Below are positions 1 to 64,000 of a stretch of DNA of 64,000 nucleotides, in pieces; position 1 is the first letter of the stretch; the number at the start of each line of letters is the position of its first letter. Position numbers and translations under genes: made by a program. The stretch is from assembly GCF_900101745.1 (NCBI RefSeq), contig NZ_FNAD01000008.1, forward strand, positions 186,001 through 250,000, written 5' to 3'. This DNA comes from Glycomyces harbinensis (GTDB lineage Bacteria > Actinomycetota > Actinomycetes > Mycobacteriales > Micromonosporaceae). Below the pieces are notes generated by a model that was not told the origin of the DNA, did not search any database, and worked only from the letters and a program-made list of their open reading frames with translations.

Positions 1-58
1 CCACCGCCTCGGCCGCTCAGAAGCACCCGCGAGCCGGGTCCACCGAAGGGACGCCATC

Positions 59-1438
59 ATGACCGTCGAAGAACTCAACGAGACCGTCGCCCAGTACGCC
101 GAGGCCTACGCCGTTCCCGGCGTCTCGGTCGGCATCTGGCACCAGGGCCGCGAAATCTACGCCGCCCACGGCGTCACCAGCGTCGAGAATCCGCTCCCGG
201 TCGACCGGGACACGATCTTCACCCTCGGCTCGATCAGCAAGAGCTTCACCGCGACCGCCCTGGTGATCCTCGCCGAGCAGGGCAAGGTCGACTTCGACGC
301 CCCCGTGCGCCGCTACCTGCCCGGCCTCGAACTCGCCGACGAGGAGACCGCCGCGTCGATCACCGTCGCCCACCTGCTCAACCACACCGCCGGGCTCGAC
401 ACCTGGATGCTCCTGGACACCGGCGACGGCGACGACGCGCTCAAGACCTATGTGGACAATCTGGAGGAGTTGACCGTCATCGGGAAGCCGGGCGAGCGCG
501 CCTCCTACAGCCAGGCCGGCTTCAACCTCCTCGGCCGGGTCATCGAGGCCGTCACCGGCACGACCTACGAGAAGGCCGTCTCCCGGCTCCTGCTCGAACC
601 GCTGGGCCTGGAACGCTCCACCTTCTTCGCGGCCGAGGCGATGACGCACAGGTTCTCCCTGGGCCACAACGTCGACGACGAGGGCACGACCGTCTCGCGG
701 CCCTGGAAGCTCCACCGCGCCCAGAACCCCGGCGGCGGCCTCGCCTCCACCGCGAGCGACCTCGTCCGCTGGGCCCGGTTCCACCTCGGCGACGGCACCG
801 CCCCGAGCGGTGAGCGGCTGGTCTCCGCCGAGGCGCTGCGCGCCATGCGGAACCCCACGGTCGAACTCCGCGGCAGCTCCACCGGCGACGCGTTCGGCAT
901 CTGCTGGTTCCTGCGCGAGATCGACGGCGCGGCCTCTTTCGGGCACGGCGGGTCGGCGTACGGCCAGTTCGCGGACCTGATCGTCGTGCCGGAGCACGAT
1001 TTCGCGATCGCGGTCGCCACCAATGCCGCGCCGGGCGGCACGCCCTGCAACCTGGCGGTCATCCGCTGGGCGCTGGAGCACTACCTGGGCCTGATCGACC
1101 GCGACCCCGAGCCGGTCGCCTACGAGGCGGTTCGCGCCGCCGAGGTCGTCGGCGACTTCGACGTGGACATGATGACGGTGACGGTCACCGACGAAGGCGG
1201 GCGCCTGACGCTCGCCGCGCGGATCAAGCCGGAGCTGCGCGAAGCGTCGGAAGACGAGCTGCCCGCGGACTGCGAGCCCGCGCACATGGGGTTCCTCGCC
1301 GAGGACGGCGACGACTACATCATCACCGAGGGGCCGCTGGAGGGCCAGCGCGGCTACTTCGATCGCGGTGAGGACGGGGCGATCACCGGCATCGACCTCG
1401 GCGGACGCGAGTTCCGCCGGGTCGTCAGGGCGGATTGA
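59..1438 (+). CDS. Serine hydrolase, class C beta-lactamase/PBP family
   Basis: Predicted serine hydrolase of the beta-lactamase class C / penicillin-binding-protein family (459 aa), a group that includes D-aminopeptidases, esterases and peptidoglycan-active enzymes. The nucleophile tetrad S-I-S-K is at residues 58-61, the second motif reads Tyr150-Ser-Gln rather than Tyr-Ala-Asn, and an HGGS at 296-299 stands where KTG is found in true beta-lactamases. About 90 residues after the catalytic domain form an extra tail, common in stand-alone family members. I see no signal peptide, so a cytoplasmic location is likely. The ATG has an AAGGG about 8 nt upstream. It is followed by a strong terminator and is probably monocistronic. 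Family assignment is firm; the substrate is unknown. Confidence 0.9.
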   Translation: MTVEELNETVAQYAEAYAVPGVSVGIWHQGREIYAAHGVTSVENPLPVDRDTIFTLGSISKSFTATALVILAEQGKVDFDAPVRRYLPGLELADEETAASITVAHLLNHTAGLDTWMLLDTGDGDDALKTYVDNLEELTVIGKPGERASYSQAGFNLLGRVIEAVTGTTYEKAVSRLLLEPLGLERSTFFAAEAMTHRFSLGHNVDDEGTTVSRPWKLHRAQNPGGGLASTASDLVRWARFHLGDGTAPSGERLVSAEALRAMRNPTVELRGSSTGDAFGICWFLREIDGAASFGHGGSAYGQFADLIVVPEHDFAIAVATNAAPGGTPCNLAVIRWALEHYLGLIDRDPEPVAYEAVRAAEVVGDFDVDMMTVTVTDEGGRLTLAARIKPELREASEDELPADCEPAHMGFLAEDGDDYIITEGPLEGQRGYFDRGEDGAITGIDLGGREFRRVVRAD

Positions 1439-1485
1439 GCCGGCGCGACCAGCGGGAACGGCGCCCTGGGACGAAGCCGGGCGAG

Positions 1486-1531
1486 AACGGTGCGGGCCGG
1501 TCGGAGCAACCCGACCGGCCCGCACCGTTTT
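1486..1531 (+). terminator. Intrinsic terminator of the serine hydrolase gene
   Basis: A perfect 19-bp stem (1486-1504 with 1511-1529), a 6-nt loop and a short T run follow the serine hydrolase stop codon by about 50 nt. The 3' edge abuts the first copy of the intergenic repeat. Confidence 0.85.
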
Positions 1532-1852
1532 GTCGCACCCGCGATGCACCCTTGTGTCAGGGGCCCATGCGCCGGCCATCGCCTTCGGCGTGGGCTGAAA
1601 CGCGCAGGCCGCGGGTGCGGTGACTCCGCACACCCGCGACCCCGAAGAGGCACTGTTCTGTCGCACCCCTGGGCCACCCTTGTGTTCAGGGGCCCAAGCG
1701 GCGCCACTCGCCTTCGGCGTGGGCCGGAACAGCGACGGCGACAAGGCCGGTGATTCGGGACACTCGCATCGATTGGATCTCGAGGTTGTGTCGTACCCTC
1801 GCGCCACCCTTGTGTCTGGGGGCCCACACTCCGATCATCGCCTTCGGCGTGC
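1531..1852. repeat. Three-copy degenerate tandem intergenic repeat
   Basis: Three related units of about 65 bp lie at 1531-1595, 1659-1724 and 1789-1852, spaced about 128-130 bp. Each starts with TGTCGCACC or a close variant, contains an ACCCTTGTGT block and a GGGGCCCA block, and ends with a CGCCTTCGGCGTG palindrome. Units 1 and 2 are each preceded by an inverted repeat. Open frames through it on both strands repeat the same peptide pattern, so it is not coding. It fills most of the gap between the hydrolase and the SARP gene. Role unknown: it could be a REP-like or miniature mobile repeat, or regulatory DNA for the SARP gene. Confidence 0.75.
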
Positions 1853-1914
1853 CTCCCGGGATTGCTCTCCCGCCTCTCCCCGGCTCGTCGCCACCTCAGG
1901 GCACACTTGCCCGT

Positions 1915-4900
1915 ATGCGCGTACTCCTGCTCGGGTCCTTCGCCATCCGCGACGACGCGGACCGGCCCGTCGAGCTCGGTGGGGCGCGGCTTCGCGCGCT
2001 CGTCGCCCGCCTCGCCCTCGAACCCGGCCGCGAGATCTCGGCCGACACCCTCACCGACGCCATCTGGGAAGACGACGCGCCCTCCGCGAACGCCCTCCAG
2101 GCCCTCGTCTCCCGGGTCCGCCGCGCCATCGGCTCGGAACGGCTCACGCGCGGCGCCGCCGGCTACCGCCTCGCCCTCGACCCCGGCGACATCGACGTCC
2201 TCCGCTTCGAACGCCTCGCCGAGACCGGCCGCCGCACCGCCGACCTCGCCGTCCTCCGCGAAGCCGAAACCCTCTGGCGCGGAACGGCCTTCGCCGACCT
2301 TCTCGACCTCCGCTTCGCCCGGGCCGAAGCAATCCGGCTCGAACGCCTCCGCTCCGAGACCACCCGCGAACGCCTCGCCCTCGAGACCGCCGCCGGCACC
2401 GACGTCCTCACCGAACTCGAACCGCTCGCCGCCGCGCACCCGCTCGACGAACGCTGGCAGACCCTGCACATGCGCGCCCTCTACGCCACCGGCCGACCGG
2501 CCGAAGCCCTCGACGTGTTCGAAAGGGCCCGTGAGCGACTCGCCGACGAACTCGGCGCCGACCCGTCCGCCGAGCTCGCCGAACTGCACCTCCGGATCCT
2601 GCGCCACAGCACCGCACCCGCGGCCCGCCCCGAACGGCGCCGCACCAATCTCAAAGCCCAGCTGACCAGCCTGGTCGGGCGCGAAGACGACCTCGAAGCA
2701 CTCGCCGGCGCCGTCGCGGCCTCGCGCCTGGTCACCGTCACCGGACCCGGCGGCGCGGGCAAGACCCGGCTCGCGATCGAGGCCGCCTCCCGCATGTCCG
2801 ACCTTGCACCCCAAGGGGTGTGGCTGGTCGAACTCGCCGCGGTCGTGGACGACGCGGACGTCGCGCCCGCGGTCCTGCGCGCCATCGGCGCCCGCGAATC
2901 CGGCCTCCTGGAGCCCTCCGCGCACGACGCCGCCTCCCGCCTGGAGGAGTACTTCGCCGACCAGGACGCGCTCCTGGTCCTCGACAACTGCGAGCGCCGC
3001 ATCCGGGCCGCCGCCGATCTCGCCGCCCGGCTCCTGGGCTCCTGCCCGGGCCTGCGCGTCCTCGCCACCAGCCGCGAAGCCCTCGCCATCGGCGGCGAGC
3101 GCCTGTACCCGATTCCGCCCCTGCCGATCTCGGACGACCGTCCAGAAGAGAGCCCTGCGGTCCGGCTCTTCTGCGAACGGGCCGCCGCCGTACGACCCGA
3201 TTTCGCACTCGACGCGGTCAACACCGCTGCGGTCGTGGAGATCTGCCGCCGACTCGACGGCCTGCCACTCGCGCTCGAACTGGCCGCCGCGCGCATGCGG
3301 GCCCTCGACGCGGCCCAGATCGCCGCCCGCCTGGACGACCGGTTCGCGCTGCTCGCCGGGTCCGACCGCACCGCCCCCGAACGGCACCGCACCCTGGAAG
3401 GCGTCCTCGCCTGGAGCTGGGACCTGCTCTCGGATGCCGAACGGACACTGGCGATGCGCATGGCGGTCTACCCCGGCGGCATCGGACTCGACCGGGTGGA
3501 GGATCTCGACGCGCTCGCCGGGCTCGTCGAGAAGTCCCTGATCGAGCGCCATGGCGAGCGGTACCGGATGCTGGAGACGATCCGCTTCTACGCCGCCGTG
3601 CAGCTGCACCGCAGCGGCCGGGCCGAGACCGAACGGGACGCGAAGGCCCGATACTGCCTCGACGTGGCCGAACGCTCCGACGACGAGATCCGGTCGGCGA
3701 CCCAGCTCGAGGCGATGGCGCGACTGGACGCCGAGCACGACAACCTGCTCTCGCTCCTCTCCGCGGCGGTCACCAACGGCGACAAGGAGACCGGCCTGCG
3801 CATGGTCGCGGCCCTGTTCTGGTACTGGCACCTGCGCGGCTTCCGCACCCAGCTCCAGCACTGGTTCCCGGCGGTCCTGGACCTCCCCGGCGAGGTCCCC
3901 GCGTCGCTGCGCCCCGCAGTCCTGCTGATGACGGGCATGGCGCAGACGGTGAACGACGACCTCGAAGCGGGCGCGCGATCGATCTCCGAGGGCATCGCCC
4001 TGGGCCGCAAGGCGGGCGCGGCCATGCGGGGCAGGTCGCTGCTGGCGATCGCCCCGGCCTTTCTCTCGGACCCGAACGTCGCCAGCGACCCCGAAACGGC
4101 CGAGGGCTGGGAGCTGGGCATCATCCTGCTCACCGCGGCCGCCGTCGGCGAAGGCTCCACCGGCGCCGCGGGCATCGCCCAGGTCGAGCGGGCCGAGGCC
4201 GAGTTCGCGAAGCTCGGCGAACGCTTCGGCCTGGCCTCGACACTGCGGATGCGCGCCGAGTACTGGGCTCGCCACGGCGACCACGACGCGGCCGAGGACG
4301 CGCTCGCGCAGGCGGCTCGGCTGTTCGACGAACTCGGCACCGCCGCCGACGCCGCCGAGACCTACGCCGAACTCGCCCTCACCACCGCACTCGGCGGCGC
4401 GGTCGAACAGGCCTGGGAGCCTCTGCGTCTCGGCCTGGAACGGGCCGACGCCGACCGCGACCCGCACACCACCGCCTACGTGTGGTGGTGCCGCGCGCAG
4501 GTGCTGCTGTGCGCCGGCGACGTCGAGGCGGGACTGCGCGAGCTCGCCGCCGCCGAGCACGTCTTCGACGGCACCGCGAACGACTCGCGGGTGCAGGTGT
4601 GGGGGGCGGCGCTGCGCGCCGTGGTCGCCCTCGCCGACGGTGATGCGGCCCTGGCGAAGCGGCGCCTCGACGCGTTGACGGACGCGCATGTCGAGGGTGC
4701 GGCGAGCCCGAATCTGGCCGTCGCCGCGCGCGTCGGCGCGGCCATCGCCCTCGCGGACGGCGACGCGGCCCGAGCCGCCGCGCTGCTCGGCGCGGCGGCC
4801 GGGCTGCTGGGAACCGAGGACCGCCGCGGCTACGACAAGGCGCTGCGCACCTCCGAGCGGACGCGCGCAGCGCTGGGAGACAAGGTGTTCGAGGCCGAGT

Positions 4901-4956
4901 ACGCCCGCGGCGCCGAACTCGGCCGCGACGACGCGATCGCCCTGCTGCGCCGCTAG
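1915..4956 (+). CDS. AfsR/SARP-family transcriptional regulator with NB-ARC ATPase
   Basis: Large AfsR-type SARP regulator (1013 aa). The N-terminal ~95 residues match an OmpR-like winged helix. A bacterial transcriptional activation domain follows (about 95-235), then an NB-ARC/AAA-like ATPase with Walker A GPGGAGKT at 277-284 and an LVLDNCE Walker B region. The C-terminal half is alpha-helical and TPR-like. Such proteins activate secondary-metabolite or nutrient-response genes after binding direct repeats. The frame is open from 1750, but homology begins at the ATG at 1915. No Shine-Dalgarno precedes it, so the mRNA may be leaderless. No biosynthetic cluster is adjacent, so it is probably a global or orphan regulator. 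The three-copy repeat lies directly upstream. Confidence 0.9.
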   Translation: MRVLLLGSFAIRDDADRPVELGGARLRALVARLALEPGREISADTLTDAIWEDDAPSANALQALVSRVRRAIGSERLTRGAAGYRLALDPGDIDVLRFERLAETGRRTADLAVLREAETLWRGTAFADLLDLRFARAEAIRLERLRSETTRERLALETAAGTDVLTELEPLAAAHPLDERWQTLHMRALYATGRPAEALDVFERARERLADELGADPSAELAELHLRILRHSTAPAARPERRRTNLKAQLTSLVGREDDLEALAGAVAASRLVTVTGPGGAGKTRLAIEAASRMSDLAPQGVWLVELAAVVDDADVAPAVLRAIGARESGLLEPSAHDAASRLEEYFADQDALLVLDNCERRIRAAADLAARLLGSCPGLRVLATSREALAIGGERLYPIPPLPISDDRPEESPAVRLFCERAAAVRPDFALDAVNTAAVVEICRRLDGLPLALELAAARMRALDAAQIAARLDDRFALLAGSDRTAPERHRTLEGVLAWSWDLLSDAERTLAMRMAVYPGGIGLDRVEDLDALAGLVEKSLIERHGERYRMLETIRFYAAVQLHRSGRAETERDAKARYCLDVAERSDDEIRSATQLEAMARLDAEHDNLLSLLSAAVTNGDKETGLRMVAALFWYWHLRGFRTQLQHWFPAVLDLPGEVPASLRPAVLLMTGMAQTVNDDLEAGARSISEGIALGRKAGAAMRGRSLLAIAPAFLSDPNVASDPETAEGWELGIILLTAAAVGEGSTGAAGIAQVERAEAEFAKLGERFGLASTLRMRAEYWARHGDHDAAEDALAQAARLFDELGTAADAAETYAELALTTALGGAVEQAWEPLRLGLERADADRDPHTTAYVWWCRAQVLLCAGDVEAGLRELAAAEHVFDGTANDSRVQVWGAALRAVVALADGDAALAKRRLDALTDAHVEGAASPNLAVAARVGAAIALADGDAARAAALLGAAAGLLGTEDRRGYDKALRTSERTRAALGDKVFEAEYARGAELGRDDAIALLRR

Positions 4957-5068
4957 GGAATCCCCGCACCGGCGAGCTGCCGGCCGCAAGCCAGGGTTCG
5001 ACCGCGCGCCCGAGCGCCGGCCCGCGCCCCTGGCATCCTGAACCCTCACCCTGCATTCGGAGGAGCGC

Positions 5069-5377
5069 GTGGCCGCGGACTATTACATCGCCGACACCGA
5101 GAACGGCGACCACATCGACGACCCTTCCGAGGACGCGCTGTTCATCCTGATCAGCGAACTCGAACGGCCCGGCAACACCTTCGTCGTGATTCGGCCGCAC
5201 AATGGCAGCCCCGCATGGTCCGCCTCGGTTCGCCTGCTGCCCGACGGCGGGTACGAGGTCGAGCGGCGGGACGACCGCCGCGGCGAGCATCGCCGGGACC
5301 CGGGCGAGGACATGAGCCGGATCGCGAACGACCTGACGATCTGGCTCGCCGCACGATTCCGGGCGGCTGAGCGGTAG
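5069..5377 (+). CDS. Hypothetical protein (102 aa)
   Basis: Small soluble acidic protein not recognised. The GTG start is chosen because CGGAGGA lies 4 nt upstream; no other start has such a site. The sequence alternates predicted strands with charged loops and ends in a helix rich in Ala and Arg. It follows the SARP gene by about 110 nt in the same direction and could share its transcript. It vaguely resembles Imm1-like small immunity proteins in size and composition, but I see no diagnostic motif, so this is only a possibility. Confidence 0.7.
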   Translation: MAADYYIADTENGDHIDDPSEDALFILISELERPGNTFVVIRPHNGSPAWSASVRLLPDGGYEVERRDDRRGEHRRDPGEDMSRIANDLTIWLAARFRAAER

Positions 5378-5455
5378 CCCTGGCGGCGAAGGCGAACGGG
5401 TCCGAGGCGTCCCGCGGCGGCGCACCAGATGCGGGACCGCTCCATTCGCGACGGT

Positions 5456-6028
5456 TCAGGCCTTCTTGAAGTGGGCCCGGGCCGGGTGCAGGGCCGGCAG
5501 GATCATGTCGAGCACGCCGCCGAGGAGGACCACCGCGAACCGGGCGCCTTCGAGGACCGGCAGCCAGGCCGGATAGGCGGCGTAGTCGGCCTCCAGCAGG
5601 GCGGCCGCGTCGAGCGAGCGGACGGCCCCGCTGTCCGAGGCGTCGAACAGCGCCTGCACCTTCTCGGTCGCAGTCGCGTTGCCGGCCATGATGAGTGCGT
5701 TCCCCGCCGGCAGCAGCGGCAGCGCGAAGAAGGCGATCGTCCGGGCGAACCGCTTGCCCGCCAGGAGCAGTCCGCCGAGGAGTGCGATGAGAGCGGCGAT
5801 CGCGAACGGCGCCCAGATCGCGACGCCGTGCTCCTCGAAACTGAGTCCGGCCTCGGCCAGCACGCCGGGGTCTTGGCCCTGGCGGGCGGCTTCGGCCTCG
5901 GCGGCGGCCTGGACGTCGGCGCCGTACAGCAGGCCGACGAGCGGGATCGAGGCGAACGCCGGCGCGATCGCGAAGTGCAGAACGGCGGCGGTGACGGTGG
6001 CGGGACGGGCGGGGCGGAGGGTGTTCAC
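5456..6028 (-). CDS. Hypothetical integral membrane protein (190 aa)
   Basis: Predicted inner-membrane protein with about four hydrophobic helices: one near the N-terminus, two central ones separated by a short basic loop, and one near the C-terminus. The GTG start at 6028 is preferred because AAGGAG lies 6 nt upstream. The frame is open further upstream but has no ribosome site there. The N-terminal region (about residues 10-35) has an Ala/Pro-rich helix followed by an acidic extracytoplasmic stretch. It stands alone between the small orphan gene and the DUF4097/two-component operon. Function unknown. Confidence 0.7.
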   Translation of the reverse strand: MNTLRPARPATVTAAVLHFAIAPAFASIPLVGLLYGADVQAAAEAEAARQGQDPGVLAEAGLSFEEHGVAIWAPFAIAALIALLGGLLLAGKRFARTIAFFALPLLPAGNALIMAGNATATEKVQALFDASDSGAVRSLDAAALLEADYAAYPAWLPVLEGARFAVVLLGGVLDMILPALHPARAHFKKA

Positions 6029-6286
6029 GGCGTGCTCCTTCGGCTTGGGCGGGTGTGGATCCGAGCCGGGCGCCGCCGGGAGTCCGTTGGCGCCCAGCTC
6101 CATGCCGATAGGTTCGCGCCCGGCGCTGACGGGCCGCTGATATCGCGCTGGTACGGGGGCGCGCCCGCTGACGTTCATGCGATCTGGTCGGGCCGCAAGG
6201 GCTTGCATGACGGCGCCGCCCGCGACCGGGTGGTCGCGGGCGGCGTTCGGGTTTCCGGTGTCAGGTCTGTGGTGTCGGTCAGCGTG

Positions 6287-7087
6287 TCAGGCGGCGTATC
6301 GGACGGTCAGGGAGCCGACGCCGGAGTTCACGTTGATCACCCGGTCGGCGGTCGTGCCCGGGTCGGTCGCGATGTCGATGTGCTGGTCGCCCACACCGGA
6401 GTCGAACCGGACCGCGTAGGTGGTGCCGTCGTCGGGAACCTCGATGACGACGTCGCCGGTGCCCGAGGTGATGGTGATGTCGCCGAGGACCTGCTCGAAT
6501 TCGAGGTTCACGTCGCCGACGCCGGTCTCGATTTCAAGTTCGGAGGTGCGCAGGCCGAGGCCTTCGACGCTGCCGACGCTGGTCTCGGCGTTGACGGCGC
6601 CGTCGACCCCGTTGATCCGGATGTCGCCGACGTCGTTGCTGACGGTCGCCGCGGTCCCCGCGGGGAGGCCGAGCGTGTAGTCCACGCGGCAGTCGTCGGC
6701 GCCGCCCCACAGGGCGAGGCCGGAGTCGCATCCGGCGTCGGCGCTGAAGTGGCCGCCGTGCATCGCCTCGGTGGCATCGGGTTCGGCCCCGCGCCATTCG
6801 ACGTGGGTGCGCAGTTCGAGCATCGTCCCGGGGGCGTCCTCGATGACGATGTCGCCGACCTCGACGTCGACACTGGCGCTCGCGACGGGGCCGGGGTACT
6901 CCTCGGTGAGGGTGTACTCCTCCCTCGGCGAGGAGGCCGACCAGATCCATACGCCGGCGACGGCCATGACGAACAGGAGCACGGCGGCGGTCAACGTGCC
7001 GCCGACGATCCACCAGACCTTGCGGCCGGAGTACGCGGGTTCGTCGGGCTGGGCGGTGTCGGACTGTTTCACGGGGGTGTCGATCAT
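6287..7087 (-). CDS. DUF4097 family beta-strand repeat protein, membrane-anchored
   Basis: DUF4097-type protein (266 aa): a short cytoplasmic N-terminus, one transmembrane helix at about residues 24-48, then an outward-facing right-handed beta-helix-like domain with recurring GVGD/VGDI and SGVG turns. Relatives are often encoded next to LuxR-type two-component systems and are thought to act at the cell envelope. Its ATG overlaps the stop of the response-regulator gene by 4 nt (ATGA), so it is the third gene of the kinase-regulator-DUF4097 operon and a plausible output or sensor component of that system. Confidence 0.85.
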   Translation of the reverse strand: MIDTPVKQSDTAQPDEPAYSGRKVWWIVGGTLTAAVLLFVMAVAGVWIWSASSPREEYTLTEEYPGPVASASVDVEVGDIVIEDAPGTMLELRTHVEWRGAEPDATEAMHGGHFSADAGCDSGLALWGGADDCRVDYTLGLPAGTAATVSNDVGDIRINGVDGAVNAETSVGSVEGLGLRTSELEIETGVGDVNLEFEQVLGDITITSGTGDVVIEVPDDGTTYAVRFDSGVGDQHIDIATDPGTTADRVINVNSGVGSLTVRYAA

Positions 7088-7743
7088 GACCGGTCCTTCG
7101 GGTTGCCTTGCAGGAACTTGAGAATGGCGAGCACGCGGCGGTTGCCGCTGTCGGAGGGCGGGAGTCCGAGTTTGGTGAACATCGAGTTGATGTGCTTGCT
7201 GACGGCGCCTTCGGAGAGGAACAGGGCCTCGGCGATGCCGGCGTTGGAGCGGCCTTCCGCCATGTGCGACAGGACTTCCCGCTCCCGCGGGGTGAGGCGG
7301 TCGAGCTCGTCGCCGTCGCGGCGGACCAGGAGCTGCGAGATGACCTCGGGGTCGAGGGCGGTCCCGCCGCCGGCGACGCGGCGCAGCGAGTCGAGGAACT
7401 CGGCGACGTCGGCGACGCGGTCCTTGAGGAGGTAGCCGATGCCGCGCATCTGCCCGGTGAGCAGGTCGACCGCGTAGCGCTCCTCGACGTACTGGGAGAG
7501 CATGAGGATCGCGAGGTCGGGGTAGCGGCGGCGCAGCACCAGGGCGGCGCGGACGCCTTCGTCGCTCTGGTCGGGGGGCATCCGGACGTCGGCGACCACG
7601 AGGTCGGGGCAGTCGCGCTCGACCGAGCGGAGCAGGGCCTCGGCGTCGCCGACGGTGTCGATGACCTCCATGCCGCCGATCTCGATGAGTCGGGCGAGGC
7701 CTTCTCTGAGCAGGACCGAGTCTTCGGCGATCACGACGCGCAT
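7084..7743 (-). CDS. NarL/LuxR-family response regulator
   Basis: Two-component response regulator (219 aa). The receiver domain covers residues 1-120 with acidic pocket Glu7-Asp8 and probable phosphoacceptor Asp52 (motif VVADVRMP). The C-terminal LuxR helix-turn-helix is at about 150-200, including LTPREREVL and the recognition-helix segment SEGAVSKHI. It is the cognate regulator of the upstream histidine kinase: its start overlaps the kinase's end by 13 nt, and it overlaps the DUF4097 gene by 4 nt. Probably a transcriptional activator of its own operon or of envelope genes; the signal is unknown. Confidence 0.93.
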   Translation of the reverse strand: MRVVIAEDSVLLREGLARLIEIGGMEVIDTVGDAEALLRSVERDCPDLVVADVRMPPDQSDEGVRAALVLRRRYPDLAILMLSQYVEERYAVDLLTGQMRGIGYLLKDRVADVAEFLDSLRRVAGGGTALDPEVISQLLVRRDGDELDRLTPREREVLSHMAEGRSNAGIAEALFLSEGAVSKHINSMFTKLGLPPSDSGNRRVLAILKFLQGNPKDRS

Positions 7744-8993
7744 GGCAGCTCCGCTTCGATGGTGGTGGGCCCGCCGAGCGGGCTGGTCAGGTGGAAGGTG
7801 CCGTCGACCGAGCGGACGCGGTCGGCGAGTCCCTTGAGGCCGGTGCCGGCTTCGGGGTCGGCGCCGCCGCGGCCGTCGTCGGTGACCTTGAGTCGCAGGC
7901 GCTCGCCGTCGAGCTGGACTTCGACCGCGGCGTGCTGGGCGTCGGAGTGCCTGGCGGCGTTGGTGAGCGCTTCGGAGACCACGAAGTAGGCGACGCCTTC
8001 GACGTCGCGGGGGGCGCGGCGGTCCATGTCGACCTTGACGCGGACCGGGACGGGCGAGCGGGCGGCCACCGCCGAGAGCGCGGCGTCGAGGCCGCGGTCC
8101 TCCAGGACGGCCGGGTGCAGGCCGCGGACGAGGTCGCGCAGGTCGGTGAGCACCTGCTTGGACTCCTCGTGGGCCTGGGCGAGGGCGCGGGAGGCGTCCT
8201 CGGGCAGGTCGGTGAGGGTGGCCCGGGCGATGCCGAGGTTCATGGCGAGGGAGGTGAGGCGCTGCTGGGCGCCGTCGTGGAGGTCGCGCTCGATCCGGCG
8301 CCGCTCCGCATCCGCGGCATCCACAGTGGAGTCGCGGCTGGCGGCGAGGTCGGTGACGCGGGTCTGCAGTTCCTCGACCCGGTTGGTGCCCAGGAGCTGC
8401 CGGGCCATGAGCTCGTCGACCCAGGAGAAGAGGCGGGTGATCCACGGGGCGCCGAAGGTCACGATGACCCCCAGGGCGAACAGGATCCAGTGCCGCGGGC
8501 TCAGCCCGGTGGTGGTGGCCCCGAACAGGGGCGAGAAGAGCATCGCCGGACCGAACGTCCAGGCCGCCACCGCGAAGAACCCGGCGAGCGGGCCGTAGAC
8601 CCCGGAGATGACGTGGTAGGCGAACTGGCGCCAGGTCCTGGGATTGCGCAGGAAGTCGAGGACGGCGCGGAGCTCGAACGCCGCCGGTTTCGTGAACGAC
8701 GTGTCGGGCCAGCGGACGCCGAGGTAGGCGGAGTGGCGGCTGCGCTGCACCACGGTCAGCACGGAGCTGACGAGGAGGATCGCGCCGAGCACGAGGACCG
8801 GGACGACGACGGTGAGGAACGCGGCGAACGCCGGGACCAGCAGGACCCCGATGAGGATCCCGCCGAGGGCGCCGATCAGGGAGCCGGTGACCAGATGCAT
8901 GAGGGAGCGCCAGGTCTCCCCGGCCCAGAGGGCCCGCACCGCGATCCGCGGGGCTTGTCGCCAGGGGAGCGCCGGCGTAGCTGAGATGTCCAT
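7731..8993 (-). CDS. Sensor histidine kinase (HisKA_3 type)
   Basis: Membrane sensor kinase (420 aa). Several hydrophobic helices lie between residues 30 and 190. The H-box ERDLHDGAQQR has phosphoacceptor His239, and the HATPase domain shows NAARHS and DDGRGG boxes. This is the NarX/DesK-like HisKA_3 type that partners NarL-family regulators, and the partner lies immediately downstream. The ATG at 8993 is chosen because the protein starts with a typical amphipathic N-terminus there; upstream codons are low-complexity. A TACTGT hexamer ends about 10 nt before the ATG, so the message may be leaderless. Confidence 0.93.
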   Translation of the reverse strand: MDISATPALPWRQAPRIAVRALWAGETWRSLMHLVTGSLIGALGGILIGVLLVPAFAAFLTVVVPVLVLGAILLVSSVLTVVQRSRHSAYLGVRWPDTSFTKPAAFELRAVLDFLRNPRTWRQFAYHVISGVYGPLAGFFAVAAWTFGPAMLFSPLFGATTTGLSPRHWILFALGVIVTFGAPWITRLFSWVDELMARQLLGTNRVEELQTRVTDLAASRDSTVDAADAERRRIERDLHDGAQQRLTSLAMNLGIARATLTDLPEDASRALAQAHEESKQVLTDLRDLVRGLHPAVLEDRGLDAALSAVAARSPVPVRVKVDMDRRAPRDVEGVAYFVVSEALTNAARHSDAQHAAVEVQLDGERLRLKVTDDGRGGADPEAGTGLKGLADRVRSVDGTFHLTSPLGGPTTIEAELPCAS

Positions 8994-9087
8994 GCTTAGA
9001 ACAGTAGGTTCGCCGCGCGGCCCGCACATTGCCGCTGACGCCCGACTCGGGGGTGGAGAAAACCTCACCCCCGAGCGGGTGGCACTT

Positions 9088-9726
9088 TCACTCGCAGCCG
9101 GTGCCGTCGCCGTCCCGGTCGAGATGGCCACCGTAGCCGGGGTCGCCGCGGTGGACGGGCGCGGCGCCCGCGTCGCGTGCGGCGTCGCAGTTCTCGTAGT
9201 AGACGCTGCCGCCGTCGTCGTCATCGTCGCCGGAGTCGCCACCGGAATCGCCGCCGCCGGAGTCGCCCCCGCCGCCGCCGGAACCGGTGTCCTCGCAGCC
9301 GGTGCCGTCGCCGTCGCTGTCGAGCCCGCTGCGGTAGCCGGGGTCGCCTTCCTCGACCGGTGCGGCGCCGGCGTCGCGTGCGGCGTCGCAGTTCTCGTAG
9401 TAGACCTCTTCGACCTCGGGCGCTTCCTCCTCGGTTTCGGGTGCGGGTTCGGGCGAGGCCGAGGTGGTCTCCTCGGCAGGGCCGTAATAGGTCGGGCCGT
9501 CGGTGGCGGGGTCGAACGCGCGCTCGGCCGACTCGCTCTCGGTCGGCTCCTCGACGATGGTCTCCCGTTCGGGTTCGTCGCCGTCGATCATGTTGATGAC
9601 GCCGCCGCAGCAGAGCACGGGGACGGCGAAGACCAGGATCACCAGGACCCGCTCGGCCGTCGACATCTGGGACCAGGACTTGACGCGGGGCCGTTGCGGG
9701 CCCGCGGCGGAGGGATCGGTGGACAC
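9088..9726 (-). CDS. Membrane protein with two excalibur calcium-binding domains
   Basis: Protein of 212 aa with one transmembrane helix (about residues 30-48, including VPVLCCGG), an acidic Glu/Pro-rich linker, and two copies of the excalibur domain separated by a Gly/Ser/Asp-rich low-complexity stretch. Each copy has the YYENCDAARDAGAAP start, a GDPGY turn, and a terminal DxDGDGxGCE calcium-binding loop; both end with the paired Cys. Such domains are found in surface nucleases and envelope proteins. The GTG at 9726 is chosen with a weak CGGAGA site 5 nt upstream. Monocistronic; role unknown beyond likely extracellular Ca2+ binding. Confidence 0.85.
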   Translation of the reverse strand: MSTDPSAAGPQRPRVKSWSQMSTAERVLVILVFAVPVLCCGGVINMIDGDEPERETIVEEPTESESAERAFDPATDGPTYYGPAEETTSASPEPAPETEEEAPEVEEVYYENCDAARDAGAAPVEEGDPGYRSGLDSDGDGTGCEDTGSGGGGGDSGGGDSGGDSGDDDDDGGSVYYENCDAARDAGAAPVHRGDPGYGGHLDRDGDGTGCE

Positions 9727-9875
9727 GGGCGTCTCCGATGGGGTAGGAGGAGTGTGCCGGGGTACGAGCAGGCTATGCCCGCGCACGAGGCCCGTGAATC
9801 CCCTGCGCGGTCGACTGGCTACCAACCGTTAGGCCCTCACCCGTTCGGGGCGAATCGAAGGGCCGCAGCACGAAA

Positions 9876-9904
9876 CCAGGCCGGGAGCGATGCTCCCGGC
9901 CTGG
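9876..9904 (-). terminator. Hairpin terminator downstream of the tRNA-Pro-like gene
   Basis: A perfect 13-bp stem (9876-9888 with 9892-9904) with a 3-nt loop lies 7 nt past the encoded CCA of the tRNA-like gene on the minus strand. Confidence 0.8.
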
Positions 9905-9910
9905 ATCTTG

Positions 9911-10014
9911 TGGTCGAGTTGACAGGATTTGAACCTGCGACCCCCTCGTCCCGAACGAGGTGCCGCCGGCACGGAGTGCCGCCAAAAAGCACTGCCAAGC
10001 TGCGCCACAACCCG
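9911..10014 (-). tRNA. tRNA-Pro(CGG)-like gene with 27-nt insertion after the D arm
   Basis: Read on the minus strand, a 7-bp acceptor stem (one G-U pair), D arm (GCGC / GTGC stem, AGCTTGGCA loop), anticodon arm CCTCG-TTCGGGA-CGAGG (anticodon CGG), variable loop, T arm with TTCAAAT loop, discriminator A and CCA are all present. Between the D arm and the anticodon arm, where one nucleotide is normal, there are 28 nt (9961-9988) beginning with five T and able to form a CGGCAC-TCC-GTGCCG hairpin. Total length is 104 nt. It may be an inactive relic, or it may need processing. It lies only about 23 nt after another tRNA terminator. Confidence 0.6.
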
Positions 10015-10037
10015 ATGTTCTCTTTTCCGCCGCGCAC

Positions 10038-10061
10038 GGAAAAGGGGGCCTTGCGGCCCCC
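10038..10061 (-). terminator. Intrinsic terminator after the detached tRNA-Pro 3' half
   Basis: On the minus strand a 7-bp G/C stem (10061-10055 with 10050-10044) with a 4-nt loop is followed by TTTTCC. It is the natural terminator of the tRNA-Pro gene whose 3' half lies just upstream. Confidence 0.8.
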
Positions 10062-10065
10062 TTCA

Positions 10066-10113
10066 TGTGGTCGGGTTGACAGGATTTGAACCTGCGACCC
10101 CCTCGTCCCGAAC
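10066..10113 (-). other. attL candidate: 3' half of tRNA-Pro(CGG)
   Basis: These 48 bp match 9909-9956 with a single mismatch. They comprise the anticodon-loop GTTCGGGA onward, anticodon 3' strand, T arm, acceptor 3' strand and CCA. The upstream 5' half of a tRNA is absent; identity stops inside the anticodon loop, a common crossover point for tyrosine integrases. The integrase gene starts 168 bp away. I infer that the element inserted in a minus-strand tRNA-Pro gene, leaving this 3' half on the chromosome side, and that an intact tRNA is rebuilt at the far right end, outside the window. Confidence 0.65.
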
Positions 10114-10280
10114 TAGCCCTGTCGAAACTACAGGGACCCTTGTCGACCTGCTGAGATGCGGTCATATTTGCTCTCCGACCTGCGGAAACGTACTCAGGAA
10201 ACGTCCCTGAGCGCACCTGCGGGTCCCCGCCAGTCCCACCTGGTTCGCCCAGCAGGAGACCAGCAAGGAGAGCCAGCCCC

Positions 10281-11786
10281 ATGGGGTATTGCGAAAAGCG
10301 AATCACCAAAGCAGGACAGCCCCGGTACACCGCCATGTACCTAGACGTCGACAACAAGTACCGCTCGGCGGGCACCTTCGATCTGAAGAAGGACGCCAAG
10401 AAGGCGTGGCAGAAGGCCGAGTCGAAGGCCCATGAAGGCCAGGGCGAGTACCTGGTCCGTGGCCGAATGAGCTTCGAGACCTATGTCAACGAGCACTGGA
10501 AGCCGAACCTCACCGTCGAGGTCAAGACGCTCGAAACGTACTCCTACGAGCTCCACGCGCACATCCTCGGCTACTTCGCCGAGCGGCGCATGATCGACAT
10601 CCGCGCCGCCGACATCCGCCGCTGGCTCACCCAGTTGAAGCAGGGCGGTGTCTCGGCCGCGACCCGGAAGTACCTCAAGACGCTCCTGTCCACGATCTTC
10701 TCCAACGCGGTGAACGACGACATCGTCCCGGCCAACCCCTGCCTCAAGGTCAAGACCGAGAAGGTGGCGAAGAAGGCGCTCCGGATCGTCACCCCGGAGC
10801 AGTACGACAAGTTCTACGCCGCGCTCGTCCACGACATCTGGAAACTCCTGGTCGAAGTCGCGATCGAGACCGGCATGCGCTGGGGCGAGATCACCGAGCT
10901 ACGCGTCAAGGACTTCGAGCCCAAGCAGCACCGCCTCCGCGTGTCCCGGGCCGTCGTCCAGGTGAACCGCAAGTTCCACCCGCAGGGCGGACGTTTCCTC
11001 GTCAAGCCGCCCAAGGACCACGAGCAGCGTGTGCTCCGTATCCGCGAGGGCCTGACCAAGCGCATCAAGGACCACATCGCCACCCGCAACCTGAAGAAGG
11101 AAGACCTCCTCTTCTGGTACATCCCCGAGGCCATCGAACCCGGAGTCGTCGAGCCCGCGCCGATGGATCTGGGTCGGACCGAGCCCAACGAGAAGGGCCG
11201 GACTTACCAGCACGGCTCCATGAGCGCGTACACCGCTGGCAGGTGCCACTGCGAACACTGCAAAGACGCAATGACGGACTACCGCCGCAAGCGCCGAGCA
11301 TCGGGAAAGGATCAGCCGCGCAGGCAGCGTCGCTGGGACACCGATGGGCATATCCCGAGTCGATGGTTCCGCGAGAGGGTCATCCGGCCCGCGCTCGCCG
11401 CTGCGGATCTGCCGGTGGACATTCGGATGCACCTGCTGCGCCACGCCCACGCCTCATGGCTCCTCAACGGTGGTGCGACCCTAATGGATGTCAAGGACCG
11501 TTTGGGGCATGCCAGTATCCTCACCACCGAGCGCTACCTCCACACCGTGGACGACTCCGGCATGGCGGCACTCGACGCGCTGGAGCGGGTCCGCCAGGGC
11601 GGCCATCCGGACGTAGAGGTCCTTGGTTCGGTCATCCTTACCGGGTTGGTGTCGCAGGAGCCGCTGAACCAGGACGAGCTCGCGAAGATCGACTCCCAAC
11701 TGCTGTTCAGCTACCTGGGGACCTTCCAGGCCGAGATGAACAGGCGCCTGATCCAGAACGAGATGAAGATTGGTGCGGCTGCATGA
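10281..11786 (+). CDS. Tyrosine recombinase/integrase of the ICE
   Basis: Site-specific integrase (501 aa). It has an Arm-type N-terminus (1-60), a SAM-like core-binding domain (about 65-150), and a catalytic domain with Arg200 (TGMRWGE), His384-Leu-Leu-Arg387, His410 and nucleophile Tyr419. An unusual insertion at about 305-345 carries a Cys/His cluster (HGSMSAYTAGRCHCEHC) followed by a basic helix, probably a small zinc-binding DNA-contact module. AAGGAG lies 8-10 nt before the ATG. The gene sits 168 bp from the tRNA-Pro half-site and is coupled to the HNH gene by an ATGA overlap. Role: integration and excision of the element at tRNA-Pro. Confidence 0.93.
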   Translation: MGYCEKRITKAGQPRYTAMYLDVDNKYRSAGTFDLKKDAKKAWQKAESKAHEGQGEYLVRGRMSFETYVNEHWKPNLTVEVKTLETYSYELHAHILGYFAERRMIDIRAADIRRWLTQLKQGGVSAATRKYLKTLLSTIFSNAVNDDIVPANPCLKVKTEKVAKKALRIVTPEQYDKFYAALVHDIWKLLVEVAIETGMRWGEITELRVKDFEPKQHRLRVSRAVVQVNRKFHPQGGRFLVKPPKDHEQRVLRIREGLTKRIKDHIATRNLKKEDLLFWYIPEAIEPGVVEPAPMDLGRTEPNEKGRTYQHGSMSAYTAGRCHCEHCKDAMTDYRRKRRASGKDQPRRQRRWDTDGHIPSRWFRERVIRPALAAADLPVDIRMHLLRHAHASWLLNGGATLMDVKDRLGHASILTTERYLHTVDDSGMAALDALERVRQGGHPDVEVLGSVILTGLVSQEPLNQDELAKIDSQLLFSYLGTFQAEMNRRLIQNEMKIGAAA

Positions 11787-12430
11787 AGCGCATCTTCAAG
11801 TCATTGCGGCGCTGGGTAACTCGCCCCGACCGGCCGAAGCCCGCCGAGAGCAAAGTCCCCGCGGTGAAGCCGATGGTCGACTCCCTCCCGATCGGCCCGG
11901 GTCTGATTTACCCCGACGTGCTCCCAGAGAACGTCTGGGGCTCGAACCTCCGCGGCATTCTCCCGCGCGCCGATTGGGACCGGCTCCGCATCCCGGTGTG
12001 CGAGGCGGCCGGAATGCGCTGCGAGGTCTGCGGCCAACCTGGCCATGACCCGCAGACCGGTCGCCCCCGTCGCCCGGACTGCCACGAAATCTGGCACTTC
12101 GAGGTCACTTCCACCACGGCGGTCCAGCGTTTGGCACGGCTTATCGCGCTCTGCGTCGATTGCCACCGACTGCAACACATCGGCCTCGCGAACCTCCGCG
12201 GAGAGGAGTCTCTCGTGAAAATGCAGCTCAAGGCCGTCAACGCCTGGAGCAACGACGAAATCGACCTAGCGCTCGAGAACGCGGCCGAACGCCTCAACTG
12301 GCGCAGCCGGTACAACTGGGACCTCGACCTCTCGCTCCTGGCTGGGAAACTCCAGATCAGGGGGTACCCGTGCTTGGTGATTGCCGCAAAGGATCGGCGT
12401 CGCTTGGGAAACTCGTACTTCACAAGGTAG
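11783..12430 (+). CDS. HNH-type zinc-binding endonuclease-like protein
   Basis: Protein of 215 aa with a basic N-terminus, then CEVCGQ, a central HEIWHFE segment and a downstream ALCVDCHRLQHIG. This spacing fits a treble-clef HNH fold in which two CxxC pairs bind zinc and the HE...H residues form the active site. Its ATG overlaps the integrase stop by 4 nt, so the two are translationally coupled and end at the same terminator. It may nick or cut DNA during element mobilisation, or be a defence or homing nuclease. The catalytic Asn is not evident, so activity is uncertain. Other ATGs lie in frame upstream inside the integrase gene but have no support. Confidence 0.7.
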   Translation: MKRIFKSLRRWVTRPDRPKPAESKVPAVKPMVDSLPIGPGLIYPDVLPENVWGSNLRGILPRADWDRLRIPVCEAAGMRCEVCGQPGHDPQTGRPRRPDCHEIWHFEVTSTTAVQRLARLIALCVDCHRLQHIGLANLRGEESLVKMQLKAVNAWSNDEIDLALENAAERLNWRSRYNWDLDLSLLAGKLQIRGYPCLVIAAKDRRRLGNSYFTR

Positions 12431-12443
12431 AGATCAGGCAAAA

Positions 12444-12472
12444 GGGGCGGTGCAGAGTTTCGGCACCGCCCC
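12444..12472 (+). terminator. Terminator of the integrase-HNH operon
   Basis: Perfect 10-bp stem (12444-12453 with 12463-12472) and a 9-nt loop, 13 nt after the HNH stop. It separates this unit from the convergent YobI-like gene. Confidence 0.8.
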
Positions 12473-12576
12473 AAGTCAAAACACCGGGACCATTCTCGGT
12501 AGGCCCGAAGCAAAGGGACCAGACCCGATGGGAACTCGAGGGCAAGCGAAATCAGTTCAGCGGCGGGTGCTCGTCA

Positions 12577-15500
12577 TTACTTCCGTCTCATATGGACGCG
12601 CAATTTGATTGCTTTCTTATCAGTCACGAAGGTGGAAACGTACCCACGTTCCTTGAGATCGCTTACCAAGAGGCGATGGGTCTTATCGTTCGGCAGGACC
12701 ACTGCCTTATGCCCTGGAACAATTAGGTCCCCGTATGATCCACCGAGTCCCTGAAGTAGTTCGTGCACGTGATCAATTTCAATCAACTCACCCGAAGAAT
12801 TAATAAGGCCTAGGATGGTTGTTGTCTCTGTCGCCCCGCCCGCAATGAGCGCCTTGATCTGATCGAAGTCAAGATCCCATTCTTGCTTAAGCGCTTCACG
12901 TGCGATTGCGACAAAGACTTCAGAAGCAGCACCTGCTGCATATCGTGGCAAGTCGGAAAGGACTCGTAGCTTGACTTGCTCGTCGATCTTGGGGCTGCGA
13001 AATAGGCTGCGTACCTGATCGGGTGGCAGCAGCGAGGGGTTCATGAAATCGAGGAAGTTCGCGGACGCCGCGATTGCTGCTTCTCTTGTCTCCCAGTCAA
13101 GCATATGGCTGTTTTCAAACGAGCTGGCGGAATCTTCCAGGAGTTTCTCCTTGATCAACTTGCCGATGAGTGGGCCGGATTCCGCGGTCACATCCTCGAT
13201 TCTCAGGGGCTCCTCCAAATTGAGCCCCTTTGCCAACGACACACGCGTCTCTACGTCCTCCAGGAAGGTTCTGTCGTTTACCAGAGCAATGCCGAGCGCC
13301 TTCCGCTCAGCCAAGCCAGCCTCGGCGGCCTCGATGATCTTGCCCTCGTGTCTTAGCAGCTCTGCCAACGACCGGTCAATCCCGTCGAAAGCAAGGACGT
13401 AGGCGGCCACGTTTGCGAACCTGGCTGGGAATCGTTGACCTTGCGCCAGCGCCGGCCATACCTCGGACGGGACCACGTGGATGTCTTCAGTCTTGCAGGC
13501 AGGGTTTGAGAGCCGCACAAGATCCTTGAATGGCCCCTCCTCGCGCACGTCGTCGAGCACGGACTCGAATTCGTCGGGGTCGGCGATCGAGTACCAGGGC
13601 GTATCCGCTTCGTCGATCAATCGGAGGTAATCGTCAAGGCTGTCGGTGGCATACTCGTATACCCGGCTGCTGCGCCTTCGGATCTGGTCGAGCGCGAGGT
13701 CATCTCCATCGCTGATGAGCGCCAGGTTCTCGGCGGTGATCGCATAGACGCGCTCCTCAGCGACTGATTCGAGTGCCGCTGGCGAAAGCGGGTCCAGATC
13801 ATGGAGGGTCGCGCCAGCGGCAGAGAAGAGCTCAACGGCGCTCTTGACTTCGATAGGTTGCGAAGTCTTCGTGACTAGTGTGAACTTCGAGTAGTTCGCC
13901 TCGATGTAGGTACGCACGCTGTCGTCGAGGTCGTATCCTAGATCGGAATCCCAGCTTGCCAGGGCCGCATCAAACAGGTCTAGCCGAATTTCGTCGCCAA
14001 CTGGGGCCCTTGCGGCAAGGTAGGTAAAGGCATCATCCCACATCGGTGTCAGTGCGCGTATGAGCTCTCTTTTACGCGCTCCATGGACGACAAAATGATC
14101 GATGAATTCGTATTCCGATTCTCCAAACCCCAGGAGTTGCGCGATGAGTTCACCCGGTTCACCTATTGCTAGCAGGTGGTCAAGAACCCACACGTTGAGC
14201 ATGACGCGATCCCGCAATATCTCAGATCCCCTATTGGCAATGATTGCCTTGATGTCGTCCGGCGTGAGCTCGTAGAGCGGGTCTGGCTCTCCTTGGTCCA
14301 CGTTCCGGAGCAAATACTGCAGCGCGCGCACGCTGAGATGTTCTTCGTAGTATGACGATACGTAGAGCATGAAGTACTGGTCGATGTAGCCGTTGGCAAC
14401 GAGGTCACAGGGGAGCTTGTCGACGAGATGTCTCTTGGTCAGAGCACGGAATGTTCCACCCTTGCCTGCATTCTCGGATTGCTCGTGAAACTCTGATCGA
14501 CCGTAAAGTTGCTTCCAGGTGTGATGGTCCAGGAATTCAAGTTCGTCTTCAATGGCCTTCAGTCGACGCTCAGTCTTAGCACGGTCAGCTGCCTCCCAGA
14601 GTGCTGACCCAGGCTCTTCTCCGAGGATATTGGCGAGGTCGTTCAATGTAAGTTCCAAGAGAACCGCCTGCCGAGGATGAGGCTTTACATTGATCGATTT
14701 CTTCCCCGCAACCAAGCTTTTCCAGAATTCAGGCGTGCGTATTTCACCCATATCTAGGATCCGCCCGTCGAGCTCGATGGTCGCGTTATCCGACTTGCGG
14801 CCAGAACTCGGAGAACTCCGCACAAGTAGCTTGGCCTGCTGTTCCAGCAGATCACCCAGCTTGACGCTTCTCTCGCTCAAGGCAGTATCATCCTTCAACC
14901 GGCTGCGGAGACGAGCCCGTTCGCTTGCTAGATCGCTGAGGTTTACCTCGACAAGCTGCCGCCATTCTCTATAGAGATCGTCGAGTCGACTTCGTCCGTG
15001 CCGGATTTTTTCAAAATCGGACATATAGACGTGCTTGTAGACTACGAGGGCGAAGAGTTTGTCAGCAGTCAAGTCCGGCACCGCCCCGGGATGATCAAGG
15101 AGTTGGCGTCGGTAGATTTCGAATTCGTTGCGGATATTGATAATGAGCCGCATATCTGGGATATGTACGGCAACGAGCCGGATTAGCTCATCGGAGACTC
15201 CTCCAGTGCCCCGATCCATTTTCCGGCTCATGAGGTCACGCGCATTTTGGTGGGTGATGAATGGAACCACCGGAACTACCAGGTCGAAGAATTTGGTCCG
15301 ATCCGCGCGCTCTAGCTCAACCTGCGCTCCATCGATGCCGCCTCCGGTGACGAGTTCCAGTTTCTCAAACAGACTGTCTTTGACCGCATAGACGAACTTG
15401 ATTTTCCGTTTGCGCAGACTTCGCGACCATGAGCGCAGCTGCCCAGCTCGATTAAGAAGGACGTTGAGAGCTCGAAGTTCCTCGAATATACCGAGATTAT

Positions 15501-16272
15501 CGAACCGGTCAATATCTTCGAAGATGACGATGTCCCGCTTGCTGATCTCAAAGAAGTAGACGATCTCGTCAAGATACTCGTCGAAGTAGCTTCCCCGATC
15601 CGAGGAAAGAGTCAGTGAAGTTGGTCCGGCAGTGAGCTTCTCAATCACAAATCTTCCACGGAACAGGTACCGAACTCCCAGCCAGCCGGCGCTCGCGCAA
15701 AGGCCGATGCCGACATACAGGCTCCAGGCGGGAGCAGAAGGTATGGTACTGGACAGTCGGCCCAAGATTGGTTGATCGCCGCCCGTTAGAAATAGGATAA
15801 TCAGTGCAATAAGCCCGCATATCAGTGCACCGGTGAGTTCACGTAGGAAGTTCGGGCGGGATATCCGATTGAATCTGGATTGAGGTGTTTTGCTGGGCTT
15901 CTCAAGATAGAGAAGTTGCTTCACGATTTCCTTTTGGATCAGATTGGTTGTCGATTTCGCATCCACAGCTCGGGCGGTAGGCTCATTCGTCTGAGCCGCT
16001 GTCGACGAGTCTCCGAGAGTGGAGAGCGAAACCTCAACGACTCGATTTTTGTATGTTTGGACGATCTTCTGCAAGATGCTGCTTTTGCCGGTACCGTATG
16101 GTCCAGTTACAGCGATGTTCCTGGCGGGGATTTCCTCATTGAGCGCTTGCCTTATGGCAGCGACATAGATCGAATGAGCCTCAGGCTTGTACTCGGGCGC
16201 CAAGCTGTACATCTTGAGCCGCTTGGCCACCGACTCGCCTTCGGGTTGAGAGGCGGATCTTGAACGCGTCAT
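12577..16272 (-). CDS. YobI-like P-loop NTPase (defence-type candidate)
   Basis: Large protein (1231 aa) resembling YobI-family P-loop NTPases, relatives of KAP/STAND ATPases. Walker A GPYGTGKS is at 57-64. Two membrane-spanning helices lie at about 150-205, inserted in the NTPase domain as in KAP proteins. A Walker B-like DIVIFEDIDRFD is near 245. The remaining ~900 residues are helical and charged, without enzymatic motifs I recognise. The gene is visibly AT-richer than its neighbours, uses less biased codons and sits alone next to the integrase, all signs of recent acquisition. Comparable genes occur in phage-defence islands; that role is inference here. A later ATG at codon 21 is a possible alternative start. 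Confidence 0.8.
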   Translation of the reverse strand: MTRSRSASQPEGESVAKRLKMYSLAPEYKPEAHSIYVAAIRQALNEEIPARNIAVTGPYGTGKSSILQKIVQTYKNRVVEVSLSTLGDSSTAAQTNEPTARAVDAKSTTNLIQKEIVKQLLYLEKPSKTPQSRFNRISRPNFLRELTGALICGLIALIILFLTGGDQPILGRLSSTIPSAPAWSLYVGIGLCASAGWLGVRYLFRGRFVIEKLTAGPTSLTLSSDRGSYFDEYLDEIVYFFEISKRDIVIFEDIDRFDNLGIFEELRALNVLLNRAGQLRSWSRSLRKRKIKFVYAVKDSLFEKLELVTGGGIDGAQVELERADRTKFFDLVVPVVPFITHQNARDLMSRKMDRGTGGVSDELIRLVAVHIPDMRLIINIRNEFEIYRRQLLDHPGAVPDLTADKLFALVVYKHVYMSDFEKIRHGRSRLDDLYREWRQLVEVNLSDLASERARLRSRLKDDTALSERSVKLGDLLEQQAKLLVRSSPSSGRKSDNATIELDGRILDMGEIRTPEFWKSLVAGKKSINVKPHPRQAVLLELTLNDLANILGEEPGSALWEAADRAKTERRLKAIEDELEFLDHHTWKQLYGRSEFHEQSENAGKGGTFRALTKRHLVDKLPCDLVANGYIDQYFMLYVSSYYEEHLSVRALQYLLRNVDQGEPDPLYELTPDDIKAIIANRGSEILRDRVMLNVWVLDHLLAIGEPGELIAQLLGFGESEYEFIDHFVVHGARKRELIRALTPMWDDAFTYLAARAPVGDEIRLDLFDAALASWDSDLGYDLDDSVRTYIEANYSKFTLVTKTSQPIEVKSAVELFSAAGATLHDLDPLSPAALESVAEERVYAITAENLALISDGDDLALDQIRRRSSRVYEYATDSLDDYLRLIDEADTPWYSIADPDEFESVLDDVREEGPFKDLVRLSNPACKTEDIHVVPSEVWPALAQGQRFPARFANVAAYVLAFDGIDRSLAELLRHEGKIIEAAEAGLAERKALGIALVNDRTFLEDVETRVSLAKGLNLEEPLRIEDVTAESGPLIGKLIKEKLLEDSASSFENSHMLDWETREAAIAASANFLDFMNPSLLPPDQVRSLFRSPKIDEQVKLRVLSDLPRYAAGAASEVFVAIAREALKQEWDLDFDQIKALIAGGATETTTILGLINSSGELIEIDHVHELLQGLGGSYGDLIVPGHKAVVLPNDKTHRLLVSDLKERGYVSTFVTDKKAIKLRVHMRRK

Positions 16273-16473
16273 CCCATGATCCTAGACCGCGATTCCGAGA
16301 TCGGGCGGGCCGTCTCATCCCAAATTGACTCCTTTGCAGAGCCATCTTGGGCAAGAAGTTCCAGCGTTGCTTAGCGACAGCGTCTCCAACAACATCGTCT
16401 CAATAGGCAAAGGATACTCAGGGCCAGAGCTCCAGGAGGCCGAAGTTGTATCCGGTCCGACACCTCACAATCA

Positions 16474-16872
16474 TCAAGACTCACTTCGATGCCGTCGAGC
16501 CCAGGCTGCGCCAAGGAGCAGAGGCGTCAACCAGCCGGAAAGCGACCGAACGCACCGCGTTCTTCCAGGGCAGCATGTAGGAATTGGTAACTGCTTTCGC
16601 AGGTTGAGGCGTTGGGTCTTCTTCCGGAGATCTTCGAGGGTGGCGGCCGAGCGCTGCTTCTGGGCTTCGTAGACGGCGATGGCGTTGGGGTCGGTAGCGC
16701 GGACCCAGGCGTCGTTGCCGTCGAGGTTCCACCAGTGGCCGGCGTATTCCGCGGTCATGTCGAGGAGCGGGGAGAGCGGGCGGACTTCGCCTCGGCGCCA
16801 GTGGCGGCGCATCTCGGCGGCGGTCATGACCATGGGGAGTCCGGTTCGCGAGGGCTGGGCAGCGTTGCTCAT
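16474..16872 (-). CDS. Hypothetical protein, last gene of the conjugation operon (132 aa)
   Basis: Small protein whose first ~90 residues look genuine: Trp-rich (RRHWRR, GHWWNLDG) and ending in a charged helix. The last ~40 residues change to Cys/Leu/Arg-rich sequence of poor coding character. A frameshift near 16590-16600 is possible, because the alternative frame gives a more balanced ending. Its ATG overlaps the stop of the DnaB-N-like gene (ATGA). Small proteins of this kind are found beside DUF4913 genes in actinobacterial mobile elements. Function unknown. Confidence 0.55.
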   Translation of the reverse strand: MSNAAQPSRTGLPMVMTAAEMRRHWRRGEVRPLSPLLDMTAEYAGHWWNLDGNDAWVRATDPNAIAVYEAQKQRSAATLEDLRKKTQRLNLRKQLPIPTCCPGRTRCVRSLSGWLTPLLLGAAWARRHRSES

Positions 16873-17795
16873 CGGGTGCCCTCCGCTCGGCCGTGCTGCG
16901 GAGCGATCCCGGACTCGGGAGTGGGTGCAGGTGGTGCGTGCGGATCGATCTGGGCCGGGTTAGCGAAGATCGATGCCGGGCTGACGCGGATCTGCTGCTC
17001 CAGCTCGGGTTCTGGTGTCGCGCTCAGGTTGTGCCGAAGGTCTTGGGCTAGAAGGTGGCGAGCTGTGTCGAGACCGGTCTGATCGGTGATCTCCGTGCGA
17101 GAGAGCCTTGCAACGAAGGAGGCATCGGGCTCGATGTAGGTAGGCGGAGTATCGCCCAAGGATTTCGCGATTTCTTGTGCCTTGGCGATCTGCCAGACCA
17201 GGCTGACGTCGGAGGTGTAGTCGCCGTCCCAGGCGGCGGAGGCGACGGCCTCATAGGCGACGCGGCAGCGGAAGTCCTGGACGGTTTCTGGCGGGACGAT
17301 GCCGACGAGGGTCCTGGCCTGTTCTGGGTAGGCCATGAGGGAAGCGACGAGAAGTTCTTCGTGGCCGGCACGGGTGGCGGCTTCAGGGGCTATGGCGGCT
17401 ACAGCTTGGTCGGGCCAGGGCGTGTTGAAGAGTTTCTGGTATTGCTCGACGTGGTCCTGGTTCGCCGCGATCGTGACGAGTTCGCGTTGGGCGCTGGCAT
17501 CGAGGACCATGCCGACGTAGAAGGGAAGCTGCTCGGTGTCAGGTGCTTCCGCTCGCAGAAGTTCAAGGCGGTCGGCGTCAAGGCCTGGTGCTGCGGCCTG
17601 CTCAGCAACGGCACGGATCAGCTCGGGTCCTTCAAGGGTGGGCTGTTCGCGGTGGATGTCATTGACCACTTGATAGACGCGGGCGTATCCGGGGTGGGCG
17701 AAGTCGTTCGCCTGGATCTGGTCAAGGGCGAGGTCGGGTTCGTCAAGGACCGCGGCGAGGTAGCGCCGCTCGGCTTCGGTCAATAGGGTCGACAT
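16869..17795 (-). CDS. DnaB N-terminal-domain-like protein (308 aa)
   Basis: The first ~60 residues (LTEAERRYLAAVL...GYARVYQ) resemble the all-helical N-terminal domain of the replicative helicase DnaB, which binds primase. A second, related helical unit begins near residue 145 (EELLVASLMAYPEQA). There is no helicase ATPase domain. The C-terminus is Pro-rich. It shares the signature DFRCRVAxE with the protein at 60958-61611, so the element carries two members. It may be a helicase- or primase-interacting adaptor in element replication or transfer. AAGGA precedes the ATG by 9 nt. It lies between DUF4913 and the terminal small gene. Confidence 0.6.
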   Translation of the reverse strand: MSTLLTEAERRYLAAVLDEPDLALDQIQANDFAHPGYARVYQVVNDIHREQPTLEGPELIRAVAEQAAAPGLDADRLELLRAEAPDTEQLPFYVGMVLDASAQRELVTIAANQDHVEQYQKLFNTPWPDQAVAAIAPEAATRAGHEELLVASLMAYPEQARTLVGIVPPETVQDFRCRVAYEAVASAAWDGDYTSDVSLVWQIAKAQEIAKSLGDTPPTYIEPDASFVARLSRTEITDQTGLDTARHLLAQDLRHNLSATPEPELEQQIRVSPASIFANPAQIDPHAPPAPTPESGIAPQHGRAEGTR

Positions 17796-17813
17796 TGGTT
17801 GCAGTCCTTCGGG

Positions 17814-18587
17814 TTAAGGCTGTTCGGTAGCGGCGAGGCTGTCGAGTCGGCGAGCCAGGTCGGTGTCGGTGACCTTGTTCCACTCACCAGTCTCGCTGTC
17901 GCGCGCCCACCAGTCGTCGAAGGAGCGTGCGTACTTGTCATCGCCGAGGTCGAGGCTGCGTGCGCTGCCGAGTTCGAGGCGGCGGTGCATTTCAGCGGCA
18001 GGCAGTCCGCTTGTGGGTCTTGCGGTTCGGGTGGGCTGGCTCGCTGGTGCGGCGATGGCGTTGGTGGAATCTGCTTGGAACCATCCGGCTTTGAGGTCGG
18101 TTTTCGAGCGCTCGGCCAAGGGCTGCCCGCCGCGGTGTTCAGCGGCGCAGCGTTCCGCGTAGAAGCGGATCTGGCCGAACAGGTTGCGCAGGTCGGTGTG
18201 CCAGTACCGGGCGTGCTGGGCGAGGCCACCCGCCTCTTGTCCGATGAGGACACCTGATTCGGTGTCAGTGGTGTACAGGGCCTCGCGCCACATCTTCAAC
18301 GCCCACAACTCCTCGATGAGGCCGGGATGCTGAGGCCAGCACTCGGGGAGGCGCGAGGAGATGGAAAGCTCGTACCGGTCGTGGAGCCAGGCGACCCATT
18401 CGACGAGACCGGTCCAGGCCTCGGATCGCTGCTCGTCGGTCATGGAGTGCCATTCGAGCAGGCGGCCCTTGATCGCAAGGACACCCGATCCGGAACCGGA
18501 TGCGGACGTGCCGCTGTCACCTGACGCGCCGTGTGGTCGGCGCAGCGTCGGCGTTGAAGGCCGTTGCGGCTGGGCAGGTGTCGACAT
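17814..18587 (-). CDS. DUF4913 family protein
   Basis: Protein of 257 aa with the DUF4913 pattern: Trp-rich WVAWLHDRYELS, a CWPQHPGLIEELWALKMW segment and a distal WH..R helix with Cys. This family is largely limited to actinobacterial conjugative elements and sits beside the VirD4-like coupling protein, as here. The N-terminal ~35 residues are disordered Ser/Pro/Gly. The C-terminal part repeats a Trp-containing acidic motif (FDDWWARDSETGEW). AAGGAGAGG lies upstream of the ATG. The biochemical role is not established; an accessory function in DNA transfer is inferred from context. Confidence 0.75.
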   Translation of the reverse strand: MSTPAQPQRPSTPTLRRPHGASGDSGTSASGSGSGVLAIKGRLLEWHSMTDEQRSEAWTGLVEWVAWLHDRYELSISSRLPECWPQHPGLIEELWALKMWREALYTTDTESGVLIGQEAGGLAQHARYWHTDLRNLFGQIRFYAERCAAEHRGGQPLAERSKTDLKAGWFQADSTNAIAAPASQPTRTARPTSGLPAAEMHRRLELGSARSLDLGDDKYARSFDDWWARDSETGEWNKVTDTDLARRLDSLAATEQP

Positions 18588-18607
18588 GCTGCCGTCCTCT
18601 CCTTGGT

Positions 18608-20422
18608 TCAGCGGGCCGTGCCGCGCCAGCGGTCCACAGACTCTGCGACGGCCGCGCCGCGCCCGAGCATCTGCTTCGTCTCGGTGGCCGACCGCTCGTA
18701 ATCCTTGGCTTCAGCCGACTCGTAGTGGCGGCGCATGAGGGTCTTGACCGCAGGCGTGGAGGCGTGGATGACGAGGGCTTCGCCGCGGTCCGCGTTGAGA
18801 GTGCGCACTTCTTTGGAAGTGATGGTCGACCGCTCGCGCTCGGTCGGGGAGGTGGAGCTGCCGTTCGGGCCGTGCTGCCGGTTGACGACGTGTTCGCGCC
18901 AGGTGCCGGAGAGGTCGGCGAACCACTGCGCTTCCTCCCCTGCGAGGCCAGCGAGCGCAATCTTCACGGTCGATGCGCCCCAGAGCATGTCGGCGCCGTC
19001 GCGGCCCCAGCGAGCGCGGGCCTGGGCGATCTCTTGCAGGATCGCGACGACAAAGATCCCGGACCCGGCCGAGTACGACATGAGAGCCGGGAGGTTTTCG
19101 AGCGGGACGACGTTGGCGACCTCGTCGAGGATGAGCCCGAGCGGCGGGTCGAGCCGCTCGGACGGGGACTGGTCGGCCAGATTGGTGGCGACTTCGGTGA
19201 CGTGGTCGACGAACGCGGAGATGAGCGGCGCGAGCTGGCTGCTCTGGGTGGAGGGCGCGAGGAGGTACATGGTGCCCGACTCGCGAAGGAACTGCTCGAT
19301 GTCGATCGAATCCGCAGGGTGGCAGGAGAACAGCCGCTTGGCCTTGGCTGACAGGAGCGGGGTGACCGCGGTCTGGACGGTGTTGAACAGGTCGCCGCGG
19401 GAGTCGGGGTTGCCGTTGTAGAGCGAGAAGAGGTTCCCCGCAACGCCGGGCACCGTGCCCGGGTTGGCACGCAGCAGTTCGATCGGTTCGTTGTCGCCAG
19501 GGTCCATGGCCCAGCGGACGACGTCGTCCATGGTGCGGCCTTCGAGGGCGGCGATGTGGAGCCAGCCGGCGAGCAGGTTGACGGCGTTGTTGTGGAAGTA
19601 GCCGGCATTGGTCGAGTCGCCGCCGCTCCTGCCGACGGTGACCATGACGTTCGCTCGGCGGCGGGCCTGGTCGTAGTCCTCGCATCCGGCGACGGGGCTC
19701 CACCTGAGCGGGTAGGGCCATTCGGTGTCGGAGACGTCGAGGACGGCGACCGGTCCGGTGTCGCGGCGGAGTTCGTGGGTGGCGAGGACGACGTCGCGGC
19801 GGATGGAGGTCACCAGTGCCGGGCCGCGCCAAGCCCGCAGCCAGGGGATGATGACCTGGCTGGTCTTGCCTTGGCGGGGTGCGGCGAGGACGAGGATGGA
19901 GTTTTCGATGCTGGCCGCCAAGCGCTTCCCGAAGCCGCCGACGGCGCGGCCCAGGTCCACGGCGACGTCCTCGATCTCGGCTTTGCGGCCGAGGTCAGGG
20001 CGTAGGCGCTTGGCTTTCCTGAGTGCGGCGCGGTGGGTGAGTGCACGGTCGAGCTCGGCGGCGCTGGCGAAGCCGCGGGGGCTGCGGACGGTGCCGAGGA
20101 GCCGGATCAGGAGGATGCCGGCAGCGGTCAAGACGCTGAAGACGAGAAGGGCGGCGATGTAGAAGCCGACCGGGCCGGGCAGTTGTGCGGCGACCGCTTC
20201 GGGCCAGGCTTGGGCCGGGTCGTCGAAGTTGCCGGACAGTCCGGGGAGGATCTGCGCCATGTCGTCGAGACTGGTGTCGGGCCAGTTGAAGCGGAACAGG
20301 AGTCCTGCGACCTGGCCGGTCAACCAGATGCCGAGGAACGCGCCGAAGACGATGTAAAAGATCGTGTACCAGAGCACGTCGTTGATTGAGTCGGTGCTGG
20401 TTCCAGAGGACTGGGTGGACAT
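18608..20422 (-). CDS. VirD4/TraG-like conjugative coupling ATPase
   Basis: Type IV coupling protein (604 aa) that would link the relaxase-DNA complex to the secretion channel and drive DNA transfer. Two transmembrane helices (about 16-44 and 85-108) anchor the N-terminus. The ATPase domain has Walker A APRQGKTS at 181-188 and Walker B LGLILDEVANV near residue 400. A TraM-recognition-like C-terminal region follows with the typical LQEIAQARARWG and WGAS...LAGL segments. It starts 20 nt after the VirB4-like gene, with AAGG before the ATG, and belongs to the same minus-strand operon. Confidence 0.92.
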   Translation of the reverse strand: MSTQSSGTSTDSINDVLWYTIFYIVFGAFLGIWLTGQVAGLLFRFNWPDTSLDDMAQILPGLSGNFDDPAQAWPEAVAAQLPGPVGFYIAALLVFSVLTAAGILLIRLLGTVRSPRGFASAAELDRALTHRAALRKAKRLRPDLGRKAEIEDVAVDLGRAVGGFGKRLAASIENSILVLAAPRQGKTSQVIIPWLRAWRGPALVTSIRRDVVLATHELRRDTGPVAVLDVSDTEWPYPLRWSPVAGCEDYDQARRRANVMVTVGRSGGDSTNAGYFHNNAVNLLAGWLHIAALEGRTMDDVVRWAMDPGDNEPIELLRANPGTVPGVAGNLFSLYNGNPDSRGDLFNTVQTAVTPLLSAKAKRLFSCHPADSIDIEQFLRESGTMYLLAPSTQSSQLAPLISAFVDHVTEVATNLADQSPSERLDPPLGLILDEVANVVPLENLPALMSYSAGSGIFVVAILQEIAQARARWGRDGADMLWGASTVKIALAGLAGEEAQWFADLSGTWREHVVNRQHGPNGSSTSPTERERSTITSKEVRTLNADRGEALVIHASTPAVKTLMRRHYESAEAKDYERSATETKQMLGRGAAVAESVDRWRGTAR

Positions 20423-20441
20423 CAGGAGGCCTTTCAGGTCG

Positions 20442-21947
20442 TCACAGCGACATGCGTTCGTTGGTCCAGGTCAACTCCTGCTCGATCGGCGTGAGCATCA
20501 TCTGGACGACGTGGGAGGAGGAGCGGCCGATCTTCCAGATCCCGCGTCCTTTGTGCTGGCCGGTCCAGGAGGCGATGTGCTGGCATTCGGTGTCGGTCAG
20601 GCCGATGGCGTCGCGGGTCATCGCGAGCGGTGCGGTGTCCTGGGCGAGGCAGATCCGGACGTCGCAGGAGCTGATGAGCCCCTTGGCAATGGCAACTTCT
20701 TCGCTGCCGGCCGCGCCGACGGCCTCGAAGTCCGACAGGCGATGCGTGGAGAGCACTTCGATGGTCCCGTTGGAGCGGGAGAGGCGCAGGTCGGCGTCGA
20801 GCTTGCGGACCATCGCGGGGATGCGCATCGCGCGCCACAGCTCGTCGCGGATGACGAGCCGAACGGGACCGTTGGGGTCGTCGATGGCGGTCTGGCCCCA
20901 GTTGGAAGCGCAAGCGAGGGTCATGGCGACGGTCTCGTCTCCGCGCCCCTTCATGCGTTCGAGGTTGACGGTCTGGATCGGGGCGTTGAAGTCCAGCCGG
21001 ACGGTGGTCGGGCCGTCGAACAGCCCGGAGAGTGAGCCTTGGACCATGTTGCCGAGTGCGTCGGCGGCGGGTCGGATGCGTTCGCGCAGTTCCTTCACGG
21101 AGTCGGCGCGCAGCTCCTCGACCATCACGGGGTGGGGGTCGCGCAGGACCGCCCACACGTCGGGGATGGTCGGGTCGACAAGTTGGGAGTTGCCGTCGTG
21201 CTCGCCGGAGATGTCCTTGATCGCGTAAGCGAGCGCGGCTTCCTCGGTCGGGTCGAGCTTGCGGTCCAGGCGCACTTCGAGAAGCGAGGAAAGCAGGGTG
21301 ATGCGGCGGCGGTGGATCTCGGCCAGCCGGTCCCGCAGCTCGATCGGGTCGGTCGGCAGGTGTTGGCCGAGTGGCCCGGAGTCGAGCGGGTTGAGCCGGG
21401 TGGGCAGGCCGGGGCCGAGCTCGACCGGTTCGACACCGAGGGCGCGGGCGACCTTGGCGTACTCGTTCTTGATGTCGCCCAGCACGAACGTCTTCACACC
21501 ATAGGTCAGCAGGCGCAGAGCCAGGCCCTTGATCGTCGCCGACTTCCCCGAGCCCGGAACCCCGGTGATCAAGAGATTCGGGTTCGAGGTGAGTCCGCGG
21601 TGAAGCCATTCGACGGGGTGACAGGAGAACGCCCCGCCCGTCAAACAGTCCACCCCCATGTATGCCCCGACTGGCGGGAGGGACTTGCCGTACAGCCACG
21701 GGTACAGGCCCTGGACCTGCCCGGTCGAGGACCGGAACGCGGGCAAGTTCGGGATGCGCGGGGCGCGCCCAGAGAACGGCTTCGCGACGCCGCGCCGCGA
21801 CGGGATCGGCTCCGGGCGCTCACGGCGTCCCTTCTCCCGCACCGGCGCCTCGGGGACGGCGGAAGGTGCGAGCACATCGGCGAGGTCGGCGTGCGGGAGG
21901 TGCTGCGCGGCTTTAGCGGCGCGGCGGCGTTCGAGTGCCTGTCTCAC
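20442..21947 (-). CDS. VirB4-like conjugation ATPase
   Basis: Predicted VirB4/TraC-type ATPase (about 501 aa) that energises assembly of the channel. Walker A GVPGSGKS lies at 129-136 and a Walker B-like LVIRDELWRAM further on. The protein is shorter than canonical VirB4 because the usual N-terminal half is encoded separately in the upstream SCO6880-type gene, a split arrangement seen in actinobacterial elements. The GTG at 21947 overlaps the upstream TGA (GTGA). A second GTG at 21956 has a closer AAGG and may be the real start. Cytoplasmic, membrane-associated. Confidence 0.88.
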   Translation of the reverse strand: MRQALERRRAAKAAQHLPHADLADVLAPSAVPEAPVREKGRRERPEPIPSRRGVAKPFSGRAPRIPNLPAFRSSTGQVQGLYPWLYGKSLPPVGAYMGVDCLTGGAFSCHPVEWLHRGLTSNPNLLITGVPGSGKSATIKGLALRLLTYGVKTFVLGDIKNEYAKVARALGVEPVELGPGLPTRLNPLDSGPLGQHLPTDPIELRDRLAEIHRRRITLLSSLLEVRLDRKLDPTEEAALAYAIKDISGEHDGNSQLVDPTIPDVWAVLRDPHPVMVEELRADSVKELRERIRPAADALGNMVQGSLSGLFDGPTTVRLDFNAPIQTVNLERMKGRGDETVAMTLACASNWGQTAIDDPNGPVRLVIRDELWRAMRIPAMVRKLDADLRLSRSNGTIEVLSTHRLSDFEAVGAAGSEEVAIAKGLISSCDVRICLAQDTAPLAMTRDAIGLTDTECQHIASWTGQHKGRGIWKIGRSSSHVVQMMLTPIEQELTWTNERMSL

Positions 21948-23602
21948 TGGGACCACCGGGCCTTGGGCAGACCGAACCCCAAGGGCAGGGCGGACATGGC
22001 GAAGCCGATGTCCTGCGTGTTCCACATCCGGTCGACCTCGATCCGGGCCGCGGCGGCATCGGCTTCGAGCGCGGCAGCGGCGTCTTCGAGTTCGCGGTGC
22101 GAAGCGTCGCTGGTGTCGTCGAAGTCGGTGACCGTAATGGTGATGAGTCCGGTGAAGCGGACGAGCCCGTGGCCGTTGGCGCGTTCGACGTCCTGCTGTG
22201 CGGCGCGGTCGAGGGCGGCTTGCTCGTGCTCGGGTACGATCTGCCCGGTCCGCTGGCGCATCCGCACGGCCACCGAGCGGGCGGTGCGCTCCTTCATGAC
22301 CTCTTTCTCGGCCTTTCGCGGGCCGAGCGGTTCGTGGTGCATGGAAAAGGTGCGCCGGTGCTGACCCTCGCCGAGGAGGGGCGCGAGCACTGTGGAGTAG
22401 GTGCGCGATCTCGGCCAGTCGTAGACCCAGTAGGTGATCGAGGCGGACCCGTCGTGGAGGTAGTAGCCGGGACGGGCCTCGGCCGAGGCCGGCCGTGCGA
22501 GGACCGGGTCGATCCCGGCGGGGAGGCCGCCCCTGTCGGCGGCTTCGCGGCGCTCGGCGAGTGAACGGGCCATGTTCGGGGTGAACGCGGAGCGCACGAC
22601 TTCGGCGAGCTCGCGCGGCTGGAGCCAGGACTGGACGGCCAGGTCGGCGCCGCCAATGGAGGCGGTGAGGGAGATGACGTGGCGGGCGAGTACGGCCGAG
22701 GCGGCGCGGGAGCCGCCGCCGGCGGATCGGATCGCGGAGGCCGCGCGTCGGGCGTCCATTGTGAAGGCCAGGAACGATTCCCGGCTGGAGGTCGCCAGCG
22801 TCGCCGTCGACAGCAGTCCCTCGGTGATGGCCTGGGTGACCTCAGGGGCTTGCGGGTCGGCGTGGTCGAGGTGCCAGCGGCGCAACGCGGCACCGGATTC
22901 GGGGAGCAGTCGCTGGAATGCCTGGACGCGGATGATCGGGTTGCCTTCGGTGCAGAGCCCGGCGAGGAGGCCGCCCCAGCCGGCGACGCGCTGTTCGCGC
23001 CGGTCGGTGTCAACCAGGCCGAGGCCGGGGTAGGTGATGCGGGCGACGGCGGTGAAGGTCTTGTCGATGCGGTGGTGGACGATCGCGATCGGCGTCCCAT
23101 CGGGGAACTCGTCCTCAAGGATCTCGATCGGCGCCAGCACCCCAGGAAGGTCGGCGCGCTTGCGCTTCGGCCCACGACCGAAGCCGTGTCCGCGTTCGTT
23201 TCCGTGCTGGGCAGTGATGGACTCCGGCTCCGGCTCCTCTTCTGCGGCTTCGGGTTCGAGGTCGGCGGTGTCGATGACCGGACTGGCGTCGGGAGCGAGC
23301 GCGCCGGAGGCGAACTTGTGGAAGTCGCGCCGCTTGCCAAGGTGGTAGGAGACCCACCCGGTGATCCACTCGTCGGCGGTGCGACCGCGCACCCGGAAGA
23401 AGACGAGCCCGACGGTGAGTGCGGCGATCGGCCACACGATGACTCCGAAGAGGAGGTCGGCGACGGTGAAGGGCCACACCGCGAGGAGGGAGGCGGCACC
23501 GAGCAGGAGGACTCGGGGTCCGGACATGCCGAACATGAAGGCGACGCGCTCGACTTGCCAGCCGAAATAGCTGCGTGCTTCGGGCTTGGTCTGCTCGCTC
23601 AT
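21944..23602 (-). CDS. SCO6880/PrgI-family type IV secretion protein
   Basis: Protein of 552 aa with a PrgI-like N-terminus: two hydrophobic helices at about 27-70, then an acidic linker. A VirB4-N-like domain follows (residues ~150-540) that corresponds to the non-ATPase half of VirB4, so it likely partners the adjacent ATPase. The SCO6880 family is a marker of T4SS-type conjugation in actinobacteria. The ATG overlaps the stop of the VirB6-like gene, and GGAGG precedes it. The C-terminus ends in a hydrophobic ALPLGFGLPKARWSQ tail, typical of the family. Confidence 0.85.
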   Translation of the reverse strand: MSEQTKPEARSYFGWQVERVAFMFGMSGPRVLLLGAASLLAVWPFTVADLLFGVIVWPIAALTVGLVFFRVRGRTADEWITGWVSYHLGKRRDFHKFASGALAPDASPVIDTADLEPEAAEEEPEPESITAQHGNERGHGFGRGPKRKRADLPGVLAPIEILEDEFPDGTPIAIVHHRIDKTFTAVARITYPGLGLVDTDRREQRVAGWGGLLAGLCTEGNPIIRVQAFQRLLPESGAALRRWHLDHADPQAPEVTQAITEGLLSTATLATSSRESFLAFTMDARRAASAIRSAGGGSRAASAVLARHVISLTASIGGADLAVQSWLQPRELAEVVRSAFTPNMARSLAERREAADRGGLPAGIDPVLARPASAEARPGYYLHDGSASITYWVYDWPRSRTYSTVLAPLLGEGQHRRTFSMHHEPLGPRKAEKEVMKERTARSVAVRMRQRTGQIVPEHEQAALDRAAQQDVERANGHGLVRFTGLITITVTDFDDTSDASHRELEDAAAALEADAAAARIEVDRMWNTQDIGFAMSALPLGFGLPKARWSQ

Positions 23603-25059
23603 CGGTTACCTCCGTGGTCGGTCGGGTTCGGGGGCGGGGGCTGGATCGGCGGTGGCGGGGGCGGCCCGCCCGTGTTGCCGTAGTCCGGAGGCGGCGGGAC
23701 CGCCTGCGGAGCCCCATGCCCGGGACGCGGCTCACCGTTCGTGTCCGGTCCCGGCGGCCGGGCGATGGACTGGTGGTAGCCGGGATAGCCGCCGGGCAGC
23801 GCATACGGGTTCGCCCCTTCGATCCCGGCGCGGGCCGCGGTCTGCTCCATCCGCTGGGTGAGGGAGTTCGCGCCCCGCTGGACCGCGCGCAGTGCCATCG
23901 CGGCACCGGCAACCCACGGCCCTGCTGCTCCGGCGGCCTTCATCGCTCCGCCACCGATCGCGCCGCTTTTGTTGCCCGCCATCGTCATGCGGCCGCCCAC
24001 GGCCGCCATCGTGCGGGCTTCGGCGGCCTGACCGAACTGGAGTGAGCTGGCGCTGCCACCCATCGCGGGAGCGGACTGCGCGCTGAGGAATCCGGCACCG
24101 GCTCCGGCGACCGCTGCGAGCCCCGTCCCGCCGCCGACGTGCGTAGAAGTGAACGTCATGAACCTCGCAAGCGCCGGCCACGCGAGCGCCGCGAGCAGGA
24201 TGACGAGCATGCCGCTCAACAAGGTGGCGATGTCGGTCGCGCCGGTGCCGTCTTCGGTTTCGGTCTCGCCGATGAGCGAGAAGCCCACCGCGAAGATAAT
24301 CGCGATCAGCGGCTTCATGATGATGAGCTGGATCGTGACGCTAACCAGCTTGTTCCACCACTGCTTGGTCGTGTGGGACATCTGGCCGACCGCAGCGATC
24401 GGCGACGTGGCGATCAGCACGGCCAGGGCGGCGTTGCGCAGGATCAGTTCACCCCACAGCACGAAGAGCAGCGCGATGCCGGCCAGCGAGATCAAGAAGA
24501 CCAGCGTGGCCGCGAGCTCGGGACTGGCTCCGAAGGCGAACAGGGCGGCGAGCTTGTCGCGGAGCTCGGCGTCACCGTCCTCGAAGGTGTAGTCGATGAT
24601 GCCGCTGGCGAGTTCGTCCGAGGCGACGAGCGCCATCGAACCGATCGTCAGGGTCGTCATGACTGCCAGGAGTGCTTTGCCAAGGCCCACAACGGCTTCG
24701 GCGAGCGGCCTGCCTTCAGCGGTCACGGCAGTGCGGATGATCTGGGTGAACATGATGAAGACCGAGACGATGGCCGCGATGCCCATACTGATGGCGTAGA
24801 CCTTGGAGATCCCGCCGCCGGCGAGATCAATGTTCGGGAACGCGACGAAGGCGTCCGCGAACCACTCCATCATCTGCATCATCCCGGCCGCGGCGTCGAG
24901 CGCGAGGTCGCCCATCACGGACTCACCGATCGAGCCGCCGACGGCATCGCCGGCCTCGTCGGCGGCGTCGGCGGCCAGTTGGTCGATCGCCCATTCGTTG
25001 ACTGGGCTGCAAAAAACGTAGTCGGATACCGCTGTGGGGTCGAATCCGTCATCGCACAT
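23599..25059 (-). CDS. VirB6/TrbL-like polytopic membrane protein
   Basis: Protein of 486 aa with an N-terminal segment containing Cys pairs (MCDDGF..VFCSP) and about six transmembrane helices between residues 85 and 320, matching the VirB6/TrbL inner-membrane channel component. The C-terminal third is Gly/Ala-rich and ends in a long Pro-rich tail, as in actinobacterial TrbL-like proteins. GGAG lies 7-8 nt before the ATG at 25059. It overlaps the SCO6880-type gene by 4 nt. Role inferred from topology and gene order. Confidence 0.82.
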   Translation of the reverse strand: MCDDGFDPTAVSDYVFCSPVNEWAIDQLAADAADEAGDAVGGSIGESVMGDLALDAAAGMMQMMEWFADAFVAFPNIDLAGGGISKVYAISMGIAAIVSVFIMFTQIIRTAVTAEGRPLAEAVVGLGKALLAVMTTLTIGSMALVASDELASGIIDYTFEDGDAELRDKLAALFAFGASPELAATLVFLISLAGIALLFVLWGELILRNAALAVLIATSPIAAVGQMSHTTKQWWNKLVSVTIQLIIMKPLIAIIFAVGFSLIGETETEDGTGATDIATLLSGMLVILLAALAWPALARFMTFTSTHVGGGTGLAAVAGAGAGFLSAQSAPAMGGSASSLQFGQAAEARTMAAVGGRMTMAGNKSGAIGGGAMKAAGAAGPWVAGAAMALRAVQRGANSLTQRMEQTAARAGIEGANPYALPGGYPGYHQSIARPPGPDTNGEPRPGHGAPQAVPPPPDYGNTGGPPPPPPIQPPPPNPTDHGGNR

Positions 25060-25105
25060 GGGAGGGCTCCTGGAGGTGGGTCTCAGGTTCAGGGTGAAAA
25101 GGAGG

Positions 25106-25855
25106 TCAGCGAGTGAGGAGGTACCAGCCGAGCTCAGTGGCTTCGAGCGAGCCGGGGTCGGCCACGAGCGCTTGGTAGTCGAGGTCGCCGAAGGGAAAGC
25201 CGTCGATCTTCCAGTCGCCCGACTCCCAGACCATGACCAGCGGCGTGACCACGGGCGAAGTCTGCGGGACACCGTCGTCGACGTAGACGGTCGCCTCGCC
25301 CAGCAGCAGGAGGTTCACACGGTCGGCCTCATAGCCGTAGGTCTGGTAGTTGGAGAAGGCCACGATCAGGTCGGTGCCCTCGGGGACCTCACCTTCGGCT
25401 GGAATCCCGATCGATTCGCGCGAATCGAGCGCCTTGGCCCGTAGCCCTTCAGCATCGAACTCGGCGAGCATCGACTCGGAGAACATCGCTGCGCCGAGCT
25501 CTTCGCCGCGGCCCGGGTCAAGGTTGCCGGAGTATGCCGACCAATACTCCACACCAGCGGAGACTGCACCGGCGAGGTCGTGGTCGAAGCCGGTCCACAT
25601 GCCCGACACGAGCTGCGTGCCAACGGTGTCGAGGACGAGCACCTCCGGTACGTCCTGGTCGGGGACGACCGGCCCTGTTTCGAAGCTGGGCTCCGCGGAT
25701 GTCGGGGATTCGCTCTCGGCTTTCGGGCTGTCGTCGTCGCGAGACTGGTGTGCGGCCAGGGCAACAGCTCCGCAGAGCCCCAGCACGAGCAGCACGGCGA
25801 GCGGCACGATGACGCGGCCCGATCGCGAGCGGGAAAGAAAGGCGTTGCGTCCCAT
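25106..25855 (-). CDS. VirB8/TcpC-like conjugation membrane protein
   Basis: Bitopic protein (249 aa): basic cytoplasmic N-terminus, one transmembrane helix at about 14-35, a Ser/Glu/Asp linker and a C-terminal alpha/beta domain of ~170 residues with a W..Y.G.. start and a VVTPLVMVWESGDWKIDGF core strand. This layout fits the VirB8/TcpC NTF2-like scaffold that bridges membrane and wall in T4SS channels. AGGAG precedes the ATG by 9 nt. It is second in the operon, after the VirB2-like gene. Confidence 0.75.
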   Translation of the reverse strand: MGRNAFLSRSRSGRVIVPLAVLLVLGLCGAVALAAHQSRDDDSPKAESESPTSAEPSFETGPVVPDQDVPEVLVLDTVGTQLVSGMWTGFDHDLAGAVSAGVEYWSAYSGNLDPGRGEELGAAMFSESMLAEFDAEGLRAKALDSRESIGIPAEGEVPEGTDLIVAFSNYQTYGYEADRVNLLLLGEATVYVDDGVPQTSPVVTPLVMVWESGDWKIDGFPFGDLDYQALVADPGSLEATELGWYLLTR

Positions 25856-25870
25856 AGGTTCTGCTCCTAC

Positions 25871-26188
25871 CTAGCTGACGAAAGTCCAGGTCGTGTTCGT
25901 GACCACGATCCAGACCCCGGCCACGACGATGCCGACGAACGAGCACAAGAGCGCCTTCTTGCCGAGGTCGGCGGTGTCGGGCCGCTTGCTCGCGCCGCCG
26001 ATCGCAATCAGCGCCCCCGCAACGACTCCGACGATCCCGCAGATAATGAGCACGACGTACTTCGCGGACGAGATCAGGAAGCTGACACCTTCTGATCCCC
26101 CAGTCGGGTCGACTGGTGGTGGGTTGGTGACGATACCGAGCACATCAGTAGATCCACTGATTGCGATCAGAACGGAAGGGACATCCAT
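25871..26188 (-). CDS. VirB2/TrbC-like small two-helix membrane protein
   Basis: Protein of 105 aa with two long hydrophobic helices (about 44-66 and 82-100) separated by a basic cytoplasmic loop (GGASKRPDTADLGKKA), the usual topology of VirB2/TrbC pilin-like subunits. The ATG at 26188 has AAGGAG about 8 nt upstream. It is the first gene of the minus-strand conjugation operon, so its promoter lies in the AT-rich gap to the right. Pilin identity is an inference from size, topology and position. Confidence 0.7.
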   Translation of the reverse strand: MDVPSVLIAISGSTDVLGIVTNPPPVDPTGGSEGVSFLISSAKYVVLIICGIVGVVAGALIAIGGASKRPDTADLGKKALLCSFVGIVVAGVWIVVTNTTWTFVS

Positions 26189-26712
26189 AGAGGGCACTCC
26201 TTGTCGGGGAATCAAATTGCAGAGCGAGATAGGAGGGCATCTGGCTCCGGGCCGAACGGACACTCTCGGTTAGCCGAAAGGTCCAACAGGTCGGACTAAC
26301 GTAGCGGCCGTCACACCATGGCGACAACTCCAAAGAAGCTTCGTTATCTTTTTGATACCTGAGAGAAAATCCAGCTCAGTGGCCGTGAAAAATGGACCTG
26401 TTACAGCCCGCTCATGCCTGAACACATCTAAAAATGTCCGATTATACCGACTTGCTCCATCGACAGCTCACTCTCACCATCGACTCACCAAAGTGACTTC
26501 ACGCGCACACCAAGCCCCTGAATACCGGCCGGTAACGTCTGAGTGTTTCTTACTCGAATTAGGAACGATTTCAAGTAACGAATTTGCAAACTGGTGCTCG
26601 TCGGTATTGACGACCGACGTATAGCGGCGCCTATATTGGAGCGCCAAAGTGAGATCCTCGATCGAGTTCCTCGCGTTGCGACTCCCCGTCCCCGACAATC
26701 CCGGTACCCCAC
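26189..26712. promoter_or_regulatory. AT-rich divergent intergenic region
   Basis: A 524-bp non-coding stretch, clearly AT-richer than its surroundings, separates the divergently transcribed T4SS operon and the wall-hydrolase gene. I see no convincing gene in it. It must hold the promoters for both transcripts. Confidence 0.6.
26607..26637 (+). promoter_or_regulatory. Candidate promoter of the wall-hydrolase gene
   Basis: TTGACG (26607-26612) and TATATT (26632-26637) with a 19-nt spacer resemble sigma-70 type -35 and -10 boxes. The start would fall about 70 nt before the ATG. The spacing is on the long side. Confidence 0.45.
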
Positions 26713-27762
26713 ATGAACCCTCGCGCCCCGCTGGCCGCCTTGCTGGCCCTGCCGTTCGTCGCTGCTCTCGGGCTCCTTGTGCTCACAGCCGCGGCGAGCA
26801 CCCCTGAACTGTCCGAGGGCGGGTTTTACACCTGCCGGACCGAGGCGGAGGGATCATCCGCACTGATCGAGGCCACCGACCTCTCCGACGAGCAGATCCA
26901 GAACGCCGTCACGATCTACACCGTCGGCGCCGAACGCGGCCTGCCCGAGCAGGCGATGGTCGTCGCGCTCGCCACGGCGATGCAGGAATCCACGCTGAGG
27001 AATCTCGGCCACCTCGGCGACGCCAACGACCACGACTCCCTCGGCCTGTTCCAACAGCGGCCCTCATCGGGATGGGGAACCCCCGAGCAGATCCAGGACC
27101 CGGTCTACGCCTCCACCAAGTTCTACGACAAGCTCGAGACCATCGAAGGGTGGGAAGGCATGGCGGTCACCGACGCCGCGCAGGCCGTGCAGATATCGGC
27201 CTTCCCCGACGCCTATGCCAAGTGGGAACCGCTCGCACGGCTCGCCGTGGACCTGCTCGCGACCATTGTCGACTGCGAGACCGCCGACCTCCCTGAAGGC
27301 GCCTGGACCAACCCACTCCCGGGCGCACCCGTCGTCTCCGGCTACCGCACCGGCGACCGCCCCGACCACGACGGCCTCGACCTGTGGGCCGACCATGGCA
27401 CCCCGATCTATGCCGCCAGCGACGGCGCCGTCAACCGGGTCCGCTGCAACGCCACCCTCAACGGCGCCGACTACTCCTGCGATACCGATGGCTCCCCCGA
27501 GGTGATGGGCTGCGGGTGGTACATGCAGATCGCCCACCCTGATGGGACCTTGACCAGGTACTGCCACATGGTGAGCGAACCGCTCTTCGAGGTCGGCGAC
27601 ACCGTCGAGGCTGGCGACATCATTGGCTACGTCGGCAGCTCCGGCAACTCCTCCGGCCCCCACCTCCACCTCGAAACGCACACCAACCATGATGCCAACA
27701 GCTCCAATGCGACCGACCCTTACTCGTATTTCGCCGATCGCGGGATCAGCTTCTCCTCCTGA
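26713..27762 (+). CDS. Conjugation cell-wall hydrolase: lysozyme-like plus M23 peptidase
   Basis: Bifunctional wall-degrading protein (349 aa). An N-terminal membrane or signal segment lies at 8-28. A lysozyme-like domain follows (about 55-190) with probable catalytic Glu92 (AMQEST) and the SLGLFQQR signature. The C-terminal M23 endopeptidase has zinc/active-site residues His219, Asp223, His317 and His319 (HDGLD, HLHLE). It would cut peptidoglycan to let the T4SS channel through, like TcpG or VirB1-type proteins. It is transcribed away from the main operon. The ATG at 26713 lacks a strong Shine-Dalgarno. Confidence 0.9.
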   Translation: MNPRAPLAALLALPFVAALGLLVLTAAASTPELSEGGFYTCRTEAEGSSALIEATDLSDEQIQNAVTIYTVGAERGLPEQAMVVALATAMQESTLRNLGHLGDANDHDSLGLFQQRPSSGWGTPEQIQDPVYASTKFYDKLETIEGWEGMAVTDAAQAVQISAFPDAYAKWEPLARLAVDLLATIVDCETADLPEGAWTNPLPGAPVVSGYRTGDRPDHDGLDLWADHGTPIYAASDGAVNRVRCNATLNGADYSCDTDGSPEVMGCGWYMQIAHPDGTLTRYCHMVSEPLFEVGDTVEAGDIIGYVGSSGNSSGPHLHLETHTNHDANSSNATDPYSYFADRGISFSS

Positions 27763-27764
27763 CG

Positions 27765-27784
27765 CGGCCGCGCTCTCGCGGCCG
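27765..27784. terminator. Hairpin after the wall-hydrolase gene
   Basis: Perfect 8-bp CGGCCGCG stem (27765-27772 with 27777-27784) and CTCT loop, 3 nt past the stop codon. It could also serve the convergent gene ending at 27810. No T tract. Confidence 0.55.
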
Positions 27785-27809
27785 TCGACGGTCATGACTC
27801 GGACGCTGC

Positions 27810-28121
27810 TCATCGTGACTCCGGCTCTCCCCAGCGCGGCGCGACCTCCTTGAGGAATCCCGCGATCGTCTGCTCGGTCAGGCGCTCACCGAGACCGGCA
27901 TCGAGGCACTTCGCGCGCAGCTGCGCCGCATGCTCACCGAGCTGCATCCACCTCCCGGTGAACTCGGCCAAGGCAACGCGGTCCCCGAACTCGCCGAGCT
28001 CTTCCCAGACCATCATGAACTCCTCGGGGCCGCCGATCGCGTCTTCGATCGACGCTTCACCCCAGTCCTCGAACTCGCCTTCGGGATCGAGCTGGGCCCA
28101 GTAGTCGTGCTTGCAGGTCAC
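27810..28121 (-). CDS. Hypothetical protein (103 aa)
   Basis: Acidic, Trp-rich helical protein not recognised (EFEDWGEA, MMVWEELGEFGD). The GTG start at 28121 overlaps the stop of the excisionase-like gene (GTGA) and has GGAGGT 6 nt upstream, so the two are translationally coupled. It is conceivably a partner or anti-activator for the HTH protein, but nothing in the sequence proves this. Confidence 0.65.
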   Translation of the reverse strand: MTCKHDYWAQLDPEGEFEDWGEASIEDAIGGPEEFMMVWEELGEFGDRVALAEFTGRWMQLGEHAAQLRAKCLDAGLGERLTEQTIAGFLKEVAPRWGEPESR

Positions 28122-28387
28122 CGCTGGACCTCCGCCCGCTCATCGGCACCGAACAAGAGCTCGACCAACTCAGGGACCACCACCCGAAGCCGGTTCCCGA
28201 TCCTCACGACCTTGACGGGAAAGGTGCCGGCCTCGACGTGGATGTAGGCCGCGTTGCGGCTGATGCTGAGAATTTCGGCCGCGGTCAGCAGTGGGCAGGT
28301 CGTGCCGAGATCCTCGATCTCCTCGCGTGACCACATCCGGTTCCGGAAGTAGTACGGGTGTTTTCTGATTCGCGCTCGACGAGACAT
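28118..28387 (-). CDS. Excisionase/MerR-like helix-turn-helix protein
   Basis: Small DNA-binding protein (89 aa) with the layout of excisionase-family or AlpA-like winged helices: LLTAAEILSISRNAAYIHVEAGTFPV followed by a wing with VVRIGNRLRV. A basic N-terminus precedes it. It may be the recombination directionality factor for the tRNA-Pro integrase, although it lies 17 kb from it, or a local repressor of the divergent XRE gene. GGAGG lies 4 nt before the ATG at 28387; an ATG 13 codons earlier is less likely. Confidence 0.72.
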   Translation of the reverse strand: MSRRARIRKHPYYFRNRMWSREEIEDLGTTCPLLTAAEILSISRNAAYIHVEAGTFPVKVVRIGNRLRVVVPELVELLFGADERAEVQR

Positions 28388-28502
28388 GGGCCCTCCATCG
28401 CTTGTATTTTCGACAGGATGATTCATTCCCGTCGCTAGCTGATGGATCGATCCTCACCCCGAACAGGGCATTCACCAAGGGTCTGGCAGCTATCCTGTAG
28501 TT

Positions 28503-29171
28503 ATGACAGGAAATCAGAACTCGAGGGATAACGAGGACGCCGACCAGAGCCGTTCCCTGTCGCCCGCCAAGGCGGCAGTCGAACGCATCCGTGACATCCG
28601 GGTCGCCCTTGGACTCAGCATTCCTGAACTCGCCGAGCGCCTTGCGGCATTGGGATACCCGTTCACCGAGAATCGCCTCTGGAACCTCGCGTCCGATCGC
28701 ACCAAGATCCACGTCGACACCTTGTTCGCCATCGCCGCAGCGCTCGGTGTCTCTCCGCTCGCCCTCATGACCCTTCCCGCCGACCAGCACACTGAGATCG
28801 ACGTCGCCCCTGGTGTCACCATCTCGGCCGAGCGCTTCAACGCCTGGGTAACCGGTACCAGCCCCCTACCAGGAGCAGACGAGACGCCGTACGTGGAACA
28901 CCACCCGTTCGGTGCGCCGATCGGAAGGTTCCAGGGCAGTCTCGACCAGCGTGCCCGCGCACTCGCGTTCAAGATCGTCTCTCATGCCGATGAGGCCGCG
29001 AGCACGGCCGACACCTTGCGGGAAGAAGCCCATGCCTTCGCGGCCAGCCTTCTGGAGCAGGAACCCTCACCCGACCTGATCCGCACCGCCGAAGCACTCT
29101 CGCGCAGACTCGGGATCGATGTTTCCGCCATCGACAGTGCGGACGACTATCGTTCCACCCCGGGCGATTAG
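28503..29171 (+). CDS. XRE-family helix-turn-helix regulator
   Basis: Regulator of 222 aa. A helix-turn-helix of XRE type occupies about 25-85 (RIRDIRVALGLSIPELAERLA...GVSPLALMTLP), the ~60-residue middle is divergent, and a C-terminal amphipathic helix may dimerise. It is divergent from the excisionase-like gene with a 115-bp shared promoter gap. A TATCCT hexamer ends 6 nt before the ATG, which suggests a leaderless transcript. Likely a control gene for excision or transfer; its targets are not visible. Confidence 0.8.
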   Translation: MTGNQNSRDNEDADQSRSLSPAKAAVERIRDIRVALGLSIPELAERLAALGYPFTENRLWNLASDRTKIHVDTLFAIAAALGVSPLALMTLPADQHTEIDVAPGVTISAERFNAWVTGTSPLPGADETPYVEHHPFGAPIGRFQGSLDQRARALAFKIVSHADEAASTADTLREEAHAFAASLLEQEPSPDLIRTAEALSRRLGIDVSAIDSADDYRSTPGD

Positions 29172-29311
29172 CTTTCGCGCATCCAGGCAGCCTCAAGGCA
29201 ACGCTGCGCGTAGTATTCGGCGATTTGAGTGATTTACGTTGAATATATGGAAAGGTGGCAGGCCCGTGGGTCCGCCACCTCCGGTACGTTGGATATGAGC
29301 GTCTTCGCTTG

Positions 29312-29345
29312 GTACGGCCCGCTGTTTCGCCACCGCGGGCCGTAC
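29312..29345 (-). terminator. Hairpin at the end of the XRE/DUF397 pair
   Basis: Perfect 11-bp stem (29312-29322 with 29335-29345) with a 12-nt loop, 2 nt past the DUF397 stop on the minus strand. No T tract. Confidence 0.6.
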
Positions 29346-29347
29346 GT

Positions 29348-29545
29348 TCACTCCTGGCTGTGCTGCTTTACCCAAGCCAACAGTGCGTTGTAGCTGCCGG
29401 TTGACGCGGCGAGGATCGGCCGATCGTCAGCAAGCTTGCTGTCCGAGATCTCGGGGACGCCGTTGTTCAGACGAACCTCCACGCAGTTGTTGTTCTGATT
29501 CCCTGCGCTGCGGGAAGACTTGCGCCAGGGTCCGGGGCTGCTCAT
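29348..29545 (-). CDS. DUF397 domain protein
   Basis: Small protein (65 aa) of the DUF397 family, with the hallmark WRKSSRSAGNQNNNCVEV start and a C-terminal helix with FxxW-like YNALLAWVK. In actinomycetes DUF397 genes are paired with XRE/DUF5753 regulators, where they act in developmental or stress control as small modulators of the regulator (WhiJ- and BldB-linked systems). Here its start overlaps the XRE gene's end by 4 nt. Confidence 0.9.
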   Translation of the reverse strand: MSSPGPWRKSSRSAGNQNNNCVEVRLNNGVPEISDSKLADDRPILAASTGSYNALLAWVKQHSQE

Positions 29546-30387
29546 CGTAGGAACTCCTCTGCTGGGATCGACTTCGCAGACGCCCGCTTGTAGGCGTCGA
29601 TGAAGAACTTACCTCGCGCCGAGTCCGCCTTGATGAGCCCGGAACCCCTGGATGACTCAACTTGAACGATGGACTCACCTCCTCCATCAAACTCCAGGAG
29701 GCTCATGTCGTAGCCCATCAGGTCATAGCGGCCGACATTGAACGGGATGACTCGCACGTCCGCGAAAGGAAGCGTGACCATCTTCCGCAGGTCGGCGTGA
29801 ATCTCATCAGCCTTGGGTCCCAGATCGATCGTAAGCGCCGCCTGATGAATGAGCAACTGAGCAGGTCGCTCTGATGCGATCCACCTTCGTCGCCGCTCCA
29901 GACGGAAACCCGGATTCTGGCTGCCGTCAACTTCAGCCATGTGGACTTCGGTCGTGCTTACGATCCGCTCGTAGTACGCCTCGCCGTGAATCAACGACGG
30001 CAACACAAAGCCCGAGTGAAAGAACAGGTCCGAGGCAGCGTCCTCGCGCTGCTGGTAGAACCAGCCCTTGTCATCAACCGCGTCGCTGTAGACGCTGCAC
30101 CAATCGTCAGCCTTGGCAGCTCGGACGAGACGCTTGATCTGATCGACTTGTTGATGTTCGGTGTCGTAGAAGTCAAGGAGCTCGAGGATCTTGCCAAGGC
30201 CCATCCCGCGATAGGTCCCTGACTCGATCCGGTCAAGCGTTCGAGTCGAAGCGATGCTGCCAGGAATCTCGCTCTTCTTGAAGCCAGTCGGCTTGCGGGG
30301 GCGAGGCCTTGTGCGCTCGTAGATCATCTGCTGAGCAAGCTCAGTGAGCGGGGGCGAGCTTGCGAAGTCATCGTCACCGTCTGTCAT
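29542..30387 (-). CDS. XRE regulator with DUF5753 (Scr1) domain
   Basis: Regulator of 281 aa: an N-terminal XRE-like helix-turn-helix (about 10-75, with a degenerate LAQQMIYERTRPRPRKPTG start) and a C-terminal DUF5753/Scr1 domain (ALTIDLGPKADEIHADLRKMVTLPFADVRVIPF). It forms a standard actinobacterial pair with the overlapping DUF397 gene. Such pairs regulate morphogenesis, antibiotic production or element-borne functions. The start at 30387 is the first ATG of the frame. Confidence 0.87.
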   Translation of the reverse strand: MTDGDDDFASSPPLTELAQQMIYERTRPRPRKPTGFKKSEIPGSIASTRTLDRIESGTYRGMGLGKILELLDFYDTEHQQVDQIKRLVRAAKADDWCSVYSDAVDDKGWFYQQREDAASDLFFHSGFVLPSLIHGEAYYERIVSTTEVHMAEVDGSQNPGFRLERRRRWIASERPAQLLIHQAALTIDLGPKADEIHADLRKMVTLPFADVRVIPFNVGRYDLMGYDMSLLEFDGGGESIVQVESSRGSGLIKADSARGKFFIDAYKRASAKSIPAEEFLR

Positions 30388-30511
30388 ACCACGGGATTCT
30401 ATGACTCCCCTGCCTTGTCATGCAAGGTGCATCGCTCGCATGCTAGACAGGCAGAAGGATGGCTACGTTGGCGCGCCAATCAAGCCGGCCCGCGCAAGCG
30501 GGCCCGACGCA

Positions 30512-31519
30512 TCACGAGAAAGGCTGCACCTCCGCCAAGAACTTCATGCACAGCTCTCGGGCCTCCGGTTCGAGCGAGAGGTTCTCCGCGCCGCTCTCCA
30601 ACAGTTCGCGAGCCCCTGGTACACCCAGCTGGTGCAGTCGCCCCGATGCCGATACTCGGTTGGTCATCCTCTGAGTGCTGTCGGTCGCCAACGCCCACAA
30701 GGCCCGCTCGCGTGCCCAGTCGGAGAACTGCCCGCTTCGCTCCGCCGCATTGAACCGATCGTCAAAGTGGAGCTTCGGGTTCTGTACGATCGCCAGCAGC
30801 GCGGCGGCTCCTCGTTCGGCGTCGAGTTCACCAAGCAACTCCCCGGCCACGATCCGATCCTCGGCGCTGATTCGCTCATCGGCGTTCAGGCACTCGTATT
30901 CCATGGCGGCCACATCAAGGTCCCAACGACGCAGCTCGTGAATGGCCATGAGGCGGACCATGGAGGCGAGCTCGCCATCTCGCGCAATCCGTACCAGGAG
31001 CATCACGCCCTTGGTGATATTCCTGGTCGCCAGCCCGCTGGCAATAACGACGCGGGAATACGGGCGTGTCTTGCGGTCCGCCGCGAAGCGCCAGATGTCG
31101 GCTTGCGCGTCCTCCCATTCGACCTCGGGGACGTGGAGCAGACGCTGCACCAAAATGAGGACCGGGTCCTGCGTCCCATCGGGCAGGGCATGCATCTCCG
31201 CGAGATTCGGGTTCTGCGCCTCTTCCTCTCCGAGCAGTTCGTTGAATTTGGCGTTGACGCTGAGTGAGACGCCGCCGGCCTGTCGCCGTTCGAGTTCGAA
31301 TCGAAACGAGAGCTCTCGGTTCCGCAGCCAGCCGAAGAGACCGTAAATCCCTGCCGCCCCGGCGGCGCAGGTCGGCGAGACCCAGAGAAGGTCGACGGGT
31401 TCCACGAGGCCGGCGGGTGCCAGTCCAGTTGAGGCGAGTGCAGGGGCGAGGGTCGCCAGTATGACCGGGAGGCGGCGGGACCGAGGCCCCGGATTGTCTT
31501 CGGAGCCGTCCATAGACAT
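30512..31519 (-). CDS. HEAT-like repeat membrane protein A (335 aa)
   Basis: N-terminus with two hydrophobic helices (about 17-38 and 45-66), then ~260 residues of short paired helices with regularly spaced Ala/Leu/Asp and AERxxx...AxxxLxxL patterns resembling HEAT/Armadillo-type repeats. No enzymatic motif is seen. It resembles the product of the next gene upstream in layout and repeat style, so the two look like a duplicated pair. The ATG at 31519 is chosen because upstream residues are not membrane-compatible; no clear Shine-Dalgarno is seen. Possibly an inner-membrane scaffold facing the cytoplasm. Confidence 0.65.
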   Translation of the reverse strand: MSMDGSEDNPGPRSRRLPVILATLAPALASTGLAPAGLVEPVDLLWVSPTCAAGAAGIYGLFGWLRNRELSFRFELERRQAGGVSLSVNAKFNELLGEEEAQNPNLAEMHALPDGTQDPVLILVQRLLHVPEVEWEDAQADIWRFAADRKTRPYSRVVIASGLATRNITKGVMLLVRIARDGELASMVRLMAIHELRRWDLDVAAMEYECLNADERISAEDRIVAGELLGELDAERGAAALLAIVQNPKLHFDDRFNAAERSGQFSDWARERALWALATDSTQRMTNRVSASGRLHQLGVPGARELLESGAENLSLEPEARELCMKFLAEVQPFS

Positions 31520-31575
31520 AGAAGTGATTCTATCTTTCGGTAGGACTGAAAGGGTGATTCCCTTGTTACACAGTA

Positions 31576-32853
31576 CTACCGGGCGATCTCGCCCGGTAGG
31601 CACTCAACCCTAATCAGTGATTCCCGCAATGCGTCGCACAAACAGTCCGCCACACCCTTGTTGGCCTGGGATAAGTCGAGAAGTGTCAACTTTCTGACAA
31701 CATCGAACTTGGTCCGCTCATCGATTGTCGGGTCCTGCAACAGCGCCCGCAGCGCGAAGACTCCGCTCTTCTCGGTAATCATGCCGAGACGGGCTGCCGC
31801 GTCTATTCGCGCCCAGAACGGCAGTCGGGCATCGTGTGCAAGTGCGGTCCATCCCCGCTCTCCCTCACCGACATCAGAGTCCGCCAAGCGCTCCGCGCAC
31901 CACAGCCGTTGGGCCGGGCTCAGCCGCGAGTCGTTCGCCAGACTCCACAGTGCCCGCTGATAGCGCTTGGCCCCATGCAAGCGCAGTAGCTTGCACGATT
32001 CGATCCGCACCCAGGGGCCGACCGACTCATCACCGACCAAGAGAGCGAGCACTTCGGGGCCCTGCTGAGCAGTCAAACCCTGATAGGAGCGCTCACTGAG
32101 GATTGCCGCGGCCTCCAACCGCAGGTTGCTCGGGGTTTCCAACGACCTCGCGAGCGCTTCGAAGCACCGCTCGGCCGCGGCTTCGTCAAACGCCAGGAGT
32201 TCTTCGGCCGCGTCGAATCGAACGTGGAACGGGACATCGTTCATCTCGGCCAACGAACGGATGATCCGCACCGCACCACCGACGCGACCACGAGCCGCGA
32301 TCACGGCGATTGCCAAGCGCACCTCGGCTGGCACCCGCCCGTTCATCGCCCAAGGAAGCATGTCCGCTATCGCTGCCGGTTCATGTGCCCCTGCCCCACA
32401 CAGCAAATCGACGATCTCCAACTTCGTGGCCGGAGACAGGTCAGGTTTAGTCAGCGCCGAAGCGACGATCCGTCGCCACCATCGCGCCCGGCCAGTCTCG
32501 ATCGCCCTGGCGATCGGGCTGAAAAGCACTCCGATCACCCGAGGTGCCTGCAAAGGGGCGCTGCGGGATCGGCTGTTCGCCCAAATCCGGAATCCCAGGA
32601 TGATTCCGCTCGCGGACACGACCGCCAGGAGGCCCTGGAACCATGATTGGAGGTATCCAACCATGACGCCCGATCCGCAGCCAGCGATGACAGCCATCCA
32701 GGTCAGTGGCCCTCGCAGCTCCGCGATACGATCCAGCAAGCGGTCGCGAACCCCTCTTACCGGCATGGGCGGCTCCACTGCAAACGGATCGACACCTGTT
32801 GTCGCAGGGTCGACCACGGCGGCTCGCCCACGCTCATCCTCCAGCATATCCAC
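31576..32853 (-). CDS. HEAT-like repeat membrane protein B (425 aa)
   Basis: Larger counterpart of the neighbouring protein: ~45 cytoplasmic residues, two transmembrane helices (about 50-90), then a long array of helix pairs such as RFDAAEELLAFDEAAAERCFEAL and WCAERLADSDVGEGERGW that look like HEAT repeats. It stops 56 nt before its relative starts, so the two are probably co-transcribed. No known family is recognised with confidence. The pair lies between the XRE/DUF397 genes and the lanthipeptide cluster and could belong to either an immunity or a signalling function; this is inference. Confidence 0.65.
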   Translation of the reverse strand: MDMLEDERGRAAVVDPATTGVDPFAVEPPMPVRGVRDRLLDRIAELRGPLTWMAVIAGCGSGVMVGYLQSWFQGLLAVVSASGIILGFRIWANSRSRSAPLQAPRVIGVLFSPIARAIETGRARWWRRIVASALTKPDLSPATKLEIVDLLCGAGAHEPAAIADMLPWAMNGRVPAEVRLAIAVIAARGRVGGAVRIIRSLAEMNDVPFHVRFDAAEELLAFDEAAAERCFEALARSLETPSNLRLEAAAILSERSYQGLTAQQGPEVLALLVGDESVGPWVRIESCKLLRLHGAKRYQRALWSLANDSRLSPAQRLWCAERLADSDVGEGERGWTALAHDARLPFWARIDAAARLGMITEKSGVFALRALLQDPTIDERTKFDVVRKLTLLDLSQANKGVADCLCDALRESLIRVECLPGEIAR

Positions 32854-33041
32854 AGGGCCCCAGCGTCAAACCGGACTGTCTGTCCGTCGCTCTACGCTGC
32901 TTGTCCAGCGCGAAAGCCGAACGCTGTACCTCTTCGACAGCGTCACCGTGTCGACTTGGGACAGCGCAAGCGGCGCCGACCGGGAACCCAATCGCATCGA
33001 GAGTCTGGGTTCCGGCAGGTAGAAACAGGTGCCGCACTTCT

Positions 33042-34130
33042 CTAGTGCTCAGCAAGGTCTCGGGAAAGCTGCGCAACGGCAACATCGGCAATCAACTCCA
33101 ACCTCTCCCGCAATGCAGGTTCAGCGCCCTGTTCTAGTCCGGATCTATGCAGCACCTCAGCGAGATGAGCTGCACCTGCGGGGTCGATTGACCTCCGGAA
33201 CGTCGGACTTGAGAGAAGGTCTCGCGCAGCGTATGCGTCCCCGTCGCGCATCGCGATCGGCCCGAATGTCGCTGCCAGCTCCGACGCTGCGCGGCCGAGA
33301 CACGCAAGTTCGAGGACACTCAACCCGAGCCGGACCTGGAAGAGCTGTTGCTCCTGCGGCAGCGCCAAACCCACGATCTGGTCGATGAGGAGCCTGGATT
33401 TTGCGTCCGGCGAGTCACGGAGCGCGGCGCTACTGCACATCTCGAAGTATGTGATCAAGGCTTCTTCCCATGGTTCGATCACCTCGGTGCTTGCGATGAG
33501 TGCCTGCGTAGCGTCGGTCTCGTCGGCCGCGATGGTGGCGATGATCGCGGTTTGGCGGCCGTCAAGAAGTCGATTGCCGATACCGCTGCACCGTTCGGCG
33601 GCTTGCCGTGCCTCGGTCCACCGTCCTGCACGTGTCAACGCCCGGGCGCCGTCGGACAGGAACGCGATCCATAGCTTCTCCTGCATCGCATTGCGTCCAT
33701 GACGGTCTACAGCCATGGCAGCCACGTCGACTTCACGCTGGTCGATCCACGTGGAAATGTGATCGGTTGCAGCGGTCAGCGCCTGGTCGAGAATATGGTG
33801 CGCGCGGTCGCCGTCGCCCTCTCGAGTGGCGAGCCGGGCGAGATTGATTATCGGCTCCATCGCCAGCACCGCACGCTCGGCGTTGAGCGGTGCGTGCTTG
33901 GCGAAGACCAAGAACTGGTTCCAGCACAAGTCACGTGCGAGATCGTGGGCACCGATGTCACTGGTTATCAGTGCGGTCAGGTTGAGGGCCGCGGCGGCTT
34001 CGGTGGCGTTCCGGGCACGTTCGGCCATGGTCGAGACGGCGGCTATGCGCTTGTCGAGGGGTGCGCAAAGCGGTCTGGCCCTGGGTACGAGGGGGAACCA
34101 GGTCGCGAGCGCCTTCGGGAGCTCAGGCAT
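33042..34130 (-). CDS. Lanthipeptide-cluster-associated helical protein (362 aa)
   Basis: Helical protein, TPR-like in feel (repeated ~35-residue units such as AERCSGIGNRLLDGRQTAIIATIA), with no transmembrane segment and no catalytic motif. Its ATG at 34130 overlaps the end of the thiopeptide-type gene by 8 nt, so it is the last gene of the FxLD lanthipeptide operon. A role as a scaffold or cluster-specific accessory is likely from context only. The frame is open far upstream inside the previous gene, but that part is low-complexity and not coding. Confidence 0.65.
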   Translation of the reverse strand: MPELPKALATWFPLVPRARPLCAPLDKRIAAVSTMAERARNATEAAAALNLTALITSDIGAHDLARDLCWNQFLVFAKHAPLNAERAVLAMEPIINLARLATREGDGDRAHHILDQALTAATDHISTWIDQREVDVAAMAVDRHGRNAMQEKLWIAFLSDGARALTRAGRWTEARQAAERCSGIGNRLLDGRQTAIIATIAADETDATQALIASTEVIEPWEEALITYFEMCSSAALRDSPDAKSRLLIDQIVGLALPQEQQLFQVRLGLSVLELACLGRAASELAATFGPIAMRDGDAYAARDLLSSPTFRRSIDPAGAAHLAEVLHRSGLEQGAEPALRERLELIADVAVAQLSRDLAEH

Positions 34131-35007
34131 CGGGTTGGTTCCTTTCGGGCCGGCTTTGCCGGGTAGGTGCATGGGTCCGGGGGCTGGTGAAAACAGCGTC
34201 GCGCGCGGCCCGGGCGAGCGCCTGTTGATCGGGGATGGCAAGCCCGATTCGGTTCCAGGCGAAAAGAATGTGGTGGGCGAGGACGTCGCGGAGACCGCGT
34301 TCGAGGTGTCCTCGGTCGGCAAGGGAGCGCAGGGCAATGCCGGCGCTGCGGTACTCGGTGAGGGCTCCGGTGGCGTTGTAGGCAAGGGGGTCGGGGAGGC
34401 GGGTGAGGGTGGCGTCGGGGTCAGCGGTGAGCAGGTGCCAGGCAGTCTCGGCGGCCGAGTCAGGGTCAGCGGGCAAGTGCGGGTCGGTGCCGCGGATGTT
34501 CGCGAGGCGGGCCCAGATGTCGCCATGTTCGTACCATTCCTGGCCGGCGGCGCGGGTCATGGCGGTGCACAGCAGCAGCGAAAGCTCCCGTCGGCGATCG
34601 GTGCCGTGAGTGAGGTGCTGGTGAGTGAGGTACTCACCGACGAAGCCCGAGTCGTGGTTGAACAGGCGGTGTGCGATATCCATCGCCTGAAGCCCGCCGA
34701 AGGCCGCGACCTCGGGTTCGTATATCTGGTGGGTGACCTCGGCGAGGTAGGACCGGGATTGGGGCCCGCTAAGGATCTCGGTGACGAGGGCGCGAGCCCG
34801 CTCGGGTTCGACGCCCAGGGCTGCACGGTAGCGCAGTCGCCACCAAGGCGTCTTGCGGACGAAGAACCAGCCGCCGAGAACGTTGTCCTCGATGCCCGAC
34901 CAGATGGCGGGCCAGAGGATGTCGGCGCAGTAGCGTTCGGCGCGAGTCGGATCGACCAGGCGCACGTTGGTCTGAAGCCAGATGGCGGTCGGAGGTTGGC
35001 GGTCCAT
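34123..35007 (-). CDS. Thiopeptide-type (SpaB_C-like) bacteriocin biosynthesis protein
   Basis: Stand-alone member (294 aa) of the thiopeptide-type bacteriocin biosynthesis domain family, related to the elimination domain of LanB. It starts with the usual IWLQTNVRLVDPTRAERY strand-helix, has the FFVRKTPWWRLRYRA signature, and continues with EVTHQIYEPEVAAFGG and a helical C-terminal half. The start codon overlaps the LanC stop (TGATG). A full-length LanB is already encoded, so this second copy may tune glutamate elimination, act on a different residue, or assist leader recognition, as in FxLD-type clusters elsewhere. Confidence 0.85.
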   Translation of the reverse strand: MDRQPPTAIWLQTNVRLVDPTRAERYCADILWPAIWSGIEDNVLGGWFFVRKTPWWRLRYRAALGVEPERARALVTEILSGPQSRSYLAEVTHQIYEPEVAAFGGLQAMDIAHRLFNHDSGFVGEYLTHQHLTHGTDRRRELSLLLCTAMTRAAGQEWYEHGDIWARLANIRGTDPHLPADPDSAAETAWHLLTADPDATLTRLPDPLAYNATGALTEYRSAGIALRSLADRGHLERGLRDVLAHHILFAWNRIGLAIPDQQALARAARDAVFTSPRTHAPTRQSRPERNQPDA

Positions 35008-36230
35008 CAGCGGAGTACTTTCGGTGCGGCCAGTCCGAGGGCGGCGTCCCAGATGCTCTCGTCGGTGATCCGGGGACCAGCGGCTTGGAGGGTGAAGGCG
35101 AGTCCGACTTCGCCATCGAGGAACCCGTGCTCGGGGACGGGGCGGGCGGCCAGGTGCACCTCGAGATCGGCGAGCGCCGTGGTGAAGCGGTCGCCAGAAG
35201 CGTCTTCGGCGACGCGCTGGGTGATGCGGTAGAGCCCGGCGGTGCCGTGGCACAGACCGCCTTCGACCAGCAGGCTGGTCTGGTCGGCGTCATTCAGGCA
35301 GCGGGCCAGGGCGCCTTCGGCGGCGGCCTGACGGGCGGGGTCGTCGAGGGCGATGGCGGCCAGTTGGAGGGCGCGGACGATGCCGGGGGTGCCGTAGCAC
35401 CAGCTCGGGCGTCCCGGGCGGGGTTGAGAGGCGCGGCCCCGGTCGAGATCCTCGCGTGTGAGCCATTGGGGCCACCAGCCGGCCTCGTGCTGCCAGGTGT
35501 CGTAGAAGCGGCAGATCCACTCGATCGCGTCGCGCTGGCCGGGGACGCGCAGGTTCGCGTTGTAGGCCAGGGCGAGGGCCGTCAAGGGTCCGGGGATGCC
35601 GTGTGCGGCACCCATGTTGAGGTGCCCGCCGGGGAACTCGGGCGACTGCTTGAGGAAGGGGTCGTGGTCAGCCCACCAGCCCGGCATCCACGTTCGGCCG
35701 ATACGGATCGGTTTGGTCAGGGTGACCAGGAAGGTGAGGACGTCGCCGGTGAGGTCGCTGCCAGGCTCGGTGGCGAGCAGGTAGGTGGCGAGGCCACTGA
35801 GTCCCGATAGTTGGCTGTACTCGGCAAATCCGGTGGGGCGCTGGTGGTGGAGGCGTTCGCGCGCCAATGCGAGTCGTCCGGTGGTGATGGCCTGGACTTG
35901 TTCGTGGAGGCGAGCGCGCAGATGGTCGTAGCGGGATGGGGCATCGGTGGCGTGGAGGACGAACGCAATCGCGGGGGCCCCGTTGAAAAGATTGGTAGCG
36001 GTGGTGCTGTTGACATTCGGGTGGGCGACGGCGCGCAGCCAGGCGCGGGCGGTGGCGGCATCCCCGAGCCCGAGGCGGATGCGTTCGAAGTGCAGCAGCA
36101 CGCCGCCGAGGGCCCCTGCACCCAGCGATTGCGCGCCGATATTCGGACGGAACCCGGCGGTCCCCGGCTTCGTCAGTCGATGAGCGATCCGCTCGGCCGC
36201 GGCGGTCCCAGCGTTGGTGGTGCTGTTCAT
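35007..36230 (-). CDS. LanC-like lanthionine cyclase
   Basis: Cyclase (407 aa) that adds cysteine thiols to dehydroamino acids to make (methyl)lanthionine rings. Zinc ligands are visible as Cys278 (SWCYGTPG), Cys327 and His328 (GLCHGTAG). The upstream catalytic-region motif GAAHGIPG has His210. Length and motif order match LanC. AAGGAG lies 7 nt before the ATG at 36230, which overlaps the LanB stop (ATGA). It acts on the 52-aa FxLD precursor encoded just upstream. Confidence 0.93.
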   Translation of the reverse strand: MNSTTNAGTAAAERIAHRLTKPGTAGFRPNIGAQSLGAGALGGVLLHFERIRLGLGDAATARAWLRAVAHPNVNSTTATNLFNGAPAIAFVLHATDAPSRYDHLRARLHEQVQAITTGRLALARERLHHQRPTGFAEYSQLSGLSGLATYLLATEPGSDLTGDVLTFLVTLTKPIRIGRTWMPGWWADHDPFLKQSPEFPGGHLNMGAAHGIPGPLTALALAYNANLRVPGQRDAIEWICRFYDTWQHEAGWWPQWLTREDLDRGRASQPRPGRPSWCYGTPGIVRALQLAAIALDDPARQAAAEGALARCLNDADQTSLLVEGGLCHGTAGLYRITQRVAEDASGDRFTTALADLEVHLAARPVPEHGFLDGEVGLAFTLQAAGPRITDESIWDAALGLAAPKVLR

Positions 36231-39200
36231 GATGGGCTCCTTCGGTTGCGGGAGTGCCAAGCGAGCGCGGCGGTGCGGGCGAGTTTGAGGGCAGCCTGCT
36301 CGCTGCCGGGGTCGATGCCCACGGCCCGGATGTGGTGGAGGTGCAGCAGCGCGGAGAGCACCGGATCGGTCGGATGCTCGGCAGCGGCGAGCGCGGACCG
36401 GTAGCGGCCGACCGCGCCAGCCCGCCGCGTCCAGGCGTCGACCACGGCCGAGCCGGAGGGTGAGTCGGTCAGAAGCGTTCGCCCTGATGCATGGGGGTCG
36501 AGGAGGCCGGCGAGGGCGGTGACTGCGGTACGGTCCAATGGTGGGCCGGTGCGGTCGACGTGTTCGAGGAGCCAGCGCATCCCGGCGTCAACGGAGCCGG
36601 TGAAGGCAACCGTCAGGTCGATGAGGCTGGCTGCGAGCAGCGGCTGCGCCAGCTTAACCGCGGCGGCGGTGTGGCGGAGTTGGGCGAGTGCGGTGATCGA
36701 GTCGGCGGCGAAGGACTCCTCGGCGGCGGCCATCGCCGGGCCGTGCCCGTACCGGCCGGTCTCGGGGATGTAGGTGTCGAGCTGGAGGCCGCCGATCAGG
36801 CTGCGCTGCCGCAGATCTTGGGCCCAGGCGCCGAGGTGCTCGGTGGCGGCCCCGTATCCGGTGGCCGGAGTCAGGCGGAAGCGCACGCGCAGGTGTGGGA
36901 GGGGGTCGAGGTAGCGGATGAACCACCAGTCCAGTCCGGTCTCGGCGGCGAATCGGGCCACGTGGTCGGTGAGGAGGCTACTCATCCGTTCAGGGTGGGT
37001 GTAGACCTTGGCGTAGAGCCAGGTTCCCGTTCCGGGCAGGTGCTCATCCTTCATCGTGAAGGGCTGCGGAAGTCTCGGTGCGCACTCGCGCTGGGATGCC
37101 GGCGTGGTGGTGGCGAGGGGAAGAGTGATCTCGTGGGCCCGCCCGTCGATCCAGCCGAAGTCCTCTCGGCTGGGGGCCTCGCGCACGATGACCAATGGGT
37201 GCCGGTCGAGTTCGCGGCGCAGCAGGGCCTGGTGCGCGGGGTCGGTGGTGTTGATGCGGATGCGGACGTCGCTCTCACCCAGATACACCAGGTCCGGTAT
37301 CTGGAGCTCCCCGCGGAGCTCCTGCCACGCCGCTTTCCACTCGGGCCAGGGCCGCTCTCGGTCGGGAAGCTGCTCGGCGCGGATCTTCCAACGGGCGGTG
37401 ACGAGGATGGAGCGTCCCAGCCGGATCTGGGGAAGAACAGGCAGAGCGCTCGCGGTTCCCCAGTCGAACTTCGTGTAGACCGAGGCGCGGGCACGCGACA
37501 GCTCGGCGAGGAAGCGCTGAACCGGGTGCATCCTGGAAATCGGCTCAACGGCGTTGGGCACCATCGGCTCGACGATCGAACCGTCGGTGAGGTCGATGAA
37601 GAACAGGCGCACGGTGTCGGCTGAGACGGCGAGGTCGTCCAGATTGACAGGGTTCGCGCTCGGCGGCGGGTATTCCCCAAGCGCCAGGAACTCGCCGATG
37701 ACCTGCGGAACACGTGCAACGTTCTCGGTCGAGGTGAACAAGGGCGGCGCTGACACCTGCACGCGCCTTGCGCTCGCAATCGTGGTCGGCAGGTGCTCCC
37801 AGACCTGAACGATGCGGTCGCGGTCTGCCTGGTCGAGCAGGTGCAGGACCCGGCCTTCGGTGGTGCCGACGGCGCGGCTGGCGCCTTCGATGCTGAGCGT
37901 GAACCGTCCAGCGGCAACCGATTCGAGGTCGGCGGCGCGCAAGTGAAAGGTGATGCCGACATGCGGTGGCGGGGTGATCGTCTCGGTGGCGATCTGGTCG
38001 AGAGCACCGTCGGCCAGGTCGATCTCGCGGCCCGTGCGGATTGCCTCGGTCGCGAGAGCGATCAGCGCCCGGTCGCGGTCGGTCAATACCGTCACCGGTT
38101 GCGGGAGCAACGAATCGCGGAACCCCGCTGGAAAGCCTTGTCCTGCAACCGGATCGATCACCTCTCTTACCGGTACCGCCGCGCCCAGGCCGTAGCGTTC
38201 GAGGAACCGGTGGTGGTAGTCCGCCCACGCCCCGAACCCACTTGGGAAGGGGGTCAGGCGCAGTAGGGCGTCGGCCGCGTGTTCGGCCTCGGCAATCACG
38301 TCCGGCGGCAGTGCCACGTTCAGGTCCAAGGCGAGATCGACCGCTAGTGCCGGACGGTCACCTTCCTGGCCGACGATGCGAGTGGCTTCGCGGAGGGTCG
38401 CGCGCTGTTCGGCGTCCCCTCGGGCCGCGGCGACGGCTTGAAGGGCCTGCTGTCCGTCGCAGAGCATCTGTTGTCGGATTTCGTGACCGGATTGAGCTAG
38501 CTCATCAGCGATGAAACCGAGCGGATCGGTCTCGCTCATCGGCGGTTGCAGCCGAGTCAGAAGCACCCCTTGGCCGACCAGTGCCCGCAGCATGGCCTCG
38601 ACCGTCGTTTCCGGGGTGGTCGGGAACTCGGCGGTGAGCTTCGCGGCCAGGTCGGCGTACCGGATCGGAGCAGACGCGAGCCGTTGAACCGCCGCGGTGG
38701 CCGGGGTGTGGCGCAGTGAGACGGCGGCCGAGCCGAGTTCGTTGTGTTCGGCTTGGCCCAGCACCACCAGGCGTCCGCCTTGAGCTGAGGCGAGATTGTT
38801 GAACAGGACCGTCATGTCACGGAGAAGGCTGTGCAAAATCGGGATGGTCGCTCGGCGCAGCCGCAGCGCTTCCGGTCGTGCGAGGGCGCGATGCTGCGCA
38901 CCGCTCACCACCTCCGGCGAATCAGCGAAGCGGACCGGGGCGACCCCGGCGAATAGTCCGAACGGTGTTGCGCGTGATTCGAAGCGCAGGTCGTAGCGCA
39001 AGATGGCGAATGCAACCCGCCGGATCTGCGCGGCATCGACCACCCGACCGGCCAGGACCGCTTCGATCCGTTCCGCGAGCGCGGGCGAGGCGGTCTCGAT
39101 CGCCTCGGCGAATGCGGCGTCGCACCAGGCCAACCTGATCCATTCGCGCTGCGCCGCAGCCGAGGTGTCGTCAGTGCGGTCGGGTGTGGGCAGGGGCGGG

Positions 39201-39265
39201 AGCGGTGAGGCGCCCGCGCGGGCGGTCGCACGGATGAGGCCAGCGTCGAGAGCTCGGAACATCAT
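36227..39265 (-). CDS. LanB lanthipeptide dehydratase (full length)
   Basis: Class I lanthipeptide dehydratase (1012 aa). The N-terminal Lant_dehydr region (about 1-700) starts with FRALDAGLIRATARAG and includes FESRATPFGLFAGV. It glutamylates Ser/Thr using Glu-tRNA. From about residue 740 a SpaB_C/thiopeptide-type domain (GTWLYAKVYTHPE..., WWFIRYLDPLPHLRVRFRL) performs glutamate elimination. Two tandem ATG codons (39265 and 39262) follow AAGGAG; spacing favours the second, but both give essentially the same protein. It follows the precursor gene by 76 bp, with a hairpin between them. Confidence 0.93.
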   Translation of the reverse strand: MMFRALDAGLIRATARAGASPLPPLPTPDRTDDTSAAAQREWIRLAWCDAAFAEAIETASPALAERIEAVLAGRVVDAAQIRRVAFAILRYDLRFESRATPFGLFAGVAPVRFADSPEVVSGAQHRALARPEALRLRRATIPILHSLLRDMTVLFNNLASAQGGRLVVLGQAEHNELGSAAVSLRHTPATAAVQRLASAPIRYADLAAKLTAEFPTTPETTVEAMLRALVGQGVLLTRLQPPMSETDPLGFIADELAQSGHEIRQQMLCDGQQALQAVAAARGDAEQRATLREATRIVGQEGDRPALAVDLALDLNVALPPDVIAEAEHAADALLRLTPFPSGFGAWADYHHRFLERYGLGAAVPVREVIDPVAGQGFPAGFRDSLLPQPVTVLTDRDRALIALATEAIRTGREIDLADGALDQIATETITPPPHVGITFHLRAADLESVAAGRFTLSIEGASRAVGTTEGRVLHLLDQADRDRIVQVWEHLPTTIASARRVQVSAPPLFTSTENVARVPQVIGEFLALGEYPPPSANPVNLDDLAVSADTVRLFFIDLTDGSIVEPMVPNAVEPISRMHPVQRFLAELSRARASVYTKFDWGTASALPVLPQIRLGRSILVTARWKIRAEQLPDRERPWPEWKAAWQELRGELQIPDLVYLGESDVRIRINTTDPAHQALLRRELDRHPLVIVREAPSREDFGWIDGRAHEITLPLATTTPASQRECAPRLPQPFTMKDEHLPGTGTWLYAKVYTHPERMSSLLTDHVARFAAETGLDWWFIRYLDPLPHLRVRFRLTPATGYGAATEHLGAWAQDLRQRSLIGGLQLDTYIPETGRYGHGPAMAAAEESFAADSITALAQLRHTAAAVKLAQPLLAASLIDLTVAFTGSVDAGMRWLLEHVDRTGPPLDRTAVTALAGLLDPHASGRTLLTDSPSGSAVVDAWTRRAGAVGRYRSALAAAEHPTDPVLSALLHLHHIRAVGIDPGSEQAALKLARTAALAWHSRNRRSPS

Positions 39266-39297
39266 GCTGCTCCTTGGAAGCGAGGTCGGGGCGGGGT

Positions 39298-39333
39298 GGG
39301 CCGGTACCGACAGGGAGGCTGCGGTACCGGCCC
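39298..39333 (-). terminator. Hairpin attenuator between precursor and LanB genes
   Basis: Perfect 12-bp stem (39298-39309 with 39322-39333, arms GGGCCGGTACCG) and 12-nt loop, starting 8 nt after the precursor stop. No T tract follows, so a partial terminator or mRNA-stabilising hairpin is likely, as is usual after lanthipeptide precursor genes. Confidence 0.75.
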
Positions 39334-39341
39334 GGTGTGCG

Positions 39342-39500
39342 CTAGGGGCAGGAGTTGCAGGCGCTCTGGCAGGTCTGCCCGCAGTTGTCGCCGGTGTCGT
39401 AGAGGATCGTCTGGAGGTCACCGGACTCGATGAACTGGATGTCGAGTTCGAAGGCGTCGTCGTCGGCCTCGACGATGGGCGGCTGTGTCTGGGTGCTCAT
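39342..39500 (-). CDS. FxLD-family lanthipeptide precursor (52 aa)
   Basis: Short precursor peptide with the family-defining FELD at residues 17-20 (FxLD motif, inside AFELDIQF) in an acidic leader. The C-terminal core has Cys at 40, 44, 48 and 51 and Ser/Thr at 31, 36, 43, 46 and 50, allowing up to four (methyl)lanthionine rings. AAGGA lies about 8 nt before the ATG. The gene sits between the methyltransferase (26 nt upstream) and LanB, the typical FxLD cluster order. The leader cleavage point is not obvious; no GG or AlaXaa site is seen, and no dedicated protease or ABC exporter is in the cluster. Confidence 0.92.
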   Translation of the reverse strand: MSTQTQPPIVEADDDAFELDIQFIESGDLQTILYDTGDNCGQTCQSACNSCP

Positions 39501-39526
39501 GTCACTTCCTTGTTCTCGGTTTGCGG

Positions 39527-40798
39527 TTACTGCACCTGGTCCGTGCGACCGGGGATCGGGGACCAGGAGACGGTGATGCGGCTGTGCCGCTTCTCGGCGA
39601 CCAGGCCCGACGGCAGGTCGCCGTCGGGGGCGGTCTTGGGGTGGACCTCGACATGCGGGCCGGGCCCGCGGCGCTGGTCGCGGTCCCAGCTGCGGGTGTG
39701 CTGCACGATGCGATCGGCGAGTTCTCTGGCGTTGGGGCCGTGGGCGAGGGCCCCGAACTCGAAGACGGTGCGGTCCTCATCGAGTGGTCGCAAGGTGAGG
39801 TAGGCGAGGGAGTCACGGTCCCAGATGGCCGCCATGCCCCAGCGCAACGAGAGCTTCACCAGCTCCGAGGCAAGGCCAGCGTCGGTGGCGGTGAGGTACC
39901 CGAAGGTGGGGGCGACGGTGGCAAGCCACAGGTCGAGGTCGTCCCACGGCTCCATTCCACCGACCTGGACGCCCGACCACGCCTCGTGGCGCGGCTGCTC
40001 CAGCGCCCGCCGCAGCGCGAGGACTTCGACCGGCTGGCGGTCGTCGATCCCCAGCGCGATGTCCTCCTTGTACAGGGCGACCTGCCGGAGTCGGTTCTCC
40101 CCGACGCCCTGCATGGGAACGAATCCGCACAGTTCGATGTCGGTGGACACCAGCCGGTTGCCTTCGCGTTTGAACACGAAGCTGCGTTCGAGGCCGCGAA
40201 TGCGCAACGGGACGATCAATCGGCCGTCCTCGGTGAGCTGATCGATCCACGCCGGGGGGATGTCCGGGGCGCCGACGGTGACCAGGATGCGGTCGAACGG
40301 CCCGTACTGCTCGGCGCCGAACTCGCCATCGGCCTGCACGACGGTGACCACGTCGTCGTATCCGGCGTCGATCAGGCCCTGTTCGGCGCGTTCGATGACG
40401 TCAGGGTCGATGTCGAGCGTGACGACCGTGCCGGTAGGGCCGACGAGTTCGGCGATCAGGGCCGCGTTGTAGCCACCGCTGCCGATTTCCAGCACCTTCA
40501 TACCGGGACGGAGCTGCGCCTGCTGGAGCATCGCCGCCTGGAGCCAGGGCGCCGACACTGAGCTGATCGACACGCCGTGCGCATCGCGCTGCATGATCGG
40601 CGAGGTGTTGGCGTACGCCTCCTCCAGCGTCAGTCCGGGCGTGAAGGCGTGCCGCGGCACCGTCCGCACCGCCTCGAGGATCGCGTCGTCGACCGACCGG
40701 CCCACCTCGGAGCGGCTCTGGACGATCACGTCGGCCAGGCGGCGTCGCAGCCTTGGCGCTTCGGTCTCTTCATCGGTCATTGTGGGTTCGGTGCTCAC
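39527..40798 (-). CDS. FxLD-system methyltransferase (PIMT-like)
   Basis: Methyltransferase of 423 aa, homologous to protein-L-isoaspartate O-methyltransferase over residues ~15-230, with motif I VLEIGSGGY at 102-110 and the SAPWLQAAML substrate-helix segment at 82-91. A C-terminal extension of ~190 residues is characteristic of the FxLD-system enzymes. Known LanS_A-type relatives methylate an Asp in the lanthipeptide, which collapses through a succinimide to isoaspartate. Candidate residues in the precursor are Asp28, Asp35 and Asp38. The GTG start has GGAGGA just upstream. It is the first gene of the operon. Confidence 0.9.
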   Translation of the reverse strand: MSTEPTMTDEETEAPRLRRRLADVIVQSRSEVGRSVDDAILEAVRTVPRHAFTPGLTLEEAYANTSPIMQRDAHGVSISSVSAPWLQAAMLQQAQLRPGMKVLEIGSGGYNAALIAELVGPTGTVVTLDIDPDVIERAEQGLIDAGYDDVVTVVQADGEFGAEQYGPFDRILVTVGAPDIPPAWIDQLTEDGRLIVPLRIRGLERSFVFKREGNRLVSTDIELCGFVPMQGVGENRLRQVALYKEDIALGIDDRQPVEVLALRRALEQPRHEAWSGVQVGGMEPWDDLDLWLATVAPTFGYLTATDAGLASELVKLSLRWGMAAIWDRDSLAYLTLRPLDEDRTVFEFGALAHGPNARELADRIVQHTRSWDRDQRRGPGPHVEVHPKTAPDGDLPSGLVAEKRHSRITVSWSPIPGRTDQVQ

Positions 40799-41051
40799 AG
40801 TTCCTCCAGTTGCTGGTGGTCATCGGTCGTTCTGGGATCATGCATTCCTGGGCGAGCCCGCGGCGGGAAGCGCTACCGCTCACCTCTTATTAAGGGGGCA
40901 CTGCGGTGCGGAGGCGAGAGCATCGCCCGCGCGCTCTCCGCCCGGAAGGCGCGCATTTCCCGCGCATCCCATGCACGACAGGGCCAGGACGCGCGTTCGG
41001 GCCGAGACCGGGATAAACTGGAAGATCATCCGCACCCCCGGAGACACCGCC
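40799..41051. promoter_or_regulatory. Divergent promoter region of the lanthipeptide cluster
   Basis: A 253-bp non-coding gap separates the divergent methyltransferase and regulator genes. It contains an AT-rich CTTATTAAGG segment near 40887-40896 facing the operon and a GATAAACT near 41011-41018 facing the regulator. It is the obvious operator site for that regulator. Confidence 0.5.
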
Positions 41052-42233
41052 ATGACGCGACGACGCAGACGCCTGCAACAGCGCCGCAAGGAGATCGGGC
41101 TCAGCCAGGAACAGCTCGCCGCCGCCTGCGGCGTCAGCGACTCGACGGTGCGCCGCTGGGAATCCGGAGAGACGGAGCCACAGCCGCGCCAACGGCGCCT
41201 GCTCGCCCTTGCCCTCGACCTCTCCCCGACCGAGCTGACCCGCCTGCTCGACGCCGACGACCTCTCGCTGGATCGTGCAGTGGGCCGGTTTGCGGGATAT
41301 GATCCGACGCCTATGGACTCCGAGCCCGGAACCGACGCCGTCCGCGACGCCCTGGAGTGGATTCTCGACCCGACCGGGCCGCTCCACTCCCTCGCCGCTG
41401 CACCCGGACGCACCCGCCGCGTCGGCACCGCTCTGATCGACCAAGTTGCCGACCGGATCATCCGATTCAGGCGCGCTGACGACACCGTGGCGGCCCGTCG
41501 CTTGCTCCCCGAAGTCGTCGGCGAGGTCCACCGCGTCGAGACCGTCCTGTCTCATCACTCTTACAACGACGCCACCGGGCGCCGCCTGCACGGGATGCTC
41601 GCCGAACTCCACCAGCTCGCCGGGTGGATGGCGATCGACCTGGGCCGCGTAACTCGCGGCGAGGAGTTCTACGCCGCCGGAGCTGCCGCGGCCCGCTCCG
41701 CCGGCGACAGTGCACTCGTCGCACAGCTCTTGTCGTGCAACGCCTACCAGCGCACCAGCCGCGGCAAGGACGCACTGCTGCTGGCCCGTGCTGCGCTCCA
41801 CGGCGGCAGCTCGGCCCTGACCCCCCTCGGGCGTATCCTGCTGATCGAACGCATCGCCTGGGCCGCCGCCAACACAGGGCACGACGACCTCGCCCGGTCG
41901 GCCCTGCACGAGGTCGACGACACTTACGCGCTTGTGGGAGACGAACCGGAGCCGGACTGGGTGTATTGGCTCGACCGCAACGAGAGCGATGTCATGGCTG
42001 CCCGCTGCCTCCTCATTCTCGGCGATCCCGACCACGCCGCCGCACTTCTTCGCCCCGCGATCGACCGCTACCCGGCCAGTCACCGGCGCGAGAAGGCGCT
42101 TTACCTCTCGTGGCTCGCCGAGTCCTACACCGCCACAGGCGAACAGGATGCCGCGACAGCGGTCATCGGCGAGATCGAAGACCTCGAGGTTGACTCCGCC
42201 CGCCTCCAAAGCCGCCTTGCACTCCTGCAATAG
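41052..42233 (+). CDS. HTH/TPR transcriptional regulator of the lanthipeptide cluster
   Basis: Regulator (393 aa) with an N-terminal XRE helix-turn-helix at about 5-65 (RRKEIGLSQEQLAAACGVSDSTVRRWESGETEP) and a TPR-like helical C-terminal part of about 300 residues, the layout of many actinobacterial signalling regulators that bind a small peptide or ligand. The ATG at 41052 has GGAGA upstream. It faces away from the lanthipeptide operon across a 253-bp gap, so it is the likely cluster-specific regulator. The ligand is unknown; the modified peptide itself is one possibility. Confidence 0.85.
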   Translation: MTRRRRRLQQRRKEIGLSQEQLAAACGVSDSTVRRWESGETEPQPRQRRLLALALDLSPTELTRLLDADDLSLDRAVGRFAGYDPTPMDSEPGTDAVRDALEWILDPTGPLHSLAAAPGRTRRVGTALIDQVADRIIRFRRADDTVAARRLLPEVVGEVHRVETVLSHHSYNDATGRRLHGMLAELHQLAGWMAIDLGRVTRGEEFYAAGAAAARSAGDSALVAQLLSCNAYQRTSRGKDALLLARAALHGGSSALTPLGRILLIERIAWAAANTGHDDLARSALHEVDDTYALVGDEPEPDWVYWLDRNESDVMAARCLLILGDPDHAAALLRPAIDRYPASHRREKALYLSWLAESYTATGEQDAATAVIGEIEDLEVDSARLQSRLALLQ

Positions 42234-42283
42234 ACCTCGGGCCGTATTGACGACGCCGCCTGCACGCCGCTGAGCCAAGATGT

Positions 42284-43162
42284 TCATATGGTGCCCGTCC
42301 CAGCGCTGTCGATGGCGATGCGGATCGCGTGAGCGAGCGCGATGGGGTTGCCGTTCATGGCGAAGTGCCCGACAATCGGGATTTCGTGGACGCGCGCCTC
42401 GGCCAGCCAGAGCCGCAGGTGCATGGGGAACCCGGATCGCTCGCCCCACAGGTACGTGCGGTGGCGTAGCTCCATCCACCGGGACGTGAGGCCCCCGGAC
42501 TCGCACCACGACACCAGCGACCTCGCCGCCTCCCAAAGGCCACCAGGATCAGCGCGTTCGAACCACGCCCCCCAGATCCGCTCGTCAGGGTCACCTGAGG
42601 CACACAGCCCATCGCGCAGCTGGGCGAACCCGATCTGGACGAACGCCTCCCGGGTCTGACCTGCGATCGAGCGGGAGATAAGCGAACAGTCCTCGCCAAC
42701 GAGATTGCCCTCCAGCGAGACCAGAGCGCCGACCGGGAGTCCCGGCGCGGCCAAGAGCGCCACAGCGGCGCCCATCGAATGCGCGACAAGGTGAACGGCG
42801 CCCGGGTCAAGCTGCTCAACCAGCGCGGTGACGAGGTCGGCGTAGAAGGCGAGCGCATCGCCGCCGGTGTCGACGCGCGCGGAGGCACCGTGGCCGGGCA
42901 GGTCGATCGCCAACCACCGCCGGTGGTTGTCACCGGTATAGACCGGGTCCCAGCACTCACGCGCGCAACCCAGACCGTGTAGCAGGAGCACCAGCTCGCC
43001 CCCAGTGTGCTCATTCTCGGAGACGGCGATCCGGACCGGTCTGCCGCGCACCATCACCGTCATGTGTCCGCGCCGGGGCAGTCCGGTGAGCCGGGCCTGA
43101 TGATCGTCCACAGTGCTGTTCCGATCGCGCTTGGTGGTGTCGGGTTCGGTCACGGGAGCCAT
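42284..43162 (-). CDS. Alpha/beta hydrolase
   Basis: Alpha/beta-fold hydrolase (292 aa). The oxyanion segment LLLHGLG precedes a nucleophile elbow AHSMGA with Ser129, and a C-terminal His266 (VGHFAMNGNP) completes the likely triad. An acidic member is probable around Asp205 but not certain. The DLPGHGAS strand loop is typical. It is the last gene of an overlapping minus-strand operon (13-nt overlap with the gene before) and converges with the lanthipeptide regulator. It could act as an esterase, lactonase or peptidase; involvement in peptide maturation is possible but unproven. Confidence 0.85.
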   Translation of the reverse strand: MAPVTEPDTTKRDRNSTVDDHQARLTGLPRRGHMTVMVRGRPVRIAVSENEHTGGELVLLLHGLGCARECWDPVYTGDNHRRWLAIDLPGHGASARVDTGGDALAFYADLVTALVEQLDPGAVHLVAHSMGAAVALLAAPGLPVGALVSLEGNLVGEDCSLISRSIAGQTREAFVQIGFAQLRDGLCASGDPDERIWGAWFERADPGGLWEAARSLVSWCESGGLTSRWMELRHRTYLWGERSGFPMHLRLWLAEARVHEIPIVGHFAMNGNPIALAHAIRIAIDSAGTGTI

Positions 43163-43764
43163 CCGAAGGCGTCGGTCACCGTGGTCGGATCGGCGGTCTG
43201 CGCCCGGAAGGCGGCTGTGATGGCGGGTCCGAGGTGGGGCGCGGCGGCGGTCGCGAGCGCAATCAGGCCCAGGCCCGTGGTGAGGCCGAGGAGGCGTCTC
43301 GGGCGGTTCGGCCGATGCCTTGCCGAGTTCGGGCGCCGGTTCCCATCGATGTGGGCGATGCCATGCGGCAGAGCGCGCAGCAGGGATACGAGGGTGCCGA
43401 GAAGCTTCCGCGGGTAAGGACAGTGCCGCTCAGCCGCGAGGGTATAGACCACGTGCGCGACCACATCACGGTCGTCCGGATCGAGCGCGAACACCGCAGG
43501 ACGGCCCATGTACGACCACCGGGCGTCCAACAGGCGCAGCGCTTTTGCCCACTCGCGCAGTTCCACCTCGCCGAGGCGGCCGGCCCGGTGGTCCTCGATG
43601 ACGGCGAGCAGGTGCGCGCGGCCGAGCACAACCGCCAAACCGCCGCGAGGCCGTTCCTCCCGGAACGCTCGCGCGGCCTTGATCGTTGCTGCGATGGGCT
43701 CATGGCGTTCGACCAGGGCCGTCATCACCCGCTGCCCACGGCTGGGTACCGCTCCTGCGCTCAT
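43150..43764 (-). CDS. Hypothetical protein with C-terminal membrane helix (204 aa)
   Basis: Soluble helical N-terminal ~150 residues, with a conserved-looking REWAKALRLLDARW and DPDDRDVVAHVVYTLAAE, then a basic stretch and one transmembrane helix (about 155-172). It ends with a short outer tail. Start and stop overlap both neighbours (ATGA upstream). No family recognised. Part of the overlapping orphan operon. Confidence 0.7.
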   Translation of the reverse strand: MSAGAVPSRGQRVMTALVERHEPIAATIKAARAFREERPRGGLAVVLGRAHLLAVIEDHRAGRLGEVELREWAKALRLLDARWSYMGRPAVFALDPDDRDVVAHVVYTLAAERHCPYPRKLLGTLVSLLRALPHGIAHIDGNRRPNSARHRPNRPRRLLGLTTGLGLIALATAAAPHLGPAITAAFRAQTADPTTVTDAFGWLP

Positions 43765-44129
43765 GACCGCTCCCCACTGACAAGGGCGGCGGTGACGAGC
43801 GGGCCTGCGACGTGTTCACAACTTCGGGCGCGTGAGCTATTCAAGACGCGGATCGTTTCGCCGTACAGGATCGTGGAGAACGCGGTCCCCGACTCGATCC
43901 CGCCCGCACTCGTCCACGCCATGCTCGGCGACATCCCGGTGCCGAGCACGTTGGCGTGGTCGATGTGGAGGACGCGAACCGGCTCGTCGGCGATCACCGC
44001 GTACACGTCGACCATGGTCGGCCGCACCCTGTCGTCACCGAGGACGAAGAACTCCATGAGGCGGCCGAGCACGAACTCACCGAGCGGCACATCGACCTCA
44101 ACCGAGCCCTCGGGCTCCTCCTCGCTCAT
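43761..44129 (-). CDS. Hypothetical protein (122 aa)
   Basis: Acidic N-terminus (MSEEEPEGSVEVDV) followed by mixed alpha/beta sequence, including VYAVIADEPVRVLHIDHANVLG, a possible small ligand-binding fold. The ATG at 44129 overlaps the previous stop (ATGA), which is why I prefer it over a start 14 codons upstream. No motif identified. It is coupled to both neighbours in the orphan operon. Confidence 0.68.
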   Translation of the reverse strand: MSEEEPEGSVEVDVPLGEFVLGRLMEFFVLGDDRVRPTMVDVYAVIADEPVRVLHIDHANVLGTGMSPSMAWTSAGGIESGTAFSTILYGETIRVLNSSRARSCEHVAGPLVTAALVSGERS

Positions 44130-44479
44130 CGCGTACCGGCTATCGCCAGCACCCGCGTGCCGCGCTCGCACGCGTAGTAGACCTGGAAGACCCGCTCCAG
44201 GAAGTCACTCTTCCACTCCTCCGAGAACGAGCCCCACTTGCCGGGCCAGTCCGCGGACATGCTGGAAGTGCGAAGGCCGGTGATGACCAGGGCCCAGTCG
44301 TCCCGGTCCATATCGAGTGCGTGCACCCGAATCGTGGTCGGGTCGCTGGTCGCCGTCCGCACCGAGAACCAGTCGATGCCGTCGGTGAATCGGCCGTGCT
44401 CCAACTCGATCACCTCCCCGCCCGGCCTGTCCTGCGGGTTGCGAGCGAGCGGACGACGTTCCGTGGTCTGATTGCTCAT
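44126..44479 (-). CDS. Hypothetical protein (117 aa)
   Basis: Mixed alpha/beta protein rich in Trp (DGIDWFSVR, DRDDWALVITG, ADWPGKWGSFSEEWKSD) without recognised family. The start is 20 nt after the end of the frameshifted gene; its stop overlaps the next start. Composition and spacing are like those of the other genes in this operon. Function unknown. Confidence 0.7.
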   Translation of the reverse strand: MSNQTTERRPLARNPQDRPGGEVIELEHGRFTDGIDWFSVRTATSDPTTIRVHALDMDRDDWALVITGLRTSSMSADWPGKWGSFSEEWKSDFLERVFQVYYACERGTRVLAIAGTR

Positions 44480-44498
44480 GGGTCCTCCCGAGGCCCGA

Positions 44499-44748
44499 TC
44501 ATCGGTCTAACTTGATGCGCGGTTGGCGCGCTTGGAACCACCCGAAGGCATAGCCGCCAAGGAACGATTTGGAGGCTCGAAGACGCTCTTCGTAGACAAC
44601 CGCGAGCCGGGTGTAGATGTCCTCGGCACGCAGGTCGACGACTGCACACCGCTTGCGCGGCATCTGATCGAGAGCAAAGCGGCGGCCCCACCGTGGGGCA
44701 CAGCGTGAACTCTCCGGCGACGACCGTCTCTTGCGCGGGCACCGTCAT
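44499..44748 (-). pseudogene. Frameshifted small gene in the orphan operon
   Basis: The ATG at 44748 overlaps the previous stop (ATGA) and opens MTVPAQETVVAGEFTLCPTVG. Coding character then jumps by one base inside a GTGGGGCCGCCG run (about 44688-44699) to a frame reading RRFALDQMPRKRCAVVDL and ending in ARQPRIKLDR at 44499. Joined, it gives a sensible ~83-aa protein; either frame alone degenerates. The downstream part alone could start at an ATG at 44663 (54 aa). Real frameshift, programmed slippage and a base-calling error at the G/C run are all possible. Confidence 0.6.
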
Positions 44749-45011
44749 GCGATCCCCTCCGATTCCAGGAGCGTCGCCAGGATGGTGAGGAACTGTCTCC
44801 CGGCCTCGGGCGCGCCGATCCGGGCGAGGAAGCGCGCGTTCAAGGTCCGGTCGAGCCCGAACTGAACCGGGCCGAGATCGACCGGCTTGTCCTGGCCGAG
44901 CGGCATCGCCTTGCACCAGAACAGGTGATAGCCGGTTCGCTTCACGTGGACGGAGGTCACGGCGGCGCCCCGAACGCCGCGTAGGTCGACTGTGCGTTCG
45001 AAGTCCTTCAC
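44745..45011 (-). CDS. Hypothetical protein (88 aa)
   Basis: Basic N-terminal strand region (KDFERTVDLRGVRG) followed by a GLDRTLNARFLARIG helix segment. The GTG start at 45011 overlaps the previous stop (GTGA), and its own stop overlaps the ATG at 44748, so it is tightly coupled on both sides. No family recognised. Confidence 0.65.
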   Translation of the reverse strand: MKDFERTVDLRGVRGAAVTSVHVKRTGYHLFWCKAMPLGQDKPVDLGPVQFGLDRTLNARFLARIGAPEAGRQFLTILATLLESEGIA

Positions 45012-45172
45012 GAGCTGACCCCCGCCGTAGCCGCGCGCGCAGGGGCCTGCGGCTGATGCTGATCCGGCGCCTCCCAAGGGACCCGAGTCCGGACGCCCCC
45101 ACCTAGGCGTCCGGACCCACTGGGGCCAGGCTTTTGTATATCGATTTCCTGCCAGTTCGAATCGCTGCTCAT
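45008..45172 (-). CDS. Small hypothetical protein (54 aa)
   Basis: Very short gene, supported by a near-ideal GGAGGT 9 nt before its ATG and by 4-nt overlaps with both neighbours. The peptide has a Trp-containing N-terminus (SSDSNWQEIDIQKPG), a Gly-rich turn and a Pro/Ala/Gln-rich end. It is probably unstructured, with no Cys. Function unknown. Confidence 0.6.
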   Translation of the reverse strand: MSSDSNWQEIDIQKPGPSGSGRLGGGVRTRVPWEAPDQHQPQAPARAATAGVSS

Positions 45173-45366
45173 GAACCTGCGACCTCCACGCTCACCAGAC
45201 GCCGTGAAGCTGCTCGAACCTGCCGCCGCAAGCGCCGACCGACCCAGCAACCCCGCTTCCAGCGATGCGCGATGGCAGTGCGGCAGGGGCCGCATTCGAG
45301 CAGGTGGTGCACGTGCTGCGTCCGAGCGGCATCGACACCACCATCGGGTCGGCTTGCGATCGACAT
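45169..45366 (-). CDS. Small zinc-finger-like protein (65 aa)
   Basis: Short protein with HVHHLLECGPCRTAIAHRW, a compact His/Cys cluster suited to metal binding (as in anti-sigma-type zinc motifs), followed by a strongly basic C-terminus (RRLRRQVRAASRR). The ATG at 45366 has AAAGG 6 nt upstream; an ATG two codons earlier has none in place. It overlaps the next gene by 4 nt (ATGA). A regulator or nucleic-acid-binding role is plausible. Confidence 0.6.
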   Translation of the reverse strand: MSIASRPDGGVDAARTQHVHHLLECGPCRTAIAHRWKRGCWVGRRLRRQVRAASRRLVSVEVAGS

Positions 45367-45417
45367 GCTCATCCTTTCGCGCTGGTCGGTCAGGTCATCG
45401 GTGAGTAGCGATACCGC

Positions 45418-45744
45418 TCACTCCTGCTTCTGCCCGTCGATGACGGAAGACATCTCGGTGTCCGCGGCCAGTGCATCGTCGAGTACTTCCGATGCCGACT
45501 TGGTGACCGTGTCCTTCCATCGACTGCGGTTGGTTTGCCACAGTGGACGGAATCTGATGGTCCTGCTTGCAGGGTCGACGGGGTCGAGGATTTCGGCAAC
45601 TACCGGTCCTTCGGTATGGTTGAGCAACACATGGGCGCGCACACCCTGTTTGGTTGCTTTCACAACCATCGGATGCCCTTCGGGCGATAGGAACTCTCCG
45701 TACACGCGGTCGCGTTCGAGTCGTCTGGCCGACAATCTCCTCAC
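45418..45744 (-). CDS. Hypothetical protein, first gene of the orphan operon (108 aa)
   Basis: Basic N-terminus (RRLSARRLERDRVYGEF) with beta-rich middle (HPMVVKATKQGVRAHVLLNHTEG) and acidic C-terminus. The GTG at 45744 has GAGGG 6 nt upstream; a TTG two codons earlier is the alternative. It ends 51 nt before the zinc-finger-like gene and probably heads the same transcript. Family not recognised. Confidence 0.6.
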   Translation of the reverse strand: MRRLSARRLERDRVYGEFLSPEGHPMVVKATKQGVRAHVLLNHTEGPVVAEILDPVDPASRTIRFRPLWQTNRSRWKDTVTKSASEVLDDALAADTEMSSVIDGQKQE

Positions 45745-45884
45745 CTTCAACCCTCAATGCACAGTCCCTTGTAAACAACATCGGATTTCCGCTTCTAACA
45801 CCACGATAGGACAGCAATAGACCAGCCTCAAGCTGGAGTTTTGCGGGAATGTCGCGCCTTGCTACCGTGCCGGGGCATGAGGTT

Positions 45885-45926
45885 GCGCCAAAATGGCGCC
45901 TCCTGTTGTCGCGCATTTATGCGCGA
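45885..45926. promoter_or_regulatory. Two adjacent perfect inverted repeats
   Basis: GCGCCA-AAA-TGGCGC at 45885-45899 and TCGCGCAT-TT-ATGCGCGA at 45909-45926 lie in an otherwise empty ~290-bp gap, about 140-180 bp upstream of the orphan operon and downstream of the DUF397 gene. The arrangement suggests operator sites. An ATTTAAGAG run at 45964-45972 may belong to a promoter. Confidence 0.5.
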
Positions 45927-46033
45927 GAATGCGTCTAGTGAAACGGCAACGGGCACCGTGTCTATTTAAGAGCGCGCTTACGCAAGACTAGACAGACCGG
46001 AGTACGTTGCACTCCACCAAAAGCGGGGCTCGC

Positions 46034-46297
46034 CTATCGTTGGTTGGTGCGACGCTCATCTTCCTGGAGGACCGCGAGATCGAGCTCCCCGTCATGGACG
46101 CCAGCCACGAAGGCGTCCCACGCTTCCGCGGTGTAGATGCAGATGGTGCCATCGGGGTCACCGGCTCGGCGGATGGCGACCAGTCCGTTGTCAGCGAAGC
46201 CGATCTCTAGCTCGCCCGCGCTTTCGTCGTCGGTGTCAGGCCGCACCCATCGCCCCGAACTCACGTCAAAGGCGCCCTTAAGCGGATGTTCCCGCAT
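46034..46297 (-). CDS. DUF397-like protein without an adjacent XRE partner
   Basis: Protein of 87 aa with the DUF397 core: GRWVRPDTDDESAGELEIGF, a GTICIYTAEAWDAFVAGVHDGEL helix and an acidic end. No XRE/DUF5753 gene flanks it, which is unusual for the family. The ATG at 46297 is chosen because homology starts there, with weak AGG upstream; the frame remains open for 36 more codons. It lies alone between the orphan operon and the plus-strand module. Confidence 0.75.
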   Translation of the reverse strand: MREHPLKGAFDVSSGRWVRPDTDDESAGELEIGFADNGLVAIRRAGDPDGTICIYTAEAWDAFVAGVHDGELDLAVLQEDERRTNQR

Positions 46298-46600
46298 TTC
46301 GCCTGTCACCACTTCACCACCGGTCACGTCGATCGGCACATCGCGCCAACGATACCGAAGACCCTTCACACTAGAGCGAGCTGGTGTGAAGCGCCATCTC
46401 GGCACCGGAGCACCTGGTCGCGGACTCGGATTGCCGCCGCCAGGGTACCCGGCGGCCGGTCAGGGGCCGCTCCGCTCGCGCGGACCGCTCCTTCGTCGCC
46501 GGCCTTCGCGCGTCCCCTTCCCTCCTCCGCCGGGTGGGCGGCCGGGTCAATCCGGCCGCGACCGATCAACGATTCGCGGCCCCGACCCGAGGAGGGGCCC
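46298..46600. other. Gene-free gap
   Basis: About 300 bp of GC-rich sequence with no convincing gene. It holds a GCTCCTTCGTCGC motif (46487-46499) also found at 59061-59073 and 59110-59122, and a GGCCGG/CCGGCC inverted repeat near 46540-46557, then the GAGGAGG ribosome site of the next gene. Confidence 0.5.
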
Positions 46601-47458
46601 ATGTCCACCTACACCGACGCCGAGCTGCGACAGCTCACGATCACCCTCGCAGATGCGCTCTGCGAACACCTCGCCGGCAACTGGCGCCGAACCGAGTCTC
46701 CCCCGGCCCACGCCGCGCTCACGCGGGAAGGCTGCGAACTGCATCTGTGGGGATACGAGCAGCGGGGCATCGCACACCTGACCGTCCAGGCGCAGCTTCC
46801 CGAGGGATGGGGTGCGGTCGAGAGCGTCACGCCGCCGGAGTTCGCCCTCCGTGCCGACCGTGATACCGAGTCCATCGCGATCGACATCGCCCGGCTCGTC
46901 CTGCCCCTCCATGCCGAAGCGGCCGAGCGCGTCGACACGGCCCTGAAGACCGAAGCGCGGCGCCAGGCAGTGTCAGGGTCGGTCACCGATCACTTCCTGG
47001 AGCGCATGCCCGGGGCCGTACCCGATCCCCACCGCCCCGGCATCGCCGTCTCCAGCGCCGGACCGGCACCGTTCACCTCGACCCTCCTCGTCCGCCAGGA
47101 CGGAGCGACGGCGGACCTGCACCTGCGGGACCTGCCGGTCGAGTTCGTGCGCGGCCTGGTCGATCTCACCGCCAGCCTGCTGGTCGGCGAGCCGGAACCA
47201 CCGGCTGCGGCGGATCAAGCTGTTGACGCACTTGCCGACGCCATCACCGCGTTCGCCTCGGCCCGCAAGGGCATTGGGCTGGTCACCCTGCTGCACGAGA
47301 CCACGTTGAACATCCAGATCCTCAGCCGCATCGCCTCCAAGCAACTGCCCTCACCGGAGGATCGTGACCGTCTCGAGGAACTAGCCGACGAGCTCGTCGA
47401 CGAGCTGCGCCGCCTCTACCGGCAGCACCGCGACAACGACCAGTCCCCCGCGGCCTGA
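46601..47458 (+). CDS. Hypothetical protein, paralogue A (285 aa)
   Basis: Protein with an N-terminal region (LADALCEHLAGNWRRTE... through LPLHAEAAERVD) clearly similar in layout to the next gene's product (IAAALAAHLPGAWVRYD... through ERRLLTAAYDEAIG), so the two are paralogues. A middle acidic region and a long amphipathic C-terminal helix (EDRDRLEELADELVDELRRLYRQHR) suggest self-association. A GAGGAGG site precedes the ATG at 46601. It starts the plus-strand module of the element. Function unknown. Confidence 0.72.
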   Translation: MSTYTDAELRQLTITLADALCEHLAGNWRRTESPPAHAALTREGCELHLWGYEQRGIAHLTVQAQLPEGWGAVESVTPPEFALRADRDTESIAIDIARLVLPLHAEAAERVDTALKTEARRQAVSGSVTDHFLERMPGAVPDPHRPGIAVSSAGPAPFTSTLLVRQDGATADLHLRDLPVEFVRGLVDLTASLLVGEPEPPAAADQAVDALADAITAFASARKGIGLVTLLHETTLNIQILSRIASKQLPSPEDRDRLEELADELVDELRRLYRQHRDNDQSPAA

Positions 47459-47551
47459 CGCTCCGATCGCCCGGCACGTTCGCGCCCGCGGCCGCGAGGC
47501 GCTGCGAACCGGTTCCACCCGAATCCAATTTCGACTCATCTGGAGTTCGTC

Positions 47552-48178
47552 ATGCCCTTCCCGTCTTCTCACCTATCCGAGCAACAGCGCGAGCACGCCG
47601 TTCGCATCGCCGCAGCGCTCGCCGCGCATCTGCCCGGTGCATGGGTCCGGTACGACCCGAACGAGCATCTGGTGCAGATCGCCTCCCGCGACCGTCGCCT
47701 GACCGTGCGGGCGGTGGCCATCGGCACCCGGTACCGCATCGCGATCACCGCGGACCTGCCCGAGGGCTACGCCGCCTGCACCGACCTGAAGCCCGAGACG
47801 ACCACGGTCGCCGCCGACCGGCCGGGCCGCGCCATCGCCGCCCAGGTGGAGCGGCGCCTGCTCACCGCCGCCTACGACGAGGCGATCGGGGAGGTCACCG
47901 CCGCCGTCGCGAAGGCGGCGCGACGCAAGAACGCGCGGGAAGCGCTGCTGACCGAACTCGAAGCGCTGATCCCCGGCGCGGCACCGTATGCGCACGACAC
48001 CGAGTGCACCACGCACTTCACGGGCCCCGAAGACCTGCACGGCTCCATCCGCGTCCACACCGATGCCCAGACCGCCACCATGCGACTCGACTGGGTCCCG
48101 GCACGTCTCGCCCGCGACCTCGCCGCGCTCATCGGCCGGCACCGCACCAGCCCCGCCACCGTCGACGCGGCGCTGTGA
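47552..48178 (+). CDS. Hypothetical protein, paralogue B (208 aa)
   Basis: Shorter relative of the preceding protein, with the same helix (EHAVRIAAALAAHLPGAW), a beta-rich stretch (EHLVQIASRDRRLTVRAV) and a helical middle, ending in RDLAALIGRHR. The ATG at 47552 follows the previous stop by 93 nt, and a weak GGAG lies upstream. No recognised motif. Duplication within the module, and probably a shared function. Confidence 0.7.
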   Translation: MPFPSSHLSEQQREHAVRIAAALAAHLPGAWVRYDPNEHLVQIASRDRRLTVRAVAIGTRYRIAITADLPEGYAACTDLKPETTTVAADRPGRAIAAQVERRLLTAAYDEAIGEVTAAVAKAARRKNAREALLTELEALIPGAAPYAHDTECTTHFTGPEDLHGSIRVHTDAQTATMRLDWVPARLARDLAALIGRHRTSPATVDAAL

Positions 48179-48216
48179 AGCCCTGTTCTCTCCACGATTT
48201 CTCGGAGGTGCCCGTC

Positions 48217-48879
48217 ATGGGCGAACGATCGATCACCAAGCTCACCATCGGCACCGAGACCAGGCGCCTGTACCTGCACTGGGGCTCCCCGGAGTTCCAG
48301 GTAGTGAACTTCGCCGACTTCACCTACTGGACCTGGTCGACCTCGAGGCCATGGGACTTCGCGACCTGGGACGAATTCCTCGCCGGCATCGGCGACCGGC
48401 TCCTACCCGATGAGGAGAGCGACGGCATACACGGCGACCTGGAGCACTACTACCGCATCACCATCGGCACGGACGGCACGCTCTCCTACACCTACCGGCA
48501 CCGCCGCTTGGAGCACGGTGGCTGGCAGGACTGGCAGACGCAGCTCGAAGCCCATTCGCGGCTCGAGCTGTACCAGGCTGCCGCCGACCAGCTCGCCACC
48601 CGCCGGGCTTGGACCGAACGCGAAGCCCGGCAGCGCCCGGATGACACCTACCTCCAAGGGCACCTGCACCGCATCGGCATCTTGTCCGAGACCGCGCGGT
48701 TGTGGACCGACATCGAGCAGATCGACCGCGTCGCCGCCTCGGCCTCGCTCACCTCATTCCACGACGGCCACGCCTGCGGCCTCGACCAGCCGTGCTCGTT
48801 TTGGCGCGAGACCTTTGGGGAGGTGTGGACCCACTGGAACGACCCGAACGCGCCCGCCGACCCCGACTCAACCACCTGA
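48217..48879 (+). CDS. Hypothetical protein (220 aa)
   Basis: Trp/Tyr-rich alpha/beta protein (FADFTYWTWSTSRPWDFATWDEF) with a Cys-containing C-terminus (ACGLDQPCSFWRETFGEVW). The ATG at 48217 is preceded by GGAGGTG. The frame stays open far upstream, but that sequence is the shadow of the previous gene. No family recognised. It belongs to the plus-strand element module. Confidence 0.7.
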   Translation: MGERSITKLTIGTETRRLYLHWGSPEFQVVNFADFTYWTWSTSRPWDFATWDEFLAGIGDRLLPDEESDGIHGDLEHYYRITIGTDGTLSYTYRHRRLEHGGWQDWQTQLEAHSRLELYQAAADQLATRRAWTEREARQRPDDTYLQGHLHRIGILSETARLWTDIEQIDRVAASASLTSFHDGHACGLDQPCSFWRETFGEVWTHWNDPNAPADPDSTT

Positions 48880-48965
48880 CCCCACCGAGCCGATCGGGCC
48901 GGCCAGCATCCCGCTGGTCGGCCCGTCGCCGTTCCCGTCCCGAATCCCGAATGGAGCTTCACACC

Positions 48966-49727
48966 ATGTCCAGTCACCGCTTCGCCGAAGGCGAAATCGT
49001 CAAGGCCCGCCCACACCTCCTGGCCCCGCGCACGCCCTCGGACTCCCGGCCGTTCGCCTGGCCGTTCTACTACCCCGCCCGCATCACCAGCCTGTTCGGC
49101 GACGACGGCGCGATCCTGGAGTTCCTTGAGCACCAGCACAGCGCCGACGCCTGGGAGCAGGTCATCACCCCCTGGTCCCGCGAGCAGGGCTACTCGGTCA
49201 AGTCGCTGCACGCCCTCGACTGCGACTGCGGCACTTGCGATCCCAATGAATCGCTGCGCGATCCCCACGCCCTGATCGACCAGCTTATGGCCGACCTCGA
49301 CGGCCTCGGCGAGCGCCGCGCCGAGCACACCTCCCGCGCCCTCCGAGACTGCCGCTTCCCCGGCGCCCTCCACTTCGTCTCTGCCGGAGACCTCGCCCGG
49401 GGCGACTTCCTGCTGTTCCCCCAACAGCACGTCCACGCCGCCCGCGAGGTCCGCGGGGACGTCCACTTGACGTTCTGCCACGGCACCTTCGTCACCGGAC
49501 CCCGGACCCGGTACCTGATCCACCGGCCCGCGGCCTCCGCGCCGGTCTGCGACCCACGATCTACCTCCTTCGACCCGCGCTACACCGCGGTACTCACTCC
49601 CTCCGCGCCGACGCTCCTGGAGCAGGCCGCCCTCGGCTGCCTCGCCGACCTCGGCCTCTCCGAGTCCACAAGCAACGACGCGGATTCTCCCGTCGTGACC
49701 GGAGCGGGGGCCTGCCGTGGCAAGTGA
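48966..49727 (+). CDS. Hypothetical protein with CDCGTC motif (253 aa)
   Basis: Protein whose middle holds a Cys cluster, CDCGTCDP, possibly metal-binding, preceded by a PxxxGDD-type loop (FGDDGAILEFLE) and followed by a beta-rich region with HVHAAREVRGDVHLTFCHG. The ATG at 48966 is chosen at the onset of coding character. Its end overlaps the next small gene by 11 nt. A hairpin with one mismatch (near 48896-48923) lies in the gap before it. Function unknown. Confidence 0.68.
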   Translation: MSSHRFAEGEIVKARPHLLAPRTPSDSRPFAWPFYYPARITSLFGDDGAILEFLEHQHSADAWEQVITPWSREQGYSVKSLHALDCDCGTCDPNESLRDPHALIDQLMADLDGLGERRAEHTSRALRDCRFPGALHFVSAGDLARGDFLLFPQQHVHAAREVRGDVHLTFCHGTFVTGPRTRYLIHRPAASAPVCDPRSTSFDPRYTAVLTPSAPTLLEQAALGCLADLGLSESTSNDADSPVVTGAGACRGK

Positions 49728-49965
49728 CCTCGAATGCCCGGTCCCCGGGTGCGGCAAGCCCGTCATCGTCTACGTCCGCAGCACTGGCGCCTACCCAGAG
49801 AACAGCACCCTCGTGTCTCGAAGCTCAGCCGGATTCCGTATGCGCTCGTGCGCCGTCCACGAGCAAGAATTCATGGAGGGACTGGGCGATGCCATCGACT
49901 GGGCAATCATCACTCGCCCTGGCCCTCCCAGAACCGTGATCGTCGGGAAGCAGGCCCGCTCATGA
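49717..49965 (+). CDS. Small zinc-ribbon-like protein (82 aa)
   Basis: Short protein opening with CPVPGCGKP, with a later CAVHEQEF; Cys and His spacing fits a small zinc ribbon. The GTG at 49717 overlaps the previous gene, and the stop overlaps the next start (ATGA). Other than the possible metal site, no function is evident. Confidence 0.65.
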   Translation: MASDLECPVPGCGKPVIVYVRSTGAYPENSTLVSRSSAGFRMRSCAVHEQEFMEGLGDAIDWAIITRPGPPRTVIVGKQARS

Positions 49966-50745
49966 CCTGCCAGCCGCTGATCGATTTCGGGTTCGACCTC
50001 GACACTTTGCGCGTTGACGCCGCCGAGACTGTCCGGGCGCTGTGCGGCCGGTTCGAGCCCGAGCACGCCGCCGGCCTGCACCTCCTGCTCAACGCCGGTG
50101 AGTTCGTGCAGCGCACCGTCATCGGACCGCCCGAAGCCGACCCCCGCCCCCCACCTGGCCGGTCTCGCGCGGGTCCTGCCCGAAGCCTGCATCGAGGTGT
50201 TCGAGTTCAGCGAGGTCACCGACCTTGCCTCCCGGCTCTCCGCGCTCGGTTGGCGGATGGCCGCGACCGAGGTGTGGGACGACTCCGACGAGGACACCTT
50301 TGCCGACGCCGGCCGCACCGTCCTCGCCGTCGCCGTCGCCGTCGCCCGGACCTTCCGCGTCAGCGTCAGCGTCAGCGCCACCGCACCCGACGAGCGTCTG
50401 CCGCGGACCGCGCTCATCGAGCGCGGCCAGTATCTCGCCTGCGCCACCGGCGAGAAGCTGCACTTCACCGACGCGCTGTGCCGCCTCCCGCTCACCTGCG
50501 ACGCCGACGCCCTCGACCTGAACGGCTTCCGGGAGTTCGCTATCGGCGACCACCTCGCCGCGGCCTGCACCGCTTGCGCAGCACATTGGACCGTCGATCT
50601 TGCAGGCGACTTCCATGCCCTTGCCGCAGGTGCCACCGAAACGTCCTGGAGCTTCGACGACGCCGAGGACCTCGACCATGTCACGGGAACGATCGCCTGC
50701 GTGCGTCGAGTCTGCAAGGGCCGCATCGCCTTCGACTTCGAGTGA
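49962..50745 (+). pseudogene. Frameshifted gene in a C-run (hypothetical)
   Basis: The ATG at 49962 overlaps the previous stop and encodes MTCQPLIDFGFDLDTLRV through GEFVQRTVIGPPEADP. At the C-rich stretch 50141-50152 the coding frame shifts by one base to HLAGLARVLPEACIEV and continues to a stop at 50745. The joined product would be ~260 aa with a Cys-rich patch late on (ACTACAAHW). The shift sits next to a run of six C, so one extra base would explain it: natural inactivation or a homopolymer miscall. Confidence 0.7.
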
Positions 50746-50828
50746 GGACGCTTGAGCACTCGTTTGTCGGCCGAGCGACAGCACTCCAAGGCGAGTGGCG
50801 GTTGACAGGGCTGCCGAAGAGATCGGTA

Positions 50829-51766
50829 ATGGAGGTCATGACGAGCTTGACGCACATGATCGAGGTCACCGCAGGTCCTGTCGCGCAATGGTTCCGCACG
50901 ACCTTCCCCAATACCAGGCCGTTGCTGGCCGAGATCCGCGCCGGGGCCGGGAAGCCGACGATCGTGCCCGCCGAGCGGATCGCCTACGCGACGCAGGGCG
51001 CGGCGATCGACTGGTGGCTGCGGTACGTCGCCGACACCGACAGCCTCCCCAAGCTGGGGCTGGCTCGCGCCGGATACGATGCCCCGCAAGGCCTTCCGGC
51101 CTACAATGCCGCGGGACCCCTCCTTTCCGCCGCCGCCTGAACCAGGCCCGCGGGGCGGCTGCCGGACTTCGAGGACGAGGTTCAGGCCTGCGCGTGCTTC
51201 GTACTCGCACTGCTCACCGAATGCTTCCGGGCCGGCGTGCGCCCCGGCTCGCGCCTCCTGGAACTCACCCCCGGGGCGGGGCCGCAAGCGCTCCTGGACC
51301 TGGCGACAGAGGTCGAGGTCGCAGACCTGATCGCGTTGCGCGACTCAGCGGTCGAGGTGTTCGTGCCCCACCTGCCGCCCGGCCCGGTCATCGCCGGTCC
51401 GACCTTCGACGGCTCGCGGCTCCTGCCCGCTGACGCCGACCTCATCGCCGGCGACTGCCTCATCGAGTGCAAGGCCACCATCGGCGGCCCACCGCGCAAA
51501 GACGGCACCCGAGCCTTCAAGTTCGACCGCAACGACCTGTTCCAGGTCCTCGGCTACGCCCTCATGGACTTCTCCGACACCTACGCGATCCGCCCCATCG
51601 GCCTGTACGCGCCTCGGTTCGCCTCGTTCCAGACCTGGCCGCTGGCCCAGATCCTCGACGAGCCGCAGGCAAGTCCATGGACCTCACCCGGGCCCGCGGC
51701 GAGTTCGAGCAGGTGCTGCGCACCGACCTCCCACCGTTTCTTGCCCAGACCTTCGACATCGCCTGA
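50829..51766 (+). pseudogene. Decayed PD-(D/E)XK-like nuclease gene (nonsense plus frameshift)
   Basis: Coding starts at the ATG at 50829, or at 50838 or 50856 (TSLTHMIEV). It is stopped by an in-frame TGA at 51138-51140, resumes in the same frame as RLPDFEDEVQACACF, and shifts frame near 51665-51675 to end ...SMDLTRARGEFEQV...TFDIA at 51766. The segment ADADLIAGDCLIECKAT has the D-(x)n-ExK arrangement of PD-(D/E)XK nuclease folds, a pattern I recall in orphan actinobacterial proteins of this length. Two independent lesions argue for genuine decay here. Confidence 0.65.
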
Positions 51767-52185
51767 CCGGGTCGCCGTTCAATGCAACGCGAATCTGGAG
51801 CATGCCAGGTTAGCGCTCTTTGAGCTGGCCGCACTAGGCAGCCTCGCAGCCCCCTGTCTTGCACCGGCAAGGTCCTGAACCTAATCATTGATGGGCTGGG
51901 GTTGAGCGCGCCGGCAAGTTGCAAACTGGCGCCTCCAAGACGCGTTAACTCCAGGAGTTCGATTCACGAACTAGGGGACCATGAATGGGGGAAATCCGTC
52001 CCTACCGACGTTTGTGAGGCGCAACACAATAAAGAATGTGGTAGACAACGTTCGAAGGGCCGGACCCTGCCACACCTTGCTCGTGCAGCAGGAGTCCGAC
52101 CCAGCGTTTGAGCTGCGGCAGTGTTACGTAATGGTCGTGCCGCCGCAGCCGGTCCGGAGGTCAGGGCTCCAGTCCGCATAGCGGA
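51767..52185. other. Gene-free gap
   Basis: About 420 bp after the decayed nuclease gene with no coding frame I would support. It carries the 3' hairpin of the small membrane gene at its right edge. It could be debris of further lost genes. Confidence 0.45.
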
Positions 52186-52203
52186 TCAGAGTTCCTGACC
52201 TCC
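52156..52203 (-). terminator. Nested hairpin at the end of the small membrane gene
   Basis: Outer 10-bp perfect stem GGAGGTCAGG (52156-52165 with 52194-52203) enclosing an inner TCCGC-ATA-GCGGA hairpin (52173-52185). The small gene's stop codon lies within the structure. Confidence 0.55.
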
Positions 52204-52383
52204 GCTCACCATTGAGTGCAGAATGCTCGCCACGGTCAGAGCCACCAGCGCCGCAACATACATCGGCTGACTTGCAGCGGACGCCAAGACTCCAGACACC
52301 GTCGCGGCTCCGCAAATCAAGGCCCACCTCAACGGAAGCCCAGTCTCTCCGCCTGAGGCTTCCGGCGGTTGGTCAACACCCAT
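52186..52383 (-). CDS. Small membrane protein (65 aa)
   Basis: Short protein with a Pro/Gly-rich cytoplasmic N-terminus (MGVDQPPEASGGETG) and two hydrophobic helices (about 19-36 and 41-57). AAGGGAAG lies 8 nt before the ATG at 52383. Both the good ribosome site and the downstream hairpin support a real gene. It is opposite in strand to its neighbours. Function unknown; a toxin- or holin-like role cannot be excluded. Confidence 0.5.
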   Translation of the reverse strand: MGVDQPPEASGGETGLPLRWALICGAATVSGVLASAASQPMYVAALVALTVASILHSMVSGGQEL

Positions 52384-52965
52384 CGAACCACTTCCCTTCA
52401 CCAGCAATCACCGTCCGGTCGAGAACCGGAGACACGGCCATGAATCGCTCTGAGGCATGTGTAATCCAGCGTCCCGACACGTCTCGGCAACCTCAAGCCA
52501 ACCAGTGGGGTAGCCCACAATTCCCACTCAGGTTCGATCGAATTGTGCGCATATACGGGCCTTTGCACCAGCTGAGGACCCTCGTCTTCCACTGCGGCAA
52601 GTCGGTGATGTTGTCGAGATTGCGCTCAGAGCTGCCCACGCACACCCCAAATTCCGCGGCGAATGCCTCCAGGTACCGAATCGAGCCCCACTAGCACCAA
52701 GTTCTGTGATGACTTTCACGGATTCCCGGAGCTATCGCCAAGTTCCAACCGACCTCATCACTTTCTTCTCGCACGGCGCATCTCATCGCCTTCGGTAGAG
52801 CTGACCGAGGTGGCTGCCGCTCGCGGGCGCGGACGCTACCCGACGGCCGGGACGACCGGGCTGCGCCCTGGAACTGCGTTCCCCGCCCCTTCCCCGCCGG
52901 GTCATGGCGCCGCACCGCGCGGCAGCCACACAGGCACCGCGCCCGATGCCGGGAGGCGCACCGCC
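52384..52965. other. Gene-free gap
   Basis: About 580 bp with mixed composition, AT-richer in its left half. No gene supported. It ends in the GGGAGG ribosome site of the next gene. Confidence 0.45.
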
Positions 52966-53586
52966 ATGACACCGCACACCACGTTCGACACCCTGCTGGA
53001 GCAGGCCACCGGGCCGGCCGAGTTCGCCGCGGCCTTCATGGATCACCTCGGCCTGGCCGGGATCTTCAAGCGCATGGACATCGCCGAGGAGGAGATCGCC
53101 GCCGCCCGCAAGCGCCACCCGGACGCGAGCGACCAGCTCTACCACTCCTTCCTGCTTCTCGTACCGTCGCACGAGCGGATGGAGTACGAGCCGGTCTATC
53201 GCTCGCACTGCCGAGAACTGCTCGACCGCGTCGCCGCCGGCGGTGACCCACGCCTGGGAACGGCCGCCGAAGTCTGCTGCGCCCTCCACGACACCAGCCT
53301 CATCGCGCCCCTCCGGTCGGCGGCTTCAGGGCTGTACTTCCGAATGTGGCGAGCCGCGGGCCTTCCCGACTTCCACGAACTCATCCCCGCCAGCGAGAAG
53401 CACGAGGCCCTGGAGGGATCGCGGATCGACGACCACGAATCCGAGACCCGCCGCAAGCTCACCGACCCCACCCGCACCCTCGACAGCGTCGAATGCCGCG
53501 GCATGCACCACGGCGAACGCGTCATCTGCACCCTGGCTCCGGCCCCGACCCTCCTCGACACCGTCAACGCGGAGGCGGCGTCATGA
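52966..53586 (+). CDS. Hypothetical protein (206 aa)
   Basis: Helical protein (TFDTLLEQATGPAEFAAAFMDHLGLAGIF...) with a Cys pair (EVCCALHD) and a conserved-looking RDLxxR-like C-terminus. GGGAGG precedes the ATG at 52966 by 9 nt. The stop overlaps the following tiny gene (ATGA), so the two are coupled. No domain recognised. Typical of the small orphan genes of the element's plus-strand module. Confidence 0.68.
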   Translation: MTPHTTFDTLLEQATGPAEFAAAFMDHLGLAGIFKRMDIAEEEIAAARKRHPDASDQLYHSFLLLVPSHERMEYEPVYRSHCRELLDRVAAGGDPRLGTAAEVCCALHDTSLIAPLRSAASGLYFRMWRAAGLPDFHELIPASEKHEALEGSRIDDHESETRRKLTDPTRTLDSVECRGMHHGERVICTLAPAPTLLDTVNAEAAS

Positions 53587-53687
53587 ACGGCGATGGCCTG
53601 ATCGCCGCCATGTGCGGCCGCCTCGACGTCCCTCTCGTCTATGACCTCTTCGGCAGCCCCTACGAATCCGAAGAAGAGTTCGAATAA
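53583..53687 (+). CDS. Micro-ORF (34 aa)
   Basis: Tiny gene whose ATG overlaps the previous stop (ATGA). The product is MNGDGLIAAMCGRL... with a very acidic end (SEEEFE). Support is the translational coupling and codon use alone. It may be a small accessory peptide. Confidence 0.45.
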   Translation: MNGDGLIAAMCGRLDVPLVYDLFGSPYESEEEFE

Positions 53688-53726
53688 CACCGTGAACGCG
53701 CGAGTGGAGTGTTCCATAGAGGTCAT

Positions 53727-55031
53727 CTATGTTTTCGAAGGTGGCTGGAGCATTCCCTGCACCTGCTTCCGCGTGTCAGTTCCCATGGGAATGATCGCCA
53801 GGATTGCAGAAACAACTAGGGCGGCTCGAATGGTCGTAGTCACACTGTCTTCCAGAGCAAGGAACGGAATACTTGGCAGTCCGATGGCGATCACAATCAG
53901 GACCAGAGCATTACCAATTCTTGGAATGATCTGTTGAAACCAGCTACCCTTCGAGACGGCTTCAGTCTCCGGTGCGACGAGCTCTTCACCTTGTTGCAGC
54001 TTGAGCAGTTGAGATCGAATATCGAGAACAAGCTGCGCATATTCCTTGCGAGTACCTGAATTAACGACCCGCTCTCCCACCCAAGTCAAGTAATCCGCAG
54101 CCACCTGGAACTCACTACTGCGACTCGCGTCGTGAAATTGACGGAACTCTGCTGGCCCGGAGGATATTCGAGCCCGGAGCAAGAGAATATACCTGTGACC
54201 GAGTATCTCATCTAGGATGATCGCTTTGCTGCTCACTTGAAGGCAACGTGGATAGGCGTTGGCAAGATGCACACCGACCGTCCAGAGATGGGCGATTACC
54301 ACATGTTTTGGCGGCATGGTTGAAACAAATCGCTGCCTAAGACGGATTTCTTGCTGATGCTGCATCAACTGCGAGATCGCGTGAAATGGCATGTAAAAGG
54401 CAATGAAGCAGAGCAGCGAGATCGAGACGATACGAGCAACCGCAATTAGATCAACCTCAACGAACGGGATAGCCGCCATCATCACGCCACCGAACGCTAG
54501 GTTCCCCAGAACATATTTGATACCATACGGATCACCCAAAGATATCATATGAACGCCGACTATGGTGAACGACAATGTGGCGTGCACGCAAACCGCAAGT
54601 CCAAAAACAGCTTCCGTCGATTCACCTCCGGAGCTGAAACCAGATAGGTGCGCGACGAACGCCGGGATTCCAATAATTAGGACTCCATACATGAGCATTG
54701 GAATGAGATCTAGCAATGAGATCCAAAAATTGTCACCCAATGCACTACGAACCTGGTATTGACGAATAATTGGCTCAAGTGCGTTCTTTCCATCGGTGGT
54801 GAGCAGCGCATTGGAGACCTTTCGATACCACGGGATGCCCCAGTACGGTCGCGCCCGGGATACTCCGTTGGCCAGTCGACGGCTAGGAAGTGAGTCGAGG
54901 TTTTTGAACAGCCACTGCAACCAAGACGGAACACCGGCAACTGTGTCATCGGGACCTGCAAGCTCTGAGGCTTCTGGGAGCGCTCTGGAATCTCTTCCCG
55001 GACTGGCTGGCTTATGGGGCTCGGGGGTCAT
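53727..55031 (-). CDS. AT-rich polytopic membrane protein (434 aa)
   Basis: Protein with about five to six transmembrane helices: a group at roughly 100-210 and a C-terminal pair at about 380-425. The middle soluble region has FHAISQLMQHQQEIRLRQRF and a DYLTWVGERVV helix. The gene is visibly AT-richer than its surroundings and stands alone on the minus strand, which suggests separate acquisition. The ATG at 55031 is preferred; a CACAAT hexamer ends about 8 nt upstream, suggesting a leaderless transcript. No family recognised; a sensor or abortive-infection-type membrane role is speculative. Confidence 0.65.
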   Translation of the reverse strand: MTPEPHKPASPGRDSRALPEASELAGPDDTVAGVPSWLQWLFKNLDSLPSRRLANGVSRARPYWGIPWYRKVSNALLTTDGKNALEPIIRQYQVRSALGDNFWISLLDLIPMLMYGVLIIGIPAFVAHLSGFSSGGESTEAVFGLAVCVHATLSFTIVGVHMISLGDPYGIKYVLGNLAFGGVMMAAIPFVEVDLIAVARIVSISLLCFIAFYMPFHAISQLMQHQQEIRLRQRFVSTMPPKHVVIAHLWTVGVHLANAYPRCLQVSSKAIILDEILGHRYILLLRARISSGPAEFRQFHDASRSSEFQVAADYLTWVGERVVNSGTRKEYAQLVLDIRSQLLKLQQGEELVAPETEAVSKGSWFQQIIPRIGNALVLIVIAIGLPSIPFLALEDSVTTTIRAALVVSAILAIIPMGTDTRKQVQGMLQPPSKT

Positions 55032-55283
55032 GCGCTTATTGTGACAACGCAACGCAAGGGCCCTTCAAATCGGACATCGGGCCAGGTGCCGTCTGTTAGC
55101 GGGCGCAATTCGACGCGGTGGCAGATGCTGTGGCACTCGCTTCGTTGCATCGAATCGCCTATGGCAAGTCGCGGCGCTTGCTGGGCCGGTCCAAGGGTAG
55201 CCGCTTCGCGGCTGGGGCCCGGGCCCACAGCAAGCGCCGCCGACCCCCGATCGGGAAGGCGGCCAACCCGATTGGAGGCTCCC

Positions 55284-56705
55284 GTGGAGCTCACCCAGAT
55301 CCCACCCGCGCACCTCGTCCCGCACGAGAACAACGCGCACTCCGAACTGCGCGGCATCGACGCGCTTGCGCAGACCATCGAGTACCTCGGCATCATCGAA
55401 CCCCTCGTCGTCCTCCCCGCCGACGAGGACGGCCGACACACCATCGTGGCCGGCCACCGCCGCCACGCCGCCGCGACCCAGGTCGGCCTGGAGACCGTGC
55501 CGTGCGTGGTCGTCGACGATCCCGGTGCGGGCGACCAGCTCGTGACCATGCTGGTGGAGAACCTCCACCGCGACGACCTCACCGTCCTCGAAGAGGCGCA
55601 GGCCTACCAGCAGCTCACGCTCCTGGACTGGCAGCCCGAGCGCATCGCCCGGGCCACCGGCCGCGAGGTCGAGCGCGTCCAGCAGTCCTTGACCCTGCAC
55701 CAGCTTCCCGAACACGTCCAGCAGGCCGCCAACGCCGGGGAGATCGACCTGGTCGCCGCCGCCACGATGCACGAGTTCGTCCACGATCCCAAGGCGATCG
55801 ACAGGATCATGAAGAAGGGCGCCGGCTACTGGGGCTATCAGCACGCCATCGCCGACGAGCGCACCCGCCAGGAGAACCAGCACGCCCTGGAGGTCCTGAA
55901 GGCCGAGCTCGTGCTCGCCGGCGTCAAGGTCACCGCCCGGCCGAAGTTCGCCTCCGAGGGTGGCACCGCGGTCCTGGTCGAGCATCTGGTCGACGCCGAC
56001 GGCAACCCCGTCCGAGCCGAAGCAGTCCAGAGCGAGCCGGGCTTCGCGGTCTACATCAACCGCGACTACCAGCCCAAACCGGTCACCTACTGCCCCGACC
56101 CGGCCGCCGTCGGACTGCGTCCGGCCCCGGACACGTGGGAGGCGCGCAACGCCGACCGTGAAGCGCTCGAAGCCGAGGCCGCCGCCCGGCGTGCTGCCTG
56201 GGAGGCTGCCACGGTCGTCCGTCGCGAGTTCCTGCTCGCCCAGTACGGCAACGCCAAGGGTGCGAAGAAGCTGCTGCGCCCTGCGCTTCGAGATCTGGCC
56301 GGGACCCGGATGAACATGCCGCTCGGTGAGTTCAGCGAGTTCGCCGACGCGCTGTGCGGGTGCCCGATCCGAGAGCTGCCCGAGACCGCCGGCATGGACC
56401 GCCTCACGCGCGCCGCCGTCGGCCGTTGGCTGGCCCACTGCGAGGCCAACCTGAAGGACAGCGCGTTCGGGAGCTGGGGCGATTTCGAGCACGCGCTGCG
56501 CTACCTGGACCTCATCGTTGCCGACGGCTACGAGCTCGCCGACATCGAAGCCCAGCTTCATCAGTCGATCACCGACGCCCTCACCGAAGACGACACAGAG
56601 CCCGACGGCGAGGACTCCGAAGAGGAGGAGGAAGACGACTCCGAGGCGGACCCGTCGGCCGATCACGGTCTGGCTGATGAGGAGAACGAGCTCATAGCGG
56701 CCTGA
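55284..56705 (+). CDS. ParB/Spo0J-like N-terminal domain protein
   Basis: Protein of 473 aa with the ParB N-terminal nuclease/CTPase-like domain at about 1-100: IPPAHLVPHENNAHS, GIIEPLVVLP, HTIVAGHRRHAAA and ENLHRDDLTVLEEAQAY, the classical boxes including GHRR. A helix-turn-helix follows (about 115-165). The remaining ~300 residues diverge and end in a very acidic tail (EDSEEEEEDDSEADPS). The GTG start at 55284 has GGAGG 5 nt upstream. No ParA partner is seen, so it may be a DNA-binding maintenance or transfer factor, not a partition protein. Confidence 0.85.
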   Translation: MELTQIPPAHLVPHENNAHSELRGIDALAQTIEYLGIIEPLVVLPADEDGRHTIVAGHRRHAAATQVGLETVPCVVVDDPGAGDQLVTMLVENLHRDDLTVLEEAQAYQQLTLLDWQPERIARATGREVERVQQSLTLHQLPEHVQQAANAGEIDLVAAATMHEFVHDPKAIDRIMKKGAGYWGYQHAIADERTRQENQHALEVLKAELVLAGVKVTARPKFASEGGTAVLVEHLVDADGNPVRAEAVQSEPGFAVYINRDYQPKPVTYCPDPAAVGLRPAPDTWEARNADREALEAEAAARRAAWEAATVVRREFLLAQYGNAKGAKKLLRPALRDLAGTRMNMPLGEFSEFADALCGCPIRELPETAGMDRLTRAAVGRWLAHCEANLKDSAFGSWGDFEHALRYLDLIVADGYELADIEAQLHQSITDALTEDDTEPDGEDSEEEEEDDSEADPSADHGLADEENELIAA

Positions 56706-57456
56706 ACGCGCGGTGGTCGGTGCCACGCCGTGTGGCGTGGCACCGACCAGCCGTGCACCGACTTACGAGGTTCCCGCGCCATGCCGACCTGTTCAGTTGC
56801 ACCGCAACAGCGCCGTGTCCAGTTAGGCTCACGGTGCGCGGCCGGGACTCCAAGAGACCGGTGGGGTTGAATCGGACCCGGCCGCGTGCCCTTCCGCCCC
56901 ACCACCATCTGCCGCTCGCTGCTCGGCTGGAATCACTGGTCCGGCCTCCGACAGACCAGGGCATGCGCCACCGGGCCATGTCGGTTCCTTGTAATGTCCA
57001 GCGGCTCCAGGATCGGCCTTCGGTGAAGGGACCTTGTTCGGCTTCGAGTCGTTCCGCGTCGAGCACGATCCGCAACTGCATCACTTGGATTGGCGCCAGA
57101 TCCGCGCTGTCGGTCCGGCCTACGACGACCGGTCCGAGCGGGGGCGGTCGTAGGTCGCCGCCGACGCCACGCACGACGGTGCGGGCGCCGAGGTTCGGCT
57201 CTGCATCGGGCAAAGCGTCACGGGCGGCGTGCCACATGCAGATGCCGTTGCCCAGCAGCAGGCGGAAAATCTGGTCGGAACCGATCATGCTCCGCAGCCA
57301 GGCGTTGACCGTTTTCGGTCCGGCCGCAGGCAGCTCGCGGATCTGTGGCGTCGGGGAACCTGGCAGGTACACCAGCACGGGTCGCTGATAGGCCTCGACA
57401 ATCGCCTGCGCCCGCTCCTCGATATCAGTCTCGGAGTGCTCCAGTCCCTCGGTCAT
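56692..57456 (-). CDS. Hypothetical protein, 3' end doubtful (up to 254 aa)
   Basis: The first ~170 residues look genuine: TDIEERAQAIVEAYQRPVLVY, PKTVNAWLRSMIGSDQIFRLLLGNG and VMQLRIVLDAERLEAEQGPF. The rest is Arg/Trp-rich, poor in coding character, and reads through the ParB-gene terminator, so the true stop may be lost to a frameshift around 56900-56950. The start is at 57456, with TATGAT (57463-57468 on the minus strand) ending 6 nt upstream, giving a probably leaderless transcript. Two GTTCGAT direct repeats (57458-57464 and 57470-57476) overlap this region as a possible operator. Confidence 0.6.
   Translation of the reverse strand: MTEGLEHSETDIEERAQAIVEAYQRPVLVYLPGSPTPQIRELPAAGPKTVNAWLRSMIGSDQIFRLLLGNGICMWHAARDALPDAEPNLGARTVVRGVGGDLRPPPLGPVVVGRTDSADLAPIQVMQLRIVLDAERLEAEQGPFTEGRSWSRWTLQGTDMARWRMPWSVGGRTSDSSRAASGRWWWGGRARGRVRFNPTGLLESRPRTVSLTGHGAVAVQLNRSAWRGNLVSRCTAGRCHATRRGTDHRAFRPL
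56715..56748 (+). terminator. Strong hairpin after the ParB-like gene
   Basis: Perfect 15-bp stem (56715-56729 with 56734-56748) with a GTGT loop, 10 nt after the stop. It is inside the apparent 3' end of the convergent minus-strand frame, which argues that this frame's tail is not real coding. Confidence 0.8.
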
Positions 57457-57570
57457 TGTTCGATCATACGTTCGATAACATTTCGGCCGGAGGCGAACCC
57501 GAGGCGGCGCGGTATGAGGCGCCAGGCTATCGACACGGGCGAGCTCGTGAGTCGCTGCCAGCGGTCGGGG

Positions 57571-58161
57571 TTACGGCAGTTCGCGCATGATCCGCTGGTC
57601 GGCGTACAGCCGGTCGATGACCTCTTCCACGTTGTTCGCACTCACGGTCTTCTGGATGGTGTCCACGTCCGCACCTTCAGCCCGCAGACGCGCGGACATA
57701 AGCCTCGTATGGCGGTTCAGCAATGCCTCTGCCACCATGTATCGCTCGCGGGCTTCGGTGTACCGGTTGTACAGCTCCCAGGCGGTGTCAGCGTCATCAT
57801 CGCCTCGCCGGTGGCGCTCGGCGGGAATCGACGCGGTCGCGATGGCCGTCAGTTCGGCAAGCACCGCCGCTAGCAGTGCGGGATCGAAACGGCCCCGCCG
57901 AGTTGCTTCGATCCGGTCGGCGAGGAGGTTCGCCACGCCCAGGTCGGCCGCGTACGCGCCTCCGGGGAACGTGTCGACGTTGGTGCTCGACAGCTGATCG
58001 CCCGAGTGGTCGCGGATCTCTATGACGGTGCTCGACGCGGCGTCGAACCGCACCTCGTCTCCAAGGACTTCGGTGAGCACAGGTTGCCTGGTCGCGTCGG
58101 GGAAGTCGCGAGCGACCGCGGCCGCGGCCGTGGCGGTGTCCGGGTAGGTCGTTGAGGTCAT
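57571..58161 (-). CDS. Hypothetical protein, paralogue C (196 aa)
   Basis: Mixed protein with an N-terminal beta domain (VRFDAASSTVIEIRDHSGDQLSSTNVDT) and helical end (ERYMVAEALLNRHTRLMSARL). It is a clear relative of the next upstream gene product: both have a VIxIxD-type strand with a ...NVDT/NIDH turn and an ALLAAVLAELTAIA/LKAVFADLIAIG helix. The ATG at 58161 has a modest GAGGC site. Function unknown. Confidence 0.7.
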   Translation of the reverse strand: MTSTTYPDTATAAAAVARDFPDATRQPVLTEVLGDEVRFDAASSTVIEIRDHSGDQLSSTNVDTFPGGAYAADLGVANLLADRIEATRRGRFDPALLAAVLAELTAIATASIPAERHRRGDDDADTAWELYNRYTEARERYMVAEALLNRHTRLMSARLRAEGADVDTIQKTVSANNVEEVIDRLYADQRIMRELP

Positions 58162-58230
58162 GCCTCGGACGGTAGGTGACCGGCCTGGCACGGTCAACCC
58201 GCATCTGGTGCATCGTCACCGGCGGAGGAC

Positions 58231-58800
58231 CTATAGGTCGAGGGTGCGGCGCCGGTCGGCGGTAATCATCGACGCGAGCATCCCAGGCTCGACGTGCAGC
58301 TCCTTGGCGACCTCGGCCAACGTCGCACCAGTCGCGGACCGGTCCGACCAGACGTCACGAGCGACGTGATCGGCTACCGCGTTGACCGTCGCCAATGCTG
58401 ATTCGAGCTCTCCCCGTATGGCTTCGCTCCGCATGAGCATGCCCAGCCGCGGATCGTGCGCCCATGCCGGTGGCGCGCCGGCCCCACCGATCGCGATCAG
58501 GTCGGCGAACACGGCCTTGAGGTGTTCGGGCTCGGTGTCGTGCTGTTCGAGGAGGATGGCGGCCTGGTCGGCCAGGTCCTGGTCGCGAATGAAGTTGCGG
58601 GCAGAGGTGTGGTCGATGTTGACGACCGGTTCCTCCTCGTCGTCACTCCAGTCGTGGATGCGGATCACGACTTGCTGTTCGCGGTCGAGCAGGACCGGAT
58701 TGCCCAGCAGCGTCGTCACCGCCGCCATGGTCTCCGCGCCGGGATGGTGCTCGGCCATGAACTGGTCAGCATCGGCGCGAGTGGGGAAGGTGTGTTCCAT
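58231..58800 (-). CDS. Hypothetical protein, paralogue D (189 aa)
   Basis: Relative of the adjacent gene product, with FPTRADADQFMAEHHPGAE, a VVIRIHDWSDDEEEPVVNIDH strand and a C-terminal helix-turn-helix-like segment (GATLAEVAKELHVEPGMLASMI). The last feature would make it a DNA-binding protein, but the evidence is thin. The ATG at 58800 has no clear Shine-Dalgarno. The two genes are 69 nt apart and point the same way. Confidence 0.7.
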   Translation of the reverse strand: MEHTFPTRADADQFMAEHHPGAETMAAVTTLLGNPVLLDREQQVVIRIHDWSDDEEEPVVNIDHTSARNFIRDQDLADQAAILLEQHDTEPEHLKAVFADLIAIGGAGAPPAWAHDPRLGMLMRSEAIRGELESALATVNAVADHVARDVWSDRSATGATLAEVAKELHVEPGMLASMITADRRRTLDL

Positions 58801-59256
58801 GCGCGCACGCTAAGACGGCATGGTGAGGGTGTCAACCGCCAATCTGCGATGGCGACCCCGGTCTCCGCAGCGGCGCATGGTGGTGGCGTGCTGCTCGGCG
58901 ATGCCGGGAGGCCCTGGGAATCGTGATCCCCGTCCGCGCGCTGATCGCCTCGGCGGCGGGACCTCGCAGCGTTCCTTGTCGGGGTGCTGGCGTGGGCGGG
59001 TTCGTCTGCCCGGGTGTGCCGTTGTGGTGTCAGGACGCTACGCGACGGCCGCCCACCACCGCTCCTTCGTCGCTCGCAAGGGCGCCTGCGCACTTTCTTC
59101 GCAAGACGCGCTCCTTCGTCGCTGCGAACAAAGCGCTGGGCCCCCTTGGCGTGCCTGGCGTCTTCGCCGCGTGGACGCGGCCTCACCACAGCGGCACACC
59201 ACCCGGGGCACCGCCCCGGCAACCACGTCAGCCGCCATCCGAGAAGGAGTCACATC
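58801..59256. other. Gene-free gap with short direct repeats
   Basis: About 455 bp with no supported gene. A 15-bp direct repeat CGCTCCTTCGTCGCT occurs at 59060-59074 and 59109-59123; a 13-bp part also lies at 46487-46499. It includes the AAGGAG ribosome site of ssb. Possibly promoter or regulatory DNA. Confidence 0.5.
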
Positions 59257-59715
59257 ATGGAGTTCCACTTCGCCGTCGAAGGCCAGATCGTCCGCCGCTC
59301 CCCCGAGGTCTTCGCGACCCCCAACGGCAACCAAGGCGTCCGCTTCGAGCTCGCCCACAAACCCACCTACCGCGACGCCGCCGGCAAGTGGGTCGAGGGC
59401 AAGACCCAGTTCTTCGACATCACCTGCTGGGGCGCCCTGGCCGACAACGTCCTCGCCAGCTTCGAACGCTACGACACCGTCACCGTCACCGCCCGCAACC
59501 TCTACGCCCAAGAGTCGGGCGGGTTCGCCCACCTGAAAGTCACCGCCGAGAACGTCGCCGCGAGTCTGCGCTTCAACACCGTGACCCCGGCCCGCAAAGA
59601 ACGCGTCGCGAACGCCGAGGTCCGGAGTGCCGACGGGGAGAACCTGCCGGTCACCGTCGAGGACCCGTGGGCCGGCACGAATGCCCAGCCCGCGCCGCAG
59701 CCGGCCGCGGCCTAA
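59257..59715 (+). CDS. ssb: Single-stranded DNA-binding protein
   Basis: SSB-type OB-fold protein (152 aa): VEGQIVRRSPEVFATPNGNQGVRF, FFDITCWGALADNVLASFERYDTVTVTARN. The C-terminus is Ala/Pro-rich (QPAPQPAAA) and lacks the acidic DDDIPF-like tail of chromosomal SSB, as seen in plasmid- and element-borne versions. AAGGAG lies 9 nt before the ATG at 59257. It probably coats the transferred single strand during conjugation. A hairpin follows the stop. Confidence 0.88.
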   Translation: MEFHFAVEGQIVRRSPEVFATPNGNQGVRFELAHKPTYRDAAGKWVEGKTQFFDITCWGALADNVLASFERYDTVTVTARNLYAQESGGFAHLKVTAENVAASLRFNTVTPARKERVANAEVRSADGENLPVTVEDPWAGTNAQPAPQPAAA

Positions 59716-59726
59716 CCACTCTCCGC

Positions 59727-59748
59727 GGGGCGGCCACCAGGCCGCCCC
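59727..59748 (+). terminator. Hairpin after ssb
   Basis: Perfect 9-bp stem (59727-59735 with 59740-59748), loop ACCA. No T tract. Confidence 0.6.
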
Positions 59749-59790
59749 GCCCCTCACCTGACTCCCGCAACAAACTCTTTGGAGTACGCC

Positions 59791-60759
59791 ATGAACAGCC
59801 AGACCAAGCTCGCCATCAACGGCCCCACCGACCTCATCGCCGCCGTCCCCTACCTGCTCGGATTCGAACCCGAACACTCGCTCGTCGCCGTCGGCCTCAA
59901 AGCCGGCCAGCTTCAATGCACCTTCCGCGTCGACCTGCCCGGCAGCACCGACCACCTCGACCGCCTCAACACCCTCATCGACCCGGTCCGCACGAACGAC
60001 TGCACCGACGTGGTCCTGATCGCCTACGGCGAGCCCGAGATCGCCACCGCCTGCCTCAGCCAGGCCCTCATCGACTACGCCCTCACTGACATCGACGTCG
60101 TCGACGCCCTCCACGTCGCCGACGGCCGCTACTTCAACCCCACCTGCAACGACACCTGCTGCCCTCCCGAGGGCCTACCGCTCCCCCAGGACACCGCGAT
60201 CGGCGCCGCGCTCGTGGCCGCCGGAGCGAACCGCCATCCCGACCGCGCCGACATCACCGCCCTCCTCGCCCCCGCCGCACCAGAGCGCCGGGCCGCCGTC
60301 GCCACCGCCGTCGATGACACCGTCGTCGCCGAGGCCGCGCTGTCGTGGGCCGAACAGCGCCAGATGGACCTGGCAGCCGTCGACCAGTGGCTCACCACCG
60401 CGAACCTCCCCGAATCGCCGGCGGACATCGCGATGCTCGGCCTCGCTATCGGGGACCTGGACGTCCGCGATCACGCGCTCATCGCCTCCGACATTGACCC
60501 GCAGAAGTCCTCCGATCTGTGGCTGTGGGTCGGACGCCATCTCGAAGAAGAACTTGCGGCCCCGGCGTTCACCATTGCCGGGTGGTGCGCCTACCGATAC
60601 GGCAACGGCGTCCTCGCCCTCGAAGCTTTTGAACAGGCAATCAACGCCAGTCCGAACTACCGGCTCGCGCACATGCTCCTCGCCGCACTCCAAGCCGGCA
60701 TCCCCCCGAAAGCTCTGAACAACATGGCGTGCCTCAACTCCGAACCCACCAGCGCCTGA
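59791..60759 (+). CDS. DUF4192 family protein
   Basis: Protein of 322 aa of the DUF4192 family: LAINGPTDLIAAVPYLLGFEPEHSLVAVGL and a RVDLPG strand at the N-terminus, and a helical C-terminal half (IAGWCAYRYGNGVLALEAFEQAINASPNYRLAHMLLAALQAGIPP) that ends the protein as in relatives. The family is common on actinobacterial plasmids and elements; its biochemical function is not established. The ATG at 59791 is chosen because TTTGGAG lies 6 nt upstream; a TTG four codons earlier is less likely. Confidence 0.85.
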   Translation: MNSQTKLAINGPTDLIAAVPYLLGFEPEHSLVAVGLKAGQLQCTFRVDLPGSTDHLDRLNTLIDPVRTNDCTDVVLIAYGEPEIATACLSQALIDYALTDIDVVDALHVADGRYFNPTCNDTCCPPEGLPLPQDTAIGAALVAAGANRHPDRADITALLAPAAPERRAAVATAVDDTVVAEAALSWAEQRQMDLAAVDQWLTTANLPESPADIAMLGLAIGDLDVRDHALIASDIDPQKSSDLWLWVGRHLEEELAAPAFTIAGWCAYRYGNGVLALEAFEQAINASPNYRLAHMLLAALQAGIPPKALNNMACLNSEPTSA

Positions 60760-60773
60760 CCCGAATCGAAACA

Positions 60774-60805
60774 GCCCCGCCCGCGCGAGAATGCGCGGGC
60801 GGGGC
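60774..60805 (+). terminator. Terminator after the DUF4192 gene
   Basis: Perfect 13-bp stem (60774-60786 with 60793-60805) with a GAGAAT loop, then CGTTCTCGTT. It starts 14 nt after the stop. Confidence 0.75.
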
Positions 60806-60830
60806 CGTTCTCGTTCCGATGGAGGTTGCC

Positions 60831-61122
60831 GTGAACGCCACCGACACCCGCACCGACCCGCTGAGCACCCTGGCACTCGCCGAGGACGCCTTCCAGCGGG
60901 CCCGGGCCCGGCTCAAGGAAGCCGAAGCCGACCGCTACGCCTCGATCTGGGCCGCACTCACCACCGCCGAGGACCTGACCAAGCTCCGCGCGGCGCTCCC
61001 CGACCGTGACGGCCCAGTCCCCCCGCGCCGATGTCCGCCGACACGCCACCGGAGACAGCCACTACATTCAGCCCGAGCTCTTCGAAGCTGACAACGGTTC
61101 TGAGGGATTCCGGACTCCGTAG
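60831..61122 (+). pseudogene. Frameshifted small helical gene
   Basis: The GTG at 60831, with GGAGG 5 nt upstream, opens a helical protein (NATDTRTDPLSTLALAEDAFQRARARLKEAE...). Coding shifts by one base at a run of six C (61019-61024) from LPDRDGPV into PRADVRRHATGDSHYIQ and ends ...NGSEGFRTP at 61122. Removing one C joins the parts into a ~96-aa protein. As with the other C-run shifts, sequence error and true mutation cannot be separated here. Confidence 0.6.
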
Positions 61123-61611
61123 CGAGGGCGCGGGTTCGCGGTCACGAAGCTCAAGGCACGACCGTCCGCTCCTGCTACATCTCAGAACCGAACGGCATGG
61201 TGGCTCCGGCCGTGGGGCGGTATCGAAGCTCGGCGCGGTCGGAGCCGACGCTCTCGAGCTCGCTTCGGCCCTGACCGCGTCCGCCAGAACACGGCCTGTG
61301 TAGGCGTTGACCGGCAGATGCACGAGCCGCTGGACGAACGTCGCGCCCCATTCGCTGCTGATGAGCTCCTTCGCGGTCCGCTCCGGCCCGTACCCCTCCT
61401 GTCGGCACTGAATCTTCATGCGCAACTCCAGCTCGCTGATGCTGTTCCCGCGCGTTCCCTGCTCGGTCAGGTACTCGAACGCCACGCGGCACCGGAAGTC
61501 CCGAATCCGCTTGGCTGCGACCAGCCCGACAAGTTCCTCAGCCTGCTGAGGATGGCGTATGCGCGCTGAGACGATGTAGCACCGCTCTGTTTCATCGTTC
61601 ACCGTGGGCAT
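60958..61611 (-). CDS. DnaB-N-like paralogue, 3' end doubtful
   Basis: N-terminal ~125 residues (CYIVSARIRHPQQAEELVG...VAAKRIRDFRCRVAFEYL) share the DFRCRVAxE signature and helical layout with the DnaB-N-like protein at 16869-17795. After that the frame becomes Arg/Ser-rich and overlaps the antisense frameshifted gene, so the true end is probably near 61200-61250. The ATG at 61611 overlaps the previous gene by 20 nt, with GAGG upstream. Role suggested: replication or relaxosome adaptor. Confidence 0.55.
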   Translation of the reverse strand: MPTVNDETERCYIVSARIRHPQQAEELVGLVAAKRIRDFRCRVAFEYLTEQGTRGNSISELELRMKIQCRQEGYGPERTAKELISSEWGATFVQRLVHLPVNAYTGRVLADAVRAEASSRASAPTAPSFDTAPRPEPPCRSVLRCSRSGRSCLELRDREPAPSLRSPESLRTVVSFEELGLNVVAVSGGVSADIGAGGLGRHGRGAPRGAWSGPRRW

Positions 61612-61969
61612 CTCGGGCCTCCTCATCGTTCAGTGTCCGGATCGGCGCGGTGATCGCCTTGGGCTCCGTCGTCGGGGTGTGTTCCCGGGCGAAGGCGGAC
61701 GCGGCGCGAACCTCGCCGATTGAAAGCTCACACAGCCCAGCGATGCTGTCCTGGGTTTCACCGAGGAGCTTGAGCTGCCGGACGCCTTCGGCGATCGTCA
61801 GGTGGGCTTCGCTGATCGCGAACTTCGCGGCCAGGATGTCGACGACGGTCTGCTCGATGCGGGCTTCGCGTTCACGGGCCTCGGCCAGTCGCTGCCGCCG
61901 GATTTGACCGGCCCGGGTGGCGGCGAGGACGCGATTGCTTGGTTTTCTGGGTTGCTCGAATCCGTTCAT
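61592..61969 (-). CDS. Hypothetical coiled-coil/HTH-like protein (125 aa)
   Basis: Short protein with a basic N-terminus (PRKPSNRVLAATRAGQIRRQRLAEARERE), a long amphipathic helix and a segment AGLCELSIGEVRAASAFARE that resembles a helix-turn-helix. It could be a relaxosome accessory or repressor of the divergent relaxase. The ATG at 61969 borders the 290-bp region upstream of the relaxase gene. Family not recognised. Confidence 0.65.
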   Translation of the reverse strand: MNGFEQPRKPSNRVLAATRAGQIRRQRLAEAREREARIEQTVVDILAAKFAISEAHLTIAEGVRQLKLLGETQDSIAGLCELSIGEVRAASAFAREHTPTTEPKAITAPIRTLNDEEARDAHGER

Positions 61970-62192
61970 GACCGCCACGGTAAATGTATTTTTCAGTCCT
62001 CGACAAGTGCGGACTTCCGCAATTCCAAGACGACTTGGGACCACCAGGTACGAACAATTGCGACCAGGGACAAAAACAGAGACCACCTGACACAACCAGG
62101 TCACTACCAGTATTGATACCGAAATCGGTGACCCAAGCCACAAAAGATCAACACACCTCTTGCACGTTTCGTGAATCAGGACCAAATGGTAT
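61970..62192. other. AT-rich region upstream of the relaxase: candidate oriT
   Basis: Non-coding, distinctly AT-richer stretch between the divergent accessory gene and the relaxase. It contains ACCTG-ACACAAC-CAGGT (62085-62101) and a GGTCAC (62099-62104)/GTGACC (62128-62133) inverted pair, features expected around an origin of transfer. No nic site is identifiable by eye. Confidence 0.4.
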
Positions 62193-62220
62193 TTGACTCA
62201 CGCGAGAGAGACGCTACCTT
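62193..62220 (+). promoter_or_regulatory. Candidate promoter of the relaxase gene
   Basis: TTGACT (62193-62198) and TACCTT (62215-62220), 16-nt spacing, starting about 68 nt before the relaxase ATG. Confidence 0.5.
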
Positions 62221-62260
62221 TGACGATCGAGAATTGTCGCGGGAATTGCGGGCGGGGGTG

Positions 62261-64000
62261 ATGTGCGGTGATGACGGTCCACAAGCTGACCGTCGGCGAT
62301 GGCTACACCTACCTGACCCGCCAGGTCGCCGGCGGGGACGTCCAGCGCCAGGCCGGGCAGTCGGCGGCGGACTACTACACGCAGGGCGGGAACCCGCCGG
62401 GCCGGTGGGCTGGTTCGGGCGTCGCCGCGCTCGGGCTGGAGGCCGGTCAGCAGGTACATGAGGCCCAGATGCGGAACCTCTTCGGCGAAGGGTTGCACCC
62501 GGATGCCGAAGCGCGTCAAGACGCCTACCTCGATGCGAATCTGGCTCCACACCTCTCGAAGACCGAGCGGAGCCGGGTCCACGCCGCCGCCGAGCGTGCC
62601 GGGAAACTAGGCCAGAAGTTCCCCGCCTACAAGACCCTCGACCCGTTCGGCGAGCGGGTGGCGAAGCGCTTGGGCGACATCGAATCCGAGACCGGACGCG
62701 AGCCGACCGGAGCGGAGGTCGCGAAGGTGAAGCGGGAGGAGTCGCACCGCCAGCGGGCCGGGGTCGCCGGGTACGACCTGGTGTTCACGCCGGTCAAGTC
62801 GGTGTCGGTGCTGTGGTCGCTCCACCCCGACGAGCAGGTCCGCACGGAGGTGAAGGCCGCGCATGACGCCGCGGTCACCGCGGTCGTAGCGCTGTTGGAA
62901 GAGCACGCGGCGTTCACCCGGGCCGGGGTCGGCGGGGTCGCACAAATCGAAACCATCGGACTCGTGGCGACGGCGTTCGATCACTACGACTCGCGCTCAG
63001 GCGACCCCGACCTCCACACCCACCTCGCGGTCGCGAACAAGGTCCAAGGCACCGACGGGAAATGGCGGTCGCTCGACGGGTCGGCACTGTACGCGATCGG
63101 CGTCGCCGCATCGGAGACCTACAACTCAACGATAGAAGCCGAACTCACCACCCGCCTCGGCGTCACCTTCACCGAACGGCCTGGCCCTGCCCGGAACGGC
63201 CGCCCGGTGCGGGAGATCGACGGCATCGACTCCGCGGTGCTCAAGCACTTCTCGGCGCGGCGCAGCATAATCGAGACCCGCTACGCCGAACTCCGCGCCG
63301 ACTTCCGGACCCGGCACGGCCGCGACCCCGACCCGAACACCGCTCGCGAACTCGCCCAACAGGCCGCGCTGGAGACCCGCGAAGGCAAGGACCGGCCCCG
63401 GCCCCTCGCCGTAGCCCGCCAGGAATGGACCGCTCAAGCTGTTGCCCGGTTTGGCCCCGGAGCGATCGACCAGGTCGCCGCCACCGTGCCCATCGCCTCG
63501 CGGCCCGACGCGGTCGCCGCGCTCACCCCGGAGGAGGTCGCGCAGGTCGCGGCGCGGGTCCTCCAGGAAGTGTCTGCCGAGCGGGCGACGTGGACGCGGT
63601 GGAACGTCCACGCCGAGACCATGAGGCGCCTGCGCACCGACTTCACGTTCACCAACCCGGACGCGCAGCGAGCCGCCGCCGATAGCATCGTCTCCCATGC
63701 GCTCGGCGAGGGTCGCTCGATCAACCTCGCCGTGGCCGCGCCGGTGGAGGCTCCGGCGATGCTGCGCCGTTCGGACGGTGTCTCGGTCTTCGTCCGCCAC
63801 GAGTCGGCCCGGTACACCTCGCAGTCCGTCCTCGATGCCGAAGCGCGCCTGGTGAAAGCCGCCCAGACGCCCACCGTCTACTCCACCAGTGCCGACTCTG
63901 TCGCGGAGCGGATCGCCGCGTTCGAGTCCAGGACGGGCCGGGTGCTGGACGAGGGGCAGCGGGAGCTGGTGACCGCGTTCGCCGCTGACGATCGTCTCCT
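62261..64000 (+). CDS. MobF/TrwC-family conjugative relaxase (5' part)
   Basis: Partial gene running off the window after 580 codons. The N-terminal relaxase domain shows candidate catalytic tyrosines near the start (Tyr12/Tyr14, also Tyr35/Tyr36) and the metal-binding triad His238, His249, His251 (FDHYDSRSGDPDLHTHL). The domain covers about 1-330. The last ~20 codons begin the helicase domain (GRVLDEGQRELVTAF). The enzyme nicks oriT, binds the 5' end and unwinds DNA for transfer. The ATG at 62261 is preferred; a GTG one codon earlier is possible. An AT-rich region precedes it. Confidence 0.92.

What the first reader, a model, noticed from the sequence alone, without database searches (positions are those of the whole stretch)
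33042..42233. Complete FxLD-type lanthipeptide cluster carried as ICE cargo
The 52-aa precursor has the FxLD motif and four C-terminal Cys. Around it are a PIMT-like methyltransferase, full-length LanB, LanC, a second SpaB_C-type protein, a helical protein and a divergent HTH/TPR regulator. All seven lie between the T4SS genes and the relaxase, so the cluster should move by conjugation. No exporter, leader protease or immunity gene is recognised within it.
Basis: partly seen in the sequence, partly recalled or inferred. Interest (0 to 1): 0.75.

Follow-up and report, generated by a model that had tools for sequence, protein, structure and literature searches.

The report
Conjugative element carrying an FxLD lanthipeptide cluster
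A mobile DNA element in a soil bacterium, probably a Glycomyces, carries a complete gene set for a ring-containing peptide that probably stays inside the cell and may protect it against viruses, and related elements often carry such gene sets too.

Summary
Window 33042-42233 holds a complete FxLD class I lanthipeptide cluster: precursor, PIMT-type methyltransferase, LanB, LanC, free LanB_C-like protein, TPR protein and divergent NsdA-family regulator. It lies between the T4SS genes and TrwC relaxase of an ICE inserted in tRNA-Pro; the right end is on another contig. The genus, inferred from contig matches, is Glycomyces.

The biosynthetic type is known (LanSA, "lanthimiditide"). What I add:
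(1) Of 13 genomes (151 searched) with a VirB4-like ATPase at least 65% identical, 7 have an FxLD methyltransferase within 45 kb (0.23 expected), each beside LanB and LanC. Class III synthetases, the control, are that near in 0 of 13. The LanBs are scattered on the LanB tree, so clusters were acquired more than once.
(2) Exporters are rare: an ABC-ATPase motif lies within 10 kb in 3 of 80 LanB loci.
(3) A Streptomyces counterpart of the lan-cvn8 locus, source of the published anti-phage "lanthiphage_Sco", is an FxLD cluster with the same components.
(4) The TPR protein is a frequent component with no NCBIfam family.

Best explanation: an ICE-borne intracellular lanthipeptide, probably for phage defence (inferred, not shown).

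The parts
9914..10014 (-). tRNA-Pro-like gene with an internal insert, next to the insertion site
   Evidence: Rfam RF00005 41.6 bits; ARAGORN missed it
10074..10113 (-). left attachment site: displaced 3' half of tRNA-Pro(CGG)
   Evidence: exact 40-mer also in the intact tRNA-Pro at G000:C17:22173 and in the tRNA of relatives
10281..11786 (+). tyrosine integrase of the ICE
   Evidence: PF00589 67.5 bits
18608..20422 (-). T4SS coupling protein (TraG/VirD4 type)
   Evidence: PF02534 84.7 bits, PF12696 81.7 bits
20442..22025 (-). VirB4-like ATPase (marker used for the ICE family); only weak Pfam AAA hits, all below cut-off
23599..25272 (-). VirB6/TrbL-like membrane protein
   Evidence: PF04610 21.8 bits, below its cut-off of 25.9
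26713..27762 (+). M23 peptidase of the conjugation module
   Evidence: PF01551 76.6 bits
33042..34130 (-). TPR-superhelix protein, last gene of the operon, no NCBIfam family and only weak Pfam TPR hits
34123..35007 (-). free LanB elimination-domain-like protein
   Evidence: TIGR03891/PF14028; fold of LanB lyase domains and pyridine synthases; Ala where NisB has R826
35007..36230 (-). LanC cyclase
   Evidence: PF05147 121.1 bits
36227..39265 (-). full-length LanB dehydratase
   Evidence: PF04738 and PF14028; MibB homologue E 1.1e-83
39342..39500 (-). FxLD precursor peptide, 52 aa, ring motif T36-G-D38-N-C40
   Evidence: TIGR04363 53.4 bits
39527..40798 (-). PIMT-type methyltransferase (LanSA; NCBI name fxlM)
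   Evidence: TIGR04364 486.6 bits; gene name from plasmid annotations
41052..42233 (+). NsdA-family HTH-TPR regulator, divergent
   Evidence: NF053720 211.2 bits; start
62268..64000 (+). MobF (TrwC) relaxase, runs past the window end
   Evidence: PF08751 288.3 bits

Best explanation
A tRNA-Pro-integrated ICE carries a complete FxLD (LanSA) class I lanthipeptide operon as cargo. Shown from sequence: the gene set, the ICE modules, the insertion site, the recurrence of FxLD clusters near the T4SS of this ICE family, and the scarcity of exporter motifs. Inferred: LanB dehydrates Ser/Thr of the core and LanC closes thioether rings, one of them T36-C40 around D38. LanSA then methylates D38, giving an aspartimide or isoaspartate. 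The free LanB_C-like protein adds a further change or helps elimination, and the TPR protein binds the peptide. The product stays in the cytoplasm. Its most likely role is phage defence, like the published lanthiphages; the ICE spreads it together with other likely defence genes (Tmn-like, type I-E CRISPR-Cas).
For: Profiles; ring motif with the conserved Asp. Att site and empty site; syntenic ICEs with exact repeats. Association: 7 of 13 genomes, expected 0.23, P 2.5e-10; LanB and LanC beside the methyltransferase in all 7; control 0 of 13. ABC-ATPase motif within 10 kb in 3 of 80 loci, none in the window. Lanthiphage link: papers describe intracellular anti-phage LanBC lanthipeptides of Actinomycetota (passages). 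lanthiphage_Sco comes from the lan cluster beside cvn8, with precursors of 43 and 59 aa. L090 has a conservon, then FxLD precursors of 43 and 59 aa, LanB, LanC, LanB_C-methyltransferase fusion and TPR protein. Other defence genes in the same ICE.
Against: No activity was measured. The lanthiphage preprint is not held, so its family definition was not checked. L090 as counterpart of the S. coelicolor locus rests on gene order, precursor lengths, a GTPase motif and reading by eye, not on the S. coelicolor sequence; the two S. coelicolor precursors are 97% identical, those of L090 clearly less so, and L090 has a third precursor-like frame. L090 and the window are not close (37% LanB identity; separate subclades). 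By one review only 8.8% of the lanthipeptide clusters examined lie in defence islands. PADLOC has no hit for the lanthipeptide enzymes beyond a mad2 match of the methyltransferase (60.8 bits). Protease and exporter could be encoded elsewhere. The 13 genomes share genera, and the 45 kb limit was chosen after seeing the data. ICE ends were found only for G017, G002 and, across a contig gap, the window.
Confidence: 0.55

Rival explanations
1. A secreted antibacterial lantibiotic: the leader is removed and the peptide exported by enzymes encoded elsewhere in the host genome, and the ICE gains from killing competitors.
For: Unclustered lanthipeptide proteases are reported (title and abstract start of PMC8960859 in the listing). 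Four Cys and five Ser/Thr after residue 30. The nisin cluster on a conjugative transposon is a precedent (passages of PMC12715929).
Against: No exporter or subtilase motif in the window; 3 of 80 related loci have an ABC-ATPase motif within 10 kb; no immunity gene was recognised.
Confidence: 0.25
2. A peptide signal: the lanthipeptide is sensed by the TPR protein and controls transfer or host regulation, by analogy with Rap/NprR peptide receptors.
For: The AlphaFold model of the TPR protein (mean pLDDT 94.3) has RapI and NprR among its top structural neighbours (Z 13.5 and 13.4); one listed Rap entry is a conjugation regulator (pLS20). Divergent NsdA-family regulator.
Against: Z near 13 is common for helical repeats, and LGN scores 13.4 too. 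Of 50 loci with the TPR gene, 47 show no conjugation hit in the fetched flank, so it is not ICE-specific.
Confidence: 0.1
3. A silent passenger with no current function.
For: Pseudogenes are frequent among the cargo of AICEs of Streptomyces (abstract passage of PMC9513070).
Against: All seven frames are open and full length with plausible starts. The G017 relative keeps LanB, LanC, LanB_C-like protein and methyltransferase at 71-77% identity.
Confidence: 0.1

Closest known systems
OlvA / OlvSA lanthipeptide (LanSA, 'lanthimiditide'; class I families I 1-4)
   Same: LanB, LanC, PIMT-type methyltransferase and a conserved Asp in a T-x-D-x-C type core, where Asn after the Asp is also known (passages of PMC7268733, PMC13001092, PMC10787088)
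   Different: This cluster is on an ICE and has a free LanB_C-like protein and a TPR protein; whether the olv cluster has these two was not checked. A full LanB plus a second elimination-domain homologue is itself reported (PMC7268733)
lanthiphage_Sco (S. coelicolor lan cluster beside cvn8)
   Same: L090, taken as its syntenic counterpart, has FxLD precursors, LanB, LanC, LanB_C-like domain, methyltransferase and TPR protein; anti-phage lanthipeptides act inside the cell according to PMC12360287 (passage)
   Different: In L090 the methyltransferase is fused to the LanB_C-like domain and lies downstream, here it is separate and upstream; LanB 37% identical; a conservon lies beside L090, an NsdA-type regulator beside this cluster
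Nisin conjugative transposon
   Same: Class I lanthipeptide cluster carried by a conjugative element together with a phage-defence system (passage of PMC12715929)
   Different: Nisin is a secreted antibiotic of lactococci (recalled); this cluster has no recognised exporter, protease or immunity gene and sits in an actinobacterial ICE

Membership tests
FxLD class I lanthipeptide system (TIGR04363/TIGR04364) | precursor over the curated cut-off | tested here: met
   53.4 bits against 30
FxLD class I lanthipeptide system (TIGR04363/TIGR04364) | FxLD methyltransferase over the curated cut-off | tested here: met
   486.6 bits against 320; the model alone overcalls, see the C13 copy without LanB in 20 kb
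FxLD class I lanthipeptide system (TIGR04363/TIGR04364) | full-length LanB and LanC | tested here: met
FxLD class I lanthipeptide system (TIGR04363/TIGR04364) | conserved core Asp in T-x-D-x-C | tested here: met
   T36-G-D38-N-C40; 42 of 44 candidate precursors show [ST]xDxC, but candidates were partly chosen by a D-x-C motif
FxLD class I lanthipeptide system (TIGR04363/TIGR04364) | thioether rings and isoAsp or aspartimide in the product | not testable with these tools
   needs mass spectrometry
lanthiphage (anti-phage lanthipeptide) | LanBC-type class I cluster in an actinobacterium | tested here: met
   genus inferred from contig matches
lanthiphage (anti-phage lanthipeptide) | same components as lanthiphage_Sco | tested here: inconclusive
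   shared with L090, taken as its counterpart by synteny; the S. coelicolor sequence itself was not available
lanthiphage (anti-phage lanthipeptide) | intracellular product, no exporter | tested here: inconclusive
   no ABC or subtilase motif in the window; location of the product not measured
lanthiphage (anti-phage lanthipeptide) | located in a defence island | tested here: inconclusive
   Tmn-like gene about 17 kb away and type I-E cas genes beyond the relaxase
lanthiphage (anti-phage lanthipeptide) | protects against phage | not testable with these tools
   needs infection assays
T4SS-type ICE | integrase, coupling protein, VirB4-like ATPase and relaxase | tested here: met
   the VirB4 call rests on weak AAA hits and homology
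T4SS-type ICE | flanking direct repeats at a tRNA | tested here: met
   exact 40-mer at both chromosomal junctions, on contigs C12 and C17, empty site in G018; two relatives have 45 and 47 bp repeats on one contig
T4SS-type ICE | excision and transfer | not testable with these tools
   needs mating assays

The most novel reading that the evidence does not exclude
One actinobacterial ICE lineage uses a cargo slot beside its conjugation genes to collect and exchange distantly related FxLD lanthipeptide operons, so that intracellular anti-phage peptides spread by conjugation. The free LanB_C-like enzyme and the unnamed TPR protein are conserved parts of this immune system rather than accessories of an antibiotic pathway.
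Probability: 0.35. Interest if true: 0.75.

Novelty: new variant of a known kind. Interest (0 to 1): 0.55.

Why it matters
The four largest class I lanthipeptide families, all from Actinobacteria and linked to this methyltransferase, were said in 2020 to have no characterised member, and the mature product of the one partly studied was unknown (PMC7268733, passages). If their products are intracellular phage-defence peptides, often carried by ICEs, the question of what they do becomes testable in laboratory Streptomyces. It would also explain why these clusters lack exporter and immunity genes, and it points to two conserved proteins (free LanB_C-like and TPR) whose roles are open.

Tried and rejected
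Fixed chromosomal cluster: rejected; 6 of 22 genomes have it, in differing contexts.

Second FxLD methyltransferase in the own genome (C13:8103) as a second lanthipeptide cluster: rejected; no LanB hit in C13:1-20000, and all 22 genus genomes have a methyltransferase over the cut-off.

A repeat search for the right end of the ICE on contig C12 found none; it was found on C17. The length of the ICE is therefore not known.

The first ABC scan used a Walker A pattern that excluded Pro; corrected, with the same count. The control for ABC density is weak, because several control pieces are orthologous loci. Many of the 80 loci have less than 10 kb of flank.

Solved-structure search for the TPR protein gave nothing below E 0.7; no NCBIfam hit in 39 members and only weak Pfam hits; Foldseek had no match at E <= 0.001.

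The regulatory reading of the TPR protein is kept as a rival only, because such Z-scores are common for helical repeats.

Among VirB4-like matches below 65% identity I fetched only G080 (30%): its methyltransferase lies about 10 kb away but no LanB was found in the 20 kb fetched. The rest of that class was not examined for clusters.

Literature limits: the lanthiphage preprint is not held. PMC6135851 lists SCO6928 in a table of genes whose heading I did not see; I do not use it as evidence. A listing of four papers for Glycomyces and lanthipeptide was seen by title and abstract start only. Whether FxLD clusters on ICEs are already in print was searched only (six and four papers listed; passages read of PMC12715929 and PMC9513070).
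Full report
Observation. NCBIfam and Pfam place the precursor (TIGR04363, 53.4 bits), the methyltransferase (TIGR04364, 486.6 bits), a full-length LanB, LanC, a free LanB_C-like protein (TIGR03891) and an NsdA-family regulator over their cut-offs; the helical protein reaches none. Gene starts were refined: TPR protein 33042-34130, LanB_C-like 34123-35007, LanC 35007-36230, LanB 36227-39265, precursor 39342-39500, methyltransferase 39527-40798 (all minus strand), regulator 41052-42233 (plus). Overlaps of 1-8 bases from LanB to the TPR gene suggest translational coupling.

Precursor. Residues 17-20 are the FELD motif. After it come Ser/Thr at 26, 31, 36, 43, 46 and 50 and Cys at 40, 44, 48 and 51. 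T36-G37-D38-N39-C40 matches the T-x-D-x-C motif of PIMT-linked lanthipeptides (passages of PMC13001092 and PMC10787088). In the six close relatives the core reads (I/V)LYDTSD(G/N)CGxTCxSACxSC, and in the window ILYDTGDNC followed by the same pattern. Of 44 candidate precursors from 42 loci (window included), 42 hold [ST]xDxC; candidates were partly chosen by a D-x-C motif, so this count is not independent.

ICE. Integrase, coupling protein, VirB4-like ATPase, VirB6-like protein and M23 peptidase lie left of the cluster and a TrwC relaxase right of it. Rfam finds tRNA-Pro at 9914-10014. A partial copy at 10074-10113 lies before the integrase. The exact 40-mer recurs at G000:C17:22173 inside an intact tRNA-Pro(CGG), and the sequence after it matches, at about 88-92% identity from the first base, the sequence after tRNA-Pro in G006, G008, G009 and G018. 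The window's left flank matches the other side of that tRNA: in G018 the match ends 231 bases before the 40-mer; in G009, G006 and G008 about 2, 4 and 12 kb of other sequence lie between, in G008 including an 84% match to the window's integrase. The ICE is therefore inserted in tRNA-Pro. Its right part runs off contig C12 (window coordinate 78763), so its length is open. G017 and G002 carry the same backbone between exact repeats of 45 and 47 bp, 66.5 and 77.0 kb apart; the G017 repeat lies in a tRNA-Met, and the G002 repeat is the same sequence. G017 has the six-gene operon in the same slot (methyltransferase 77%, LanB 71%, LanC 75%, LanB_C-like 72%, precursor 73%, TPR 53%), but not an orthologous regulator next to it (nearest NsdA relative 29%). 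G002 has no LanB; its slot holds other genes.

Distribution in the genus. LanB of the window type (at least 50% identity) occurs in 6 of 22 genomes and the coupling protein in 5 of 22; both occur in G000 and G017. G021 has the related T4SS with a different FxLD cluster next to the same HTH gene (LanB 30%, methyltransferase 43%). G012 has a second, distantly related T4SS beside its cluster and G001 has homologues of it about 23 kb away. G009 has a serine recombinase near its cluster. In G014 no T4SS was recognised in 67 kb.

Recurrence on the ICE family. In 151 genomes (window genome plus 150 relatives), 13 have a VirB4-like match of at least 65% identity; the next are at 40-41%. Of these 13, 7 (G000, G017, G021, G027, G046, G066, G086) have a TIGR04364 match over the cut-off within 45 kb, against 0.23 expected for random placement (P 2.5e-10). 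LanB and LanC lie beside the methyltransferase in all 7; G066 has no LanB_C-like or TPR hit, and no precursor was found in G046 by my motif. The six others (G002, G019, G031, G033, G037, G048) have no such match within 45 kb. In G000, G017, G021, G046, G066 and G086 the cluster is on the M23-peptidase side of the T4SS; in G027 it is 33-43 kb from VirB4 and the M23 gene was not seen. Class III synthetases, as control, occur in 11 of the 13 genomes and within 45 kb of VirB4 in none. The limit of 45 kb was set after seeing the positions, the genomes share genera, and ICE ends were determined only for G017, G002 and the window, so P is a guide and 'ICE-borne' for the other four or five means near the T4SS. 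A Streptacidiphilus locus (L135), found independently, has a cluster about 4 kb from this T4SS, on its coupling-protein side (VirB4 808 bits). On the LanB tree the eight T4SS-linked LanBs (G027 as L133) need five changes of state, with 7.8 on average and none of 500 shuffles as low: they are somewhat clustered but not one clade, so clusters were acquired more than once. Three of the eight have long branches of unsure place.

Components. Among 80 named actinobacterial LanB relatives (184 found, best 80 kept), 70 have LanC, 67 the methyltransferase, 62 a LanB_C-like protein, 50 the TPR protein and 17 an NsdA-like regulator; loci cut by contig ends count as misses. The methyltransferase is fused to the LanB_C-like domain in 15 loci, all with the TPR protein; of 52 with a separate methyltransferase 32 have it. 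FxLD methyltransferase relatives also occur on plasmids: 54 of 456 matching records have one place covering at least 80% of the query. The TPR model is confident (pLDDT 94.3) and a TPR superhelix; Rap/NprR and LGN are equal neighbours. None of 39 members hits NCBIfam, and at most 8 hit any one Pfam TPR model at E 0.01. The free LanB_C-like model matches LanB lyase domains (MadB Z 20.1, MibB 18.9, NisB 18.9) and pyridine synthases (PbtD 17.8, TbtD 17.0). It keeps the two Arg and the Glu of the NisB lyase site but has an invariant Ala in 28 of 28 where NisB has R826 (NisB residue roles and numbers recalled). This agrees with the suggestion in PMC7268733 that such proteins may do something other than elimination (passage).

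Function. A motif scan found no ABC ATPase or subtilase in the window, and an ABC-ATPase motif within 10 kb in 3 of 80 loci (0.18 per 100 kb against 1.68 in a small, partly redundant control). Papers describe lanthiphages: class I LanBC peptides found only in Actinomycetota, near other defence systems in 8.8% of cases, active inside the cell, blocking late phage transcription, with no obvious antibiotic activity (passages of PMC12715929 and PMC12360287). The S. coelicolor one is the lan cluster beside cvn8 (PMC13343842), with precursors of 43 and 59 aa that are 97% identical (PMC3091789; PMC8510531). L090 (Streptomyces sp. CCM_MD2014) has a conservon GTPase by motif and, by eye, the other conservon genes and a GAF-like protein; then three precursor-like frames, among them FxLD precursors of 43 aa (my choice of start) and 59 aa, then LanB, LanC, LanB_C-methyltransferase fusion and TPR protein. 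Two other loci of 80 (L120, L127) show the GTPase motif too. I infer that lanthiphage_Sco is an FxLD system. The window's ICE also carries a Tmn-like gene and type I-E cas genes. The most likely role is therefore an intracellular defence peptide; no step of this was measured.

Noticed in passing
G000:C12:255712-264539 (L015, right of the window): Type I-E CRISPR genes (Cas3, Cse1, a Cas6e-like protein, Cas1) right of the relaxase; related genes lie between integrase and T4SS in G019.
   Followed up: partly
window 12577-16272: Large YobI-type P-loop NTPase that matches the PADLOC Tmn model (170 bits, N-terminal ATPase part only); low GC for this window.
   Followed up: partly
G000:C13:8103-9266: Methyltransferase over the TIGR04364 cut-off with no LanB in 20 kb; all 22 genus genomes have a methyltransferase over the cut-off, and the locus is conserved in the four compared. 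The NCBI model overcalls FxLD systems.
   Followed up: partly
window 9914-10014: tRNA-Pro-like copy with, by eye, an insert of about 26 bases before the anticodon arm, beside the att site; perhaps a trace of an earlier insertion.
   Followed up: no
G017:C6:56515-58248 (L028): Second PCMT-type methyltransferase in the G017 ICE, fused to an ASCH domain, with no second LanB match in that genome.
   Followed up: no
G002:C22:476729-489295: Cargo slot of the FxLD-free ICE holds IclR, sulfotransferase, APH-like and CdiA_C-like genes; homologues of the sulfotransferase lie near the G001 and G021 FxLD clusters.
   Followed up: no
G001:C18:16710-25931, G012:C41:197575-207746, G014:C46:44220-54407: A conserved module with a T2SSE-type ATPase (seen in G001) and a LysM-BTAD protein (seen in G012, G014) near three window-type FxLD clusters outside the window's ICE type.
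   Followed up: no
G000:C16:218950-231945: Two further LanB relatives (29-30% identity) in the own genome.
   Followed up: no
G000:C21:119212-121244: Second copy (85% DNA identity) of the ICE segment at window 58974-61000, perhaps a remnant of another element.
   Followed up: no
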